Positions 1-64,000 of a stretch of DNA of 64,000 bases are shown piece after piece. The position numbers and the translations under genes were made by a program. Positions within the stretch are counted from its first letter, which is position 1. Every line of letters begins with the position of its first letter. The notes beneath the pieces are model-generated. The model did not search any database. It saw nothing but the letters and a program-made list of their open reading frames with translations, and was not told where the DNA came from. Source of the stretch: an uncultured Flavobacteriaceae bacterium (GTDB lineage Bacteria; Bacteroidota; Bacteroidia; Flavobacteriales; Flavobacteriaceae); assembly GCA_947487895.1 (NCBI GenBank), contig CANKYF010000006.1, positions 62,001 to 126,000 on the forward strand, in the 5' to 3' direction.

Positions 1-239
1 AAGATGCTACTCCTAATGGAAACGTAAAAAAGAAAGCAGTTTCTACTGCGGTTGTTGTACGTACTGTAAAGGAAGTAAGAAGACCAGATGGATCTTATAT
101 TAGATTTGATGACAACGCATGTGTATTATTAAATCCGCAAGGAGAAATGAGAGGTACGCGTGTATTTGGTCCTGTTGCAAGAGAACTTCGTGATAAACAA
201 TTCATGAAGATTGTATCATTAGCACCAGAGGTGCTTTAA
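1..239 (+). CDS. rplN: 50S ribosomal protein L14 (uL14), 3' part
   Basis: The reading frame is open from base 3 and stops at 237-239; the start lies outside the window. The visible 78 residues include the conserved stretches [19 protein letters not shown] and [23 protein letters not shown], which are typical of the C-terminal two thirds of L14. L14 is a 23S rRNA-binding protein of the large subunit at the subunit interface. rplX follows 13 bp later, as expected in the spc operon. Confidence 0.97.
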
Positions 240-252
240 TACATTATTTAAG

Positions 253-564
253 ATGACAAAGCTTAAAATTAAATCAGGAGATACCGTAAAAGTAATAGCT
301 GGAGATCATAAAGGATCTGAAGGTAAAGTACAGAAGGTATTTATAGATAATAACAAAGCCATCGTTGAAGGTGTAAATATGGTTAAGAAACATACTAAAC
401 CAAGTGCACAAAATCCTCAAGGTGGTATTGTAGAAAAAGAAGCGCCAATTCACATCTCTAACTTATCATTGTTAACTTCAAACGGAGAAACAACAAGAGT
501 AGGTTATAGAGTAGAAGGCGATAAGAAAGTGAGATTTTCAGTAAAATCTAATGAAGTAATATAG
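253..564 (+). CDS. rplX: 50S ribosomal protein L24 (uL24)
   Basis: 103 residues, normal length for L24. The N-terminal KOW motif covers roughly residues 6-33 ([19 protein letters not shown]), followed by the [13 protein letters not shown] segment. L24 is an assembly-initiating protein that binds the 5' end of 23S rRNA. It lies 13 bp after rplN and 2 bp before rplE, so it is cotranscribed. Confidence 0.98.
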
Positions 565-566
565 TT

Positions 567-1118
567 ATGGCATATTCACCAAGACTAAAAGAAGAGTATA
601 AAAGCAGGGTAATTGCAGCTCTTACAGAAGAATTTGGATATAATAATGTAATGCAAGTTCCTAAACTTGAAAAGATAGTAATATCTAAAGGTGTAGGAGC
701 AGCTGTTGCAGACAAAAAGTTAATTGACTACGCATTAGAGGAGTTAACTACTATATCTGGACAAAAAGCTATATCAACAATATCTAAAAAAGACGTTGCA
801 TCTTTTAAATTACGTAAAGGAATGCCAATTGGGGCTAAAGTTACTTTACGTGGAGAAAGAATGTATGAGTTCTTAGATAGATTAGTTACATCTGCCTTAC
901 CACGTGTAAGAGATTTTAATGGAATTAAGGCTACAGGTTTTGACGGAAGAGGTAATTACAACTTAGGTGTTACCGAGCAAATTATCTTTCCAGAAATAAA
1001 TATTGACAAAGTGAATAAAATTTCTGGTATGGATATTACATTTGTAACTTCTGCTCCAACAGATAAAGAAGCAAAATCATTATTAACTGAACTAGGGTTA
1101 CCTTTTAAAAAGAATTAA
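567..1118 (+). CDS. rplE: 50S ribosomal protein L5 (uL5)
   Basis: 183 residues, full length. Family landmarks include the early KIVISKGVG motif, the [12 protein letters not shown] segment near the middle, and GLPFKK at the C terminus. L5 binds 5S rRNA and places it in the central protuberance, and it contacts the P-site tRNA. The start codon is 2 bp after the rplX stop, which indicates tight translational coupling. Confidence 0.98.
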
Positions 1119-1121
1119 GAC

Positions 1122-1391
1122 ATGGCTAAAGAATCAATGAAAGCCCGTGAGGTAAAAAGAGCTAAAACAGTAGCTAAGTATGCAGCTAAACGCAAAGCTT
1201 TAAAAGAAGCTGGAGATTACGAAGCATTACAAAAGTTACCTAAAAATGCATCCCCTATTCGTAAGCATAATAGATGTAAATTAACAGGAAGACCTAAAGG
1301 GTACATGAGACAATTTGGTATTTCTCGTGTAACGTTTAGAGAAATGGCTAATCAAGGTCTTATTCCTGGAGTAAAGAAAGCTAGTTGGTAA
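1122..1391 (+). CDS. rpsN: 30S ribosomal protein S14, zinc-independent long form (uS14)
   Basis: 89 residues, matching the long form of S14, with the conserved [19 protein letters not shown] core and C-terminal PGVKKASW. It lacks the two CxxC pairs of the short zinc-binding form, so it is a C-minus paralog type. S14 is needed for assembly of the 30S head. It follows rplE by 3 bp; a 71-bp spacer then precedes rpsH. Confidence 0.98.
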
Positions 1392-1462
1392 TATTATTTA
1401 AATAATCAGATTTAAGGTTCGGTAACCAACATCGAAAACCAAAATCAACAAATCAATTAATT

Positions 1463-1861
1463 ATGTACACAGATCCAATTGCGGATTTTTTGACAAGAAT
1501 TAGAAATGCAGTACGTGCTAACCACAGAGTGGTGGAGATTCCTGCATCTAATTTAAAGAAAGACATGACTAAAATATTATTCGAGCAAGGATATATTTTA
1601 AGTTATAAGTTTGATGATTCTACTACTCAAGGTACTATTAAGATTGCACTTAAATATAACAGTGTAACTAAAGAACCTGTAATCAAGAAGATTCAGAGAA
1701 TAAGTAAACCAGGTTTACGTAAGTATGCTGGTGCTAAAGAATTACCTAGAATTCTTAACGGTCTTGGTATTGCTATTGTTTCTACTTCACATGGAGTAAT
1801 GACAGGTAAACAAGCCAAAAGAGATAATGTAGGTGGAGAAGTATTATGTTACGTTTACTAA
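1463..1861 (+). CDS. rpsH: 30S ribosomal protein S8 (uS8)
   Basis: 132 residues. It begins with the classic DPIADFLTRIRNA and ends with the conserved GGEVLCYVY. S8 is a primary 16S rRNA-binding protein of the platform and in enterobacteria represses the spc operon; whether that regulation applies here is unknown. The 71-bp spacer before it is the longest in this part of the operon and shows no clear terminator. Confidence 0.98.
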   Translation: MYTDPIADFLTRIRNAVRANHRVVEIPASNLKKDMTKILFEQGYILSYKFDDSTTQGTIKIALKYNSVTKEPVIKKIQRISKPGLRKYAGAKELPRILNGLGIAIVSTSHGVMTGKQAKRDNVGGEVLCYVY

Positions 1862-1879
1862 TTTTAAAGGCAGAAAGAA

Positions 1880-2422
1880 ATGAGTAGAGTAGGAAATAAT
1901 CCAGTTGCAATTCCAGAAGGAGTTACTGTTGAAGTAAAAGATAACATAATTACAGTTAAAGGTAAATTAGGAGAATTAACTCAAGAGTTTGATGCTGTAG
2001 ATATTAAAGTTGAAGAAGGAAACGTTGTTGTATCTAGACCTTCAGAGTTAAAATCTTTTAAAGCTAAGCATGGTCTTTACAGATCATTAATCAACAATAT
2101 GGTTGAAGGTGTGTCTAAAGGGTTTACTAAAGAACTTGAACTTGTAGGAGTAGGTTACAGAGCTAGTAATCAAGGTCAAAAACTTGATTTAGCTTTAGGT
2201 TTTTCTCATAATATAGTTTTAAGTCTTGCTCCAGAAGTAAAGGTAGAGACTATTAGTGAAAAAGGTAAGAACCCTATAGTAAAGTTAACTTCTCATGATA
2301 AACAACTTGTAGGTCAAGTAGCTGCAAAGATTCGTGGTTTCAGAAAACCAGAACCTTATAAAGGTAAAGGTATCAAGTTTGTTGGTGAAGAAATTAGAAG
2401 AAAAGCAGGTAAATCAGCTTAA
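1880..2422 (+). CDS. rplF: 50S ribosomal protein L6 (uL6)
   Basis: 180 residues, containing the two tandem L6 folds. The N terminus is SRVGNNPVAIPEGV and the signature PEPYKGKGIKF lies near the C terminus. L6 sits near the factor-binding site and sarcin-ricin loop. It lies 18 bp after rpsH and 10 bp before rplR in the same operon. Confidence 0.98.
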   Translation: MSRVGNNPVAIPEGVTVEVKDNIITVKGKLGELTQEFDAVDIKVEEGNVVVSRPSELKSFKAKHGLYRSLINNMVEGVSKGFTKELELVGVGYRASNQGQKLDLALGFSHNIVLSLAPEVKVETISEKGKNPIVKLTSHDKQLVGQVAAKIRGFRKPEPYKGKGIKFVGEEIRRKAGKSA

Positions 2423-2432
2423 TAAGTAAGTT

Positions 2433-2789
2433 ATGGCATTGACAAAAGAACAAAGAAGACAGAGAATAAAAAACAGAATCCGTAAGGTTGTTTCTGGTAC
2501 AGAAGCTAGACCAAGATTAACTGTTTTTAGAAGTAATAAAGAAATTTACGCTCAAATTATAGATGACGTTTCTGGTAAAACTATAAGCGCTGCATCTTCT
2601 AGAGATAAAGATATTGATTCTGCAAAAGCAAACAAGACTGAAGCTGCTAAGTTAGTAGGTAAGGCTGTTGCTGAAAAAGCTTTAAAAGCTGGAGTAGAAA
2701 CTATCGCTTTTGATAGAGGTGGATATTTATATCACGGTAGAGTTAAATCATTAGCTGAAGGTGCTAGAGAAGCTGGATTAAAATTTTAA
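2433..2789 (+). CDS. rplR: 50S ribosomal protein L18 (uL18)
   Basis: 118 residues with a basic N-terminal arm, the [20 protein letters not shown] core and the C-terminal [24 protein letters not shown] signature. L18 binds 5S rRNA together with L5. Spacing to its neighbours (10 and 6 bp) shows cotranscription. Confidence 0.98.
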
Positions 2790-2795
2790 GAAATT

Positions 2796-3320
2796 ATGTA
2801 TCAAAATTATAAAAGCGCAGAATTAGTAAAACCAGGTGGATTAGATCTTAAAGATCGTTTAGTTGGTGTGCAAAGAGTTACAAAAGTAACTAAAGGTGGT
2901 AGAGCTTTTGGATTCTCAGCAATAGTTGTTGTTGGTGATGAAGCAGGAGTTGTTGGCCAAGGTTTAGGTAAGTCTAAAGATGTTGCTAGTGCAATTGCAA
3001 AAGCAGTAGAAGATGCAAAGAAAAACCTTGTTCGTATTCCTATTAGAAAAGGAACATTACCACATGAGCAAAAAGGGAAATATGGTGGAGCTAGAGTAAA
3101 TATTATTCCAGCTGCTCCAGGTACTGGTGTAATTGCAGGTGGTGCGGTAAGAACTGTTCTTGAAGCAGTTGGTATTCATGATGTATTATCAAAATCTCAA
3201 GGATCTTCTAACCCTCACAACGTTGTAAAAGCTACATTTGATGCTTTATTACAGTTAAGAGATGCAAACACCATTGCAAAAGATAGAGGTATTTCACTTG
3301 AGAAAGTTTTTAACGCTTAA
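2796..3320 (+). CDS. rpsE: 30S ribosomal protein S5 (uS5)
   Basis: 174 residues. The N-terminal double-stranded RNA-binding part holds [21 protein letters not shown], and the C-terminal part holds [16 protein letters not shown] and [16 protein letters not shown]5 lies at the mRNA entry channel and affects decoding fidelity. It starts 6 bp after rplR. Confidence 0.98.
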
Positions 3321-3332
3321 TAACTATCAATG

Positions 3333-3512
3333 ATGGGAAAAATTAAAGTAACAAAGGTTAAAAGCGCTATCAATCGTACGCAAAGACAAAAAAGAACATT
3401 AGAAGCTTTAGGTCTTAAAAGGATTGGACAAGTAAAAGAGCACGAGGCTACACCAAATATTCTTGGTATGGTTGCTAAAGTTTCACATTTAGTTTCTGTA
3501 GAAGAAGCTTAA
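3333..3512 (+). CDS. rpmD: 50S ribosomal protein L30 (uL30)
   Basis: 59 residues from the second of two adjacent ATG codons (3330 and 3333). The second is preferred because MGKIKVTKVKSAINR matches the usual L30 N terminus. The protein contains the ALGLKRIGQ motif and the NILGMVAKVSHLV region. L30 is a small 23S rRNA-binding protein. Its place between rpsE and rplO is the standard spc order. Confidence 0.96.
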   Translation: MGKIKVTKVKSAINRTQRQKRTLEALGLKRIGQVKEHEATPNILGMVAKVSHLVSVEEA

Positions 3513-3528
3513 ATAATATAAAACTGAA

Positions 3529-3981
3529 ATGGATTTAAGTAATTTAAAACCTGCACAAGGTTCAGTAAAAAACCAAGGAAAAAGAGTTGGTAGAGGACAA
3601 GGTTCTGGTAAAGGTGGTACTGCTACACGTGGTCACAAAGGAGCTAAGTCACGTTCTGGATACTCTAAAAAATTAGGATTTGAAGGTGGTCAAATGCCAC
3701 TTCAAAGACGTGTTCCAAAGTTTGGTTTTAAGAATATTAATCGCGTTGAGTATCAAGGTGTAAATTTAGATACGCTACAACAATTGGTTGATGATAAGAA
3801 AATTAAAGACACCGTAGATTTAGAAGCAATTCTATCTAATAGATTAGCTGGAAAAAATGATCTAGTTAAAATTTTAGGTAGAGGAGAATTAAAAGCTAAA
3901 TTAAAAGTATCTGCACATAAGTTTACTGCGTCAGCAAAAGCTGCTATTGAAGCTGCTGGAGGAGAAGCTGTAACATTATAA
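3529..3981 (+). CDS. rplO: 50S ribosomal protein L15 (uL15)
   Basis: 150 residues. It has the glycine- and basic-rich N-terminal extension (KRVGRGQGSGKGGTATRGHKG), then GFEGGQMPLQRRVPKFGF, and a C-terminal globular domain ending in AIEAAGGEAVTL. L15 is a late-assembly protein that reaches into the large subunit core. It precedes secY by 18 bp, the common spc arrangement. Confidence 0.98.
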   Translation: MDLSNLKPAQGSVKNQGKRVGRGQGSGKGGTATRGHKGAKSRSGYSKKLGFEGGQMPLQRRVPKFGFKNINRVEYQGVNLDTLQQLVDDKKIKDTVDLEAILSNRLAGKNDLVKILGRGELKAKLKVSAHKFTASAKAAIEAAGGEAVTL

Positions 3982-3999
3982 TAAGACCTTATTAAAAGT

Positions 4000-5346
4000 A
4001 TGAAATTTATAGAATCAATTAAAAATGTTTGGAAAATAGAAGAACTGAGAAACAGAATTATTGTGACTCTTGGACTTCTACTAGTTTATCGTTTTGGTAC
4101 GCAAGTTACATTGCCTGGTATAGATGCTGAGCAATTACAAAACTTAGCAGATAATACTAATTCGGGAATCTTAGGTATACTTAGTGCCTTTACAGGAGGA
4201 GCTTTATCTAGAGCTTCGGTATTTGCTTTAGGAATCATGCCATACATTTCTGCTTCTATTGTTGTACAATTAATGGGTATTGCTATTCCTTATTTGCAAA
4301 AGCTTCAAAAGGAAGGTGCTAGTGGACAAAAGAAAATAACTCAAATTACACGTTGGTTAACGATTGCAATTTGTTTATTTCAATCACCAGCTTATTTAGC
4401 AAGTTTGCCAAGTTTAGGAGTTCCTCAAAGTGCATTTTTATTAGGTACGGGGCCTTTATTCTATTTTTCATCTATAAGTATCTTAGTAACAGGGTGTATC
4501 TTTGCTATGTGGTTAGGTGAAAAAATTACAGATAAAGGTATTGGAAATGGTATTTCATTATTGATTATGGTAGGTATTATTGCTACGTTACCACAATCTT
4601 TTATTCAAAATGCCGCTACTAGAATGGAAGGTAATAACGTAATGCTTATTCTTTTTGAATTAGTAATATGGTTCGTTATTATACTAGCTTCAATAATGCT
4701 GGTAATGGCAGTTAGAAAAATTGCTGTTCAATATGCAAGAAGAACTGCAACTGGAGGCTATGAAAAAGCTGCAGCTGGAGGATCTAGACAATACATTCCT
4801 TTAAAGCTAAATGCTTCTGGAGTAATGCCAATCATATTTGCTCAAGCAATTATGTTTGTACCTGGTTTAATTGGTGGATCTTCATTTATGAAAGAAACAA
4901 CTGCAGGAGCATGGTTACAAACTAATTTTGCTGATATATTTGGTTTCTGGTATAACTTAGTATTTGCTCTATTAATTATAATATTTACGTATTTCTATAC
5001 AGCAATTACAGTACCTACCAATAAAATGGCCGATGATCTAAAACGTAGTGGAGGATTTATTCCTGGAATTCGTCCAGGCTCTGAGACTGCTGAATACTTA
5101 GATAAAATAATGTCACAAATAACATTACCAGGTTCTATCTTCTTAGCGCTTATTGCAATTTTTCCAGCAATAATTGTTAAGATTATGGATGTACAACAAG
5201 GATGGGCACTATTTTTTGGAGGTACTTCATTATTAATTATGGTAGGAGTTGCTATTGATACTGTACAACAAGTTAATTCATACTTGTTAAATAGACATTA
5301 TGATGGCTTGATGAAAACGGGTAAAAATAGAAAGGCTAGCGCTTAA
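4000..5346 (+). CDS. secY: Preprotein translocase channel subunit SecY
   Basis: 448 residues with about ten hydrophobic helices. Family motifs include the N-terminal [19 protein letters not shown], the plug-region [49 protein letters not shown], and the cytoplasmic-loop motif [15 protein letters not shown]. SecY forms the inner-membrane channel with SecE and SecG; secG lies elsewhere in this window (54030-54377). The gene is embedded in the spc operon between rplO and infA, with no adk or map gene following it. Confidence 0.98.
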
Positions 5347-5356
5347 TATATATACT

Positions 5357-5572
5357 ATGGCAAAACAAGCAGCAATAGAGCAAGATGGAACAATTATAGA
5401 AGCATTATCTAATGCTATGTTTCGTGTAGAGTTAGAAAATGGTCACATTGTGACAGCTCATATTTCTGGAAAAATGCGTATGCATTACATTAAATTATTA
5501 CCAGGAGATAAAGTAAAATTAGAAATGAGTCCTTATGATTTAACTAAGGCTCGTATAACTTATAGATACTAA
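5357..5572 (+). CDS. infA: Translation initiation factor IF-1
   Basis: 71 residues, a single S1/OB-fold domain with the motifs [26 protein letters not shown] and [36 protein letters not shown]-1 binds the 30S A site during initiation. It starts 10 bp after secY. The 60-bp spacer to rpmJ holds a long hairpin, listed separately. Confidence 0.98.
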
Positions 5573-5615
5573 ATTAACTTGGTGGCTGAGGTTCTCGAAG
5601 CTACAAAGAGTTAAT
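5573..5615 (+). promoter_or_regulatory. Hairpin between infA and rpmJ
   Basis: Right after the infA stop, ATTAACT (5573-5579) pairs with AGTTAAT (5609-5615). Inside it, GTGGCT pairs with AGCTAC (with one G-U pair), and GAG-GTT-CTC forms the tip. There is no T-tract, so it does not look like a terminator. It could be a processing site, a protein-binding leader or a translational control element for rpmJ. The pairing is visible in the sequence; the function is unknown. Confidence 0.5.
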
Positions 5616-5632
5616 TTAAAAAACTAATAAAG

Positions 5633-5749
5633 ATGAAAGTAAGAGCATCAGTTAAAAAGAGAAGCGCAGATTGTAAAATAGTGCGTAGAAAAGGGAGACT
5701 TTATGTTATCAACAAAAAGAATCCAAGGTTTAAACAAAGACAAGGTTAA
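5633..5749 (+). CDS. rpmJ: 50S ribosomal protein L36, zinc-free form (bL36)
   Basis: 38 residues with the L36 signature [19 protein letters not shown] and ending in FKQRQG. Of the canonical zinc ligands (C11, C14, C27, H33) only C14 remains; the others are S, N and F, so this is a C-minus L36. Its place between infA and rpsM is the usual one. It is easily missed because of its length. Confidence 0.96.
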
Positions 5750-5765
5750 AAAAGAGTCATTAGTT

Positions 5766-5824
5766 TTTTAGACGTTAGATGAATCTGTTCGAAATAGAAA
5801 TGTTTAGGATTCTAACAACTAAAA
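5766..5824 (+). promoter_or_regulatory. Inverted repeat in the rpmJ-rpsM spacer
   Basis: TTTTAG (5766-5771) and GTTAG (5774-5778) can pair with CTAAC (5812-5816) and CTAAAA (5819-5824). A further AATC/GATT pairing lies inside. The 101-bp spacer ends at the rpsM start. It may be an rpsM leader structure or a degenerate word-repeat spacer of the kind common in flavobacteria. No promoter box stands out. Confidence 0.3.
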
Positions 5825-5850
5825 GCTAACTACTAGAAACTAAAAACAAT

Positions 5851-6219
5851 ATGGCAAGAATTGCAGGTGTAGACATACCTAAAAACAAAAGAGGAGTAAT
5901 TTCCTTGACTTATATCTACGGAGTAGGTAAAAGTAGAGCACAAGAAATTTTAGCAACAGCTAAGGTTGATGAGAACATCAAAGTTCAAGATTGGAATGAT
6001 GATCAAATTAGTGGTATTCGTGAAGCTATTGGAACATATACTATTGAAGGTGAATTACGATCTGAAACTCAATTAAACATTAAGCGTTTAATGGATATAG
6101 GATGCCAAAGAGGTATTCGTCACAGAGCTGGTTTACCATTAAGAGGTCAACGTACTAAGAACAATTCTAGAACTAGAAAAGGAAGAAGAAAAACTGTTGC
6201 TAACAAGAAAAAAGCATAA
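5851..6219 (+). CDS. rpsM: 30S ribosomal protein S13 (uS13)
   Basis: 122 residues starting [26 protein letters not shown], with the signature [28 protein letters not shown] near the C terminus and a lysine-rich tail. S13 is in the 30S head and contacts the P-site tRNA and large subunit. It heads the alpha-operon gene order and lies 6 bp before rpsK. Confidence 0.98.
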
Positions 6220-6225
6220 TAAATC

Positions 6226-6609
6226 ATGGCAAAGACAAGTACTAAAAAACGTAAAGTTATTGTTGACTCTGTTGGAGAGGCACATGTTACTGCTTCTTTC
6301 AATAATATTATTATTTCACTTACCAATAAAAAAGGAGACGTAATTTCTTGGTCATCTGCTGGTAAGATGGGATTTAGAGGATCTAAGAAAAATACACCTT
6401 ATGCTGCTCAATTAGCTGCTGAAGATGCTGCAAAAGTAGCTCAAGAAGCAGGATTGAAAAAAGTAAAGGTATATGTTAAAGGTCCTGGAAATGGTAGAGA
6501 ATCTGCTATTCGTTCTATTCATAATGCAGGTATTGAAGTAACTGAAATTATTGATGTAACTCCATTACCACATAACGGATGTAGACCTCCAAAACGTAGA
6601 AGAGTTTAA
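6226..6609 (+). CDS. rpsK: 30S ribosomal protein S11 (uS11)
   Basis: 127 residues with the typical [34 protein letters not shown] and the C-terminal [19 protein letters not shown]11 lies on the 30S platform next to the mRNA path. A hairpin followed by T residues lies after it (6684-6725), so transcription probably ends or is attenuated before rpsD. Confidence 0.98.
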
Positions 6610-6683
6610 ATAATTAAGATTATAGATTTTCGATTTAAGATTGATACTCAAAAATCGTATTTCGTAAATCAAAAATCATAAAT

Positions 6684-6725
6684 AAAAATTAATATCATCT
6701 GTTTCTCAGATGGTATTAATTTTTT
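6684..6725 (+). terminator. Intrinsic terminator after rpsK
   Basis: AATTAATATCATCTG pairs with CAGATGGTATTAATT around a short TTTCT loop, with one T-G wobble, followed by TTTTT. It separates rpsM-rpsK from the rpsD-rpoA-rplQ genes, which have their own candidate promoter at 6729. Confidence 0.8.
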
Positions 6726-6728
6726 GCA

Positions 6729-6736
6729 TAAATTTG
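6729..6736 (+). promoter_or_regulatory. Candidate -7 promoter element for rpsD-rpoA-rplQ
   Basis: TAAATTTG matches the Bacteroidota -7 consensus TAnnTTTG and lies just after the rpsK terminator, 105 bp before the rpsD start. No TTG is seen at the expected -33 distance, so the call rests on the -7 box and its position. Confidence 0.45.
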
Positions 6737-6781
6737 CAGACTTTTAAAATTTAAAATAACAAGTATCAACAAGAGATAAAA

Positions 6782-6822
6782 TAGTTATCGAAGGATAAGA
6801 TTAAGACCTTAATTCATAACTA
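6782..6822 (+). promoter_or_regulatory. Structured rpsD leader
   Basis: In the long untranslated leader of rpsD, TAGTTAT (6782-6788) pairs with ATAACTA (6816-6822), and inside it ATTAA-GACC-TTAAT forms a tetraloop hairpin. S4 represses its own operon through mRNA structures in enterobacteria and bacilli; that this structure is an S4 target is inference. Confidence 0.4.
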
Positions 6823-6841
6823 CTCTTAAAAACAATTAGAA

Positions 6842-7447
6842 ATGGCAAGATATACTGGTCCTAAAACTAAAATAGCTAGAAAATTTGGAGAAGCTATTTT
6901 TGGAGAAGATAAATCTTTTGAAAAAAGAAATTACCCTCCAGGTCAACACGGAAACAACAGAAGACGTGGAAAAAAATCTGAGTATGCTATCCAATTAGCA
7001 GAAAAGCAAAAAGCAAAATATACTTACGGTATCTTAGAGCGTCAATTTAGAGGCTTATTTAAAAAGGCAAGAGCTGCACAAGGAATTACTGGTGAAGTTC
7101 TTTTACAATTATGTGAATCTAGATTAGATAATGTTGTGTACCGTATGGGAATTTCTCCATCAAGAAGTGGTGCTAGACAATTAGTATCTCACAGACACAT
7201 TACAGTAAACGGAAACTTAGTAAACATTCCTTCTTACCAATTAAAAGCAGGAGATGTTATTGCTGTAAGAGAAAAATCAAAATCATTAGAAGTTATTCAA
7301 AATTCATTGGCTAACTCTTCAAGTGTTTATGAGTGGATTACTTGGAATAGTGATACTAAAGAAGGAGCTTATGTATCTGTTCCTGCAAGAATTCAAATTC
7401 CAGAAAACATCAACGAGCAATTCATCGTCGAATTATACTCTAAATAA
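6842..7447 (+). CDS. rpsD: 30S ribosomal protein S4 (uS4)
   Basis: 201 residues. The N-terminal [15 protein letters not shown] and the S4 RNA-binding domain around residues 95-160 ([30 protein letters not shown]) are clear. There is no CxxC zinc knuckle near the N terminus. S4 nucleates 30S assembly. It is followed after 100 bp by rpoA, and a long leader with candidate structure precedes it. Confidence 0.98.
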
Positions 7448-7547
7448 TAAATTAACCACATTGGTATTTAGCCAAAGGGTTTGCAAGTATTTCTTCAAAC
7501 TTATAAACCGCGCAACTAAATAACAATTAAAACGAAGAAACAAACAT

Positions 7548-8540
7548 ATGGCAGTATTTAATTTTCAAAAGCCCGACAAAGTAATCATGATTGATTCAAC
7601 AGATTTTGAAGGGAAATTCGAATTTCGTCCTTTAGAACCTGGTTATGGATTAACTGTTGGTAATGCATTAAGAAGAGTATTGTTATCTTCATTAGAAGGT
7701 TTTGCAATCACTTCTGTTAGAATAGAAGGTGTAGACCATGAATTCTCTGCAATTGCGGGTGTGGTTGAAGATGTTACAGAAATCATTCTTAATTTAAAAC
7801 AAATACGTTTTAAAAGACAGATAGATGATATTGATAACGAGTCTGTTTCTATTTCTATTTCTGGTCAAGAAAGAATAACAGCTGGTGATTTCCAGAAGTT
7901 TATTTCAGGATTCCAAGTATTAAATACAGAGTTAGTAATCTGTAATTTAGATCCTAAGGTGAATCTTAATATGGAAATTACAATAGAAAAAGGTAGAGGA
8001 TATGTTCCTGCAGAAGAAAATAAAAAAGCTGCTGCACCAGTTGGAACTATCTTTACGGATTCTGTTTATACGCCAATAAAAAACGTTAAGTATAGTATTG
8101 AAAACTATCGTGTAGAGCAAAAAACTGATTATGAAAAATTAGTTTTTGAAATTATTACAGATGGTTCTATTACACCACAAGACGCTTTAACAGAAGGTGC
8201 TAAAACTTTAATTCACCACTTTATGTTATTCTCAGATGAGAGAATTACTTTAGAAGCTGATGAAATTGCACAAACTGAAACATATGATGAGGAATCATTA
8301 CACATGCGTCAGTTACTTAAAACTAAGTTAATAGATATGGACTTATCTGTTCGTGCTCTTAACTGTTTAAAAGCTGCAGAAGTAGATACTTTAGGAGACT
8401 TAGTATCTTTCAATAAAAATGACTTAATGAAGTTCCGTAACTTTGGTAAAAAATCTTTAACTGAGCTTGAAGAGCTTGTTAACGTTAAAGGGTTAAACTT
8501 CGGTATGGACTTAAGTAAATATAAATTAGATAAAGATTAA
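7548..8540 (+). CDS. rpoA: RNA polymerase subunit alpha
   Basis: 330 residues. The N-terminal assembly domain includes [27 protein letters not shown]. After a linker, the C-terminal domain (from about residue 250) contains [23 protein letters not shown] and [14 protein letters not shown]. Alpha dimerises to start RNA polymerase assembly, and its C-terminal domain contacts promoter DNA and activators. Confidence 0.98.
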
Positions 8541-8701
8541 CAAGTTTAGATTGTCGATTTTCGATTGACGAATTCAAACAGTCAAAATTTTAAAATCGTA
8601 AATCTGAAATTGTAAATCGTAAATTAATCATTAACTCCTTTATAGTTTGCTCCTCAATAGAGAATAGAGTAGTAGCAAGATAAAGGTTTAAAACACATGT
8701 C

Positions 8702-9175
8702 ATGAGACACGGAAAAAAAATTAACCATTTAGGTCGAAAGACAGCTCACAGAAAAGCAATGTTAGCTAATATGGCTTGTTCTTTAATAGAACACAAACGT
8801 ATTAACACAACAGTTGCTAAAGCAAAAGCTTTAAAGAAATTTTTTGAGCCAATAGTTACAAAATCTAAAGAAGATACAACACATAACAGACGTCTTGTTT
8901 TTTCTAAATTAAGACAGAAAGATGCAGTAACTGAATTATTTAGAGATGTAGCTGTAAAAGTTGGTGATAGACCAGGGGGTTACACAAGAATAATTAAGTT
9001 AGGAAACCGATTAGGTGATAACGCTGATATGGCTATGATAGAGCTTGTAGATTACAATGAAATTTACAATGCAGATAAGCCTAAGAAGAAAACTACAAGA
9101 AGAAGTAGAAGAGGTGGTAGTAAACCAGCTGCTGCTCCTGTAGTAGAAACAGCAACTAACGAAGAAGAGGAATAA
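8702..9175 (+). CDS. rplQ: 50S ribosomal protein L17 (bL17) with charged tail
   Basis: 157 residues. The L17 core is at residues 1-120 ([51 protein letters not shown]). About 35 extra residues follow, first basic ([12 protein letters not shown]) and then Ala/Pro and Glu-rich (ATNEEEE). The tail makes it longer than the roughly 120-residue form of many bacteria; such tails are common in Bacteroidota. A strong terminator follows at 9201. Confidence 0.97.
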
Positions 9176-9200
9176 ATGTTAATAAGCATTTAATATATTA

Positions 9201-9234
9201 AGGATAAACTATTTTTAGTTTATCCTTTTTTTTT
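9201..9234 (+). terminator. Terminator of the ribosomal operon after rplQ
   Basis: AGGATAAACTA and TAGTTTATCCT form a perfect 11-bp stem around TTTT, followed by a run of T residues through 9234. This marks the end of the rpsD-rpoA-rplQ unit. Confidence 0.9.
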
Positions 9235-9256
9235 GAATTTTTGTAAAACTTTTTTG

Positions 9257-9342
9257 AGCGTTACCCTTAGGGTCAGGCTTTCGGTAGTCGCTTCCCAATT
9301 AAAAATTGGGAGAGCTTCAACAATACCTCAATCCTTAACGCT
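9257..9342. repeat. 86-bp intergenic palindromic repeat element
   Basis: The segment is bounded by AGCGTTA and its inverse TAACGCT. Inside are smaller hairpins (ACCC-TT-AGGGT; CCCAATT-AAA-AATTGGG) and the phrase GGGTCAGGCTTTCGGTAGTCGC. It resembles a short repeat commonly seen between genes in flavobacterial genomes. It encodes nothing and lies just before carA. No second full copy is in this window. Confidence 0.55.
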
Positions 9343-9360
9343 TAATATAATAGCAAATAA

Positions 9361-10470
9361 ATGAAGTATCAAAAAAAACAAGATGCCGTAGTTCTTTTAG
9401 CTGACGGCACCATTTTTCACGGAAAAGCAGTAGGAAACAAGCAAGGAACAGCATTTGGTGAAGTGTGTTTTAACACAGGTATGACAGGTTACCAAGAAAT
9501 ATTTACAGACCCATCATACTTTGGGCAGTTAATGGTAGCAACAAATGCACACATTGGTAATTATGGTACTAATGAAGATGAAGTAGAATCAGATTCAATA
9601 AAAATAGCAGGACTTATAGTTAAAAATTTTAGCTATGATTATTCTCGTGTAGCTGCAGATGAGTCTTTAGAAGATTTCTTAGAAAAGAATAATCTATTAG
9701 CAATTTCAGATGTAGACACTAGAGCATTGGTTAGCTACATTAGAGAACATGGAGCTATGAATGCTATAATTAGTACAGAAGTTGATAATATTGAAGGCCT
9801 AAAAAAGCAATTAGCTGAAGTGCCAAACATGGCAGGTTTAGAATTGGCTTCAAAAGTATCAACTAAAGAACCTTATTATTTTGGTAATGAAAATGCAACA
9901 TATAAAGTTGCTGCTTTAGATATAGGTATTAAGAAAAACATTCTTAGAAATATAGCAGAAAGAGATGTTTATATAAAAGTATTCCCGTACAATTCAAAAT
10001 TTGAAGATTTAGAAGCCTTCAATCCAGATGGGTATTTCTTATCTAACGGACCTGGAGATCCTGAACCATTAGAAGAAGCTCAAGAAGTAGCAAAAGAAAT
10101 TATAAAAAGAGATTTACCACTGTTTGGTATTTGTTTAGGGCATCAAGTAATAGCCATAGCAAATGGGGTTTCTACCTTTAAAATGCATAATGGACACAGA
10201 GGTATTAATCACCCAGTAAAAAATCTTAAAAGTGGTAAGGGAGAAATTACTTCTCAAAACCATGGATTTGCAGTAAATAGAGAAGAAGCTGAAGCAAATT
10301 CAGATTTAGAAATTACACATTTGCATTTAAATGATGATACAGTAGCTGGTTTAGCCATGAAAAGCAAAAACGTTTTTTCTGTACAGTACCATCCAGAAGC
10401 AAGTCCTGGACCACATGATTCCTCTTATTTATTCGATCAATTTGTAGAGAATATTAAAAAAAGTAAATAG
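9361..10470 (+). CDS. carA: Carbamoyl-phosphate synthase small subunit
   Basis: 369 residues. The N-terminal CarA domain holds GTAFGEVCFNTGMTGYQEIFTDPSY. The C-terminal class I glutamine amidotransferase domain has the nucleophile Cys at residue 258 (GICLGHQ) and the His-Glu motif QYHPEASPGP near residues 340-350. It releases ammonia from glutamine for carbamoyl phosphate made by CarB, feeding arginine and pyrimidine synthesis. carB is not adjacent. Confidence 0.97.
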   Translation: MKYQKKQDAVVLLADGTIFHGKAVGNKQGTAFGEVCFNTGMTGYQEIFTDPSYFGQLMVATNAHIGNYGTNEDEVESDSIKIAGLIVKNFSYDYSRVAADESLEDFLEKNNLLAISDVDTRALVSYIREHGAMNAIISTEVDNIEGLKKQLAEVPNMAGLELASKVSTKEPYYFGNENATYKVAALDIGIKKNILRNIAERDVYIKVFPYNSKFEDLEAFNPDGYFLSNGPGDPEPLEEAQEVAKEIIKRDLPLFGICLGHQVIAIANGVSTFKMHNGHRGINHPVKNLKSGKGEITSQNHGFAVNREEAEANSDLEITHLHLNDDTVAGLAMKSKNVFSVQYHPEASPGPHDSSYLFDQFVENIKKSK

Positions 10471-10587
10471 TTAATATATAGGCCTTTTAAAATTCAGTTT
10501 TTTTAAGGCTTATATTTTACTAAAACGTTATAGGTGTCAATTTCATAGTTTATATGAAAACATCTGAAAAAAAAGAAGATTTAACAT

Positions 10588-10595
10588 TAAATTTG
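10588..10595 (+). promoter_or_regulatory. Candidate -7 element for eno
   Basis: TAAATTTG matches TAnnTTTG, 31 bp before the eno ATG. A TTG at the -33 position is not seen, so support is partial. Confidence 0.35.
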
Positions 10596-10614
10596 AAGTA
10601 TAAAATTAAAGTAA

Positions 10615-11919
<1,305 letters not shown>

Positions 11920-11944
11920 TAATACTTAATTTATTGATATATAA

Positions 11945-11978
11945 AAAGCGATTATTTTTTAATAATCGCTTTTTTTTG
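11945..11978 (+). terminator. Terminator after eno
   Basis: AAAGCGATTATT and AATAATCGCTTT pair around TTTT, followed by a T-tract. Confidence 0.9.
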
Positions 11979-12091
11979 GTATCAATTTTATCAATATCCA
12001 AATTTATTAAACCAATAATATTAAGGCTTTAAAAATCCTTTTATATTTCGTAAATTAGCGCTCCGCTTTAACAAAAAAATTACTAGAATAT

Positions 12092-13381
12092 ATGGCAAAT
12101 ACCGCAACCTTAGAAATAGAAGGTAAAAAATATGAATTTCCTTTAATCGAAGGGACAGAGAAAGAAGTAGCAATAGATATTAAGACCCTTAGAGGAGCTA
12201 CAGGTGGTTATATAACTTTAGATTCAGGATATAAAAATACTGGTTCTTGTGAAAGTGCTATTACTTTCTTAGATGGTGAAAAAGGTATTTTAAGATATAG
12301 AGGATACTCTATTGAAGAATTAGCAGAAAAAGCGGATTTCCTTGAGGTAGCTTACCTATTAATTTTTGGTGAATTACCAACAAGTGAACAATTAGAAAAG
12401 TTTCACTCAGATATAAAAGCGCATTCTGTTGTTGATGATGATGTAAAGAAAATTCTTGATGCTTTTCCAAAAGCAGCACATCCAATGGGAGTTTTATCTT
12501 CTTTAACAAGTGCATTAACGGCCTTTAATCCAGAATCTGTTAATGTAGATTCTGAAGAAGACATGTATAATGCTATCGTTAGATTATTAGGAAAGCTTCC
12601 AATATTGGTAGCGTGGGCAATGCGTAAGAAAAAAGGATTGCCATTATATTATGGAGATTCTTCTTTGGGGTATGTTGAGAACATATTAAAAATGATGTTT
12701 AAGCAACCAAATGAAGATAAATATGTTCAAAATCCTATTCTTGTTAATGCTTTAGATAAATTATTAATTCTTCATGCAGATCATGAGCAAAACTGTTCTA
12801 CATCTACTGTTAGAATTACTGGTTCTTCTCATGCTGGATTATTTGCTTCTATTTCGGCTGGTATTTCTGCCCTTTGGGGACCATTACATGGTGGTGCTAA
12901 TCAAGCAGTTTTAGAAATGCTTGAGGCTATTAAAGAAGATGGAGGTGATACTAAAAAGTACATGGCTAAGGCTAAAGATAAATCAGATCCTTTCCGTTTA
13001 ATGGGATTCGGTCATAGAGTTTATAAGAACTTTGATCCAAGGGCAAGAATTATAAAAGTAGCCGCAGATGAAGTTTTAGCAGATTTAGGAGTTACTGACC
13101 CTATTTTGGATATCGCTAAAGGATTAGAACAAGAAGCTTTAAATGATGAGTATTTTGTAAAAAGAAAATTATATCCTAACGTAGATTTTTATTCTGGAAT
13201 TATATACAGAGCAATGGGTATTCCTGTTGAAATGTTTACAGTAATGTTTGCATTAGGGCGTTTACCAGGTTGGATAGCTCAATGGAGAGAAATGCGTTTG
13301 CGCAAAGAACCAATAGGTAGACCAAGACAATTATATATTGGTGAAACTGAAAGAAGTTTCAAATCTATCTCAGAGAGATAA
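12092..13381 (+). CDS. gltA: Citrate synthase (type I)
   Basis: 429 residues, close to the E. coli hexameric enzyme. Catalytic motifs are HADHEQNCSTSTVR, the GPLHGGANQAVLEML histidine region, FGHRVYKNFDPRA, and the C-terminal aspartate in NVDFYSG. It condenses acetyl-CoA and oxaloacetate, the first step of the TCA cycle. It stands alone between the eno terminator and its own hairpin at 13409. Confidence 0.97.
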   Translation: MANTATLEIEGKKYEFPLIEGTEKEVAIDIKTLRGATGGYITLDSGYKNTGSCESAITFLDGEKGILRYRGYSIEELAEKADFLEVAYLLIFGELPTSEQLEKFHSDIKAHSVVDDDVKKILDAFPKAAHPMGVLSSLTSALTAFNPESVNVDSEEDMYNAIVRLLGKLPILVAWAMRKKKGLPLYYGDSSLGYVENILKMMFKQPNEDKYVQNPILVNALDKLLILHADHEQNCSTSTVRITGSSHAGLFASISAGISALWGPLHGGANQAVLEMLEAIKEDGGDTKKYMAKAKDKSDPFRLMGFGHRVYKNFDPRARIIKVAADEVLADLGVTDPILDIAKGLEQEALNDEYFVKRKLYPNVDFYSGIIYRAMGIPVEMFTVMFALGRLPGWIAQWREMRLRKEPIGRPRQLYIGETERSFKSISER

Positions 13382-13408
13382 TATTTAAGTGTTTTTTAAA
13401 TAATTGTT

Positions 13409-13446
13409 AAGCTTTGTGGTTTTTCCATGAAGCTTTTCTTTTTTTT
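13409..13446 (+). terminator. Terminator after gltA
   Basis: AAGCTTTGTGG and CCATGAAGCTT pair imperfectly around a T-rich loop, followed by TTTTCTTTTTTTT. Confidence 0.7.
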
Positions 13447-13490
13447 ACACGTTGTTTTTAAGAATTATTAAAATATTGTTTTTTTATTAC

Positions 13491-13498
13491 TAGCTTTG
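13491..13498 (+). promoter_or_regulatory. Candidate -7 element for the DDAH-like/ctlX pair
   Basis: TAGCTTTG matches TAnnTTTG. The start codon candidates are only 12-21 bp downstream (TTG 13510, GTG 13519), implying a very short leader. No well-placed -33 TTG is seen. Confidence 0.35.
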
Positions 13499-13518
13499 GG
13501 GCTTTAAAATTGAAGCGT

Positions 13519-14430
13519 GTGAAATTAAATATTCAGAATGAAACGTCTAGATTAAGAGCGGTTATTTTAGGAACTGCCGAAAGTTTTGGAGGAACACCAA
13601 AAGCAGAAGATTGTTATGATCCTAAAAGCGTTGAGCATGTTTTGGCAGGGACATACCCTAAAGAGGACGATATGATTTTAGAAATGCAATCTGTAGCAAA
13701 AATTCTTGAGAAATATGGGGTTACAGTTTACAGACCAGATGTATTAAAAAAATGTAATCAAATATTTTCGAGAGATATAGCTTTTACTATTAATGATAAG
13801 ATTATTAGAGCTAATATATTACCAGATAGAGATAAGGAAATAGAGGCAATTAGATATGTTTGGAATAAAATAGATGAAGATAAACGCATTATTTTACCTG
13901 AAGAATGCCATGTTGAAGGCGGTGATGTAATGCCTTGGAATGACTATATTTTTATTGGTACATATACAGGCGAAGATTATCCAGATATTATTACAGCAAG
14001 GACTAATATTGAAGCTGTAAATGCCATAAATGAGTTATTTCCTGATAAAAAAGTAAAGGCATTTGAGCTTAGAAAATCTAATACTAATGCCAAGGAGAAT
14101 GCATTGCATTTAGATTGTTGTTTTCAACCAATAGGAAAAGAGAAAGCGATCATTCACAAAAATGGATTTTTAGTTGAAAGTGAATATGAATGGTTAGTCA
14201 ATTTCTTTGGTATAGAGAATGTTTTTGAAATTGACAAAGAGGAGATGTATGATATGAATTGCAATGTGTTTTCAATATCTGAAGATATTATTATTTCAGA
14301 AAAAAGCTTTACACGTTTAAATACATGGTTAAGAGCCCAGAACTTTATAGTTGAAGAAGTACCTTATTCAGAAATAGGAAAGCAAGGTGGCTTATTAAGA
14401 TGTACTACAATGCCTTTAATTAGAGATTAA
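13519..14430 (+). CDS. Dimethylarginine dimethylaminohydrolase-like pentein hydrolase
   Basis: About 303 residues from GTG 13519; TTG 13510 is an alternative three codons earlier and no ATG is available. Pentein (amidinotransferase/arginine deiminase) superfamily motifs are present: FSRDIAF, HVEGGDVM, the catalytic-type His in ALHLDCCF (near residue 197) and nucleophilic Cys in GGLLRCTTMP (near residue 295). Such enzymes hydrolyse or transfer the guanidine group of arginine derivatives. Dimethylarginine hydrolysis is the annotation usual for this subgroup, but the substrate here is not proven. The stop is directly followed by the ctlX start, so the two are translationally coupled. Confidence 0.8.
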   Translation: MKLNIQNETSRLRAVILGTAESFGGTPKAEDCYDPKSVEHVLAGTYPKEDDMILEMQSVAKILEKYGVTVYRPDVLKKCNQIFSRDIAFTINDKIIRANILPDRDKEIEAIRYVWNKIDEDKRIILPEECHVEGGDVMPWNDYIFIGTYTGEDYPDIITARTNIEAVNAINELFPDKKVKAFELRKSNTNAKENALHLDCCFQPIGKEKAIIHKNGFLVESEYEWLVNFFGIENVFEIDKEEMYDMNCNVFSISEDIIISEKSFTRLNTWLRAQNFIVEEVPYSEIGKQGGLLRCTTMPLIRD

Positions 14431-15366
14431 ATGAAACAAACAACTAATACTATATTAATGGTTCGTCCAGTTAATTTTAGGATGAATGAGCAAACAGCAG
14501 TCAATAATTATTATCAGAAAGTAATGGACGGTTTGTTGCCAGCTACTGTTAACAAAAAAGCACAAGAGGAGTTTGATATTTACGTTGAAAAATTAAGATC
14601 TTATGGTATTAATGTTATAGTTGTTTCTGATACTGAAGAATTTGATACACCAGACTCTATTTTTCCCAATAACTGGATTTCTTTTCATCAAAACGGAACA
14701 GTGGCCTTATACCCAATGTTTGCAGAAAATAGAAGATATGAAAGGAGAGAAGATGTTCTTGAAACTTTGGAAAAAGCAGGTTTTAAAATTGAAGATATAG
14801 TTGATTATACTTCAGCCGAAGAAGAAGACGTATTTTTAGAAGGAACAGGGAGTTTATTACTAGATAGAGTTAACAGAATAGCATATTGCGCTTTATCAGA
14901 TAGGGCAGATGAAGGTTTATTTATTGAATTTTGTGAAGATTTTGAATATTCTCCAGTAGTTTTCACTGCTAATCAAACTGTAAATGGAGAAAGAAAAGCT
15001 ATTTATCATACAAACGTTATGATGTGTATAGCTGAAACTTTTGCAGTTATTTGCTTAGATACTATTGATGATAAAAAAGAACGAAAAAATGTTGTAAAAC
15101 ATCTTAAGGAAAGTGGAAAAGAGATAATTACTATTACTGAAGCCCAAGTAAATCACTTTGCTGGAAATATGTTACAGGTTAGAGGGGATAATAATGATCT
15201 GTTTTTGGTAATGAGCCAAGCATCCTATGATAGTTTAACAAAAAATCAAATACAACAAATTGAGAAGCACTGTGCTATCATTTCAAGTTCGTTAGATATT
15301 ATTGAAGCTTGTGGAGGGGGAAGTGCACGTTGTATGATGGCTGAGGTATTTTTACCAAAAGCTTGA
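14431..15366 (+). CDS. ctlX: Citrulline utilisation hydrolase CtlX-like
   Basis: 311 residues of the arginine deiminase-related (pentein) family. Landmarks are TILMVRPVNFRMNEQTAVNNYYQ at the N terminus, SIFPNNWISFH, FLEGTGSLLLDR, the catalytic-type His193 (IYHTNVMMC) and Cys301 (GGGSARCMMAEVFLP). CtlX was described in Francisella as a citrulline-utilising hydrolase. The ATG directly abuts the upstream stop, making a two-gene unit that may process arginine- or citrulline-like compounds. Confidence 0.8.
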   Translation: MKQTTNTILMVRPVNFRMNEQTAVNNYYQKVMDGLLPATVNKKAQEEFDIYVEKLRSYGINVIVVSDTEEFDTPDSIFPNNWISFHQNGTVALYPMFAENRRYERREDVLETLEKAGFKIEDIVDYTSAEEEDVFLEGTGSLLLDRVNRIAYCALSDRADEGLFIEFCEDFEYSPVVFTANQTVNGERKAIYHTNVMMCIAETFAVICLDTIDDKKERKNVVKHLKESGKEIITITEAQVNHFAGNMLQVRGDNNDLFLVMSQASYDSLTKNQIQQIEKHCAIISSSLDIIEACGGGSARCMMAEVFLPKA

Positions 15367-15370
15367 AAGC

Positions 15371-17443
15371 TTACGAATCGCTTGGTCTAGATTTTGGTAA
15401 TTGTACGTAGAATGTACTACCTAAACCTAAAGTACTTTCAACCCAAATTTTACCATGGTTAAGTTCTACAAGTTCTTTACAAATAGAAAGTCCTAAACCT
15501 GTACCTTTTTCATTGCTAGTACCCATAGTTGTAAAAGAAGTATTCTTGAACAATTTTTCTAAATTTTCTTTTGAAATACCTACACCAGTATCTGCAATAC
15601 TAACAATACAGCTACCATTACTAATATGATTAGATACAGTAATAGTATCTCCTTTTTTAGCGAATTTAATGGCGTTAGCAAGTAAGTTTTGAATAACAAT
15701 TTCAAACATACTTCTATCTGCATAAGCAAAGTCTCTTAAAGAGTGATCTACAAGAGTAATACCTTTACTCTCTATACGTTGATCTACTAGTTTTATTTTG
15801 TCTTCAAAAACTTCTTGAATATCAAATAGACTAGGTTTTGGTTCTAAAGATTGCATTTGAGATTTAGACCAGTTTAATAAATTAAAAAGTAGTAAAGATG
15901 CGTTATTGGCATTCTCACTTAATTCTGGAATAAGGTTATCAAACTCTTCTCTAGATAAAGACCCATCTCTTAATAGTTCTATAAATCCGTTTATAGAAGA
16001 TAGGGAATCTTTAAGATCATGAGATACAATTGAAAATAATTTATCTTTTACATTATTTACACTTTCAAGGTGCTTAGTTTGTTCTTGAAAAGATTGATTT
16101 TGTAACTCTATTTTAATATTCTTTTCTTCTAATTCTTGAGTATACTTAATATTGTTATTTCTTTTTAAGTAAATTAATACTAAAAAAGTAGATACAATAG
16201 CCAGTGCCGCTAATAAACCATAAAAGATAAGTTTAAATCTATTTAACTTATCTGAATCTTGAGGCGTTGTTTTTTTAAGTCTAGGCCTAAAATGATTGAT
16301 AGAGTTTTCGGATTTTTCAGTATTATCAACTTCAGAAGTTAGTTCTGTATTAATGTTACCATTAATTACCTTAGTTTTTGCTTTTTCCTTATCAATCTTA
16401 CTTTTTAAGTTGTAATACTCACGTTGCCAGACAAAAGCTCTATCAAATTTCTTTTTTATAGAATCTAAAGATTTTTTAAGACCATAGTTTCTTAACAACT
16501 CATTATCATTATCTAATTTTCTGGCGAGTTTACCTGCTTCTAATAATTGTTTTTCAGCAACTTTTAGTCTGTCTTTTTGAATGTTAAGATCACCAAGACT
16601 ATTTAATACATTTAAATAATTTGTTTTGTCTTTTTGTCTTCTTGTAATATTGTAACCTCTAACTAAGTACCTTGTAGCTTTTTCATAATTTTTAAACAAT
16701 AAATACTCGGCTCCTAACTTTGGATAAATTCTAGCTTTAACAGAATCTGTTTTAACATTAGCTAACACTTTTTCATAATAGCTAATAGCTTTTCTATGTT
16801 CGGTTTTTAAAGAATATAAGTCTCCTAAATAACTGTTCGAAGTGTTAATACCATTAGTATCTGAAAGTTCTTCTTGAATGTTTAGAGCATTTTCAAAATA
16901 TTCAATAGCCTTATCATTGGCTTCAATATTAAAAAAGGCCTTTGCTAAATTGCTGTAAGCTAAGTTTAAATCCTGAGATAAATTTTGTCTTTCTAATTCT
17001 TTAATAGATGCTAAAGAATATTGTAAACCTTTAGAGTAGTTACCTCTTTTTATTTCAATAAGACCTATACTATTATTAACTCTAGCAACACTAAGCGTAT
17101 CTTTTAAATTATCATATAGTTCTTTAGCTCTATTATAATCGCTTAAAGCATTGATATAATCATCTTTCTTAGCGTAGATTAAAGCTTTAAAATAAGTGAT
17201 TTCAGCAATACCCTTATTGTAATTAATTTTACTGGACAGTTTTTCGCTTTGGATGATGTGTTTTAAAGCTCTGTCATACTCTTTAGCATTGTAAAGTGCT
17301 GTTATAAGTTTTAAAGAAGTGTCTACTTTTAGGGAATCTTGTTTTTGGTAAGCTAATTCTATGATGAGACTATCAATGTCATTGGTTTGTGCTAAACCAA
17401 TATACACTGATAAAAACATAATTAAAGTAATTATTCTCCTCAT
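15371..17443 (-). CDS. TPR-repeat sensor histidine kinase (orphan)
   Basis: About 690 residues from ATG 17443, preferred over 17476 because it gives a clean signal peptide (MRRIITLIMFLSVYIGLAQ). TPR repeats fill roughly residues 40-330. A membrane segment (LIFYGLLAALAIVSTFLVLIYL) follows near residue 410, then a coiled coil. The kinase core has the phosphoacceptor His near 475 (SIVSHDLKDSL), an N box (NLLANAIKFA) and G boxes (DTGVGIS, GTGLGLSI). The sensor would be periplasmic and the kinase cytoplasmic. No response regulator is adjacent. It converges with ctlX with only 4 bp between. Confidence 0.9.
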   Translation of the reverse strand: MRRIITLIMFLSVYIGLAQTNDIDSLIIELAYQKQDSLKVDTSLKLITALYNAKEYDRALKHIIQSEKLSSKINYNKGIAEITYFKALIYAKKDDYINALSDYNRAKELYDNLKDTLSVARVNNSIGLIEIKRGNYSKGLQYSLASIKELERQNLSQDLNLAYSNLAKAFFNIEANDKAIEYFENALNIQEELSDTNGINTSNSYLGDLYSLKTEHRKAISYYEKVLANVKTDSVKARIYPKLGAEYLLFKNYEKATRYLVRGYNITRRQKDKTNYLNVLNSLGDLNIQKDRLKVAEKQLLEAGKLARKLDNDNELLRNYGLKKSLDSIKKKFDRAFVWQREYYNLKSKIDKEKAKTKVINGNINTELTSEVDNTEKSENSINHFRPRLKKTTPQDSDKLNRFKLIFYGLLAALAIVSTFLVLIYLKRNNNIKYTQELEEKNIKIELQNQSFQEQTKHLESVNNVKDKLFSIVSHDLKDSLSSINGFIELLRDGSLSREEFDNLIPELSENANNASLLLFNLLNWSKSQMQSLEPKPSLFDIQEVFEDKIKLVDQRIESKGITLVDHSLRDFAYADRSMFEIVIQNLLANAIKFAKKGDTITVSNHISNGSCIVSIADTGVGISKENLEKLFKNTSFTTMGTSNEKGTGLGLSICKELVELNHGKIWVESTLGLGSTFYVQLPKSRPSDS

Positions 17444-17720
17444 AATAATTATATACAATACAATAAAACTACACAATAAAAGAAGTCTTATTTTGAGGGA
17501 AAAGTAAACTTACTTTATTTAGCTGTAATGGTTTGTCAGTATTTTTAATGTTTCCAGAAAAAATCTGGTCATAATAGCTTTACAAAACAAAATTTGAAAA
17601 AAGACATTTCAAATTCTAATTTATAAGTTTTAATACCAAAAAATTAGATGAAATGAACTCCAAAAATTAGGCCAAAAACCGATGAATAGACAAACGGCAA
17701 AAAAGTCGGAAAAAAAACAC

Positions 17721-17737
17721 TTTCATCGATGAAATGC
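17721..17737. promoter_or_regulatory. Palindrome TTTCATCGATGAAA, candidate operator
   Basis: A perfect 14-bp palindrome in the divergent region, 278 bp upstream of the TPR kinase start and 174 bp upstream of argS. Its right half extends to ATCGATGAAATGC, nearly identical to 28087-28099 in front of the second TPR kinase locus. A binding protein is not known. Confidence 0.4.
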
Positions 17738-17864
17738 AACTTTTTTCTAGGGCTTTAAGGTTTTTTATTAAATGCTTGTTTTGTTAATGTTTTGACATTT
17801 TTAGTTATAAAATTAACGCTAATTCTTTTGAATTTATTTTTATGAATGAGCTTAATAAATGTTT

Positions 17865-17872
17865 TATCTTTG
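17865..17872 (+). promoter_or_regulatory. Candidate -7 element for argS
   Basis: TATCTTTG matches TAnnTTTG and lies 22 bp before the argS ATG, a typical Bacteroidota promoter spacing. The -33 TTG is not clear. Confidence 0.45.
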
Positions 17873-17894
17873 CCTCCTAAAATAACAAGAGTTA

Positions 17895-19667
17895 ATGAGT
17901 CTTCAAGAAACCTTATCAAATCAAGTTAAACAAGCTGTTTTAGCATCTTTTAATGTAGAGATTGAATCTGTAGAATTTCAGGCAACAAGAAAAGAATTTG
18001 CAGGAGATATCACAATAGTTGTATTTCCGTTGTTAAGATTTGTAAAAGGTAATCCAGTGCAAATTGGTGAAACTATAGGTGATTATTTAGTTGAAAATGT
18101 TTCTGATGTTAAGGCGTTTAACGTTGTAAAAGGATTTTTAAATATTGAAATTAGTGATTCTTATTACATCAATTTTTTCAATGGAATAAAAGGCGATGAA
18201 AACTATGGTTTTGTGTCTTCTAGTTCTAATGAGAAAGCAGTAATGGTAGAGTATTCATCACCTAATACCAATAAGCCATTACATTTAGGACACATTAGAA
18301 ATAATTTATTAGGTTATAGCGTTTCCGAAATTTTAAAAGCTAGTGGAAAGAAGATTTATAAAACTCAAATTATTAATGATAGAGGTATACATATTTGTAA
18401 AAGTATGTTGGCTTGGAAACGTTTTGGTAATGAAGAAACCCCTGAAAGTACTGGTTTAAAAGGTGATAAATTAGTAGGTAATTATTATGTAAAGTTTGAC
18501 CAAGAATATAAAAAGGAAATTCAAGTTTTAGTTGAAGAAGGGCAAACAGAAGAAGAAGCTAAAAAGAATGCACCTATCTTATTAGAAGCCCAAGAAATGC
18601 TTCGACAATGGGAGTCTGGTGATGAAGACACTGTAGCACTTTGGAAAACCATGAATGGTTGGGTGTACAATGGTTTTAACGAAACCTATAGAAATCTGGG
18701 TGTAGATTTTGATACTCTATATTACGAAAGTGATACTTATTTATTAGGAAAAGAATTTGTTGCAGAGGGTTTAAAATCTGGAGTTTTCCATAAAGAAGAA
18801 GATGGTTCTGTTTGGTGTGATTTAACACATGAAGGTTTAGATAAAAAGATTGTACAGCGTGCTGATGGTACTGCTGTTTACATGACTCAAGATATAGGTA
18901 CTGCCATACAACGTATCAAAGATTTTCCAGATGTTGGCGGTATGGTATATACAGTGGGTAATGAACAAGATTATCATTTTCAAGTATTGTTTTTAATTTT
19001 AAAAAAGCTTGGTTTTGATTGGGCTAAAAATCTGTATCATCTAAGCTATGGTATGGTAGATTTACCTAGCGGTAAAATGAAAAGTAGAGAAGGGACTGTA
19101 GTTGATGCAGATGATTTGATTGTAGAAATGACAGATACAGCTAGAAATATTTCTCAAGAATTAGGTAAATTAGATGGTTATTCAGAAGAAGAGAAAGAAG
19201 GTATTTATCAAACCATAGGTTTAGGAGCTTTAAAATATTATATCTTAAAGGTAGACCCTAAAAAACGTATTTTGTTTGATCCTAAGGAATCAGTCGATTT
19301 TCAAGGAAATACAGGTCCTTTTATACAATACACTTATGCAAGAATACAGGCTATTCTTAGAAAAGCTTCTATTGAAGAAAAAGATGTTGCCGTTGAATTA
19401 GACATAAAAGAAAAGGAGTTGTTAAAACAATTACAATTATTCCCAGAGACAATTCAAAATGCAGCCTCTCAACATAGTCCTGCTTTAATTGCTAATTATA
19501 CTTATGATTTGGTAAAGTTGTATAATTCATTTTTTCAAAACATATCGATTTTTGGAGCTGATAGTGAAAACGAGAAAATATTTAGAGTTCAGCTTTCTAG
19601 AGCGGTATCTAATACTATCAAAAATGCGTTTAGCGTTTTAGGTATAAATGTACCGGCGAGAATGTAA
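17895..19667 (+). CDS. argS: Arginyl-tRNA synthetase
   Basis: 590 residues, normal size. It has the N-terminal additional domain, the HIGH motif at residues 130-133 (HLGHIRNN), the KMSK-like GKMKSREG from residue 393, and a C-terminal anticodon-binding domain ending in SVLGINVPARM. It charges tRNA-Arg in the cytoplasm. It is a single gene with its own promoter, converging with the oxidoreductase gene. Confidence 0.97.
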   Translation: MSLQETLSNQVKQAVLASFNVEIESVEFQATRKEFAGDITIVVFPLLRFVKGNPVQIGETIGDYLVENVSDVKAFNVVKGFLNIEISDSYYINFFNGIKGDENYGFVSSSSNEKAVMVEYSSPNTNKPLHLGHIRNNLLGYSVSEILKASGKKIYKTQIINDRGIHICKSMLAWKRFGNEETPESTGLKGDKLVGNYYVKFDQEYKKEIQVLVEEGQTEEEAKKNAPILLEAQEMLRQWESGDEDTVALWKTMNGWVYNGFNETYRNLGVDFDTLYYESDTYLLGKEFVAEGLKSGVFHKEEDGSVWCDLTHEGLDKKIVQRADGTAVYMTQDIGTAIQRIKDFPDVGGMVYTVGNEQDYHFQVLFLILKKLGFDWAKNLYHLSYGMVDLPSGKMKSREGTVVDADDLIVEMTDTARNISQELGKLDGYSEEEKEGIYQTIGLGALKYYILKVDPKKRILFDPKESVDFQGNTGPFIQYTYARIQAILRKASIEEKDVAVELDIKEKELLKQLQLFPETIQNAASQHSPALIANYTYDLVKLYNSFFQNISIFGADSENEKIFRVQLSRAVSNTIKNAFSVLGINVPARM

Positions 19668-19680
19668 TCTCGAGAAAAGT

Positions 19681-20259
19681 TTAAATATCTTTTTGTGCCA
19701 ATTTTTCAACTTTTTTAAGCCACCTTTCGCGAAATTCTTTTTTTGAAAGCCTTAAAGGACCAATAGATGTTATTTTTACAGATTTCACCCCAATAAAATT
19801 CATAGTTAGTTTTTTCATAGCGTTATGACTAGGACTTTTGTAAACGAGTTTATAATACCAACTTGGTTGATCCATGGTACAAATTAATCTTGCTGTTTTG
19901 CCTGTAAAGTATTTATCCCACCAAACTGAGTTTTCTCTTTTTTGAAATGCAAAACCTGGAAGAAAAACACGATCAATAAACCCTTTAGTAATGGCAGGTA
20001 ATGAACCCCACCAAACTGGGTATACCCAAACTAAATGATCCGCCCATTTTAATTTTTCTTGCGCTTCTAATAAGTCAGGTTCCAATTCAGTACGTTTTCT
20101 ATATCCAAATTGAAGGTTTGGGTTGAAATCTAGTTCTCTAATATTGATTTCTTTTACTTCAGCACCAGATTGTTTAGCACTTTTTTTGTAAGCCTCAGAA
20201 AGTGCGAAATTGAAACTTTCTTTGTCTGGATGACCGTTTATAATGAGTATGTTTTTCAT
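19681..20259 (-). CDS. Flavodoxin-fold NAD(P)H oxidoreductase (quinone reductase family)
   Basis: 192 residues. It begins MKNILIINGHPDKESFN, the FMN phosphate-binding start of the family, and has WVYPVWWGSLPAITKGFIDRVFLPGFAF, which is characteristic of NQO/KefF/MdaB-like enzymes. They transfer two electrons from NAD(P)H to quinones or other electrophiles in the cytoplasm. It lies 5 bp after the small membrane protein gene and downstream of a Crp/Fnr regulator, which may control it. Confidence 0.88.
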   Translation of the reverse strand: MKNILIINGHPDKESFNFALSEAYKKSAKQSGAEVKEINIRELDFNPNLQFGYRKRTELEPDLLEAQEKLKWADHLVWVYPVWWGSLPAITKGFIDRVFLPGFAFQKRENSVWWDKYFTGKTARLICTMDQPSWYYKLVYKSPSHNAMKKLTMNFIGVKSVKITSIGPLRLSKKEFRERWLKKVEKLAQKDI

Positions 20260-20264
20260 CTGTT

Positions 20265-20603
20265 TTAGAAAAAAGGTTTTATTCGTCTTTCAAAATTAGT
20301 AGCTGTTAAGTTTTCTATTTCGAAGAATTTATAGAGAATGAAACAAGTAGGAACTGTTAGAAAAATAAAACAAATAGAAAAAGAGGTAATACTGCAAAAA
20401 ACACCTAAAGTTTGGGCACCTATATCCCCAATGTATGATGCAATAGAACTTTGCTTTTCTATAAAATAATGATGAGTTGATTGTGCGTAGTCATAAAAAC
20501 GAACTGAAGTTTCATATAGTAACCAAGCAGGATAAAACCATTTTCTTATAGATTCCCACCATGTCCCCCAAATAGACTTTAATTGTTTGTTATTTTCTTC
20601 CAT
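20265..20603 (-). CDS. Small membrane protein, unknown
   Basis: 112 residues, not recognised. The N-terminal half is rich in aromatic residues (SIWGTWWESIRKWFYPAWLLYE). One strong hydrophobic stretch near residues 67-93 (LGVFCSITSFSICFIFLTVPTCFILY) suggests one or two membrane passes, followed by a basic end (NFERRIKPFF). It sits 5 bp upstream of the oxidoreductase gene and 57 bp after the Crp/Fnr regulator on the same strand, so it may belong to that small unit. Confidence 0.7.
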   Translation of the reverse strand: MEENNKQLKSIWGTWWESIRKWFYPAWLLYETSVRFYDYAQSTHHYFIEKQSSIASYIGDIGAQTLGVFCSITSFSICFIFLTVPTCFILYKFFEIENLTATNFERRIKPFF

Positions 20604-20660
20604 TATTATGATACTTTTTACAAAAGTCTTTCAAATGGAAGAATTATCATTTGATATAAA

Positions 20661-21242
20661 TCAAATTCGCTTTTTAGGGTTTCTAATTCTACTTAAAGTT
20701 TCAAGTGTTATTCCTAAATAAGAAGCAATATGTGTAAGTGGAATTCTATTGGTTATATTAGGGTAAATAGATAGTAAGTGTTCATACCTTTCTTCAGCTT
20801 TATTAAATTGGATTGTATATAGTCTTTCGCAAAGACCAAGCATGGTTTCGGTAACAATTTTACTAATAAGCCGCTCAAAATCATGATACTTATTAGAAAG
20901 ATAATCTACAGTGTCTTTTGAAAACTCACAGACTATAGAGTCTTCAATAAATTCAATATAATGAGGACTAGGTTCATTACTAAAAAAGCTAACAATAGGA
21001 GCCATAAATTCATTTTCAAATGTAAACCAATCAGATATGTCTTTGCCATCTTTTAAATAGTAAGCTCTGGAACAGCCTTGTAGAATTAAAAATGCTTTAT
21101 TTGAAAATTGCCCTTCACGAACAACAACTTCTCCTTTGTTTATTGTTTGCATATTAAAATGAGTAATGAGTTCTTGTTGGCATTCTTTGGATAGAGGCGA
21201 ATATCTTTCTCCAATTTTATCTAGTATTTCTTCAGTATTCAT
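20661..21242 (-). CDS. Crp/Fnr-family transcription regulator
   Basis: 193 residues from ATG 21242; 21281 is an alternative, and a longer frame to 21329 would overlap the upstream gene. An N-terminal cyclic-nucleotide-binding-like beta barrel (NKGEVVVREGQFSNKAFLILQG) leads to a C-terminal winged HTH (IPLTHIASYLGITLETLSRIR), the form usual in Bacteroidota Crp-like regulators. The Fnr iron-sulfur cysteines are absent. The ligand is unknown. Its probable targets include the two genes downstream. Confidence 0.85.
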   Translation of the reverse strand: MNTEEILDKIGERYSPLSKECQQELITHFNMQTINKGEVVVREGQFSNKAFLILQGCSRAYYLKDGKDISDWFTFENEFMAPIVSFFSNEPSPHYIEFIEDSIVCEFSKDTVDYLSNKYHDFERLISKIVTETMLGLCERLYTIQFNKAEERYEHLLSIYPNITNRIPLTHIASYLGITLETLSRIRNPKKRI

Positions 21243-21316
21243 TTTACTAGTGATTCTAGGTTTGGAAGGATTAATTTTCATATTGAATTGGATTGTAAAT
21301 ATAAAAAAGCAAAAAG

Positions 21317-21724
21317 TTAAAAAACACATTCCATAATGACATATTGGATGCCTCCTTTTTCAAAAGTTCTATTGGTTTCTTTTAAACCAAATTTATGGTA
21401 ATAAGAAGTTTTATCTATTCTGGCATTACACCATATTTTGTGAGTGTTTTGTTTTTTTGAATACTCAATAATATAAGTTAATAATTGAGAGCCATACCCA
21501 TTGCCTTGGTATTCATTTAAAGTAGCAAATTTTCTAAACTGAATAGAACCGTTCTGAGTAAATAATGAGATAACAGATATTAATTTTTTATTTATGAATA
21601 AACCAAAATGATTGCCATTAGCATCATTAGGTAGTTTTACGTAAGATTTAGGTTTGTTAGGCCACATGACTTTGTGCCTAATATCTAAAGTGTCTGATGC
21701 TTTAATTATTTTTATTTCCTGCAT
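21317..21724 (-). CDS. GNAT-family N-acetyltransferase
   Basis: 135 residues with the acetyl-CoA-binding motif A (LNEYQGNGYGSQLLTYIIEYSKK, the QGNGYG loop) and the C-terminal NARIDKTSYYHKFGLKE typical of GNAT folds. The substrate is unknown. Its start overlaps the end of the deformylase gene by 23 bp, so it is translationally coupled to it in the minus-strand unit that descends from the mre operon. Confidence 0.85.
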   Translation of the reverse strand: MQEIKIIKASDTLDIRHKVMWPNKPKSYVKLPNDANGNHFGLFINKKLISVISLFTQNGSIQFRKFATLNEYQGNGYGSQLLTYIIEYSKKQNTHKIWCNARIDKTSYYHKFGLKETNRTFEKGGIQYVIMECVF

Positions 21725-22325
21725 CTTTCATTTCTTTTTTAAGATGGTCTAGATATAAAATACCATTTAGATGATCTATTTCATGTTGAAAAATTACTGC
21801 TGTAAAACCTTCAATAGTTTCAGTTTTGTGTTCAGCATTTGAAGCATCGTATTCAATTTTAATAATCTGAGATCTTGAATTTAAAGTATCTGTTCTATTG
21901 GGTATAGATAAACAGCCTTCTCTTACTTTTTGCTTTTTATTTGAGTATTCAGTGATTTTTGGGTTGAAATATACTTCAAACGGAAAGTTTTCTTTATCAA
22001 AACGTTGCACCCAAATAATGTTTTTTAAAACACCAACTTGCGGAGCAGCTATACCAACTCCCATGGACATACTGTCTCTAACAGTGGTATATAGTCGCTT
22101 TACAAATTTTTGCTGAATAGCATTATTGGAATCTGGTTTTATATAAGTGCTTTTTGTTCTAAGAAGCAAAGAATCATTTTTGTTAGTGATCTTGTAAACT
22201 CGCATTGGGGTTAGTGAATCTGCAGCTGTTATTAGCTTAAATTCAGATTTAGAAAAACTGCCTTTTGAAATAGAACACCCTAATATTGAAATAAGTCCAA
22301 AAATTAACAAAAGATGTTTTTTCAT
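21702..22325 (-). CDS. def: Peptide deformylase with lipoprotein signal
   Basis: 207 residues from ATG 22325; a longer frame starts at 22349 but spoils the signal. All three PDF motifs are present: GVGIAAPQVG, REGCLSIP (Cys metal ligand) and QHEIDHLNG (two His metal ligands and the catalytic Glu). The N terminus MKKHLLLIFGLISILGCSISK is a clear lipoprotein signal with Cys at 17, so the enzyme should be exported and lipidated, unlike the usual cytoplasmic PDF. It follows rodA by 33 bp on the same strand. A role in trimming exported or envelope formyl-peptides is speculative. Confidence 0.87.
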   Translation of the reverse strand: MKKHLLLIFGLISILGCSISKGSFSKSEFKLITAADSLTPMRVYKITNKNDSLLLRTKSTYIKPDSNNAIQQKFVKRLYTTVRDSMSMGVGIAAPQVGVLKNIIWVQRFDKENFPFEVYFNPKITEYSNKKQKVREGCLSIPNRTDTLNSRSQIIKIEYDASNAEHKTETIEGFTAVIFQHEIDHLNGILYLDHLKKEMKDAGNKNN

Positions 22326-22358
22326 AAGAGTGAGATAATTAAACGTCAATTTATTGAC

Positions 22359-23636
22359 CTACCATTCGTTGATACGGTTAGAATCTAATTTAATAAAAAT
22401 AAAAATTAAAATAGTAAATGCCCATAGCCCAGAACCACCATAGCTAAACATAGGTAAAGGAATACCAATAGTTGGGATAAGCCCCATTACCATACCAATA
22501 TTAATGAAGAAGTGAATAAAAATTATAGAGGCTACCCCGTAACCATAAATCCTACTAAATTGAGATTTTTGTAATTCAGCCAGATGCAAGATTCTAAGTA
22601 ATAAAAGTACAAACAGTATCACCACTAAAGTACACCCTAAAAAGCCCCATTCTTCACCTACAGTACTAAAAATATAGTCTGTGTGTTGTTCTGGTACAAA
22701 TTTCCCTGTGGTTCTTGTACCTTCCATAAAGCCTTTACCTGTAAAACCACCAGAACCAATGGCTTTTTCAGATTCATTTAAATTATAGGCAAATGTTTTT
22801 TTCATTTGTTCTAACTTTACTGGATCTTTTTCTAACCTAAGCCATAAACTAATTCTGTCCTGTTGATGAGGTTTTAATACGTATTCATAGAAAAACTTAA
22901 TGCCAAATGACAATCCTACAGATAGAATGATGAGAAAAATAGATTGCAGTATAGTTATCTTCTTCTTGTTTTTTAATCGATATGCTATGATTAGAACTCC
23001 TGCAAATATGGAGGTGATTATAGGTCCTAATTTTAACGCACCAATAGCAATAATCAGCATAGAAATACCAATAATTAAATAGTATTTAGGTAAGCCTTCT
23101 CTATATAGTACAAAGAAAAAAGCGCCATATACAATGGTACTACCTGTATCATTTTGTAATAAAACTAGAAGAGCAGGTGTTACAATAATTGCGAAAATTC
23201 TAAGCTGATCTTTTAAACGATTTATATCGGTATTTAAGTCGCTTATATATTTAGCTACTGCTAGGGCAGTTGCTGCTTTTGCAAACTCACTTGGTTGTAA
23301 CGTCATTCCTCCTATAGCATACCAGGAAGTAGCCCCGTTTACATTTTTTCCAAAAAGGAATAAACCAACAAGTGATACCATAGATACTATAAAGATAACA
23401 CTAGAAAACCGTTCATAAAACTTAGCATCGATGCCTAAAAGCAAAATGATAATTACAAAAGTTAGTAGTATAAAAACCAGTTGTTTGCCATATGGTTCTG
23501 AAATATCAAAATAGTTAATAATTTCACTAGAGTGAGAAGCCGACAAGATGTTTAAATAACCAAAAGCAACTATTAAAAGAAATAAGATGATGGTTATCCA
23601 ATCAAATTTAAAATGTCTATTATTTTCTCTAAGCAT
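22359..23636 (-). CDS. rodA: Rod-shape SEDS glycosyltransferase RodA
   Basis: 425 residues with about ten membrane helices. SEDS landmarks include LLGIDAKFYERFSSVI, GGMTLQPSEFAKAATALAVA, the extracytoplasmic FVPEQHTDYIFSTVGEEWGFLG, and the C-terminal GIPLPMFSYGGSG. RodA polymerises peptidoglycan glycan strands together with its partner PBP2. Its start overlaps the mrdA stop (TAATG), so the pair is translationally coupled. Confidence 0.96.
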   Translation of the reverse strand: MLRENNRHFKFDWITIILFLLIVAFGYLNILSASHSSEIINYFDISEPYGKQLVFILLTFVIIILLLGIDAKFYERFSSVIFIVSMVSLVGLFLFGKNVNGATSWYAIGGMTLQPSEFAKAATALAVAKYISDLNTDINRLKDQLRIFAIIVTPALLVLLQNDTGSTIVYGAFFFVLYREGLPKYYLIIGISMLIIAIGALKLGPIITSIFAGVLIIAYRLKNKKKITILQSIFLIILSVGLSFGIKFFYEYVLKPHQQDRISLWLRLEKDPVKLEQMKKTFAYNLNESEKAIGSGGFTGKGFMEGTRTTGKFVPEQHTDYIFSTVGEEWGFLGCTLVVILFVLLLLRILHLAELQKSQFSRIYGYGVASIIFIHFFINIGMVMGLIPTIGIPLPMFSYGGSGLWAFTILIFIFIKLDSNRINEW

Positions 23637-25570
23637 TAATTTTCTTTTTCAATACGTCTTAAATGCTTTCTTAAGCGTTTGTATTCTTGTTCGTCTACCA
23701 ATTGGAATCTAGTTTGACCATTTATTCTAAAGGGTTCTCCGGAGTATGGTTTTGCATATTCATCTTCTAGCGTATGTCTTAATAGCCAATCTTCTAAATC
23801 TTTTCTGGTAGTATAACCTTTAATGTGTTTTTCAATCATTAAACTTGCTACTTTACCAGCAAATCTACTCCCCCAATAACCATTTTCAACAAAAACAGCC
23901 AAAGCAATTTTAGGATTGTCTTTTGGAGCAAAGGCGACAAAAATAGAGTGATCAGTTAGTTGTGTTCTTATACTGTCTATTATTGCAAAATTTTCAACTG
24001 TTCCTGTTTTTCCACAGATGTCAATATCTTTTACTTGTAATGATTTAGCGGTACCTCGTTTATACACCTGAAACATACCTTCAATTACAGGTTCAAAATG
24101 TTCTTTATCAATTGTTGTGTATTTACGTTCTGTAAAACGCTTAGGAATGGTATCGTCTTCAACAGATTTTATAATATGAGGTGTAAAGTAATAACCTCTA
24201 TTAGCAATGGCTGCAGCCATATTTGCTAATTGAATAGGTGTTGTAGAAACTTCACCTTGACCTATAGCATTTGAAATAGTATAGGTTGAATAAAACGTTT
24301 TTGGATATAGATGTTTGTAATAATTTCTATTTGGTATTCTACCTTTAGCTCCAACAAATAAATCATTATTTAAATACGCTCCTAAACCAAAACTTTTTGC
24401 ATGCTTGCTCCAAGTGTTAACGCCTTCGGAGGCATTACCGTTTTTATCCAAAATTTTTCTGTAAGCAGTTGCAAAATAAGCGTTGCACGATTCTTGTATG
24501 CCAGATATCATATTATTTCTTCTGCCTCTATAACAATGGCATTTCATAAATCTATTACCGTATTTGTAACCCGCATAACATGTAACTCTCTCTTCTGGAG
24601 TTAACACGCCTTCTTGTAACCCAATTAAAGCATTCATAAGTTTAAATGGAGATCCAGGTTCGTATTCACCTTTCAAACTTCTATTAAAAAGAGGTTTAGA
24701 TATAGTGTCATAATACAACTTGGTGAAATTTTTGGAACGTTCTCTCCCTACTAGAAGATTAGGATCATATGTAGGGGCTGCTACCATAGCTAAAATTTCA
24801 CCTGAAGAAGGTTCAATGGCAATTACACCACCGCGTTTGTTTTGCATTAGCAATTCACCGTATTCCTGTAAATCAGCATCAATGGTTATGTGAATGTCTT
24901 TACCTTGTTGGGGTAGGGTATCAAATTTACCTTCTTTGTAAGGTCCTATATTTCTATTAAATCTGTCTTTTTGAATAAACTTTATACCTTTTACACCTCT
25001 AAGGGTTTTTTCATAAGAAGCTTCAACACCTTGCTTACCTTTTAAGTCTCCCATTTTGTAATATGGTTCCTTTTTTAAAGTGCGTTGATTTACTTCGCCT
25101 ATATCGCCTAGTACGTTAGCGCCAATAGATCTTTGGTAAAGACGTAATGAACGTTTCTGAATATAGAAACCTTCAAACTTTCGCATTTTTTCTTGTAATA
25201 CAGCATAATCTTCCTTAGATACATGAGAAAGAAATACTGAAGGTAATCTTGGGGAGTATATTTTTGCTCGTTTTAGCCTTTTACTATAATAAGAGGTGTC
25301 AACCTTTAATAAGTTGCAAAATTCTTCAATATCAAATTCTTTTACATCTCTAGGAATTACCATTACGTCATATGAAGGCTGATTAGATACTAGAAGTTCT
25401 CCATTTCTATCATATACAAATCCTCGTTTAGGGTAATCATAAACAGGTTTAATAGCATTATCTTCAAACAAATTTTGTCCGTCAAACGAATAAATTTGTA
25501 AGTAAAAAAGCCTAGAAATAAATAATAATCCAACAAGAACTACTGAACCAAAAAGTAAAAATTGTCTCAT
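23636..25570 (-). CDS. mrdA: Penicillin-binding protein 2 (elongasome transpeptidase)
   Basis: 644 residues. A single N-terminal membrane anchor (FLLFGSVVLVGLLFISRLFYLQIY) is followed by a dimerisation domain and a transpeptidase domain. The catalytic Ser307 lies in EPGSPFK, so the SxxK motif is SPFK. The SCN motif occurs in ESCNAYF and KTG in CGKTGTVEN. It crosslinks peptidoglycan in the periplasm with RodA and MreBCD. It overlaps mreD by 4 bp. Confidence 0.95.
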   Translation of the reverse strand: MRQFLLFGSVVLVGLLFISRLFYLQIYSFDGQNLFEDNAIKPVYDYPKRGFVYDRNGELLVSNQPSYDVMVIPRDVKEFDIEEFCNLLKVDTSYYSKRLKRAKIYSPRLPSVFLSHVSKEDYAVLQEKMRKFEGFYIQKRSLRLYQRSIGANVLGDIGEVNQRTLKKEPYYKMGDLKGKQGVEASYEKTLRGVKGIKFIQKDRFNRNIGPYKEGKFDTLPQQGKDIHITIDADLQEYGELLMQNKRGGVIAIEPSSGEILAMVAAPTYDPNLLVGRERSKNFTKLYYDTISKPLFNRSLKGEYEPGSPFKLMNALIGLQEGVLTPEERVTCYAGYKYGNRFMKCHCYRGRRNNMISGIQESCNAYFATAYRKILDKNGNASEGVNTWSKHAKSFGLGAYLNNDLFVGAKGRIPNRNYYKHLYPKTFYSTYTISNAIGQGEVSTTPIQLANMAAAIANRGYYFTPHIIKSVEDDTIPKRFTERKYTTIDKEHFEPVIEGMFQVYKRGTAKSLQVKDIDICGKTGTVENFAIIDSIRTQLTDHSIFVAFAPKDNPKIALAVFVENGYWGSRFAGKVASLMIEKHIKGYTTRKDLEDWLLRHTLEDEYAKPYSGEPFRINGQTRFQLVDEQEYKRLRKHLRRIEKEN

Positions 25571-26073
25571 TTAGTTTTACTACTGAAAATAATAGAAATT
25601 ATAACGCTTAATAAGATAGTAAATATACTAGAGAATAACGTTTTTTGAAGTATTAAAAGTATTTTAGAAATGCTAAATATTTCTAAACTAAATAAAATTA
25701 AATGATGTACAGCAACAAGTATGATAATGTAGGTTATTTTAGAACCAAAATCTACAGTATTAAATTTAACCGTTTGGTGCTCATACATCATACCAAATGA
25801 TGATTTTAAAATTGCAGGTCTCAAGTATGCAATAAAAACACTAGCTGCTGCATGAATTCCACCAGTATCTAAAAACATATCTATGGTTAATCCTAATAAA
25901 AAACTAACGCCAATAATTTGTAAGCGGTTATTTTTAACAGGAAAAAACAAAATAAACAAAACATATACATAGGGATTAATATATCCTAAAAAGTTAATGT
26001 TATTGAATATAGCTACCTGTACTAATACAAGTACTAAAAAATTTATAATATTTTTAGTTAAAACACTATTCAT
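25567..26073 (-). CDS. mreD: Rod shape-determining protein MreD
   Basis: 168 residues, highly hydrophobic with about five membrane segments (VLVLVQVAIFNNINFLGYINPYVYVLFILFF; FLLGLTIDMFLDTGGIHAAASVFIAYLRP). MreD links MreC to RodA/PBP2 in the inner membrane. Identification rests on this profile and on its place between mreC and mrdA, with overlaps at both ends. Confidence 0.92.
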   Translation of the reverse strand: MNSVLTKNIINFLVLVLVQVAIFNNINFLGYINPYVYVLFILFFPVKNNRLQIIGVSFLLGLTIDMFLDTGGIHAAASVFIAYLRPAILKSSFGMMYEHQTVKFNTVDFGSKITYIIILVAVHHLILFSLEIFSISKILLILQKTLFSSIFTILLSVIISIIFSSKTK

Positions 26074-26875
26074 TTAAGCTGTTAATTTCTGCCTTATCAA
26101 TATTTTCAATAATGTAAACATGTTCTAAGTTAGTCATGTCATTAAACAATTTTACATTAATTTCATAATAGTTTTCAGCTACGTCTTTTTTAAAACCTTC
26201 AATAGTACCAATATTAATATTCTTTGGAAAAATAGACGATTTCCCAGAGGTTACAATAGTGTCTCCTTGTTGAAAAATGGCATTAATTGGAATATCTGTT
26301 AGTTGTATTATTTCAGGGGTTTCACCATTCCAATTTAGAGAACCATAATGTCCAGAATTTTTTAGTTCGGCACTAATACTACTTGTGGTATTTAATATTG
26401 AAATTACAGTGGCAAACCTATTACTTGTTTTGTCAATAATACCAACGATACCTCTAGAAGTAATAACCCCAAAATCTTGTTTGATACTATCGTTTCTCCC
26501 TCTGTTTATAGTTAAGATATTATCAGTTTTAGAATAACTGTTTTTAATAACTTCAGCAGTATAAAATTTATATTGCTTATCATAAGAAATCGTATCTAAG
26601 AATGTAGAATCTGTACTTATGTTATTATTGAAAAGTAATGACCTTAATCGGTTATTTTCTTCTTTAAGAAGTTCGTTTTGAGATTTTAGACTTAAGTAAT
26701 TACTAATGTTATTTACTGAATTGTAAACACCACCACTTAAAAAATTAGCTGAATTTATAAACTTACTTTTGTGATATGAATGTGATTGAATAGTAAAAAT
26801 TATGGAAATAGTAAACAACAACAAGAACAACAGAAAGTTTTTGTTCCGTATTATAAAATTTATAATCTGTTGCAT
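26066..26875 (-). CDS. mreC: Rod shape-determining protein MreC
   Basis: 269 residues. An N-terminal membrane anchor (FLLFLLLFTISIIFTIQ) is followed by a coiled coil near residues 55-80 (LKSQNELLKEENNRLRSLL) and a two-beta-barrel periplasmic domain (GVITSRGIVGIIDKTSNRFATVIS; GDTIVTSGKSSIFPKNINIG). MreC scaffolds the elongasome in the periplasm. It overlaps mreD by 8 bp and follows mreB by 10 bp. Confidence 0.95.
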   Translation of the reverse strand: MQQIINFIIRNKNFLLFLLLFTISIIFTIQSHSYHKSKFINSANFLSGGVYNSVNNISNYLSLKSQNELLKEENNRLRSLLFNNNISTDSTFLDTISYDKQYKFYTAEVIKNSYSKTDNILTINRGRNDSIKQDFGVITSRGIVGIIDKTSNRFATVISILNTTSSISAELKNSGHYGSLNWNGETPEIIQLTDIPINAIFQQGDTIVTSGKSSIFPKNINIGTIEGFKKDVAENYYEINVKLFNDMTNLEHVYIIENIDKAEINSLNE

Positions 26876-26885
26876 GTTTTAAGCG

Positions 26886-27914
26886 CTATTTTATCAATAC
26901 ACTTTTGTATTTAGGCAAATTTTTAAGAGTAATCCCTGTACCTCTTACAACAGCACGTAACGGATCTTCAGCAATATAAACTGGTAAATCTGTTTTTTGA
27001 GATAAACGTTTGTCTAAGCCTCGTAGCATAGAACCACCACCAGCTAAATAAATACCTGTATTGTAAATATCGGCTGCTAATTCAGGTGGTGTTTGAGATA
27101 ATGTTTCCATAACCGCATCTTCAATACGTAAAATGGATTTATCTAAAGCTTTTGCTATTTCTCTGTATGAAATAGAAACCTGTTTAGGTTTCCCTGTTAA
27201 TAAGTCACGACCTTGAACGCTCATGTCTTCCGGTGGTAACTCTAAATCTTCTGTGGCAGCACCAATTTGAATCTTTATTTTTTCTGCAGTACGCTCACCA
27301 ACATATAAGTTATGTTGCGTACGCATATAGTATACAATATCATTAGTGAATACATCGCCTGCAATTTTAACCGATTTATCACAAACAATACCACCAAGCG
27401 CTATTACAGCAATTTCTGTGGTACCACCACCTATATCTACCACCATGTTTCCTTTAGGTTGCATGATATCAACTCCAATACCAATAGCTGCGGCCATTGG
27501 TTCATGAATTAGGTATACCTCTTTGCCATTTACTCGCTCAGCACTTTCTTTTACTGCTCGCATTTCTACTTCAGTAATACCAGAAGGAATACAAATTACC
27601 ATTCTAAGTGCAGGAGTAAAAAACTTCTTTTTTAAAGCAGGTATGTTTTTAATAAACATACTAATCATTTGTTCAGAAGCATCAAAGTCTGCAATTACAC
27701 CATCTTTTAAAGGACGAATGGTTTTTATATTCTCATGAGTTTTACCTTGCATTAAATTAGCCTCCTTACCAACATGTGTTATTTTACCAGTAACTCTATC
27801 TCTTGCAACAATAGAGGGGGAGTCAACAACAACTTTATCGTTGTGAATAATTAGTGTGTTTGCAGTACCTAAGTCTATTGCAATCTCTTCGGTTAAGAAA
27901 TCGAAAAAGCCCAT
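26886..27914 (-). CDS. mreB: Rod shape-determining actin homolog MreB
   Basis: 342 residues of the actin/Hsp70 ATPase fold. Nucleotide-binding motifs are IAIDLGTANTLI (phosphate 1), MVVDIGGGTTEIAVI (phosphate 2) and YLAGGGSMLRGL (adenosine). MreB filaments under the membrane guide lateral wall synthesis. It is the first gene of the five-gene mreBCD-mrdA-rodA operon read leftward. Confidence 0.97.
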   Translation of the reverse strand: MGFFDFLTEEIAIDLGTANTLIIHNDKVVVDSPSIVARDRVTGKITHVGKEANLMQGKTHENIKTIRPLKDGVIADFDASEQMISMFIKNIPALKKKFFTPALRMVICIPSGITEVEMRAVKESAERVNGKEVYLIHEPMAAAIGIGVDIMQPKGNMVVDIGGGTTEIAVIALGGIVCDKSVKIAGDVFTNDIVYYMRTQHNLYVGERTAEKIKIQIGAATEDLELPPEDMSVQGRDLLTGKPKQVSISYREIAKALDKSILRIEDAVMETLSQTPPELAADIYNTGIYLAGGGSMLRGLDKRLSQKTDLPVYIAEDPLRAVVRGTGITLKNLPKYKSVLIK

Positions 27915-28194
27915 ATAATTAGTGTGGTTTTAAGGAGTTATTATTGAATTGCGGTAAAAGTAATAAATCTAAGGAAAAAAACTGAGCTTTATTATTGTTA
28001 GTTAACAAACTTTATTTGTTAGAAACTAAAGTGCTCTCTAAGTTTGTGTTTTAAAACAGAACTAATAAGAATTTTTATGAAATTATATCGATGAATTGCT
28101 AAAAAAAACGTTTATTTGTAATGTAAATTTCTTATATATCTATGTGTGAGTAATTTACACCCCAATTTATTATTTACCTAAAACCAAATTTATT
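27915..28194. other. Divergent intergenic region, mreB / 137-aa gene
   Basis: About 280 bp without a gene. The only distinctive item is ATCGATGAATTGC (28087-28099), which matches a motif before the TPR kinase at 17725 with one mismatch. No clear -7 box for mreB was found. Confidence 0.55.
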
Positions 28195-28608
28195 ATGAGT
28201 ACTTTACAACGAGTTTTACCTCCAAACACAACGTTTTTAACGTCAGTTCATGTAACAAAAGGGGCTTTAATAAACCCTTCAACGCAAAAAACTATTCAAC
28301 CTCTTCCCCCAGCTAATGTTAGTGCTGTTTTAAACCATGGCATTATAACTGTAACTGCTACAGTGTATATAGATGCTGCGGATAACTTAAATAGTTTAGA
28401 TATTTATACAGGAAACACTATTAACAATGGCCAATTAGACGTGTATATAGATTATAATTATCAAGAAGAAATACCAGATTCACTGTATACATATACGCTT
28501 AGTTTTCAAATACCAGACACGCAGAATAATATTCAAACTATCAAAGCTTTTTTATGGGATGAAGATCCTATTGGTTCTAGGGGGACAGTAACCCCAGTTG
28601 AACAATAA
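28195..28608 (+). CDS. Uncharacterised 137-aa beta-rich protein
   Basis: 137 residues, not recognised. There is no signal peptide, membrane helix or cysteine; it is low in lysine and rich in Thr, Asn, Ile and Pro. Alternating patterns (GIITVTATVYIDAADNLNSLDIYTG; YTYTLSFQIPDTQNNIQTIKAFLW) predict an all-beta fold. A well-formed terminator follows within 25 bp, so it is a separate gene although it precedes the TPR kinase. The frame is convincing because it starts after a long spacer and stops at its own terminator. Confidence 0.75.
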   Translation: MSTLQRVLPPNTTFLTSVHVTKGALINPSTQKTIQPLPPANVSAVLNHGIITVTATVYIDAADNLNSLDIYTGNTINNGQLDVYIDYNYQEEIPDSLYTYTLSFQIPDTQNNIQTIKAFLWDEDPIGSRGTVTPVEQ

Positions 28609-28631
28609 AAATTTTTGTTCGATTAAAAAAT

Positions 28632-28668
28632 AAATAGCCATAAGCGTAAGTGTTTATGGTTATTTTTT
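28632..28668 (+). terminator. Terminator after the 137-aa gene
   Basis: AAATAGCCATAA and TTATGGTTATTT pair (one G-U) around GCGTAAGTGT, ending in a T-tract. Confidence 0.8.
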
Positions 28669-28673
28669 TAAAT

Positions 28674-28681
28674 TATATTTG
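28674..28681 (+). promoter_or_regulatory. Candidate -7 element for the TPR kinase/LytTR pair
   Basis: TATATTTG matches TAnnTTTG. It ends only 5 bp before the kinase ATG at 28687, so a transcript from it would be nearly leaderless. No -33 TTG is present because the position falls in the upstream terminator. Confidence 0.3.
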
Positions 28682-28686
28682 CTAGC

Positions 28687-30444
28687 ATGCACTCTTATAT
28701 AGAAAATGTTATCAAAATTAGCATATTATTAGCTTTAATACTTTCAGTTAATTTTCTTAATTCTCAAGAAAATAGTAAAACAGATTTGTTGAGTGTTGAA
28801 ATTAAAAACACAGCTATTCACTATAAATCTTACAATAATTTTTATAAATCAGCTTCATTTTTCCTAGAAGAGAAATGGGATTCTACTTTGGTATATGCTA
28901 TGAGACATATCAATACCTCGATTAACGATAGTATAATGTTAAATTATGCTCATTATTTTAGAGGGTTTGGTTTTGAACAAAAAAAAGTATTTGACCAAGC
29001 CCAAAAAGAGTTCAATTTAATTTCTTCAGAATTTGAGTTTTATTTTTTAGTTAAAAAACGTTTAGGGGTAATAGCATTGGAAAAGAATGAGTTCAAAAAT
29101 GCAATATCTTATTTAGAACCATTAACAAAATTGAAAGACAGTCAGTATGCTTATTTGAGTAAAAGTTCGATTTTTCAAAATTTAGGGTTGTGTTATAACC
29201 ATTTAGGTGAATTCCAAAAAGCAGAGGCTTATTTGGTAATGAATGTAAAAGTAAATGAAAAACGAAAAGATACTTTAAATTTGATTACAGCTTATGGAAG
29301 TATTGCTAACTTGTATTATGAACAATATAAAGATGATTTAGCAATTCCTTATTTTGAAAAAGCTTATCAACTTTCAAAAAGCATTAAAAATTTTGAAGCA
29401 AAACGAATAACAACCATTAATATGGCAGTTGTTGAAGAAAATAGAAAAGATTATGTAAAAGCCTTAAAGTATAGAAAAGAATATGAGCAATGGAAAGATT
29501 CTTTAAATGATCAAAATAAAATATATGAAGTTGCTCAGATTGAAAAAGAGTTTGCTGTAAAGCAAAAGCAACAAGAAGTTAACTTATTACAAGTTGAAAA
29601 TAGAGCTAAAATTAAGGAACGGAATGGATTGTTATATTCTGCATTAACACTATTAATACTGCTTGGTTTAACATTTTATTTCTACAAAGAGAAAATTAAA
29701 ACCAATAAACTAATAGTTTCACAAAAAGAAAAACTAGACGAATTAAACGCTACAAAAGATAAGCTCTTCTCTATTGTTAGTCATGATTTAAGGTCTTCTG
29801 TTAATGCCTTAAAAGTGAGCAATGGCAAATTATTGGAAAATCTTGAAGAAAAGAATCTTGAAGCATTAGATGGTATGTTACAAAATAACAGCGCTATTGT
29901 AAACGGAGCATATAACTTACTAGATAACCTTTTACATTGGGCATTGCTTCAAACCAAACAATCTTATTTTGAGATAGATAGTATTCGCTTATATTTTATA
30001 ATAGAACAAATGGCTTATAATTACAAGCCTTTAATGCAAGAAAAAGGTATACGTTTTGAAAATACCATTTTAAAAAAGGATATTGTGTGGGCAGATCAAG
30101 AATCATTAAAAATTATATTAAGAAACTTATTAGATAATGCTATTAAGTTTTCTGAGAACGGTGATTTTATAAAAGTTTATTCAGAGTCTAAAAATGATAG
30201 GTATTGTAATTTAATTGTAGAAGATTCTGGTTTAGGAATGACCAAACAGAAACAGGAAGAATTGCTTAAAGACACAACCGTGCTTTCTAAAAAAGAAAAC
30301 GAAGACATAATAGGCACGGGTTTAGGGTTGCAATTATGTAAATCTATGATTAAAAAAAATAAAGGCATCTTTTCTATTGATAGTGAGTTAGGTAAGGGAA
30401 CAAAAATGATTGTATCTTTGCCTAAAATAGCTCTCAATGGATAA
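28687..30444 (+). CDS. TPR-repeat sensor histidine kinase
   Basis: 585 residues. The signal peptide or anchor (VIKISILLALILSVNFLNSQ) precedes TPR repeats at about residues 95-290. A membrane helix near 315-333 (LLYSALTLLILLGLTFYFYK) leads to a kinase core with phosphoacceptor His366 (SIVSHDLRSSV), N box (NLLDNAIKFSE) and G boxes (DSGLGMT, GTGLGLQLCKSMI). The architecture matches the kinase at 15371-17443. The stop overlaps the LytTR regulator start by 8 bp, so they are a cognate pair. Confidence 0.92.
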   Translation: MHSYIENVIKISILLALILSVNFLNSQENSKTDLLSVEIKNTAIHYKSYNNFYKSASFFLEEKWDSTLVYAMRHINTSINDSIMLNYAHYFRGFGFEQKKVFDQAQKEFNLISSEFEFYFLVKKRLGVIALEKNEFKNAISYLEPLTKLKDSQYAYLSKSSIFQNLGLCYNHLGEFQKAEAYLVMNVKVNEKRKDTLNLITAYGSIANLYYEQYKDDLAIPYFEKAYQLSKSIKNFEAKRITTINMAVVEENRKDYVKALKYRKEYEQWKDSLNDQNKIYEVAQIEKEFAVKQKQQEVNLLQVENRAKIKERNGLLYSALTLLILLGLTFYFYKEKIKTNKLIVSQKEKLDELNATKDKLFSIVSHDLRSSVNALKVSNGKLLENLEEKNLEALDGMLQNNSAIVNGAYNLLDNLLHWALLQTKQSYFEIDSIRLYFIIEQMAYNYKPLMQEKGIRFENTILKKDIVWADQESLKIILRNLLDNAIKFSENGDFIKVYSESKNDRYCNLIVEDSGLGMTKQKQEELLKDTTVLSKKENEDIIGTGLGLQLCKSMIKKNKGIFSIDSELGKGTKMIVSLPKIALNG

Positions 30445-31183
30445 TGTTAATGTACTTATAGTAGAAGATACTCCTGAAGAAAGTAATGCATTAATTAAAA
30501 CGCTCAAATCTAACAATTATAATATAGTTGAGGTTGCCACTACATTTAAAGATGCGTTACAAGCTTTTTACAGAAATAAAGTTGATATTGTAGTAATAGA
30601 TATTTTTTTAAATGGAAATCCAGATGGTATTTCTTTTGCAGAAACTATTAGCCTTAATCCTAAAGACTCTAAACCATTTGTCTTTTTAACAAGCTCTACA
30701 GACCGCAACATATTTGAAAGAGCTAAACTTACCCAACCATTTAGTTATTTAATGAAGCCGTTTAATGAATTAGAGATTTTATATGCTCTGGAAATGGCTT
30801 TAGAAAAATTTTATGCGCAAGCAGATGCCTTTTTGGGAGATGAAGAAAATACCATAATAAGTGATGAGTATTTATTCATTAAAAAAGGGAAGTCTTTAAA
30901 AAAGGTTCTTATTACAGATATTATTTATATTGAAGTTGAAGAGAAATATTGCAATATAATTACAGAAAATGAAAAATTTGTAATCCTTATCTCGTTAACA
31001 AAAATTCTAAAGTTGCTAGATCCATCTGTTTTTTCCAGAACCCATAGAAATTATATAGTTAACATGTTAAAGATAGTTGAAATTGTGCCTACCGATAACC
31101 TTATTATTTTATCTGGAAATCACAAAGCCGTTTTAAGTGATACGTATAAAGATATTCTAAAGAAACTACGTACGCTTAAGTAA
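30437..31183 (+). CDS. LytTR-family response regulator
   Basis: 248 residues. An N-terminal receiver domain has the phosphoacceptor Asp55 (VVIDIFLNG), Thr/Ser in FLTSS and Lys in YLMKPF. The C-terminal LytTR DNA-binding domain (about 148-245) shows LITDIIYIEVEEKYCNI and VFSRTHRNYIVNMLKI. LytTR regulators bind pairs of direct repeats about 21 bp apart. It is translationally coupled to the TPR kinase, its likely phosphodonor. Confidence 0.93.
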   Translation: MDNVNVLIVEDTPEESNALIKTLKSNNYNIVEVATTFKDALQAFYRNKVDIVVIDIFLNGNPDGISFAETISLNPKDSKPFVFLTSSTDRNIFERAKLTQPFSYLMKPFNELEILYALEMALEKFYAQADAFLGDEENTIISDEYLFIKKGKSLKKVLITDIIYIEVEEKYCNIITENEKFVILISLTKILKLLDPSVFSRTHRNYIVNMLKIVEIVPTDNLIILSGNHKAVLSDTYKDILKKLRTLK

Positions 31184-31515
31184 AATACTCAGAGACTACT
31201 AATCTATAATAACACATTCTCAGCATAAATATCGAGAACCCTTTTTTATTTGAAATTCTTGTTTTCAATACAGATTTCCATTTATTTCAATCGTAAAAAA
31301 TTCACTCAAACTGACGAATTTCATCTGGGCATATAACTAGTAATAACTTAATTTATCCGTTTTATGGATAAAATAACCGTTCTCGTTCTATTTTTTTAAT
31401 AAACACTTCTTTTTAAACATAGTTTTACAAAGTATAAGACTTATGTCTTTAAAGCTATTATCATATGTGTTTTAAAAGGAATACACGTAAAAAAAACTTG
31501 AAAAATAAAGAGGGA
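31184..31515. other. Spacer after the LytTR regulator
   Basis: 332 bp with no recognised gene. It contains an inverted repeat ATTTATCC-N7-GGATAAA (31351-31372) and a sequence reading GATGAAATTCGTCA on the minus strand (near 31312-31325), which resembles the GATGAAAT words near the other TPR kinase. No terminator is obvious after the regulator. Confidence 0.5.
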
Positions 31516-31623
31516 ATGGACACAAGTAAAACTAAAAAAACTAAAATGGACTACTTCATGTATTTTGTAATGGGAGCAGTAGTAATTCAATTACTATTGT
31601 TGATATATCAATTAATGTCTTAG
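31516..31623 (+). CDS. Putative 35-aa single-pass membrane peptide
   Basis: A short frame: MDTSKTKKTKMDYFMYFVMGAVVI and on to a hydrophobic end (IQLLLLIYQLMS). A lysine-rich cytoplasmic head and one C-terminal helix of about 20 residues fit a small inner-membrane protein. GAGGG lies just before the ATG, rather close for a ribosome site. It stands alone in a long spacer and is not recognised; it could be a chance frame. Confidence 0.45.
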   Translation: MDTSKTKKTKMDYFMYFVMGAVVIQLLLLIYQLMS

Positions 31624-31721
31624 TCCCTAATTAGTAGCAACAATAAAGTCCCCAATCGTACAGAGGGATAGATTTTTTGTGTAATTTTATTAAGGGAGAA
31701 TTTGCAAATTTCAATTCCAAA

Positions 31722-31748
31722 AAAAGAGCCCTTCTAAAGGGCTCTTTT
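31722..31748 (-). terminator. Terminator after purH
   Basis: AAAAGAGCCCTT and AAGGGCTCTTTT form a perfect stem around a 3-4 base loop, flanked by A on one side and T on the other, so it works in both directions. It lies 21 bp beyond the purH stop. Confidence 0.9.
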
Positions 31749-31768
31749 CATAAACTTTATTTTAGTTT

Positions 31769-33301
31769 TTAATGTTTGAAATGGCGCGTGCCAGTCATTA
31801 CCATTGCTAAGTCGTTTTCATTACAATAATCAATACTTAATTGATCTTTGATAGAACCACCTGGTTGAATAACAGAAGTTACACCAGCATTTTTAGCTAT
31901 TTCTACACAATCTGGAAAAGGGAAAAACGCATCACTTGCCATAGCAGCACCATTTAAATCAAACTCAAAAGAATTAGCTTTGTGAATGGCTTGTTGTAAA
32001 GCATCTACTCGACTTGTTTGTCCAGTTCCACTAGCACACAATTGTTTTCCTTTTACAAGAACAATAGTGTTAGATTTAGTGTGCTTACAAATTTTAGAAG
32101 CAAATAATAAATCTTCAACTTGAGCATCTGTAGGCGCTAAATTAGTAACGTTTTTTAAATCTTCAGCTTTATCTGTAACATTGTTTCTGTCTTGTAATAA
32201 AACACCATTTAAACAGCTTCTTACATTCGTTTTTGGCATCTCAATATCATGAATTTCAAGTAAAATTCTATTTTTCTTACCTTTCAATAATTCTAAAGCT
32301 TCAGCATTAAAAGAAGGAGCAATAACTACTTCACAGAATAGTTTGTGAATTTCTTCAGCTGTAGCCAAGTCAATTTCAGTATTACTAATTAAAACACCCC
32401 CAAAGGCAGATACAGGATCACCAGCTAAAGCATCTACATAAGCTTGCTTAATAGTGTCTCTTTGGGCTAAGCCGCAAGCATTGTTGTGTTTTAATATTGC
32501 AAAGGTAGGCGCATCGTTTTTAAATTCTAACATTAAATTAACTGCTGCATCTACATCTAAAAGATTGTTATAGCTTAATTCTTTGCCATGAAGTTTTGTG
32601 AAAAGCTCATCAAAATTTCCAAAGAAAAATCCTTTTTGATGTGGGTTTTCTCCGTAGCGCAATACTTTACCTTTAGTTTCACTCACTTTTAAAGCGGCAA
32701 TCTCATGGTCTTGGTTAAAGTAGTTAAAGATAGCTGAGTCATAATGAGAAGATACATTGAATGCTTTAGCAGCAAAACGTTTTCTATCTTCTTGAGAAAG
32801 TGTTCCGTTTTTCTCACTAATTAATTCTAAGAATTCAAAATAATCTTCAACTGATGATACACAAATAACATCAGCATAATTTTTAGCAGCTGCTCTAATT
32901 AATGAAATACCACCTATATCTATCTTTTCAATAATATCTTGAGTGCTTGCACCAGAAGCAACGGTTTTTTCAAACGGATATAAATCAACAATAACTACAT
33001 CAATCTGCGGAATTTCATATTCAGCTAATTCAGCAACATCAGAATCGTTATTCTGTCTATTTAGAATACCACCAAAAACCTTTGGATGTAATGTCTTTAC
33101 ACGACCTCCAAGAATTGAAGGATAAGACGTTACATCTTCAACAGGAACAACATCAATACCTAAATCATTAATGAATTTTTCTGTTCCACCAGTAGAGTAG
33201 ATGGTTACACCTTGCTCATTTAGCTTTTTTACAATTGGTTCTAAACCGTCTTTACTAAATACTGAAATTAGGGCAGATTTAATCGTTTTTTCGTTGCTCA
33301 T
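31769..33301 (-). CDS. purH: Bifunctional AICAR transformylase/IMP cyclohydrolase
   Basis: 510 residues from ATG 33301; 33325 is eight codons earlier. The N-terminal MGS-like cyclohydrolase domain has ALISVFSKDGLEPIVKKL and STGGTEKFI plus GGRVKTLHPKVFGGIL. The C-terminal transformylase domain has LRYGENPHQKG, KHNNACGLA and SDAFFPFPDCVEIA. It performs the last two steps of IMP synthesis in the cytoplasm. No other purine gene is adjacent. Confidence 0.97.
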   Translation of the reverse strand: MSNEKTIKSALISVFSKDGLEPIVKKLNEQGVTIYSTGGTEKFINDLGIDVVPVEDVTSYPSILGGRVKTLHPKVFGGILNRQNNDSDVAELAEYEIPQIDVVIVDLYPFEKTVASGASTQDIIEKIDIGGISLIRAAAKNYADVICVSSVEDYFEFLELISEKNGTLSQEDRKRFAAKAFNVSSHYDSAIFNYFNQDHEIAALKVSETKGKVLRYGENPHQKGFFFGNFDELFTKLHGKELSYNNLLDVDAAVNLMLEFKNDAPTFAILKHNNACGLAQRDTIKQAYVDALAGDPVSAFGGVLISNTEIDLATAEEIHKLFCEVVIAPSFNAEALELLKGKKNRILLEIHDIEMPKTNVRSCLNGVLLQDRNNVTDKAEDLKNVTNLAPTDAQVEDLLFASKICKHTKSNTIVLVKGKQLCASGTGQTSRVDALQQAIHKANSFEFDLNGAAMASDAFFPFPDCVEIAKNAGVTSVIQPGGSIKDQLSIDYCNENDLAMVMTGTRHFKH

Positions 33302-33361
33302 TCCTGTTTTATTTGAAACACTCATAGTTATGAAAATGAGTATTTAAGGTTATTTTTTTCT

Positions 33362-33436
33362 TGTCATTGTGAGACTTTGGAAAAGTCGTGACAATCTGTA
33401 GATTACCACGTCGTTGCACTTCCTCGTAATGACGAT
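33362..33436. repeat. Intergenic repeat of the GTCATTnTGAG family
   Basis: The segment begins TGTCATTGTGAG and ends CTCGTAATGACGA, so its ends are roughly inverted, with short G/C-rich words inside (CGTCGTTGCACTTCC). A related element lies at 36285-36376. Such dispersed elements are common between flavobacterial genes; the function is unknown. Confidence 0.5.
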
Positions 33437-33538
33437 TTTGTTATAAAGTGCAAAAATAACTATTTGAAGTAGAAAATAAATGCTACTTCATTAAAAATAA
33501 ATGGTGTTTTTTTAACGAAAAAAGGGATTTGTTAACAA

Positions 33539-33994
33539 CTATAAAATTTCAGATACATTTTTACACACGAATTCTAAAAAACGTTCATCAGCTTCTGTAA
33601 ATGGATCGGGGGTATTAGAATCAATATCAATTTGACCAATGTTTTTACCATTAACAAAAATTGGAATGACTATTTCGGCTTTTACAGTAATACTACAAGC
33701 AATATAATTATCTTGAGAAGACACATCTGGAACTACAAAGTTTTCATTACTAACAGCAACTTGTCCACAAATACCTTTTCCAAACGGAATTACAGTGTGG
33801 TCTGTAGGTTCACCAACATAAGGTCCCAGAACAAGCTCTTCTTTGTTCCCATTTCTAAAATAAAAACCTACCCAATTGTAATACTCTATATGTTGTTCTA
33901 ACAATTGACAAATAGCTAAAAGGCGTTCGTCAACAGATTTAGAATTGTTAGAAATTATGGTTTCAACTTTGGGTTTTAATTGCTCAAAAATCAT
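33539..33994 (-). CDS. msrC: GAF-domain free methionine-(R)-sulfoxide reductase
   Basis: 151 residues consisting of one GAF domain. Family-specific sequences are YYNWVGFYFRNGNKEELVLGPYVG, IPFGKGICGQVA and SEIV-like AEIVIPIFVNGKNIGQIDIDS, with Cys in GICGQ and in IACSI, the positions expected for catalysis. fRMsr reduces free methionine-R-sulfoxide using thioredoxin. It is divergently arranged to xrtF. Confidence 0.85.
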   Translation of the reverse strand: MIFEQLKPKVETIISNNSKSVDERLLAICQLLEQHIEYYNWVGFYFRNGNKEELVLGPYVGEPTDHTVIPFGKGICGQVAVSNENFVVPDVSSQDNYIACSITVKAEIVIPIFVNGKNIGQIDIDSNTPDPFTEADERFLEFVCKNVSEIL

Positions 33995-34066
33995 ATTTTA
34001 AGAATGTTTTGGTAAAAGTATTCAAAAAGGTGTAAATTCGAAATTCAGATTAATAGAATATTTTTA

Positions 34067-34615
34067 TTGAAAGCTCTTCTTCTAAAATATAAAGCGGTTA
34101 TAAAATTTATAGGCACCTTTTTGTTAGTATACATTGGGTTGTCAATTTTATATAGTTGGTATTTAGATGTGTCTGATGGCTCTAAATTTTTTCCAGATTA
34201 CTTGACTAATTTAGTGTCTAAACAATCAAAATGGATGCTAGAATTGTTTGGGTATAATACGCAAATGTTACCTAATGGAAATGAACCTTCAATAAAAATA
34301 ATTTTAAATGGGAACTATTTAGCACGTCTTGTTGAAGGTTGTAATTCTATAAGTGTTATTATTTTATTTATATCTTTTGTTATTGCTTTTTCTGGTAAAT
34401 TAAGAACAACTATTTTGTTTGTGTTCTCTGGTGCAATTTTAATTTATGTTGTAAACTTATTAAGAATAGCATTGTTATGTGTTGGGGTGTATCACAACCC
34501 AGAACTAGAACAGATATTACATGCAGTAATTTTTCCAGCAATTATATACGGTATGGTGTTTTTGTTATGGATAGTTTGGGTGAATAAGTTTTCTAAAAAG
34601 AGCAAAAGTGAATAG
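34067..34615 (+). CDS. xrtF: Exosortase family protein XrtF
   Basis: 182 residues from a TTG start. About five membrane helices carry the exosortase catalytic triad in order: Cys in LVEGCNSISVI (near residue 91), Arg in VVNLLRIALLC and His in ILHAVIFPAIIYG. Exosortases are thought to cut C-terminal sorting signals at the membrane. XrtF is a short, flavobacteria-specific type. It overlaps the XrtF-associated gene by 8 bp. Confidence 0.9.
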   Translation: MKALLLKYKAVIKFIGTFLLVYIGLSILYSWYLDVSDGSKFFPDYLTNLVSKQSKWMLELFGYNTQMLPNGNEPSIKIILNGNYLARLVEGCNSISVIILFISFVIAFSGKLRTTILFVFSGAILIYVVNLLRIALLCVGVYHNPELEQILHAVIFPAIIYGMVFLLWIVWVNKFSKKSKSE

Positions 34616-35042
34616 ACTAGCCAAATACATATTGATAGTTGTGCTTTTTGGGGTTTTAATTTTAATTAGGGCTTTTGAGGAACAACTGTTCTATGATCCT
34701 TACCTGGTATTTTTTCAAAACGATTATTTACATATAGACAGTCCTAGAAGGGAAGTGGCCAAACTTTTAGCTTTTACTACTTTGCGTTATTGGTTAAATG
34801 CAGTTATTTCATTGGGTATTTTATATCTATTCTTTAAAGACAAAAGCATTATAAAATTTTCGATATTGGTATATGTTTTTGCATTTATTATTCTTTCACT
34901 AGTCTATTTGTATTTTGTGGTTAACCCTAAACAAGAAGATTATTATATGTTTTTTAATGTACGTAGGTTCTTAATCCATCCGGTAATTTTACTCTTATTA
35001 TTACCTGCTTTCTACTACCATAAGCTCAAATTAAAATCTTAG
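34608..35042 (+). CDS. Exosortase F system-associated protein
   Basis: 144 residues from a GTG start overlapping the end of xrtF. About four hydrophobic helices surround the conserved region FEEQLFYDPYLVFFQNDYLHIDSP and RYWLNAVISLGILYLFFKD, the profile of the flavobacterial protein always found next to XrtF. The biochemical role is unknown; the coupling suggests a membrane complex with XrtF. Confidence 0.85.
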   Translation: MNRLAKYILIVVLFGVLILIRAFEEQLFYDPYLVFFQNDYLHIDSPRREVAKLLAFTTLRYWLNAVISLGILYLFFKDKSIIKFSILVYVFAFIILSLVYLYFVVNPKQEDYYMFFNVRRFLIHPVILLLLLPAFYYHKLKLKS

Positions 35043-35102
35043 AGATTGTTAATCATTTAATAAAAAAATCAATGCAAATTTTACTTTTCGTATTTTTGTA
35101 TT

Positions 35103-35501
35103 GTGATTAAAGAGTTTCTACATAAAAGCTTCACAGTATCATTGGCATTACTGGTTTTGTTTTCAACAGTATCTTTTACTATTGAAAAACATTATTGTGG
35201 TGAAGTGCTTGTAGATGTTTCAGTATTTACTGAAGCTGAAAAGTGTGCAATGGAAACTCAAGAGATGGCAATGAAAAAATCTTGTTGTAAAGATGAGGTT
35301 GATGTTGTTGAAGGTCAAGATGAATTATTGAAAACTTTTCATGATTTTGATTTTGAACAGCAACAGTTCTTAATTTCTTTTGTTTATTCTTTTATAAATC
35401 TTTTTGAAGGTGAGCCTAAAAAGGTAATACCTCATAAAGATTACTCTCCTCCCAATTTGGTCAAAGACATCATTGTACTTGATCAAGTTTTCTTGATTTG
35501 A
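35103..35501 (+). CDS. HYC_CC_PP family exported protein
   Basis: 132 residues from a GTG start. An N-terminal hydrophobic signal (SFTVSLALLVLFSTVSFTI) precedes the three marks that name the family: HYC at 30-32, CC at 61-62 (KKSCCKD) and PP at 116-117 (YSPPNL). The cysteine pattern and its position before HMA and TonB genes suggest metal (copper-type) binding in the periplasm; the function is not established. Confidence 0.8.
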   Translation: MIKEFLHKSFTVSLALLVLFSTVSFTIEKHYCGEVLVDVSVFTEAEKCAMETQEMAMKKSCCKDEVDVVEGQDELLKTFHDFDFEQQQFLISFVYSFINLFEGEPKKVIPHKDYSPPNLVKDIIVLDQVFLI

Positions 35502-35576
35502 TTTAATAAAGGTTCTATTGTAGATTCTCGCTAAAGCTGGGATTGCAAAAACTATTGTTAAATCAAAATAATCAAA

Positions 35577-36278
35577 ATGAATTATACATATACAGTCACA
35601 GGGATGACCTGTGGTGGTTGCAAAGCTTCGGTAGAAAAAGCTTTAGGCAATCTTCAAAATATAAAAGCAGTTGAAGTAAATCTAAAAACTTCAGAAGTAA
35701 CTATTAATATGGATACTTTCGTTCCTGTATCCCAGTTACAGAATGCGCTTTCAAGTAAATACACAATTCTAGAAACTAAAATAGAAGAAAAACAAGCTTC
35801 AGAATTAAAACAATTATTTCCATTATTTTTAATTTTTGGATACATCATAATAACAAGTATTCTTTTGAATTATAAACCATGGGATACTAATAGTTTTATG
35901 CTAGATTTTATGGGCTTGTTTTACATTGTTTTTAGCTTTTTTAAGTTGTTAGATTTAAAGGGTTTTCCGGAATCTTTTAGAATGTATGATCCTTTAGCCA
36001 AAGCAATTCCAGTTTATGGCTGGGTATACCCTTTTATTGAAGTGATTTTAGGGCTTATGTTTTTAATGCGAATTGAAATCACTATAGCTTTAATTGTAAC
36101 TTTAGTCGTTCTTGGAAGTACCACAATTGGAGTTACAAAAGCACTTTTAGATAAAACATCTATTAAGTGTGCATGTTTAGGAACAGCACTTAAATTACCT
36201 ATGACCAAAGCTACGTTTATTGAAAATAGCATTATGATAGTAATGGCTGTTTTAATGCTTTTAAGATTTAACCAGTAA
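35577..36278 (+). CDS. HMA domain fused to MauE/DoxX-like membrane domain
   Basis: 233 residues. An N-terminal heavy-metal-associated domain (residues 1-65) has MTCGGC with Cys12 and Cys15. A four-helix membrane domain follows (about 80-232), with YPFIEVILGLMFL and the cysteine pair CACLG, as in MauE-like proteins. Likely role: metal capture or redox handling at the inner membrane. It lies between the HYC_CC_PP gene and the TonB receptor gene. Confidence 0.85.
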   Translation: MNYTYTVTGMTCGGCKASVEKALGNLQNIKAVEVNLKTSEVTINMDTFVPVSQLQNALSSKYTILETKIEEKQASELKQLFPLFLIFGYIIITSILLNYKPWDTNSFMLDFMGLFYIVFSFFKLLDLKGFPESFRMYDPLAKAIPVYGWVYPFIEVILGLMFLMRIEITIALIVTLVVLGSTTIGVTKALLDKTSIKCACLGTALKLPMTKATFIENSIMIVMAVLMLLRFNQ

Positions 36279-36284
36279 ATATTC

Positions 36285-36376
36285 GTCATTATGAGGCGTT
36301 GCATTGAGTATGTCGAAATGAATAGCAACGTAATAATCTAGAGGTTGTTACGTCTTTTCAAAAGGCTTTCAATGAC
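36285..36376. repeat. Intergenic repeat of the GTCATTnTGAGG family
   Basis: It begins CGTCATTATGAGG and ends CAATGACGA, so its ends are inverted repeats, with an internal TTGCATTGAGTATGTCGAAATGAATAGCAACGT. It is related to 33362-33436. It separates the HMA-MauE gene from the TonB receptor gene. Confidence 0.5.
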
Positions 36377-36390
36377 GAAAAAAGAAAGTA

Positions 36391-38628
36391 ATGAAAAACA
36401 TATTATATATATTATTAATAGTTCCCTTATTAACATTTTCTCAAGAAGAGATTAGTGGAATGATAATGGAAGCTAATAACAAAAAAGAACATATTCCTTT
36501 AGCTGGAGCCAATGTGTATTGGTTGAATTCAACTATAGGAACAGTAACCGATATTGATGGTAAATTCACATTACCTTACTCAAAAGAGTATACTAAATTG
36601 GTAATAAGTTATGTAGGTTTTAAAACAGATACCATCACCGTTTTAGAACCAAAATTTATTAATTATTGGTTACAGTCAACAGATAATTTGGAAGAAGTGA
36701 CTGTTACATCCAGAAAACAATCAACAGCAAAATCGTATTTAAAAGCGACTAATACATTTACAGTAAGTAGAGATGAACTGTTAAAAGCAGCTTGCTGTAA
36801 TTTATCAGAGAGTTTTGAAACGAATCCGTCTATAGATGTAAATTTTGCAGATGCCGTTACGGGAACAAGACAGATAAAAATGTTAGGATTAACAAGTCCG
36901 TATATTTTAATAGCCACAGAAAATATTCCGTCTATTCGTGGAGCATCGCAAGCTTTTGGGCTTAGTTTTATTCCGGGAACTTGGGTAGAAAGTATTCAAG
37001 TAACCAAAGGAGCTGGGAGTGTAGTGAATGGTTATGAAAGTATAGCGGGCCAAATTAATACAGAATTAGTAAAACCATCTACAGATGATAAGTTGTTTGT
37101 TAATTTATACGGAGCTAGTAGTGAGCGCTTAGAATTAAATACACATATAAATACAAGGGTGACAGATAAATGGGATACTGGGATATATATTCATGGAAAT
37201 ACTCATCAGCAACATCACGATGTGAATAATGATGGATTTTTAGATATGCCTTTATACAATCAAATTAATGTGATGAACCGTTGGCAATATACAAATGCCG
37301 AAAAAGGGCTGGTTAGTTTCATCAATTTCAAATTCTTAAATGACGAAAAACAAACGGGGCAACTTAATTTTAATCCAGATATTGATAAATTAACTACTAA
37401 TTCATGGGGTGGTGAAATTGATACGAAGCGTTATGAGATTTCGGCAAAATTAGGATATGTGAATCCAGAAATACCTTATCAAAGTTTAGGTGTTCAAGTG
37501 GCGTTTAGTAGTCATGAGCAAGACTCGTATTTTGGTTTAAATCTGTATGACATTAAGCATAACAGTTTATATACAAATGCTATTTATAATTCTATAATTA
37601 GCGATTCTCGTCATAAAATAAAAACGGGAGTAAGTTACACTTATGACCATTATGATGAGTTTGTAAACACACTTGATTATGAAAGAACCGAAAATTCTGT
37701 TGGTGCTTTTTTTGAATATAATTATGACAATTTAGAAAAACTAAACCTTACAGCTGGTATTAGAATAGATCATCATAATTTATTAGGAACCTTTGTAACA
37801 CCAAGGTTGCATTTAAGATATACCACTTGGGAAAAATCTGCATTTAGAGCATCTATAGGTAGAGGTAAGAGAAGTGCCAATATTTTTGCTGAAAATCAGA
37901 ATATATTTTCAACATCCAGAGCAATTAATGTAGTAAATGCCAATGGAAATATTTACGGATTAGACCCTGAAATAGCTTGGAATTATGGAGTGTCATTACT
38001 TCAAGGGTTTAATCTCTTTGGAAGAAAGGCAGATATAACATTGGATTATTATAAAACCGATTTTGAGAATCAAGTAGTAGTAGACTATGAAAATCCAACA
38101 GAAGTGAGTTTTTATAATTTACAAGGAGAAAGTTATGCGAATAGTTTTCAAGCAGAAATAAATTATAATGCTTTTGAAGGTTTTGATTTAAGGTTGGCTT
38201 ATAAATTTTACGAAGTGAAAACACAGTATAACTCAGGTAAATTAGATAAGCCATTAATACCTAAACATCGGTTTTTTGCTAATGTGGGTTATAAAACTAT
38301 TAAAAAAGACAATGGTTCACAATGGAAGTTTGATACAACCTTTAACTGGTTGAGTAGGCAACGATTTTCATCAACAATATCCAACCCAGTCCAATATCAA
38401 TTACCTAAATATACACCAACATTAGCAACCTTAAATGTGCAACTAACTAAGGTGTTTTCTCCTAAATTTGAAGTATATTTAGGAGGAGAGAATATCACCA
38501 ATGTGAGGCAGCCAAATCCAATTTTAGGAGTAGATGATCCTTTTGGATCAAATTTTGATACTACCTTTGTGTATGGGCCTATTTTTGGAAGTATGTATTA
38601 TACAGGCTTAAGGTTTAAAATTGAGTAA
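36391..38628 (+). CDS. TonB-dependent receptor (probably metal related)
   Basis: 745 residues. A signal peptide (MKNILYILLIVPLLTFSQ) is followed by a carboxypeptidase-regulatory-like domain (about 20-100: GANVYWLNSTIGTVTDIDGKFTLP), a plug domain (about 110-230, with the odd AACCNLSESFETNPSIDV double Cys and TGTRQIKMLGL), and a beta barrel to the end. It imports a ligand across the outer membrane using TonB energy. The neighbours suggest copper or another soft metal; that substrate is inferred. Confidence 0.88.
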   Translation: MKNILYILLIVPLLTFSQEEISGMIMEANNKKEHIPLAGANVYWLNSTIGTVTDIDGKFTLPYSKEYTKLVISYVGFKTDTITVLEPKFINYWLQSTDNLEEVTVTSRKQSTAKSYLKATNTFTVSRDELLKAACCNLSESFETNPSIDVNFADAVTGTRQIKMLGLTSPYILIATENIPSIRGASQAFGLSFIPGTWVESIQVTKGAGSVVNGYESIAGQINTELVKPSTDDKLFVNLYGASSERLELNTHINTRVTDKWDTGIYIHGNTHQQHHDVNNDGFLDMPLYNQINVMNRWQYTNAEKGLVSFINFKFLNDEKQTGQLNFNPDIDKLTTNSWGGEIDTKRYEISAKLGYVNPEIPYQSLGVQVAFSSHEQDSYFGLNLYDIKHNSLYTNAIYNSIISDSRHKIKTGVSYTYDHYDEFVNTLDYERTENSVGAFFEYNYDNLEKLNLTAGIRIDHHNLLGTFVTPRLHLRYTTWEKSAFRASIGRGKRSANIFAENQNIFSTSRAINVVNANGNIYGLDPEIAWNYGVSLLQGFNLFGRKADITLDYYKTDFENQVVVDYENPTEVSFYNLQGESYANSFQAEINYNAFEGFDLRLAYKFYEVKTQYNSGKLDKPLIPKHRFFANVGYKTIKKDNGSQWKFDTTFNWLSRQRFSSTISNPVQYQLPKYTPTLATLNVQLTKVFSPKFEVYLGGENITNVRQPNPILGVDDPFGSNFDTTFVYGPIFGSMYYTGLRFKIE

Positions 38629-38633
38629 AATTT

Positions 38634-38743
38634 GTCATTCTGAACAAAGTGATGAATCTGGAAAAGATACTTGGACTGTACTAAGCATAACAGAAATAAA
38701 ACAATTAAAATTAAATTAGATTCCCGCCTTCGCGGGAATGACA
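38634..38743. repeat. Intergenic repeat with ATTCCCGC palindrome
   Basis: It starts TTTGTCATTCTGAACAAAGTGA and ends with a palindrome, GATTCCCGCCTTCGCGGGAATGACA (split here: GATTCCCGCC at 38719, GCGGGAATGACA to 38743). The end matches the element at 53577-53598. The first ATG of the next frame (38738) lies inside it, so that gene really starts later. Confidence 0.6.
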
Positions 38744-38758
38744 AAAAAGATTAAAAAC

Positions 38759-39124
38759 ATGAAAAAAATAGTAACAGTAGCATTAATGCTAATAGCAACA
38801 GTAACATTTGCACAAAACAAAAATGCAAGAGCCTCAATGGAAGTAGATGGTGTTTGTTTAATGTGCAAAAGCCGTATTGAGAAAGCAAGCTTAAATACAA
38901 AAGGTGTAAAGTCTGCTGTATGGAATGTGAAAACTCATGAGTTAAAATTGATTTACGATGAACGTAAAACAAATTTAGAAACTATAGAAAATAATATTTT
39001 AGCAGTAGGTCATGATGTAAAAGAAAAGAAAGCAACAGATGAAGCTTATAATTCTGTTCATCCATGTTGTAAATATAGAGATGAAGATGTGAAGGGCGCT
39101 CACAACGAAACGCCTAAGCAATAA
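38759..39124 (+). CDS. Periplasmic heavy-metal-associated (HMA) protein
   Basis: 121 residues from ATG 38759; the ATG at 38738 is inside a repeat. Signal peptide MKKIVTVALMLIATVTFAQ, then one HMA domain with VDGVCLMCKSRIE (CxxC metal site), and a tail with HPCC. It probably binds a soft metal such as copper in the periplasm, working with the TonB receptor and HMA-MauE protein upstream. Confidence 0.87.
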   Translation: MKKIVTVALMLIATVTFAQNKNARASMEVDGVCLMCKSRIEKASLNTKGVKSAVWNVKTHELKLIYDERKTNLETIENNILAVGHDVKEKKATDEAYNSVHPCCKYRDEDVKGAHNETPKQ

Positions 39125-39138
39125 GTTTTATTAATTAT

Positions 39139-40455
39139 ATGACAGATATTTCAATATTCTGGTTTAGAAGAGATTTAAGACTTCAAGATAATATAGCATT
39201 AAACAAAGCACTTTCAAATAGTAAGAAAGTGCTTTGTGTTTTTATTTTTGATGAAAACATTCTAAATGAATTACCTGAAGATGATGCTAGAGTGAATTTT
39301 ATTTATGACAGACTCTACCTCATACATTCCGAACTTAAAAAATTTGGTTCTTCGCTTTTAATTTATAAAGGTACTCCTGTTGATATTTGGGGTAAGCTTA
39401 TTCAAAAGTTTAATGTTAAAAGTGTTTTTGCAAATAAAGATTATGAACCTTATGCAAGAAAACGAGATGCCGATATTAAGACGCTTTTAAATGAAAATGA
39501 AATAGCATTTAATTCGTTTAAGGATCAGGTAATTCATGAAAAGCATGATGTTTTAAAAGCGGATGGGACACCATATACTGTTTTTACACCATACAAGAGA
39601 AAATGGCTTGAGATTTACAAACCAGTAGCTCCTGAAAATTTATCAAAAGTAGATAGTTTCTTAAAGATAGAAATTGATTTCCCAACTAGGGAAGCTTTAG
39701 GTTTTAAAGCTTCATCGATAAAGGTGAAAGATTATAATTTATCAGGATTAAACGAATATCAACAGAAAAGAGATTTTCCTGATGCTGATATTACTAGTTA
39801 TTTAAGTCCGCACTTACGTTTTGGCACAGTAAGCGTTAGACAAATCATAGCTCAATTAGGTGAAGAAGATGATGTTTTTCTAAGTGAATTGATATGGCGG
39901 GAGTTTTTTATGCAAATATTGTATCATTTCCCTCAGGTAGTAACCAATAATTTTAAACCAAAGTATGATAGTGTAAAATGGTTAAATGATAAAACTGATT
40001 TTAAAAAATGGTGTGAAGGTAAAACGGGTTACCCAATGGTAGATGCTGGTATGCGTCAACTTAATAAAACGGGATATATGCACAATCGCGTTAGAATGAT
40101 AACGGCGGGGTTTTTATGTAAGCACTTGTTAATAGATTGGAAATGGGGTGAAGCCTATTTTGCTAAAAAATTATTAGATTATGAGTTGTCTGCTAATAAT
40201 GGTAATTGGCAATGGGCGGCAGGTACAGGTTGTGATGCTGCGCCTTATTTTAGAATTTTTAACCCCATAGAACAGTTGAGAAAGTTTGATAAAAACCTAG
40301 CCTATGTAAAAAAATGGATTCCAGAGTATGGAACTTTAGAATACCCTGAACCTATCGTTGAACATAAATTTGCTAGAAAACGTGCTTTGGAAACTTATAA
40401 AGTGGGGTTAGAAGGAGTTGATAAAAATGCGGGTAAACAAAAAACGCTATTCTGA
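39139..40455 (+). CDS. phrB: Deoxyribodipyrimidine photolyase (cryptochrome/photolyase family)
   Basis: 438 residues. The N-terminal alpha/beta antenna domain starts FWFRRDLRLQDN. The C-terminal FAD-binding domain has SPHLRFGTVSVRQI, ELIWREFFMQIL, GKTGYPMVDAGMRQLNKTGYMHNRVRM and NGNWQWAAGTGCDAAPYFRIFNP. It uses blue light to split pyrimidine dimers. Class I CPD photolyase is the best reading. It starts 14 bp after the HMA gene. Confidence 0.93.
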   Translation: MTDISIFWFRRDLRLQDNIALNKALSNSKKVLCVFIFDENILNELPEDDARVNFIYDRLYLIHSELKKFGSSLLIYKGTPVDIWGKLIQKFNVKSVFANKDYEPYARKRDADIKTLLNENEIAFNSFKDQVIHEKHDVLKADGTPYTVFTPYKRKWLEIYKPVAPENLSKVDSFLKIEIDFPTREALGFKASSIKVKDYNLSGLNEYQQKRDFPDADITSYLSPHLRFGTVSVRQIIAQLGEEDDVFLSELIWREFFMQILYHFPQVVTNNFKPKYDSVKWLNDKTDFKKWCEGKTGYPMVDAGMRQLNKTGYMHNRVRMITAGFLCKHLLIDWKWGEAYFAKKLLDYELSANNGNWQWAAGTGCDAAPYFRIFNPIEQLRKFDKNLAYVKKWIPEYGTLEYPEPIVEHKFARKRALETYKVGLEGVDKNAGKQKTLF

Positions 40456-40470
40456 TTTTTAATTAATGTT

Positions 40471-43400
40471 TTACCAAATTCTAAAATTGTTATAAATATT
40501 ATTGTGCCTTACTAAAGGAATATTCTTTTGGAGTTTGTTATTAAAAGGATCTTTTTGATTTTGTATGGTACAATATTGAATAATTTCATTACAAAATTCT
40601 TCAACTGTTATTTCTTTTTTAGAATTAATTAAGTTTAGTATTGATAGTGTTATTAAGCCATTACCTTTTGTGTTACTTTCATAATATTTGTTAGTCCCTT
40701 CTGATGCAGAAATAACAGTGGTTCCATTAGTTAATTTAAGGTCTTCAAAAACTGTTCTCATTAAATTAATGGCTTCTATTTCCTTTATTGTGCTTGCATT
40801 AAAAATTTCTCCGGAATAACATGTGTTTAATATTAGTAATCTATTTCTAGATTTAGTATTGCCTAACAATTCATCAAAATCATTGTAGTTTATACCAGTT
40901 TCAGTAATATTCTTTAGTGATGAGTTGCTAGTACAAAAGAAGTATTCATTTTCTTTTAATAAGGCATGCCCAGATACAAAAAATAAAATGACATCATTTT
41001 CTTTTGCTTGTGATAAAAAAGCTGAGATTTGTTTTATACTATTTTTAGTTACTTGATTATCTGTAAGCGTTAGACGTTTTATAGTATTAGAAGATGTTTT
41101 TTTGAAGGCTTCTGTTAAGGTATAGGCGTCTTTTGATGAATTGGGTGTGTCATTTAAGTATTGATATTTAGAGACTCCTAGAGATACTATAAATAAATTG
41201 CTAATCTCTTTAAGACCTACATATTCAATATTTAGTTCTTCTTTGAATGATGATATTCCTTTTTCATTTATTACAGAGATTAATATTTTGTTTTTACCAT
41301 TAGATAGCTTTAAGGGGACAATGGTTGAAAACTCTTTTTTACTTATAAGCTTATTTGTTAAGTTTTTAATAATAACTCCATTTACACTAAGTTGTAATTT
41401 TTCAAGGTTATACAAGTTGTCTAGTGCTTTAATATTTATATTAATTGTAGAGTTATTTGTTTTATTAGGTATTAAAGCTTTATTGATAATTGTAAGTTCA
41501 GGTGTATGAAAACCTGATTCTAACTCTTCTTCTTTCTTATTGATGCGTTCTAACCTTTTTTTATGGGCTAGTTTATATAATTCTTTATTATTTATAATAC
41601 TATCACCTAAGGTTTCTTTTATTGATTCAATTACTATATCTGGTCTATTGTATTTTAAATCAAATTGTTCAAAATTATATATTTTATTATTCTTAGACAG
41701 AGATAATAACTCATAACCTTTACTTTTATTAAAATAATAATTATTGGGTAAAACAATTATGTTACTCTTATTGTCTTTGTGATAATACTTATCGTAGATT
41801 TTATTTTTTAGTGTGTTGTGGTAAAATGATAAGTTGGCATTAGAGGAGGTAACGAATAGGTTTTTCTTTTTGAGAAAGTCAATATGACTTATGGAATTGT
41901 TAATTAGTTGAGTTTTTCCAGTATTCAAATCTAATAATATAGTTTTTGGTTGTCCAGAAAGTAGAACCTGATGGTTATTTATTAAAATAACTTTATTATT
42001 ATTTAATGTTTGTTTTTCATTGAGAACAAAATGTTTTTCGACTTTATAGGACTCTGAGTTGATAATTTTTATATCAATGTTGTCATTTTTCTTTTTAAAA
42101 GAGAAATAATTGTTTGTTGAGGGTATTATTTCGGAAATTCCATTTACTTCTTTTGGTAAAGTTTTTAGAGTTTTGAGTTTTATATCATAAATATAATTTG
42201 TAAACTCTTCATAAAAATCTAACTTACCAACTACAGGGGCATTTAATGCGCTTATTAATATTTTATTTTTGGAGTTAATAAAACTAATTTTTGATATCGC
42301 AAAAGAAGGAACTTCAATTTCATCTACTAAATGTATGTTATTAGTAGTTTTAAATAATTTAATTGTAGTTATTTGTTTGTCTGGTTTTCCGTTAATTTTA
42401 TATGTCTTATTAGTTATGTGTTTCATTAAATCAGAGAATAATTGTTCTGAATTAACTTTTTTGTTTTTAGATAAAGAAGAGAATGCTTTTGCGGCACTTT
42501 CTAATTCTGTAGATGCTATATAATCTAAATTATGACTTGTAAAACAGTTGCTAAAAGAAGTTTTTTGGGTTGGAATTGAATCTAAAACTTTAAAAGGTTT
42601 AATACTCCATAATTTTATAGAATTGTTGGTTTTAGTAATAAACCGATTCCTTGTTTTACTAACTCTAATATTAAAATGTGTATTTTCCCTTATAAGATCT
42701 ATCGTTTCTTGATTTTTATAATCAAAGTGTTCTAAATAATTACCCCTTTTATAAATAATAGTAGAGTCTGAAGTGAAAAATGGATAAGAAACTTTAGCTA
42801 AATTTGATTGGAATATTTCATTAGTGTTGTATTGATAATTCCATACACGAATTGTTTTATGTTCTGATATGCTATAATATACTTCTTTTTTCTTTGGGTC
42901 AATATGAATAATGGCCAAACGAGTTAATGGTTTTAGTAAAGGTATATCAAGATCCTCATTATTATTAACATTGTCGGTTTTTAATTTATTAATACATTTT
43001 CCAGTTTTAATGTCCCATATATAAATATATCTATTTTCATCTGAAGTTAAAATAGTTTCAGAATCCACAATTAAAGTCTCATTAAAAACAGTATGATGAC
43101 TTAATATATTTGTGGTTTGGTTTGTTGTAGCATTATACAATTCTATGTAAGATCTATGGTTGGGGTTTATGTTTCCAGTTCTTTTAGATCTAGATAGTGA
43201 TTGCATAAATTTGCAGTTTGCAAATAACCCCTTTTCTAGATTCCAACTTGAAGCATTTACTTTAAATCCTACTTTAGAAGCCAACGACATGTTAAGATCA
43301 AAACCTGTTGATGTAACTTCCTTTTCAATTATATAAGAACTTAAATTCCATTTTTGATATATTACAGGGGCATTATACGTCAGATCATTCCCTTTAAGTA

Positions 43401-44007
43401 CAAAAAAGAACTTATTATCATTAGAAAATTCAAAATCTATTATTTTAATAAAATAACTTTTTTCAAGAGAGATGCTTTTTAGTATTGAAATAGTATTACC
43501 CTTAATTTCATAAATTTGTATACCATACTCTCTATGAATTACGGCAAATTTATCTCCACTTCTATTGAATTTTATTTTAGTAAAAGTATCTATGAAATTA
43601 TTTGTGCTAGATTCTAATATTCCAAAAGGTTCACTCTTTTGATTTTTGTATAATTCTATAGAATACTGTTTTTTATTTTCTTTTGTATGCTTTAAAAGTG
43701 CATATGTGTTTCCTGTATAATTTATAGCGTATTTAGCGATACTTTCTTTTAAATCTATTTTTTTTTTAGACATGATTCTTCTAGAATTGGTATCCCATAT
43801 TTCTAATTGATTTTTAGTTAAAATGATCAATTTAGATTTGTCTCCATTTAATTTAAAGTCTATGCCTAAAGCCTTTGAATTACGATTTATTGAAAATTCT
43901 GAAACAGGTTTTTGCACTACAATGGTTTCTTGGTTTTGAGAAAATGAATTAAAGAAAAAAAGAAAGAAAAATATTGAGAATAGGTAAGGTGCTGTTCTAA
44001 ATTGCAT
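40471..44007 (-). CDS. Exported caspase-family protease with propeller-like N-terminal region
   Basis: 1178 residues. Signal peptide TAPYLFSIFFFLFFFNSFSQ, then about 750 residues of repeated WD/propeller-like strands (for example KLIILTKNQLEIWDTNSRR; RYIYIWDIKTGKCINKL; IRVWNYQY). A beta domain follows, and a C-terminal caspase fold (about 940-1178) with the His-Cys dyad at His1014 (FVSGHALL) and Cys1063 (LILNTCYSGE). Export argues for a periplasmic or surface role rather than cytoplasmic suicide. It is last in a leftward unit with 44090 and 44791, and a 19-bp motif lies 55 bp before its start. Confidence 0.85.
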   Translation of the reverse strand: MQFRTAPYLFSIFFFLFFFNSFSQNQETIVVQKPVSEFSINRNSKALGIDFKLNGDKSKLIILTKNQLEIWDTNSRRIMSKKKIDLKESIAKYAINYTGNTYALLKHTKENKKQYSIELYKNQKSEPFGILESSTNNFIDTFTKIKFNRSGDKFAVIHREYGIQIYEIKGNTISILKSISLEKSYFIKIIDFEFSNDNKFFFVLKGNDLTYNAPVIYQKWNLSSYIIEKEVTSTGFDLNMSLASKVGFKVNASSWNLEKGLFANCKFMQSLSRSKRTGNINPNHRSYIELYNATTNQTTNILSHHTVFNETLIVDSETILTSDENRYIYIWDIKTGKCINKLKTDNVNNNEDLDIPLLKPLTRLAIIHIDPKKKEVYYSISEHKTIRVWNYQYNTNEIFQSNLAKVSYPFFTSDSTIIYKRGNYLEHFDYKNQETIDLIRENTHFNIRVSKTRNRFITKTNNSIKLWSIKPFKVLDSIPTQKTSFSNCFTSHNLDYIASTELESAAKAFSSLSKNKKVNSEQLFSDLMKHITNKTYKINGKPDKQITTIKLFKTTNNIHLVDEIEVPSFAISKISFINSKNKILISALNAPVVGKLDFYEEFTNYIYDIKLKTLKTLPKEVNGISEIIPSTNNYFSFKKKNDNIDIKIINSESYKVEKHFVLNEKQTLNNNKVILINNHQVLLSGQPKTILLDLNTGKTQLINNSISHIDFLKKKNLFVTSSNANLSFYHNTLKNKIYDKYYHKDNKSNIIVLPNNYYFNKSKGYELLSLSKNNKIYNFEQFDLKYNRPDIVIESIKETLGDSIINNKELYKLAHKKRLERINKKEEELESGFHTPELTIINKALIPNKTNNSTININIKALDNLYNLEKLQLSVNGVIIKNLTNKLISKKEFSTIVPLKLSNGKNKILISVINEKGISSFKEELNIEYVGLKEISNLFIVSLGVSKYQYLNDTPNSSKDAYTLTEAFKKTSSNTIKRLTLTDNQVTKNSIKQISAFLSQAKENDVILFFVSGHALLKENEYFFCTSNSSLKNITETGINYNDFDELLGNTKSRNRLLILNTCYSGEIFNASTIKEIEAINLMRTVFEDLKLTNGTTVISASEGTNKYYESNTKGNGLITLSILNLINSKKEITVEEFCNEIIQYCTIQNQKDPFNNKLQKNIPLVRHNNIYNNFRIW

Positions 44008-44062
44008 TCTGATTTGTTGAAAGGTGAGTATGTGTCAAAAGTAAAATGTTCTTAGACTGATT

Positions 44063-44081
44063 TTTTGCGATAAACCGCAAG
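44063..44081. promoter_or_regulatory. TTTTGCG-N5-CCGCAAG motif before the caspase gene
   Basis: TTTTGCGATAAACCGCAAG. It holds an inverted TTGCG-N6-CGCAA core and all 14 fixed bases are shared with 48698-48716, in front of the CsgG-like gene. It lies 55 bp upstream of the caspase start. There is no T-tract in the reading direction, so an operator is more likely than a terminator. Confidence 0.6.
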
Positions 44082-44089
44082 ACAGCTCA

Positions 44090-44785
44090 TTACATTTCTA
44101 CCATAAAAGGGCTGGAGTTAATAATTTGTCCATTTGAGAATATAAAATCTATGCGCATTAATACTTTTGTTTTTTCAAATGTACCATTCCAATGTGCTGA
44201 AGGGAAAAACCGTAAATTTAAAGCAAGCCCTCCATCTTTAATAGCATGTGTTTGATTGAGCTTGATTTTTTGATGTTGTTTTATTTTATGAATGTCTATA
44301 AATAATTTTTCTCTTTCATCTTTTTTATGAGCAAAATAGTTTTTGTCAGTACCATGAGATATTCTAGTGTTATAGATATAAACTGAAACCTCCTTAATAT
44401 GATAAATTGTATTATTGTCTTGGAGTTCAAAAGCAAATCTTAGCTCAGGTGAGGTTTGAATATATTTAACATAGCATAAATCTAAGTTAGAATCATTTTT
44501 ATCATTGTTAAAATCTTTATACGAATTTTTAACTTTCAATTCACATGTTTTACAAAATGTTATCAAATTCTTATCTGGAGCAAACTCAAAACTTCTAACA
44601 GTTTGAGGAAATTTAGCAAATAAGCTATCTGGTTCAACATAATTTTTAAAGACATCTTTAGTGTAGGTTTTTTCCTTGTAAAAATCGGAATGAAGTTCCA
44701 TGGCTAAAAAATTAACTTTTGGCTTGTCTTGAGCAAATGCATTAAGTTGAAAACATAAAATTGAGATAAATAATAAACGTTTCAT
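44090..44785 (-). CDS. Exported protein of unknown function
   Basis: 231 residues from ATG 44785, chosen because it gives the signal peptide MKRLLFISILCFQLNAFAQ; a longer frame begins at 44830. Not recognised. The mature part is mostly beta-like, with a CKTC pair near residue 85 and hydrophilic loops (KDFNNDKNDSN). It starts 5 bp after the stop of the membrane protein gene upstream and is followed by the caspase gene, so it belongs to that unit. Confidence 0.75.
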   Translation of the reverse strand: MKRLLFISILCFQLNAFAQDKPKVNFLAMELHSDFYKEKTYTKDVFKNYVEPDSLFAKFPQTVRSFEFAPDKNLITFCKTCELKVKNSYKDFNNDKNDSNLDLCYVKYIQTSPELRFAFELQDNNTIYHIKEVSVYIYNTRISHGTDKNYFAHKKDEREKLFIDIHKIKQHQKIKLNQTHAIKDGGLALNLRFFPSAHWNGTFEKTKVLMRIDFIFSNGQIINSSPFMVEM

Positions 44786-44790
44786 ATAAT

Positions 44791-45636
44791 CTAAATCTTT
44801 GATAAAACAATAGGTTGTATTGATTTCCAAAAAGGAGGAATCTCAATGGTTTCTATGCCTGGGTATTCTTCACCATAACCGTCATCGGTAGAAAAATAGT
44901 ATAATTGAGTCTTTCCTATAACTAATTTGATTTCTAGAGTATAGTTGTTTTGACTGTTAAGTTTTCCTAATTCGGTTTTTTGGCTTTCATCATCTATTTT
45001 AAAAACCGTAATGTTTAAGTTTTGATTAGAATGAATAGAAACTTTGCGGAAAGTAGTTTTATAAATACCTGCAAGTACTGCTAGTGATATCATTAAGAGT
45101 AAGACTGTTTTTTTTCTATTTCTTATGAATCTTTTTACAATTGTGTCTCTTGAGTTTGCTTTAGGAACTTTATTAGTAATATCCGTATTTTTTACTTGAG
45201 TATCCAAAGATGTTTTGTTATTTACTGTATCGTTTTCTTTTTCATCAGGCAAAAAAATAGAATCAATAATATCTTTTTTAATATCAGTTTTTTCAAAATG
45301 AGTTTTTATCTCATCAGGATATTCTTTTGCTATATTTTTAAAACGTTTTAAGTGATTTACATCAAAATAATAACAAGAAAGTATTTCAAGTGTAATTCTA
45401 TCAGGTAGCCCATAGTCTTCTACATTTTTACCAGTAAGCTTCTTTTCTAGGTTAAGAGCTCTTTTAATTGTTCTTTGACTCCTTGAATCTCCTTCTAGAG
45501 AGTCTTGATCGCTTATGAGTTTTGCAAGCTTGCTATCACTACCATTTGGGTTAGAACGTTTCCACTCTTTATTAATAGCATTTACGAGATAAATGAATGT
45601 TGGTATTTCCTCTTTTTTTAGCAATAAACTAGACAT
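44791..45636 (-). CDS. Single-pass membrane protein, unknown
   Basis: 281 residues from ATG 45636 (a longer frame reaches 45702). The N-terminal 110 residues are cytoplasmic and helical (FIYLVNAINKEWKRSNPNG; SDSKLAKLISDQ; RITLEILSCYYF). A basic stretch (KRFIRNRKKT) precedes one membrane helix (VLLLMISLAVLAGIY, near 178-195), and about 85 residues are periplasmic. The layout resembles one-component membrane-bound regulators, but no family was recognised. It is first in the caspase unit and divergent from the lipoprotein/kinase unit. Confidence 0.75.
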   Translation of the reverse strand: MSSLLLKKEEIPTFIYLVNAINKEWKRSNPNGSDSKLAKLISDQDSLEGDSRSQRTIKRALNLEKKLTGKNVEDYGLPDRITLEILSCYYFDVNHLKRFKNIAKEYPDEIKTHFEKTDIKKDIIDSIFLPDEKENDTVNNKTSLDTQVKNTDITNKVPKANSRDTIVKRFIRNRKKTVLLLMISLAVLAGIYKTTFRKVSIHSNQNLNITVFKIDDESQKTELGKLNSQNNYTLEIKLVIGKTQLYYFSTDDGYGEEYPGIETIEIPPFWKSIQPIVLSKI

Positions 45637-45692
45637 GTTTAAATATATAAAAATATGATGATTTAGGTGAGTTTTTATATACGGTAAAATAG

Positions 45693-45720
45693 ACATGTCC
45701 ATAGCCGTCCATACATGTCC
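45693..45720. promoter_or_regulatory. ACATGTCC direct repeats in the divergent promoter region
   Basis: ACATGTCC occurs at 45693-45700 and 45713-45720, exactly 20 bp apart (two helical turns), with a half-matching CCGTCCATA between them. Each first copy is within the palindrome GACATGTC. They lie 57 bp upstream of the membrane protein gene, in the 197-bp region shared with the lipoprotein/kinase unit. A candidate operator. Confidence 0.45.
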
Positions 45721-45791
45721 TATATAAATGAGAAATAATATACAATTTAGCCTTGTAATTACAAAAGAATCGCAGTGTGATTAAGTAAACA

Positions 45792-45803
45792 GAGAGGCCT
45801 CTC
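45792..45803. promoter_or_regulatory. Perfect palindrome GAGAGGCCTCTC in the lipoprotein leader
   Basis: A 12-bp perfect palindrome followed by ATTTTTC, 30 bp before the ATG of the 51-aa lipoprotein. It could be a protein-binding site or a short stem-loop in the leader. Function unknown. Confidence 0.35.
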
Positions 45804-45833
45804 ATTTTTCTAACATTTAAAAAGTTTAAAAAA

Positions 45834-45989
45834 ATGAGAACATTAAGTAAATTTTTATTTGGAATTTTAATGATGACTAATTTATGTTTAACATCTTGTA
45901 CCGAAACTAGTATTGATGAGGAAGAATTAGAAGTTTTAGCAACAGAAGGAGATGAAAATAAAAAACCTGTACCACCAGATGAGGATTAG
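45834..45989 (+). CDS. 51-aa putative lipoprotein
   Basis: A short frame with a convincing lipoprotein signal: MRTLSKFLFGILMMTNLCLTSC, with the lipobox LTSC. The mature peptide of about 30 residues is acidic (SIDEEELEVLATEGDENKK) and ends PVPPDED. A terminator follows 12 bp later. It is the first gene rightward from the shared promoter region, just before the sensor kinase. Not recognised. Confidence 0.7.
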   Translation: MRTLSKFLFGILMMTNLCLTSCTETSIDEEELEVLATEGDENKKPVPPDED

Positions 45990-46000
45990 GTCTATTTTTG

Positions 46001-46030
46001 AAAAGCTACTTATTTTAAGTGGCTTTTCTT
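46001..46030 (+). terminator. Terminator or attenuator after the 51-aa lipoprotein
   Basis: AAAAGCTACTT and AAGTGGCTTTT pair with one G-U around ATTTT, followed by CTTTT. Some transcripts may stop here and the rest read into the kinase gene. Confidence 0.75.
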
Positions 46031-46058
46031 TTATATATTTATAGTTCAATAAAGGTTT

Positions 46059-47996
46059 GTGAATTTCAAGTGTATTATATTTTTTATTACTCTAATGCTT
46101 AACTCTTGTGTAGAAAAAGAGAAGTCAAATTTTTTTCATTTAAAAAAGAGTGATAGTATTTCAAATTATTATTACAAAATTGCAAACGATAAAAAAACAA
46201 ACTTAAAAAAGCGAGAACAAGCTATAAATATTGCTTACAAACGTCTTCTAAAACTAAAAAAGGATACTTTTTTATATAAGGTTTTATATAAGAAAGCATA
46301 TATACATTACCTTAATGGGGAGTATGATAGTTTATTGTATTATTCAGATATCTTAGAGAAAGAATTAGAATTTAATAATACTAATCCGTACAAACCCAAA
46401 ATTACTTCTTTAAAAGGATTCTATTATGCAAATATAGCTTATGATACAGATAGTGCTTTTTATTATTACAATCAATCAAAGAATATTTATAAAAAGCTTT
46501 CTGACACAATTCAAATAGCGAAAACACTTTTAAACATTAGTTATATTCAATTAGATAACAGTGATTATTTTGGAAGTAAAGAGTCTGTGACAGAGGCTAT
46601 TGAGTTATTGAGAAAAAAGGGCAATGAGCAGTATTTGCCCTCATTTTATCATGTGTTGGCAACAAATAACAGAAAGTTGTTAAATTATGAAGATGCTTTT
46701 TTTTATTATAGAAAAGCAATTGAAAAAGCAATCATTAAGGACGATGAATTGCTTTTTAAGAATAATCTGTCTGCCGCTTATATAGATGTAAATAGTTATA
46801 ATAAAGCTATTGCAATTCTAAAAGAAATTGTAAAAGATTCTACTATTAGGATAGAACAACCAAAAATTTATGCAAGAGCTCTAGATAATCTAGCTTATTC
46901 ACAATGGTTAGAAGATTCAAGAAATGTAAATAACACTTTTCAAGAGGCTTTAAACATTAGAAAAACGCACAAAGATAAGTTAGGGCTACTGGCGAGTTAT
47001 ACTCACCTTGGTGAGTTTTACATGAAAAAAAATAAAACGCAGGCCATAAATTATTTTATAAAGGCAATTAACACCTCAAAGTCTATTAAAAATCCAAAAG
47101 GCGAATTAGATGCTTTACAATTTTTAATGAAAATTAAATCTAATGATTTAAACATTAGAGACAGGTATATTAGCTTAAGTGATAGTTTACATAAGCAAGA
47201 ATTAAAAGTAAAAACCCAATTTGCCAAAATTAGATATGATGATAAGCTTAAAAATGAAGAGATAAAGGAATTAAAAACGATTACAAAAAATCAACAACTG
47301 GAGGTTACGGTACAACAAAGGCAAAAAATTATATATCTATTACTAGGGCTTATTGTAATAATCTTAGCAATATTTTATAGCTATTATTTAATTCAAAAAC
47401 ATAAAAAAGATAAAGAAAAGGAGGTGTATAGAACTGAAAAACTCATATCTAAAAGAGTGCATGATGAAATAGCTAATGATATTTCATTGCTTGCAAATTT
47501 AGTAGGAGACAATTCTAGTTTACAAAATCCATCCTCAAAAAAAATCTTAGAAAGCAAGCTACAAAATGTTTATTTAAGAGCTAGAGATATTTCTACAGAT
47601 ATTTCTAGTATAGATCTTAAAGATTTTAAAGAAGAGTTAAAAAACTTAATAATACAGTATAATACTGGTAATGTAAATGTAATTACCAACTTAGAAGATT
47701 TTGAGTGGTCTAAAGTCGCAGACCATAAAAAAATAGCTATATATAGAGTATTACAGGAATTGTTTATTAATACAAAAAAGCATAGTAATTGCAAAAGAAT
47801 AACTTTAATGTTAAAAGATAAAGGTGTTAATAGAATAATTACTTACACAGATGATGGGGTAGGGTTCAATAAAAATAAAGTGAAATTTAATGGACTTAAT
47901 AATGCGGAAAATCGCATTGAAAATATAAGTGGGTCTTTTAATTTTGAAACAAACCCAGATAAAGGGGTTAAAGTAATTATAAATATAAAGAGGTAA
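46059..47996 (+). CDS. Lipoprotein TPR sensor kinase (HisKA_3 type)
   Basis: 645 residues from a GTG start. The N terminus has a lipobox (FITLMLNSC), so it is probably lipid-anchored as well as membrane-spanning. TPR repeats cover about 35-370. A membrane helix near 428-447 (IIYLLLGLIVIILAIFYSYYLI) leads to a HisKA_3 phosphoacceptor His468 (KRVHDEIANDIS) and a HATPase domain (LQELFINTKKHSNCKRI; TDDGVGFNKN). This pairs with NarL-type regulators, and one follows 12 bp later. Confidence 0.9.
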   Translation: MNFKCIIFFITLMLNSCVEKEKSNFFHLKKSDSISNYYYKIANDKKTNLKKREQAINIAYKRLLKLKKDTFLYKVLYKKAYIHYLNGEYDSLLYYSDILEKELEFNNTNPYKPKITSLKGFYYANIAYDTDSAFYYYNQSKNIYKKLSDTIQIAKTLLNISYIQLDNSDYFGSKESVTEAIELLRKKGNEQYLPSFYHVLATNNRKLLNYEDAFFYYRKAIEKAIIKDDELLFKNNLSAAYIDVNSYNKAIAILKEIVKDSTIRIEQPKIYARALDNLAYSQWLEDSRNVNNTFQEALNIRKTHKDKLGLLASYTHLGEFYMKKNKTQAINYFIKAINTSKSIKNPKGELDALQFLMKIKSNDLNIRDRYISLSDSLHKQELKVKTQFAKIRYDDKLKNEEIKELKTITKNQQLEVTVQQRQKIIYLLLGLIVIILAIFYSYYLIQKHKKDKEKEVYRTEKLISKRVHDEIANDISLLANLVGDNSSLQNPSSKKILESKLQNVYLRARDISTDISSIDLKDFKEELKNLIIQYNTGNVNVITNLEDFEWSKVADHKKIAIYRVLQELFINTKKHSNCKRITLMLKDKGVNRIITYTDDGVGFNKNKVKFNGLNNAENRIENISGSFNFETNPDKGVKVIINIKR

Positions 47997-48008
47997 TTCT
48001 TCAAATAA

Positions 48009-48677
48009 ATGTTTAAAAAAATACTTTTAGTAGAAGACCAACAAAGTATTAGTAAAGGACTTAAAAGTATTTTGAATGATTTAGATATTTACAATGTTGA
48101 AACTTCAGATTATTGTGACAATGCCTTACTAAAGATTAAAGCTTCTTTAGCTAAAAAGCAACCTTATGATCTTCTTATAACCGATTTGTCTTTTAAGGAT
48201 GATTATTTTTTAAAAACCATAGGTTCTGGAGAAGAACTTATAGAGCAAGTAAAAAAAATACAACCAGATTTAAAGATTATTGTTTTTTCTATTCAAAGTA
48301 AAGTTGGTATAGTAAAAAAGCTAGTTGAAGATTATGCTATTGATGCTTTTATTTCAAAAGGAAGAAGAGAATCTGAAGACATTAAGAAAGCAATTCAATT
48401 AGTCTCAAAAGGCAAAAAATACTATTCTAATTCTATATTAACATTATTTAATAACTCTAGAAATATTTCTCAGTTAAGTACATCAGATACGTTAATATTA
48501 AAACTACTGGCAAGTGGTTTAAAGCAAAAGCAAATTCCAGAGCATTTTAAAAAAAACAATATTCCTTCTGGTAGTAAACGGAGTATAGAGTACAGGCTTC
48601 AAGAGCTTAAAATTATGTTTGGTGCAGAAACGCTTCCTCAACTTATAGGTATTGTGAAAGACATAGGGCTAATTTAA
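48009..48677 (+). CDS. Response regulator, NarL-like
   Basis: 222 residues. The receiver domain has acidic residues near the start (LLVEDQQ), phosphoacceptor Asp59 (LLITDLSFKDD) and FSIQSK/FISKG. The C-terminal part (about 155-222) looks like a LuxR-type HTH that has diverged (TSDTLILKLLASGLKQKQIPEHF; SKRSIEYRLQELKIMFG). It is the cognate regulator of the kinase upstream and is the obvious candidate to bind the TTTTGCG-N5-CCGCAAG motif found 21 bp downstream. Confidence 0.87.
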   Translation: MFKKILLVEDQQSISKGLKSILNDLDIYNVETSDYCDNALLKIKASLAKKQPYDLLITDLSFKDDYFLKTIGSGEELIEQVKKIQPDLKIIVFSIQSKVGIVKKLVEDYAIDAFISKGRRESEDIKKAIQLVSKGKKYYSNSILTLFNNSRNISQLSTSDTLILKLLASGLKQKQIPEHFKKNNIPSGSKRSIEYRLQELKIMFGAETLPQLIGIVKDIGLI

Positions 48678-48697
48678 ATTAGTGTTAAATATTCTGC

Positions 48698-48716
48698 TTT
48701 TGCGTTTTTCCGCAAG
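48698..48716. promoter_or_regulatory. TTTTGCG-N5-CCGCAAG motif before the CsgG-like gene
   Basis: TTTTGCGTTTTTCCGCAAG, sharing all 14 fixed bases with 44063-44081. It lies 49 bp before the CsgG-like gene start, about the same distance as the other copy from the caspase gene. A candidate operator that links the two divergent gene sets. Confidence 0.6.
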
Positions 48717-48765
48717 TTGATTTTTATTATAGGTTATAAATTTATTCCTTATAAAAAACAAAATT

Positions 48766-50076
48766 ATGGGGGTAATTAAACTATCTAAAAACACAATATT
48801 ACTTTTATTAGTAATACTAAACTTTAATTTAAGTTCAGCACAATTATTTAAACCAACAATGACAACTTCGCTTCTTAGTCCTTCAGAAAAGGATATAGGA
48901 AATGTGAAAAGAATAGCTATTCTTGATTTTGAAAATATAAGCAGTCAAGAATATAAAGAAGCAGGAATTGATATTGGAAGTAAATTAGCAGATTATTTAT
49001 CAATTTCTATGTTGGAAGAATATAGAGGTAAAGGCCAAAATTGTTTTATAGAAGGAGCGCGAACAGATATTTATTCTATTGTAGAGCGAGAAGAAGTAGA
49101 TCGGGTACTTCAAGAAAAGCAATTTGAATTAGCAGATTTAAATGATACTCAAATAATGTCAATTGGAAAGATTCTTAACGTAGATGCCATAATTTTGGGT
49201 AATGTTTCTTATTCAAGCTCAGATGAAAGAGATTATAAATCTTATAGAACAGACCAAGGTAAACTAGTTAGTACTCATTATTTAACAAGAACAACTTCGG
49301 CTGAGGCTAGAATGAAAATACTGTTAGTTGCTACAGGTGAAATTATAGGGCAAACTAGTAATAGATCCTCAAGAAGTGATTCAACTAAAGGGGGAACTAG
49401 ACCTGGCTTGAATGCGGTACAGGCTCCAAATAAGCTTGCAGAATATGCATGTGAAAATATTGCTCGTCAGTTTGCAAATTACTTAACGCCCTATTATTAT
49501 TCCTATACATTTACTTTTGAAAAGGTTAAGCACAAAGAACTTAAAGAGCGTGTTAAAGATGCTACCGAGTATTTAAGGTTACGTGAAATAGATAAGGCAT
49601 ACGAAATGTATTCTGCCATTTATGAAGTAGATCCCTATAATGCAGAATTAGTATTTAATATGGGAGTTCTTAATGAGATAGTTGGTAATTATGATAAGGC
49701 TAAAGAATTATATGATGTGGCAGTTAATATGAATTCAGGAAACGATGCTTATGTAAAAGGGTTGCGAAGAGCGGAAAATAATATAGAACTTTCAAAATAT
49801 TTAAATGATTTAGGAATAGTTATAACTCCGTACGATTTTAAAATAAATTCAGAAGGAAATCTATTGGTTGAACGCGTAAAGATAAAAGGTCCAAGAAGTA
49901 AAAGAAAAGCCGCATACGCTGATGCTAAAGATAATTCTAAAATATTAGGGCAATTTCCAGGTGGTTTGGAGCTTGATCTTTTAGGGAGGGTTGATAAAGA
50001 AAAGTGGATATTAGTAAAATTACCAAATGGTAAAAAAGGATATTTTAAAGGTAAAGATGTTATAACTGGTAAGTAA
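48766..50076 (+). CDS. CsgG-like exported protein with TPR and SH3-like regions
   Basis: 436 residues. Signal peptide (LLLLVILNFNLSSAQ) without a lipobox, unlike true CsgG. The CsgG-family region (about 40-245) has VKRIAILDFENIS, IVEREEVDRVLQEKQFELADLND and IGKILNVDAIILGNVSYS. A TPR pair follows (about 258-330: AYEMYSAIYEVDPYNAELVFNMGVL), then an SH3-like C terminus (about 375-434: KILGQFPGGLELDLLGRVDKEKWILVKL). Probably a periplasmic assembly or sensing protein. It lies 6 bp before the lectin-like gene. Confidence 0.8.
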   Translation: MGVIKLSKNTILLLLVILNFNLSSAQLFKPTMTTSLLSPSEKDIGNVKRIAILDFENISSQEYKEAGIDIGSKLADYLSISMLEEYRGKGQNCFIEGARTDIYSIVEREEVDRVLQEKQFELADLNDTQIMSIGKILNVDAIILGNVSYSSSDERDYKSYRTDQGKLVSTHYLTRTTSAEARMKILLVATGEIIGQTSNRSSRSDSTKGGTRPGLNAVQAPNKLAEYACENIARQFANYLTPYYYSYTFTFEKVKHKELKERVKDATEYLRLREIDKAYEMYSAIYEVDPYNAELVFNMGVLNEIVGNYDKAKELYDVAVNMNSGNDAYVKGLRRAENNIELSKYLNDLGIVITPYDFKINSEGNLLVERVKIKGPRSKRKAAYADAKDNSKILGQFPGGLELDLLGRVDKEKWILVKLPNGKKGYFKGKDVITGK

Positions 50077-50082
50077 AGGATC

Positions 50083-50928
50083 ATGAAATATTGTAAAATA
50101 AAAAAAATATGCAATGTTTTAATTCTTTTAGTATGTTTTTCTATTTCTTCTGTTAATTCGCAAGAAGTGCTAATTACAGATTTAGATTTTCCTGAAGAAA
50201 TTATGAATGATGTTAATTCATTAATCAAACTTAGAAAATCCGAAAATTATAAAGAACTAATAGATTTAGCTCAGGTTTACAAGAAGGATAACTTAATATT
50301 TGGTCATGTTTATGATATGTATATTGTGGATGCCGCTTTTCAGCTTAGAGATTTTGATAAAATTATTGAATATGTAGAACCCTATGTTTTAAAAGAACAA
50401 TCATTTGTGGTAGAGGGTGATGCAAAAAGTTACTTAGGGCAGGCTTATGTCAATACTAATCAAGTTAAAGAGGGCTGTGATCTTTTGGGCGAAGTTAAAA
50501 TTAATGACCCACAATATGCCATTATGTATGTCTCAAATTGCTGTAAGTATGATAGTTATTCTATAAATATTTCAGGAAAACTACAAAACATGAAAACTAA
50601 CATACAAGTTTCTAAGGGAGATATAGTAAATTTCCAAGCTACAGGTAAGGTGTCATTTGGTATGTTTTCTGGTTATTCAGGGCCTGAAGGGTTTACTAAT
50701 GGTGCTTATAGAAATTATAATAGAACGCAGGAGATGAATCATGGGGAGCTTTTTTTCTCTGTAAGTAGTGATCCATATCTATTTTATGATTTAGAGAATT
50801 TACACTTTATTAAATCTTCAGGGTATATAGTCTTTCATATTAATGATAAACAAACTGCTAACAATAGCGGGAGCTTTAAAGCAGATATAAGGGTTTATAG
50901 TGCAGATGATGTCCTTTTTAAAGAATAA
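50083..50928 (+). CDS. Exported protein with C-terminal PA-IL (LecA)-like lectin domain
   Basis: 281 residues. Signal peptide (ICNVLILLVCFSISSVNSQ), then a helical TPR-like part (about 35-165). The C-terminal 110 residues resemble the Pseudomonas galactophilic lectin PA-IL: VSKGDIVNFQATGKVSFG, HGELFFSV, and NDKQTANNSGSFKADI, where Asp255, Thr258, Asn260 and Asn261 match the calcium/sugar ligands of PA-IL (its loop is two residues longer). This is inference by motif. It is cotranscribed with the CsgG-like gene and ends at a strong terminator. Confidence 0.6.
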   Translation: MKYCKIKKICNVLILLVCFSISSVNSQEVLITDLDFPEEIMNDVNSLIKLRKSENYKELIDLAQVYKKDNLIFGHVYDMYIVDAAFQLRDFDKIIEYVEPYVLKEQSFVVEGDAKSYLGQAYVNTNQVKEGCDLLGEVKINDPQYAIMYVSNCCKYDSYSINISGKLQNMKTNIQVSKGDIVNFQATGKVSFGMFSGYSGPEGFTNGAYRNYNRTQEMNHGELFFSVSSDPYLFYDLENLHFIKSSGYIVFHINDKQTANNSGSFKADIRVYSADDVLFKE

Positions 50929-50930
50929 AC

Positions 50931-50964
50931 AAAAAACGCTTTTCTTTTTAGAAAAGCGTTTTTT
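50931..50964. terminator. Bidirectional terminator between lectin-like and acidic lipoprotein genes
   Basis: AAAAAACGCTTTTCT and AGAAAAGCGTTTTTT form a perfect stem around TTTT, with A and T runs at the two ends. It serves both converging genes. Confidence 0.9.
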
Positions 50965-50991
50965 GTTTGCAAAATTTAATAAGGTATTATT

Positions 50992-51546
50992 TTAAGGTTG
51001 AAAATTAACGGTTATGCAACCGCTTAATACACCACAGGTTTCTGAAGTAGCTTCGTAACATACTTCAACTAATCCTGCATCTTGTACATGGTCTTTAAGG
51101 TAAATAAATCTTGGAGATCTTGGAGTTACTCCAGTGCCATCTATAGTCCATTTAACAGAACTAGGGTCTATATCATGAATAGAAAGCGTTTTTACGCCTG
51201 CAAATAGGTTGTCTCTAAAAGAAAATTCAAAAACGCCATCAAAAACAGAACAATCTATAATAGTTTCACTTGGAGTTTCTTCCTCATTGTCTGATTCTGT
51301 TTCATCATCATCGCTTGTGTCATCGTTTTCATCATTTGAATCATCGCCATCTTCGTTGGTGTTGTCATCAGATTCATCGTCATCTCCAGCATCTTCTTCT
51401 TCAATATCATTTAAAGTATCTTCTGCGCCATCAATAATATCTTCTAGTGTTTCAGTTAATTCTTGATCTGGAGTTAGGTTTTCATGCTCTTCACAAGACA
51501 ATGTAAATACTAAGGATAGTAATAAGATTAATTTTAAAATTTTCAT
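50992..51546 (-). CDS. Lipoprotein with acidic repeat tract
   Basis: 184 residues. The lipoprotein signal is MKILKLILLLSLVFTLSC. Residues about 28-95 are almost wholly Asp, Glu, Ser, Asn and Thr (DDDESDDNTNEDGDDSND), an acidic low-complexity spacer. The C-terminal about 90 residues form a small domain with four cysteines (DCSVFDG, VCYEATSETCGVLSGC). Probably surface-exposed and possibly calcium-binding. Not recognised. Confidence 0.75.
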   Translation of the reverse strand: MKILKLILLLSLVFTLSCEEHENLTPDQELTETLEDIIDGAEDTLNDIEEEDAGDDDESDDNTNEDGDDSNDENDDTSDDDETESDNEEETPSETIIDCSVFDGVFEFSFRDNLFAGVKTLSIHDIDPSSVKWTIDGTGVTPRSPRFIYLKDHVQDAGLVEVCYEATSETCGVLSGCITVNFQP

Positions 51547-51752
51547 AGTTTGAATTAATTTTTTTAAAGTTTAATAATCATTTTCTTTTATAACATCTCA
51601 ACTTACTTTTTCCCTACCTTAATTACTTTATAAAAATGAATCTAACATTGCCAGTATAGTTTTTTAGATTGAAAATGAGAGGGCTGTGAAAGAAAAAACT
51701 TTAAATTAATTCACGAAAATTGTGTATTATAGGTGAATAATTTATTAAGAAC
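51547..51752. other. Spacer between acidic lipoprotein and groEL terminator
   Basis: About 200 bp, AT-rich, with no gene or clear promoter box recognised. Confidence 0.5.
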
Positions 51753-51791
51753 AAAAAGCTTCCAATCCAAATTAGGAAAGGAAGCTTTTTT
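51753..51791 (-). terminator. Terminator after groEL
   Basis: AAAAAGCTTCC and GGAAGCTTTTT pair around a 16-base loop; on the minus strand the T-run follows the stem. It lies 60 bp beyond the groEL stop. Confidence 0.75.
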
Positions 51792-51850
51792 AAATATTTA
51801 TGTCTCACTATAAAGTTTGAGTGAGATAGTTTATCTATGGCGATTCGCCA

Positions 51851-53602
<1,752 letters not shown>

Positions 53603-53608
53603 TTAGAT

Positions 53609-53884
53609 TTAAACAATTGCTAATATGTCACTTTCGCGCATAATTAAGTAATCTGTTCCTTCTAATTTTAATTCTGTTCCGGCATATTTACCATATAAAA
53701 CAGTATCACCAACTTTAACCGTAATAGGTTCGTCTTTAGTGCCAGATCCGGCAGCAACTACAGTTCCTTTTTGTGGTTTTTCTTTTGCGTTGTCTGGAAT
53801 AATGATACCAGAAGCTGTTTTAGTTTCAGCTGCAGCAGGTTCAATAACAACTCTGTCTGCTAATGGTTTAATGTTTAACCCCAT
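53609..53884 (-). CDS. groS: Co-chaperonin GroES (10 kDa)
   Basis: 91 residues beginning [38 protein letters not shown], with the mobile loop, then [16 protein letters not shown] and the C-terminal [10 protein letters not shown]. It caps the GroEL ring. It is the promoter-proximal gene of groESL. A 7+7 palindrome lies about 33 bp upstream. Confidence 0.98.
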
Positions 53885-53916
53885 TTTTTATATTATTTTT
53901 ATTAGTTGAATTATAT

Positions 53917-53932
53917 TAACGCTTTAGCGTTA
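53917..53932. promoter_or_regulatory. Palindrome TAACGCTTTAGCGTTA upstream of groES
   Basis: A perfect 7-bp inverted repeat with a 2-bp spacer, 32 bp before the groES ATG. It is unlike the CIRCE element bound by HrcA. It might be an operator, or a remnant of the repeat family whose ends read AGCGTTA/TAACGCT (compare 9257-9342). Confidence 0.35.
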
Positions 53933-53980
53933 TACTAAAAATGTGCCAATGCTTTACAACTGACAAACTTGCAGCAAATA

Positions 53981-54010
53981 AAAATGCCAGCTGAATAAGC
54001 TGGCATTTTT
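53981..54010 (-). terminator. Terminator after secG
   Basis: AAAATGCCAGCT and AGCTGGCATTTT form a perfect 12-bp stem around GAATA, with A and T runs at both ends. It separates the miaB-secG unit from groESL. Confidence 0.88.
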
Positions 54011-54029
54011 ACTTATAATTTGTATTATA

Positions 54030-54377
54030 CTATTTAGCAGTTGAATCTGCTGGTGTAGAGTTGTCTATTGATGGTAATGATTGTACATCTGGTAAGTCCT
54101 GAACAGCATCAGTATCTAAAGCCTTAGATTCTACATTCCCTTCTCCTCCTCTAATAGCTACATTAGATGCTAAGATTAAAACAAGTAAAAAGGTGGCTAA
54201 GTACCATGTACTTTTATCTAAAAAGTCAGTTGTCTTTTTTACTCCTCCTAATTGTTGTGTGCCACCACCGCCAAAAGATGAAGATAAACCTCCTCCTTTA
54301 GGATTTTGTACCATTATAACCACAATTAGTAAAAACGCTACTACAACAATTAAAATTAAAAATATCGTGAAACTCAT
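54030..54377 (-). CDS. secG: Preprotein translocase subunit SecG
   Basis: 115 residues. Two membrane helices (FTIFLILIVVVAFLLIVVIMVQNPKGGGLSSSFGGGG is the family hallmark, split by the conserved QNPKGGGL turn; then YLATFLLVLILASNVA). A hydrophilic tail of about 45 residues follows. SecG stimulates the SecYEG channel. It is the last gene of the lptE-containing unit, 3 bp after the TPR-like gene. Confidence 0.95.
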   Translation of the reverse strand: MSFTIFLILIVVVAFLLIVVIMVQNPKGGGLSSSFGGGGTQQLGGVKKTTDFLDKSTWYLATFLLVLILASNVAIRGGEGNVESKALDTDAVQDLPDVQSLPSIDNSTPADSTAK

Positions 54378-54380
54378 TGT

Positions 54381-55346
54381 CTATTCTTTATTATTTTGTT
54401 TTTGCAATTGTTCTATTGCTTTAATTTGGTTTGCAAAGAAACCACTTTTTTCTGGATATTTCAAACTTAAAATTTTATAAGACTGAATTGCCTTTTTAAA
54501 GTTTTTTTGCTCTACATATATCCTAGCCAAAGTCTCTGTCATTAAGGCTTCGGGTTTTATCATTTGACTCTTTGCTAAATTCACTTTTTTATTTGAAATA
54601 GCAGTTGGTGTTATTTTAGGATTGTTGCTAATAAATTTATCTATTAGTTCAAATTTTTTTGCTTTATCTAGGTTTTTTGAGGGTTCTTCAACTTCTTTTG
54701 GAGATTCTATATTACTACTGGTTTCCTCAACTTCAGGTGTTCTTTTAATAGGTTTAAAACGAGCTAATTTTAACCACTGATTAAAAGAATGTTTTTCGTT
54801 TTTATCAAATTGTAAAGGTTTGCCAATATTCAATACTTCTGAAGGAGATAAGTTAGGTTCATTATCAACTTCATTAGTTTCTTCAATAGCTTCAGATGTA
54901 TTAAGCGTAAAATTTTGAGCTTCTTTATCTATAGGTGTTTTAGGTTGAAATAGAGCTGGATCTAAAGCACCTTTAGTATCTTTTATTTGCTGTTCTAGAG
55001 TCTCTGCTGCAATAGAGCCTTTATCTGCAATAATATCTTCAGCAGATACATCAATGTTCTTTAAATGATCTCCATTTCTTTTAATGAATTGAGAAATTTC
55101 ATTTTGAACAAAAATATCAGATGTTATATAATCAAATAATATACTTCTATCTGCTGTATAAGCAGCAGTCGTTTTTAATTCTTGATTGTATTTAAAACTG
55201 CTGAGGTCTTTTAATCCTTTTAAATAGATGGCTCTTGCAGATTGAAAATACGGAAATTCATCAATAATAGATTTTATTGCATCGGTTTGTTGTTGAGTGA
55301 TATCTTGCGGATGCTGTAGTATGTTTATAAAATCAGATGAATTCAT
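54381..55346 (-). CDS. Uncharacterised protein with C-terminal TPR, lptE-secG unit
   Basis: 321 residues, cytoplasmic, with no signal. The N terminus is helical (DITQQQTDAIKSIIDEFPYFQSARAIYLKGL). A central acidic, low-complexity region (about 105-250) includes FNQWLKLARFKPIKR. One TPR-like hairpin lies at the end (ETLARIYVEQKNFKKAIQSYKILSLKYPEKSGFFANQIKAI). Its place between lptE and secG is typical for flavobacteria, but the function is unknown. Confidence 0.8.
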   Translation of the reverse strand: MNSSDFINILQHPQDITQQQTDAIKSIIDEFPYFQSARAIYLKGLKDLSSFKYNQELKTTAAYTADRSILFDYITSDIFVQNEISQFIKRNGDHLKNIDVSAEDIIADKGSIAAETLEQQIKDTKGALDPALFQPKTPIDKEAQNFTLNTSEAIEETNEVDNEPNLSPSEVLNIGKPLQFDKNEKHSFNQWLKLARFKPIKRTPEVEETSSNIESPKEVEEPSKNLDKAKKFELIDKFISNNPKITPTAISNKKVNLAKSQMIKPEALMTETLARIYVEQKNFKKAIQSYKILSLKYPEKSGFFANQIKAIEQLQKQNNKE

Positions 55347-55369
55347 TTAAGTCAAATTTAGTTATAATT

Positions 55370-55446
55370 TTTTTATGTTCAGAATTCAGAGTTTATTGAG
55401 TTTTGTCATTACACTGCTAACTGCCTAATGTGACTGCTAATTGAGT
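55370..55446. repeat. Word-repeat spacer (CTGCTAACTG type)
   Basis: The gap between the TPR-like gene and lptE contains CTGCTAACTGCC and GACTGCTAATTG in near-tandem. A similar string (ACTGATTACTGATACTGCAAACTG) fills 56065-56090. These simple words recur in flavobacterial spacers. Confidence 0.35.
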
Positions 55447-55950
55447 TTACCATCTCGCCAAAGTAGCGTTAAATATATCTTGTGTTAAACGATCTAAAAT
55501 TTCCTCATGTGCTGTGGTTTTGGTGCCTCCATCAAGTTGTTGAGTTGCTGGGAAATCAAAGAAAAAAGAAAATGTTTGTTCTAGGTCATCTTCTTCGTTT
55601 TTAGTGTTGTAAAATCTAACTTTTACAGAAATAGTGAGTCTGTTTTGCGCTGCAGTATTATTGGCAGTGGTATTGGTTGGCGAAATTCTATAGTCTGTAA
55701 TTTCTCCTTCATAAATTAATTCTCCTCCAGTAGGTACTAATCTATAATTTGTTTGATTTTGAATTAAATCTTCAAGAGCTATTTTAAAATCTCTGTCTAG
55801 ACCAGGCTCAAATAGTAATGCTGTATTTTCGAATCTATTCACCTGATATGTTTCAGCTTTTATGGATGTTGGAGGCGTAAAGCTGTAAATTCCACAAGAT
55901 TGAAATGTTACTACAGTTACTAATAAAAAGATATATTTTAAATGTTTCAT
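55447..55950 (-). CDS. lptE: LptE family outer-membrane LPS assembly lipoprotein
   Basis: 167 residues. The lipoprotein signal is MKHLKYIFLLVTVVTFQSC. The mature part starts GIYSFTPPTSI, with NRFENTALLFEPGLDRDFKIALEDLIQNQTNYRL and a C-terminal helix DRLTQDIFNATLARW, the Bacteroidota LptE pattern. It plugs LptD and helps deliver LPS to the outer membrane. It lies between the sigma-54 activator and the TPR-like gene. Confidence 0.9.
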   Translation of the reverse strand: MKHLKYIFLLVTVVTFQSCGIYSFTPPTSIKAETYQVNRFENTALLFEPGLDRDFKIALEDLIQNQTNYRLVPTGGELIYEGEITDYRISPTNTTANNTAAQNRLTISVKVRFYNTKNEEDDLEQTFSFFFDFPATQQLDGGTKTTAHEEILDRLTQDIFNATLARW

Positions 55951-55964
55951 AAGTTTTCAAAAGA

Positions 55965-56095
55965 TACTTCGACTTGCTTCGACTCCGCTCAGCAAACATC
56001 ATTCAGTGTGATATTTAATTAATATTTTTAAAACGATTTATTCTTTATAATGTTGTAATTTTAACTGATTACTGATACTGCAAACTGTTCACTTT
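55965..56095. repeat. Repeat-containing spacer before lptE
   Basis: It contains CTTCGACTTGCTTCGACTCCGCTCAG and CATTCAGTGTGA, the arms of the TCGACTCCGCTCAG/CTGAGTGTGACA repeat seen at 53511 in reverse, and then ACTGATTACTGATACTGC words. It interrupts the otherwise tight miaB-secG unit. Confidence 0.45.
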
Positions 56096-57364
56096 TTAGA
56101 GGTCATATTGTTTAATCTTTCTATAAAGTGTACGTTCGCTAATACCTAATTCGGCAGCTGCTAATTTACGTTTTCCGTTATGGCGTTCAAGCGATTTTTT
56201 GATTAATTCTAATTCTTTATCCTGAAGTGAAAGCGTTTCTTCTTCTTCAATTTCTTCAGCAAAATGATACTTGTCTTGAGAGTCTTCAATGATATCATTG
56301 GTTAAAGAGTGTTCTGGTATAGAGAGTACTTCAGTCTCTTGAATAGGTTCCTCAAAAATTGCTTCTTTTTGAGTGTCATCACCATAAATTTTTTGAATAA
56401 GATGTTCGTTTTCTTTTTCAACATCTTTAGTATTGCCATTTTTCATGAGCTCCATGGTGAGTTTCTTTAAGTCGTTCAAGTCGCTTTTCATGTCGAATAA
56501 TACTTTATAAAGAATTTCTCTTTCGCTGCTAAAGTCACTTTCAGATTTTGATGTTTTTACCACTGCAGGTAAATTAGAACTGGTATTTGGTAAATAATTT
56601 TGCAATGTTGAAGCACTTATAGTGCGATTTTGTTCTAAAACAGACAATTGCTCTGCAATATTCCTTAACTGACGTACATTTCCGCTCCAACGATATTTGG
56701 TTAGAATTTGAACTGCATTATCCGTCAACTTTATGGTAGGCATTTTATATTTTAAAGCAAAGTCGCTAGCAAACTTTCTAAAGAGTAAATGAATATCTTC
56801 TTGTCTATCGCGAAGCGGAGGTAAATGTATTTCTACGGTACTTAAACGATAATATAAATCTTCTCTAAATTTCTCTTTTTGAATGGCCTCAAACATATTT
56901 ACGTTGGTGGCAGCAACAATGCGTACATTGGTTTTTTGCACTTTACTAGAGCCAACTTTTATAAACTCACCATTTTCTAATACACGTAGCAAACGTACTT
57001 GTGTTGTTAAAGGAAGTTCTCCAACTTCATCAAGGAAAATGGTACCGCCATCAGCCACTTCAAAATAACCGTTACGGGTTTGTGTTGCCCCAGTAAAAGC
57101 TCCTTTTTCATGTCCGAATAATTCACTATCAATAGTACCTTCTGGTATAGCGCCACAGTTTACTGCAATGTATTTATTGTGTTTTCTATGGGATAATTGA
57201 TGTATGATTTTTGGAATACTTTCTTTACCAACACCACTTTCACCAGTTACTAAAACAGAAATATCTGTAGGAGCTACTTGAATCGCTTTTTCTATAGCCC
57301 GATTTAGTGAAGGTGTGTTACCAATAATACCAAAACGTTGTTTTATTGCTTGAATTGATTCCAT
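56096..57364 (-). CDS. Sigma-54-dependent activator without receiver domain
   Basis: 422 residues. It starts almost directly with the AAA+ domain (about 10-245): Walker A GESGVGKE, the sigma-54 contact loop GAFTGA, Walker B GGTIFLDEVGELP and NVRQLRNIA. A linker of about 130 acidic residues leads to a Fis-type HTH (LAAAELGISERTLYRKIKQY). The input domain is missing, so activity may be set by level or partners. It sits in the miaB-lptE-secG unit. Targets are unknown. Confidence 0.9.
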   Translation of the reverse strand: MESIQAIKQRFGIIGNTPSLNRAIEKAIQVAPTDISVLVTGESGVGKESIPKIIHQLSHRKHNKYIAVNCGAIPEGTIDSELFGHEKGAFTGATQTRNGYFEVADGGTIFLDEVGELPLTTQVRLLRVLENGEFIKVGSSKVQKTNVRIVAATNVNMFEAIQKEKFREDLYYRLSTVEIHLPPLRDRQEDIHLLFRKFASDFALKYKMPTIKLTDNAVQILTKYRWSGNVRQLRNIAEQLSVLEQNRTISASTLQNYLPNTSSNLPAVVKTSKSESDFSSEREILYKVLFDMKSDLNDLKKLTMELMKNGNTKDVEKENEHLIQKIYGDDTQKEAIFEEPIQETEVLSIPEHSLTNDIIEDSQDKYHFAEEIEEEETLSLQDKELELIKKSLERHNGKRKLAAAELGISERTLYRKIKQYDL

Positions 57365-57370
57365 TTGTTT

Positions 57371-57712
57371 TTAATTCTCAATATATTCAGAAACACCAGT
57401 TTCTTGTTCTTTATTTAGCCATTGCCAGTTTAAAGCAAGCTTAATTTTATGGTCTTCAGTTAAACTAATTTTGGCTATTGCTTTTCCAGCTTTTAACTCA
57501 TTATCTGTGGTTATACACTGGTATAACATGTCTAGTTCATTGTCTTTTAAATGCGCTATGATTTTACCGTATTTAACAGAACCTCCATAATAATCAGCAG
57601 TCACTATGTTACCATCTTGTTTGTATTTAAAAATGGTATCTGAGTTTACTTTGCCCTTTTCAGAATTTTCAATTAATGAAAAGGTTTTGTTATTAAAATC
57701 GAACTGCTGCAT
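57371..57712 (-). CDS. Small beta-rich protein, unknown
   Basis: 113 residues, with no signal or membrane helix. The pattern of alternating strands (FDFNNKTFSLIENSEKGKV; GNIVTADYYGGSVKYGKIIAHL; ELDMLYQCITTDNELKAGKAIAKI) suggests a small barrel. Homologs in flavobacteria are sometimes labelled N-acetylglutamate synthase, a name nothing in the sequence supports. It lies 8 bp after miaB and 6 bp before the sigma-54 activator. Confidence 0.75.
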   Translation of the reverse strand: MQQFDFNNKTFSLIENSEKGKVNSDTIFKYKQDGNIVTADYYGGSVKYGKIIAHLKDNELDMLYQCITTDNELKAGKAIAKISLTEDHKIKLALNWQWLNKEQETGVSEYIEN

Positions 57713-57720
57713 GAGTGTTT

Positions 57721-59169
57721 TTAGTTGTTTTCTGAATAATCAACCGCTTCACCAATTAAAGTGGCACTTGTACAGTCTGTAATTTTTACATTAACAAAAT
57801 CACCTACTTTATAGTTTTCCTTTGGAAAAACAACAACCGTATTTTGACTGTTACGTCCAGACCAATGTTCATCAGAGCGTTTAGACGCTTTTTCTATTAA
57901 AACTTCTTCAACTTTACCAACATGTTCTTTGGTGCGCATTAATGCATGTCCTTGTTGAAGGGCTATGATTTCATTGAGCCTTCGTTTTTTTATATCTAAA
58001 GGAATATCGTCTTCCAGTTTGCGTTCAGCTAATGTGCCTGGTCTTTCAGAATATGCAAACATGAATCCGAAGTCATATTTCACATACTCCATTAAACTCA
58101 ATGTATCTTGATGATCTTCTTCAGTCTCAGTTGGGAAACCAGCAATCATATCTTGACTAATGGCACAATCTGGAATGATTCGTTTTATATTATCAATAAG
58201 TTCAAAATACTCTTCACGGGTATGCTGACGATTCATTTCTTTTAAAATACGATTGCTTCCGCTTTGTACAGGTAGGTGTATATAGTTGCAGATATTTCTG
58301 TATTTAGCCATGGTCTCAATAACATCTAAAGTCATGTCTTGAGGGTTAGATGTTGAAAAACGGAAACGCATTTTAGGTTGTGCTTCAGCACACAATTCTA
58401 AAAGTTTAGAAAAATTAGTAGCTGTAGCTTTTTGTATATCGGTAGCCTTTTCAAAGTCTTTTTTGAGTCCGCCACCATACCAAAGGTAACTATCTACATT
58501 TTGCCCAAGAAGTGTTACTTCTTTGTAGCCTTTACTCCATAAATCGTTAACCTCTTCTAAAATACTTTGTGGGTCTCTGCTGCGTTCGCGCCCTCTTGTA
58601 AAAGGTACCACACAAAACGTACACATATTGTCACAACCACGTGTAATTGATACAAAAGCAGTAACACCATTAGTGTTTAGGCGCACAGGAGAAATGTCTC
58701 CGTAGGTTTCTTCTTTTGAAAGAATTACGTTTATAGCGTCTCTGCCTTCATCTACTTCAGCTAAAAGATTAGGCAAGTCTTTATAGGCATCAGGACCAAC
58801 TACTAAGTCTACAATTTTCTCTTCTTCTAGAAATTTACTTTTTAAGCGTTCTGCCATACAACCTAAAACCCCCACTTTCATATTAGGATTACTTTCAGCT
58901 TTTACGGCATTATATTTTTCTAAGCGTTTACGTACGGTCTGTTCAGCCTTATCTCTAATAGAACAAGTATTTACCAAAACTAAGTCTGCCTCTTCTAAAA
59001 CTTGCGTGGTATTATAACCTTGATTATTTAAAATAGAAGCAACAATTTCACTATCACTAAAATTCATTTGGCAACCATAACTTTCTATAAAAAGTTTGCG
59101 TGTATTGCCTTCCTTTTGCTCTAAATTTAAAGATTCGCCCTGTTTTTTTTCGTCTATAATCTTTTCCAT
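57721..59169 (-). CDS. miaB: tRNA-2-methylthio-N6-dimethylallyladenosine synthase MiaB
   Basis: 482 residues from ATG 59169 ([15 protein letters not shown]); an earlier in-frame ATG at 59214 adds 15 residues. The UPF0004 domain has [23 protein letters not shown] and [13 protein letters not shown] (three cluster cysteines). The radical SAM motif is [20 protein letters not shown], and a C-terminal TRAM domain ends the protein. It adds a methylthio group to A37 of tRNAs. It is first in the leftward unit ending at secG. Confidence 0.97.
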
Positions 59170-59333
59170 AGTTTTCTTGATCCGATTATGGTCAATAAGT
59201 GTGCAAAGATACAATTAATTTGTATTTTGTGACAAAGTGTCAGCTTCTATTTTAAGTTAAAATTTTTACAAAATGAAAAGCTTTTTCGCGCAACCAATTT
59301 TAAATATGAGTATCTATAAATAAAAATGCAATT

Positions 59334-60044
59334 ATGATAAAGTACATTAAAAAAGGTATAGCTCTAATGGTGGTAGCTATTTGTTTTATGAATATGCAAT
59401 GTTCAGAAAATGATGAAATTGAAGTGGATTCAGATAATTTATTAATTGGTGTTTGGGTAGATCCTGTTTATAAAGACGAAACAACTACTTTTAAGAGAGC
59501 TGCCAGTTTACCTGAAGAAGCCTACGGAATATCATTTAAAGAAAATGGTGACTTTATCTTGCGGTCATCTGGGTGGTGTGGCACACCTCCATTAACCTTT
59601 TTTGATGCTAACGGCGAATGGACATTAGATAATAAGCTTATAACCATATCTCAAGAAACATTTCCTGATAGTTATTCATGGCGAATAATTTCTTTAACAG
59701 AAGATGAATTGATTGTTAAAAGAGAGCTAACCGAACAAGAAAAAGAACATAGAGCTTTGATAAAATTATATAATGAAATTTATGAATTATCTGTGAGTGA
59801 TACTTGTTTAAATAGTGATGATTGGTTTTTTGCTGCTTATGGAGCAAAGGCTTGCGGTGGTCCACAAGGGTATATTGCTTATTCTAAAAATATTGATGTA
59901 GAAGCATTTTTAGCTAAAGTTGAGGTGTATACAAATTTAGAAAAAGCATTTAATGAAAAGTGGAATATATTTTCAACTTGCGATATAGCACCACAGCCAA
60001 AAAGTGTTGATTGTGTTAATGGGTATCCAGTACTTAAATATTAA
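59334..60044 (+). CDS. Lipoprotein of unknown function
   Basis: 236 residues. The signal (GIALMVVAICFMNMQC) ends in an unusual lipobox with Gln before Cys. The first half looks like a lipocalin-style beta domain (LLIGVWVDPVYKDETTTF; YGISFKENGDFILRSSGWCG; GEWTLDNKLITIS). The second half is more helical, with four cysteines. Not recognised. It is 11 bp before a second lipoprotein with a matching signal. Confidence 0.8.
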   Translation: MIKYIKKGIALMVVAICFMNMQCSENDEIEVDSDNLLIGVWVDPVYKDETTTFKRAASLPEEAYGISFKENGDFILRSSGWCGTPPLTFFDANGEWTLDNKLITISQETFPDSYSWRIISLTEDELIVKRELTEQEKEHRALIKLYNEIYELSVSDTCLNSDDWFFAAYGAKACGGPQGYIAYSKNIDVEAFLAKVEVYTNLEKAFNEKWNIFSTCDIAPQPKSVDCVNGYPVLKY

Positions 60045-60055
60045 AATAAGAACAT

Positions 60056-60487
60056 ATGTTTAAAAAAATTGTATTTACAACCGCGGTTATTTTTTGTTTT
60101 ATGAATACCCAATGTGAAGAGGATGTAATTGTTGATGATTCTTGTGATTATATAACTATCATTAGTGAATCTAAGTATCCAGAAGCTAGTTCTGAAGGTT
60201 TAACATTTATAAATGCTGAAATTCAAGGTGATTGTTTATTGATTGATATTGGAGCCTCAGGTTGTAATGGTGATAGTTGGGAATTTGAATTAATAGACTC
60301 AGGAGCAGTAGCAGAATCTGAACCTGAACAACGTTTTTTAAAATTAGACTTTGATAATGATGAAGCATGTTTAGCTTCTTTTGAAAGAACCATATCTTTT
60401 GATTTAAAACCAATCAGGATTAGTGAAAGCGGAAAAATAATTCTTAATCTAGAGGGCGTGGACAAAGATTTAATTTATTCCTACTAA
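60056..60487 (+). CDS. Small lipoprotein, unknown
   Basis: 143 residues. The signal (IVFTTAVIFCFMNTQC) again ends in Gln-Cys, like the protein upstream. The mature part has three cysteines (DDSCDYITII; GDCLLIDIGASGCNGDSW) and a beta pattern (IRISESGKIILNLEG). Not recognised. The two signals are similar enough (CFMN-x-QC) to suggest a shared origin. Confidence 0.78.
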   Translation: MFKKIVFTTAVIFCFMNTQCEEDVIVDDSCDYITIISESKYPEASSEGLTFINAEIQGDCLLIDIGASGCNGDSWEFELIDSGAVAESEPEQRFLKLDFDNDEACLASFERTISFDLKPIRISESGKIILNLEGVDKDLIYSY

Positions 60488-60516
60488 TTAATAAAATAAC
60501 AATCAAAATAAAAGCT

Positions 60517-61758
60517 ATGAAAACCAAACAATTAATTCTCATAACCATTTTAATGGTTAGTCTTTTTTCCTGTAATAATGATGATAGTGACTATGAACTA
60601 GTAACTGTTGCTACTCCTGAATTTGTTAGTAAAACAGAATTTAGAAAAATGGTAGATATTGATGAGCCTGAGCCTATAATAAAAGCTGGAAAAATTTACG
60701 CCTATGATGATTATATTTTTATAAACGATGTAAATAAGGGTGTTCATATTATAGATAATACAGACCCAGAGCATCCAAAAGCAATAAAATTTATTACAAT
60801 TCCAGGAAATGAAGATATTTCTATTAAAAACAACTATCTATATGCTGATAGTGCTACAGATTTAGTGGTTTTTAATATTTCTGATGTTAATAATATAAGT
60901 TTTGTAGATAGATTAAAAGATGTGTTTGAAATTTATGATTATAGATTCCCTATTGAGGCAACTGCGGCAGATTACGGTGATTATAATAGGGAAACAGATA
61001 TTATAGTGGGCTGGAGTGTAAAACAAGAATTACGAGAAAAAATGCCAGATGATATACTTGTAGACTTCGCTCTTAATGATGTTGCCAGAGCTGGAGCAGA
61101 ATCAAATGTAGGGACAGGCGGTTCATTAGCGCGTTTTCAAATAGTTGACAATCATTTATACACAGTAGGATCTTATAGTATGTCAATTTTTAATATTCAA
61201 AATTTAAATAATCCAACACATGAAACTACACAATATGCCGGTTGGAATATTGAAACTATGTTTGCGGCAGATAATTATTTGTATTTAGGTAGTACCAATG
61301 GTATGTATATCTATGATTTGGTAAATCCTTCAGAACCAGGTTATGTTTCAGAATTTACGCATTGGGAAGGTTGTGATCCAGTAGTTGTAGATGGAGATTA
61401 TGCTTATTTAACTTTAAGAGGCGGTAATGCTTGTGGGCAGTTAGAGAGTGTTTTAGAAGTTATTGACATTAGCGATAAATCAAATCCAACGCTTGCAGAA
61501 AGATATACGTTAGAAAACCCTTATGGTTTGGGTATTAAACAAAATATGCTTTTTGTGTGTGACGGAACTGCAGGACTAAAGTTATTCAACAGAAATACCC
61601 CAACAGATTTAAGTTTAATAAAAACAATAGAAAATGTACAAGCTACAGATGTAATTCCGTTAGAAAATAAACTTTTAATGATTGGAGACAATACCTTGTA
61701 TCAATATAAATATTTAGAAAATAATATTAGTTTTTTAAGTTCTTTTATTCTTAAATAG
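60517..61758 (+). CDS. LVIVD-repeat lipoprotein
   Basis: 413 residues. Lipoprotein signal (LILITILMVSLFSC). About seven LVIVD-type propeller repeats follow, each reading like YIFINDVNKGVHIIDNTDPEHPKAI, YLYADSATDLVVFNISDVNN and YLYLGSTNGMYIYDLVNPSEPGYV. Such proteins are predicted surface beta-propellers of unknown role, common in Bacteroidota. It is third in a lipoprotein unit and ends at a UUCG-type terminator. Confidence 0.88.
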   Translation: MKTKQLILITILMVSLFSCNNDDSDYELVTVATPEFVSKTEFRKMVDIDEPEPIIKAGKIYAYDDYIFINDVNKGVHIIDNTDPEHPKAIKFITIPGNEDISIKNNYLYADSATDLVVFNISDVNNISFVDRLKDVFEIYDYRFPIEATAADYGDYNRETDIIVGWSVKQELREKMPDDILVDFALNDVARAGAESNVGTGGSLARFQIVDNHLYTVGSYSMSIFNIQNLNNPTHETTQYAGWNIETMFAADNYLYLGSTNGMYIYDLVNPSEPGYVSEFTHWEGCDPVVVDGDYAYLTLRGGNACGQLESVLEVIDISDKSNPTLAERYTLENPYGLGIKQNMLFVCDGTAGLKLFNRNTPTDLSLIKTIENVQATDVIPLENKLLMIGDNTLYQYKYLENNISFLSSFILK

Positions 61759-61780
61759 AATTAATAGCTATTCACTGATG

Positions 61781-61807
61781 AAAATCTGCCTTCGGGCAGA
61801 TTTTTTT
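61781..61807 (+). terminator. Terminator after the LVIVD lipoprotein
   Basis: AAAATCTGCC and GGCAGATTTT pair around a TTCG tetraloop, followed by T residues. Confidence 0.92.
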
Positions 61808-61884
61808 GTATGTATTTCTTTCAGGTTATAAAAAACGGTTACTTTTATGGCTAATGAAAAATTAAAGAAAAACAATTAAAATTA

Positions 61885-62694
61885 ATGGATACATATTCAA
61901 AACTTCAAGAAAAAATAAATAGGGCAGAGGATTTAGAATTTGGAGATATTTTAAGTAAGACAATAGAGCTATTTAAAAAAACATGGCTAAATGGGTTTTT
62001 AATGCTCCTTATTCTAGTAGTATTATATATACCATTTTTTATAGTCTTATATATTCCAATTTATCAAGAAATGATGGAGCAAATTCAAAGTGGGGGCTAT
62101 GATCCAAATAACGTTAATGGATTGGCTTATACGCAGTCTAATAATATGAAATTAATGACCCTAGGAATTACATTTGTAATTAGTTTATTTTCAACATTTT
62201 TAATAGCGGGTTTTTACAGGTTAATAAAAAAGATAGATTTTGATGAATCGTATAGTATAAAGGATTTGTTCTTTTTTTTAAAAGGACAGTATATTCCAAA
62301 AGTAATTACAATAGCTGCGTTTTCTTTAATGGTGGCTATGCTTAATTTATTTCTAGAGAAGGTTTTGCCAAATGGTTTAGCTACTACGCTAAGTTTATTT
62401 GTAACTATAGTTTCTAGCGTTTATACTACTTTATTTGTTGTTTTTTTAGCATTTAATCCAGATTTAGATGTGTCTAGTATTTTTAGTTTAAGCTTTAACT
62501 TAGGTACTAAAAAATGGTTGCTTATTTTTGGCTTAGCAGTTGTTACTGGTATTTTAGGGTTTTTAGGTGTAGTAGCTTGTGGTTTCGGAATTCTCTTTAC
62601 AATATCAATCGTTTATCTACCTCCTTATTTAATATATAAGCAGATAGTTGGTTTTGATACTGTAGATAGTATAGATTTAATTGGTAAAGAATAA
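61885..62694 (+). CDS. Multi-pass membrane protein, paralog 1
   Basis: 269 residues. After a charged N terminus (KLQEKINRAEDLEFGDILSKTIELFKKTW) come about five to six membrane segments (GFLMLLILVVLYIPFFIVLYIPIY; TLGITFVISLFSTFLIAGFY; LLIFGLAVVTGILGFLGVVACGFGILF). The C terminus reads IYKQIVGFDTVDSIDLIG. Not assigned a function. It is a tandem paralog of the next gene. Confidence 0.8.
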   Translation: MDTYSKLQEKINRAEDLEFGDILSKTIELFKKTWLNGFLMLLILVVLYIPFFIVLYIPIYQEMMEQIQSGGYDPNNVNGLAYTQSNNMKLMTLGITFVISLFSTFLIAGFYRLIKKIDFDESYSIKDLFFFLKGQYIPKVITIAAFSLMVAMLNLFLEKVLPNGLATTLSLFVTIVSSVYTTLFVVFLAFNPDLDVSSIFSLSFNLGTKKWLLIFGLAVVTGILGFLGVVACGFGILFTISIVYLPPYLIYKQIVGFDTVDSIDLIGKE

Positions 62695-62784
62695 TATTTA
62701 ATTCAGTTTTAAGAAAAAGGCATCAGATTTTAACTAAATCGTTTACTTTTATCATAAAAATAACACACGAAATATATTTAAAAA

Positions 62785-63552
62785 ATGAATAATACGAATA
62801 CTTTATTAGAAAAAATAGCTAGAGCAAAAGATTTAGACTTCGGAACAATATTTAGTGATTCTATAGAGCTTTTTAAAAAAGTTTGGGTACAAGGACTTGT
62901 AATTTTATTGCTTACTATGGCTTTTATGTTGCCTTTTTATTTAATAATGTATGTGCCTTTAATCGCTATGGGGGTTATGGATCCTGATTCATTTAATAAT
63001 GGAGGAGAACCAAACTTTGTTATGTTACTACCTTTTTATGGTTTAATGATTGTTTTTGCATTTTTTGCTTCAATAATTAGTGTTGGTCTTAAGGCAGCTT
63101 TTTTTAGAATTTGTAAACAAAAAGATTTAAACGAAGGGAAAAGCGATGATTACTTATATTTTTTTAAAAAACCATATTTAGGGAAAACGTGTAAAGTTGG
63201 TGCTGTATCTTTCTTAATAATAATAGCATCTTATTTATTATGTTTTTTTCCTGTTATATATGCAATGGTACCAGTAACATTAATTAATGTTATATATGCT
63301 TTTAATCCAGATTTGTCTGTTTCAGACTTGGTGAAAACAGGATTTAAATTAGGAAATAAAAAATGGTTAATAACATTTGGATTGATGTTTGTTGCGGGTA
63401 TACTAGCAAGTATAGTAGGTATGTTAATGTGTTTTATAGGTGTTTTTGCCACGTCAGCATTTGCTTATATTCCATTGTATTATATCTATAAAGAATCTAT
63501 TGGTTTTAATGAAACAACCGCAATAGATCAAATAGGCTTAATAGAAGAGTAG
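62785..63552 (+). CDS. Multi-pass membrane protein, paralog 2
   Basis: 255 residues. It shares with the previous gene the start (LLEKIARAKDLDFGTIFSDSIELFKKVW), the GNKKWLITFGLMFVAGILASIVG segment and the end (IYKESIGFNETTAIDQIG). Tandem duplication is clear. Similar proteins are often called DUF-type or beta-carotene-like membrane proteins without evidence. A terminator follows. Confidence 0.8.
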   Translation: MNNTNTLLEKIARAKDLDFGTIFSDSIELFKKVWVQGLVILLLTMAFMLPFYLIMYVPLIAMGVMDPDSFNNGGEPNFVMLLPFYGLMIVFAFFASIISVGLKAAFFRICKQKDLNEGKSDDYLYFFKKPYLGKTCKVGAVSFLIIIASYLLCFFPVIYAMVPVTLINVIYAFNPDLSVSDLVKTGFKLGNKKWLITFGLMFVAGILASIVGMLMCFIGVFATSAFAYIPLYYIYKESIGFNETTAIDQIGLIEE

Positions 63553-63570
63553 AATCTTAAAATAAGATCG

Positions 63571-63609
63571 AAAAGCCTGTATTTATTGACTTAAATACAG
63601 GCTTTTTTT
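63571..63609 (+). terminator. Terminator after paralog 2
   Basis: AAAGCCTGTATTTA and TAAATACAGGCTTT form a 14-bp stem around TTGACT, followed by TTTTT. Confidence 0.92.
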
Positions 63610-63663
63610 AAAAAATATTATACACTTAATCTGCAAAATGCAGCAGATAAACTTTTTTTCATA

Positions 63664-63671
63664 TACATTTG
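63664..63671 (+). promoter_or_regulatory. Candidate -7 element for topA
   Basis: TACATTTG matches TAnnTTTG, 19 bp before the topA ATG and just after the upstream terminator. The -33 TTG is not clear. Confidence 0.45.
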
Positions 63672-63690
63672 TAGCTCCAAAAAAGGAAGT

Positions 63691-64000
63691 ATGGCGAAGA
63701 ATTTAGTGATTGTAGAGTCACCAGCAAAAGCAAAAACTATAGAAAAATTTTTAGGAAAAGATTTTAAAGTGGAGTCTAGTTTCGGACACATTTCAGATCT
63801 TCCTTCAAAAGAATTAGGTGTAGACGTAGATGGTGATTTCAAACCCAAATACGAAGTTTCAAAAGATAAAAAAGCAGTAGTTAAAAAACTTAAGGAACTT
63901 GCAAAAAAAGCTGAAATGGTTTGGTTGGCAAGTGATGAAGACCGAGAGGGAGAAGCTATTGCGTGGCATTTAGCCGAAGCGTTAAAATTAGATAAAGAAA
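63691..64000 (+). CDS. topA: DNA topoisomerase I, 5' part
   Basis: The first 103 residues are in the window and the gene continues beyond it. It begins [20 protein letters not shown], the TOPRIM-domain start of bacterial topoisomerase I, followed by [10 protein letters not shown] and the acidic motif [15 protein letters not shown], which binds magnesium. The enzyme relaxes negative supercoils. GGAAG just before the ATG could serve as a ribosome site. Confidence 0.97.

Follow-up and report, generated by a model that had tools for sequence, protein, structure and literature searches.

A NarL/RcsB-like response regulator predicted to activate a caspase gene and a CsgG-like gene through paired palindromic operators in a Flavobacteriaceae bacterium

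The NarL/RcsB-like response regulator encoded at positions 48009-48677 of the window, the whole 64-kb stretch of DNA that was analysed, very probably activates two promoters, one driving a bacterial caspase gene and the other a CsgG-like gene, through two 19-bp operators. This prediction is derived from the sequence and concerns the following features:

40471..44007, minus strand: caspase gene, with beta-propeller-type repeats and a C-terminal caspase domain
44036..44043, minus strand: -7 box TACTTTTG of the caspase promoter, 21 nt past the operator core
44063..44081, minus strand: operator 1 (predicted), 5' of the caspase gene; core palindrome 44065-44080
44090..44830, minus strand: o246, between o303 and the caspase gene
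44791..45702, minus strand: o303, divergent gene for a putative single-pass membrane protein
45834..45989, plus strand: lipoprotein-like reading frame of 51 residues, 5' of the kinase gene
46059..47996, plus strand: sensor histidine kinase with TPR repeats and a HATPase part
48009..48677, plus strand: response regulator, NarL/RcsB-like, predicted to bind both operators
48698..48716, plus strand: operator 2 (predicted), 5' of the CsgG-like gene; core palindrome 48700-48715
48737..48744, plus strand: -7-like box TAAATTTA of the CsgG-like promoter, 21 nt past the operator core
48766..50076, plus strand: CsgG-like/DUF6340 gene with TPR and SH3-like parts
50083..50928, plus strand: gene following the CsgG-like gene, no Pfam match

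The caspase gene resembles predicted caspase conflict systems in that its caspase domain matched both NF047832 (EACC1-associated caspase; E 2.3e-19, residues 943-1130) and the PADLOC caspase model (E 1.6e-7). It differs from the former in its score of 69.8 bits, which lies below the curated cut-off of 140, and in its position behind a predicted two-component operator. Beta-propeller models matched the repeats below their own cut-offs. Searches of o303 against Pfam and NCBIfam gave no match, and the domain matches of the kinase fell just under the curated cut-offs. The 51-residue frame has a counterpart in many loci of the family. Two gene labels of an earlier, sequence-only reading of this DNA fared unequally. 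"CsgG-like" stood marginally, with 20.9 bits against CsgG (PF03783; gathering cut-off 20.8) over 51 of 210 model positions, and with 26.3 bits against DUF6340 (cut-off 26.4); the AlphaFold model of the protein (mean pLDDT 43.5) was too poor for a fold search. "Lectin-like", applied to the gene at 50083..50928, found no Pfam family behind it; a partial relative of 86 residues occurs in Flavivirga amylovorans (locus L070).

The same reading had reported two copies of TTTTGCGN5CCGCAAG at 44063-44081 and 48698-48716. Both proved to be exact on the plus strand of the window, at the claimed 55 bp from the caspase start codon and 49 bp from the CsgG-like one, and the 4,386,169-base (4.39 Mb) genome held no third exact copy, so the motif is not scattered. 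Allowing up to three mismatches gave nine matches in the window, several of them one site counted on both strands, against 1.98 expected, a number reached in none of 100 shuffles. Nine further matches were found genome-wide, each with two mismatches, which brings the total to 11 versus 9 for the reversed control pattern.

The palindrome TTGCG-N6-CGCAA describes the site pair better than the 19-bp motif. It occurs exactly twice in the whole genome, both times at the window sites. Its count alone is not evidence, because base composition would presumably yield about one copy per genome by our own estimate and the reversed control likewise had two sites per genome. The evidential weight lies in position: both copies precede the caspase and CsgG-like genes here and do so again in a second genome, G025. 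The caspase-side copy sits between o246 and the caspase gene within the leftward run o303-o246-caspase and would therefore act on the caspase gene itself. A scan of the own genome (G000) with the palindrome followed by 21 nt and TAnnTTT, at up to three mismatches, revealed no regulon members beyond the two window sites: these had no mismatch, no match had one, and there was no excess at two or three (144 matches versus 186 for the reversed control).

G025 (contig C19, locus L069; uncultured Flavobacteriaceae YR2-618) was the sole other genome found with a caspase gene, a CsgG-like gene and a regulator of the 48009 type. Its gene order is that of the window, with the lipoprotein-like frame also present and identities of 61% for the caspase, 60% for o246, 36% for o303, 65% for the kinase, 77% for the regulator and 75% for the CsgG-like protein. 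TTGCG-N6-CGCAA occurs exactly twice in G025, before the same two genes. The counterpart of operator 1 in L069 (5280-5295) agrees at 10/10 arm and 4/6 spacer positions and at 49/87 positions of the flanks within 60 bp; for operator 2 (9901-9916) the figures are 10/10, 5/6 and 74/103. At E <= 1e-60, the CsgG-like gene was detected in G000 and G025 alone among 397 family genomes, and the caspase in G000 alone among 395 genomes of the order, a sample that may or may not include G025.

The regulator itself belongs to a widespread family. Relatives at E <= 1e-30 were present in 23 of 59 genomes, own included, and a 14-member profile at E <= 1e-45 detected the family in 144 of 397 sampled family genomes; the own genome gave eight matches in the regulator search. 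We counted palindromes de novo in the intergenic DNA of 22 relatives' loci, from which the window and its G025 ortholog were excluded. TACGG-N4-CCGTA ranked first, with 15/22 loci against 0.0 in 20 shuffles, followed by TTACG-N6-CGTAA, with 12/22 against 0.15 in the shuffles. This family palindrome has the geometry of the window sites and differs from them at the third half-site base, which is A where the window has G. In a held-out set of 100 further loci from other genomes, each with a family regulator, the same two palindromes again came first (63/100) and second (55/100), both with 0.0 in 10 shuffles; the draws are not fully independent, since the held-out and discovery sets have some genera in common. 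When the 1.5 kb downstream of each regulator gene was scanned, reading frames excepted, for TTACGG-N4-CCGTAA with no more than one mismatch, 71 of the 100 held-out loci had a site and 29 had none, whereas 60 permuted half-sites under the same rule averaged 0.017 loci with a maximum of 1. TTGCGG scored 5/100, because the one-mismatch rule admits hybrids of both forms; TTGCG-N6-CGCAA was absent from the intergenic DNA of all 122 other loci (22 discovery and 100 held-out).

Across the 59 genomes, exact TTACGG-N4-CCGTAA occurred in 16, namely in 14 of the 23 with the regulator family at E <= 1e-30 and 2 of the 36 without (Fisher p 5e-6). Of these two exceptions, G016 and G038, the former holds just a regulator fragment containing stops. 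The family operator often lies just downstream of its own regulator gene; the sole exact site of G003 and that of G017 do not adjoin a regulator gene. A literature search, with subscription journals mostly outside it, retrieved no description of the regulator family or the operator.

The sites are tied to promoters by a fixed spacing. In the window, both -7 boxes begin 21 nt past the operator core; that of the CsgG-like promoter, TAAATTTA, departs from TAnnTTTG at the final base (TAnnTTTA form). The boxes in L069 stand at the same 21 nt, TATTTTTG at the caspase promoter and TACATTTA at the CsgG-like one. Among 180 family sites with at most one mismatch from a scan of the 122 loci, 102 had a TAnnTTTG that started exactly 21 nt away towards the nearer gene; another 2 had it at 22 nt, and 2 more at some other place within 50 nt. 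On the far side, 3 stood at 21 nt and 5 elsewhere. The accessible part of PMC2483708 gives the promoter consensus of the Bacteroidetes as -7 TAnnTTTG and -33 TTTG. The caspase promoter and the 102 family sites share this -7 box; the differences are the TAAATTTA box and the operator over the -33 place. Since the operator core ends 21 nt before the -7 box, it overlaps the place of the usual -33 element. TTTG is absent from the -33 place of both window promoters, though a TTG stands after the CsgG-side operator, which may give that promoter a weak -33 element. The overlap, seen directly, fits an activator site and makes activation the likely outcome of binding. An operator over the -33 place is a usual position for an activator that touches the polymerase.

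NarL-type regulators can both activate and repress, and the same protein might instead be a repressor that sits over the promoter and comes off in response to a signal. Steric blocking would also fit a site that adjoins the promoter. However, a spacing held rigidly at 21 nt and an operator that reaches over the -33 place (consensus from the accessible part of PMC2483708) suit an activator, as does the lack of TTTG at -33 in either window promoter despite the TTG on the CsgG side, and we regard repression as improbable. Activation by the 48009 regulator agrees with the proposal of the sequence-only reading that the caspase and CsgG-like genes form one regulon under this protein. That proposal is supported by the conservation of the pair in G025, by the one-base variant of the site across the family and by the 21-nt spacing to the -7 box.

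The regulator carries a receiver domain (Response_reg, E 8.2e-11) with the phospho-acceptor Asp and the conserved Lys; D10, D59 and K117 are invariant in 14 family members. No match of its C-terminus to Pfam GerE was reported. By profile alignment (hhalign 99.9%) the C-terminal part aligned with six regulators, NarL-type and more distant, including the different regulators of loci L068 (NarL-type by NCBIfam) and L070 described below. The alignment revealed a 6-residue insertion before the recognition helix in the family regulators. AlphaFold modelled the receiver well and the DNA-binding part as helical at low confidence, and the model was used for helix order only. The family operator, TTACGGN-N2-NCCGTAA, is a 16-bp 7-2-7 inverted repeat, as are NarL sites, with two heptamers 2 bp apart according to the accessible part of PMC4549865. 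The family resembles NarL/FixJ in its receiver, in the profile alignment of its C-terminal part and in its operator geometry. It differs in the 6-residue insertion, in the unmatched GerE model and in the half-site, TTACGG or TTGCG versus TACCCCT for NarL (same part of PMC4549865). Judged by its sequence, the system is best classed as a new variant of NarL-type two-component control.

Specificity in the NarL-type family is set by helix 9 and the 8-9 loop, according to the accessible part of PMC3246441. In the recognition helix, 123 of 126 regulators have K at one position and N (93), S, K, G, T, I or A at a second, where Y and Q, respectively (Y195 and Q198 in the window regulator), occur only in the window and L069; one sequence is incomplete. 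This suggests that the helix residues (K, mostly N, to Y, Q) and the operator base (A to G) changed together. As the TTGCG form is known from two orthologous loci, the residue and base changes amount to one event. Furthermore, the sites of K-type regulators sometimes carry G at this base, in about 4% of the half-sites that were selected with at most one mismatch. With one event in two orthologs and this tolerance, the joint change is suggestive rather than proof.

Two relatives, YR2-1303 (L068) and Flavivirga amylovorans (L070), keep the CsgG-like gene (74% and 76% identity). A different regulator, 25% identical to that of the window, stands at the regulator's place; the L070 version is 98% identical to that of L068. 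A kinase lies divergent from the CsgG-like gene. TTGCG-N6-CGCAA is absent from both stretches, including the DNA before the CsgG-like gene, and the caspase gene was not found in the whole genomes (G757, G758). Each of these genomes holds one copy of the palindrome elsewhere, within a reading frame and with no -7 box at 21 nt. They also encode three family regulators elsewhere (48%, 50% and 40% identical), all with K in the helix. Near the first lies TTACGG-N4-CCGTAA without mismatch, followed at 21 nt by a -7 box, only two-mismatch forms of that site lie near the second, and two TTACAG-N4-CTGTAA sites with -7-like boxes at 21 nt lie near the third. Thus, these genomes lack all three together: the TTGCG operator, the caspase gene and a regulator with Y and Q. 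The regulon reading gains from this pattern: the only loci that keep the CsgG-like gene without the motif are ones that also lack the cognate regulator and the caspase gene. For the exchanged regulator, no recognisable site pair was seen among the 20 repeat families listed for each stretch, out of at least 60. Both loci also encode a protein with CHAT-like sequence features, as judged by eye; NCBIfam and PADLOC gave no match for that of L068.

These data bear on whether another of the genome's regulators binds both sites, with the neighbouring one a bystander. The link to the 48009 protein is drawn from sequence, and eight regulator matches exist in the genome. Against this, the site tends to occur in genomes that have the 48009 family and clusters next to the genes of that family, the base change coincides with the helix change, and the TTGCG site is missing where the caspase gene and the Y/Q regulator are missing. 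We consider a different binding protein quite unlikely.

The palindromes might also act as RNA hairpins, terminators or processing signals after o246 and the regulator gene, and not as DNA-binding sites. Both copies follow stop codons, 20 bp from that of the regulator gene and 8 bp from that of o246, and a run of five T starts 5 nt past the regulator-side copy. However, the stem has just 5 bp, neither transcribed strand has a directly adjoining T-run, and the sequence, beyond mere pairing, recurs across the family at a fixed spacing to the -7 box. Both neighbours are known for 179 family sites: 136 of these stand between co-directional genes, 23 between convergent and 20 between divergent ones. 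A terminator was judged unlikely given the missing adjoining T-run, the recurrent sequence and the fixed spacing, and we rate a hairpin function overall as highly improbable. That the pair arose by chance can be practically dismissed: about one palindrome per genome is presumably expected by composition, and G757 and G758 each hold one inside a reading frame, whereas here the same two places are occupied in two species with the same -7 spacing and the geometry of the family operator.

In the activation mechanism that we propose, the kinase (46059-47996) would phosphorylate the 48009-48677 regulator, possibly with co-sensing by o303 and the small lipoprotein. The regulator would bind TTGCG-N6-CGCAA as a dimer, as the co-variation of helix and operator suggests. 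Bound over the -33 place, it would induce leftward transcription of the caspase gene and rightward transcription of the CsgG-like gene, probably together with the gene that follows. No perfect TTGCG-N6-CGCAA was found 5' of the sensing genes. The likely logic is therefore that the sensing proteins are made beforehand and the effectors on demand. A signal-dependent effector role of the caspase and CsgG-like products is putative.

Among NCBIfam models, RcsB was the best match to the window regulator (E 3.8e-11), although its 42.9 bits are far under the cut-off of 235. RcsB chains also appear among the PDB matches of the family, after two unnamed response regulators. We see a likeness to RcsF in the small lipoprotein and to RprA in the candidate small RNA that follows the operator at other loci. 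Unlike the Rcs phosphorelay for envelope stress in enterobacteria, which joins RcsB to the hybrid kinase RcsC, to RcsD and to the lipoprotein RcsF, the locus encodes a TPR kinase, the 51-aa lipoprotein-like frame and o303, and within it there is no hybrid kinase or phosphotransfer protein; the DNA site of the family also differs from the Rcs box. The relation to Rcs is one of analogy, not membership.

We surveyed 92 held-out loci with an adjacent kinase for the accompanying genes. At 54 of them the 700 bp before the kinase contained a lipoprotein-like frame of 38-80 residues, versus 9 for a control stretch; the search pattern is loose and a few of the 54 appear spurious. A divergent gene of 180-330 residues was present at 51/92. 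The genes behind the operators vary and include TerB, YidD, Hsp70, DUF4407, many unknowns and a TerY-PP2C-kinase set (L056: TerY E 5.3e-54, PP2C E 1.4e-26). Raw Pfam counts for 101 proteins behind sites at 48 held-out loci were 6 each for YidD and TerB, 4 each for DUF6804, DUF4236 and Excalibur, and 3 each for M48 and HSDR_N; PADLOC matches to the same proteins were scattered, at most 6/101 per model. In total, 28 candidate RNAs of 62-93 nt, each with a terminator-type hairpin, were found behind operators at 26 of 122 loci; this is a raw count without shuffled control, and the candidates were selected for TATTA near the start and come in part from near relatives. None was seen behind either window operator. 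RNAalifold on an alignment of the candidates gave no consensus structure, and Rfam no match at gathering score for four loci.

These observations lead us to a wider proposal, which we hold tentatively, at slightly short of even confidence: a Flavobacteriaceae-wide signalling module with exchangeable effectors, in which effectors, recognition helix and operator co-changed into an insulated circuit in the lineage of the window. The module would consist of a divergent membrane protein, a lipoprotein of 50-60 residues, a TPR kinase and an RcsB-like regulator whose DNA-binding domain carries an insertion. It would switch on effector operons, here the caspase and CsgG-like genes and elsewhere TerY-P, TerB, Hsp70 and others, and often also an RNA of about 70 nt, by way of a single 7-2-7 operator held at a fixed 21 nt ahead of the -7 box. 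If this is true, the module as such is so far undescribed.

The pair of operators provides a predicted on-switch, at base level, for a bacterial caspase gene. How NarL-type specificity evolves can readily be tested on the paired change of helix and operator. As operator, promoter spacing and regulator family can be searched for in Flavobacteriaceae, the targets of a widespread two-component system become predictable, and the spread of the family together with its link to a caspase makes the system worth testing.

Candidate small RNAs of 62-93 nt accompany the family operators, TTACGG-N4-CCGTAA palindromes near relatives of the 48009-48677 response regulator, at 26 of the 122 family loci (28 candidates). 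They are located between tandem operators or directly 3' of the regulator gene. Their layout is a -7 box, a TAnnTTTG promoter element often positioned 21 nt after the palindrome, often followed by GCTATTAAT and often by GGGAG, and then by a hairpin of variable sequence and a T-run. Examples lie in the following stretches:

L053:3866-4135, candidate small RNA
L056:10283-10431, candidate small RNA
L043:10311-10444, candidate small RNA
L120:8191-8324, candidate small RNA

An Rfam search of four such loci returned no match. Locus L056 has operators at 10416 and 17311; the family operator there is followed by a TerY-PP2C-kinase set (10492-13603; PADLOC TerY, E 5.3e-54). A near-identical second pair of operators, 6.9 kb further on, precedes another gene.

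In the window, the kinase gene (46059-47996, +) is preceded by a short frame:

45834-45989, + strand, lipoprotein-like frame of 51 residues

Its product could serve as a signal or as a co-sensor. Many relatives at other loci terminate in CCGDDG-like and poly-proline stretches. The kinase reading frame itself contains a near-match to the operator and -7 spacing with two mismatches (G000:C6:109902-109945), as it does in G025, a relative with the same caspase/CsgG-like pair; this is probably conserved coding sequence. ACATGTC repeats were seen by eye at 45693-45719, near the start of the divergent gene o303.

In YR2-1303 (L068:1747-9794) and Flavivirga amylovorans (L070:1790-9795), the cassette at the same groEL-linked position has been exchanged: the CsgG-like gene is accompanied by a NarL-type regulator, a divergent kinase and a protein in which CHAT-like features were noted by eye. 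The palindrome GGGAATTCCC, conserved in both 5' of the CsgG-like gene (intergenic region 9795-10000), may be where the exchanged regulator binds. ACATGTC repeats, again noted only by eye, also occur in L070 at about 6815-6865, upstream of gene 5361-6782.

At locus L224, the family regulator has the recognition helix STIDKRVSKLF, and two TTACAG-N4-CTGTAA sites (3234-3249 and 5208-5223) both show -7-like boxes at 21 nt. TTACAG possibly represents a further half-site variant that tracks the regulator helix.
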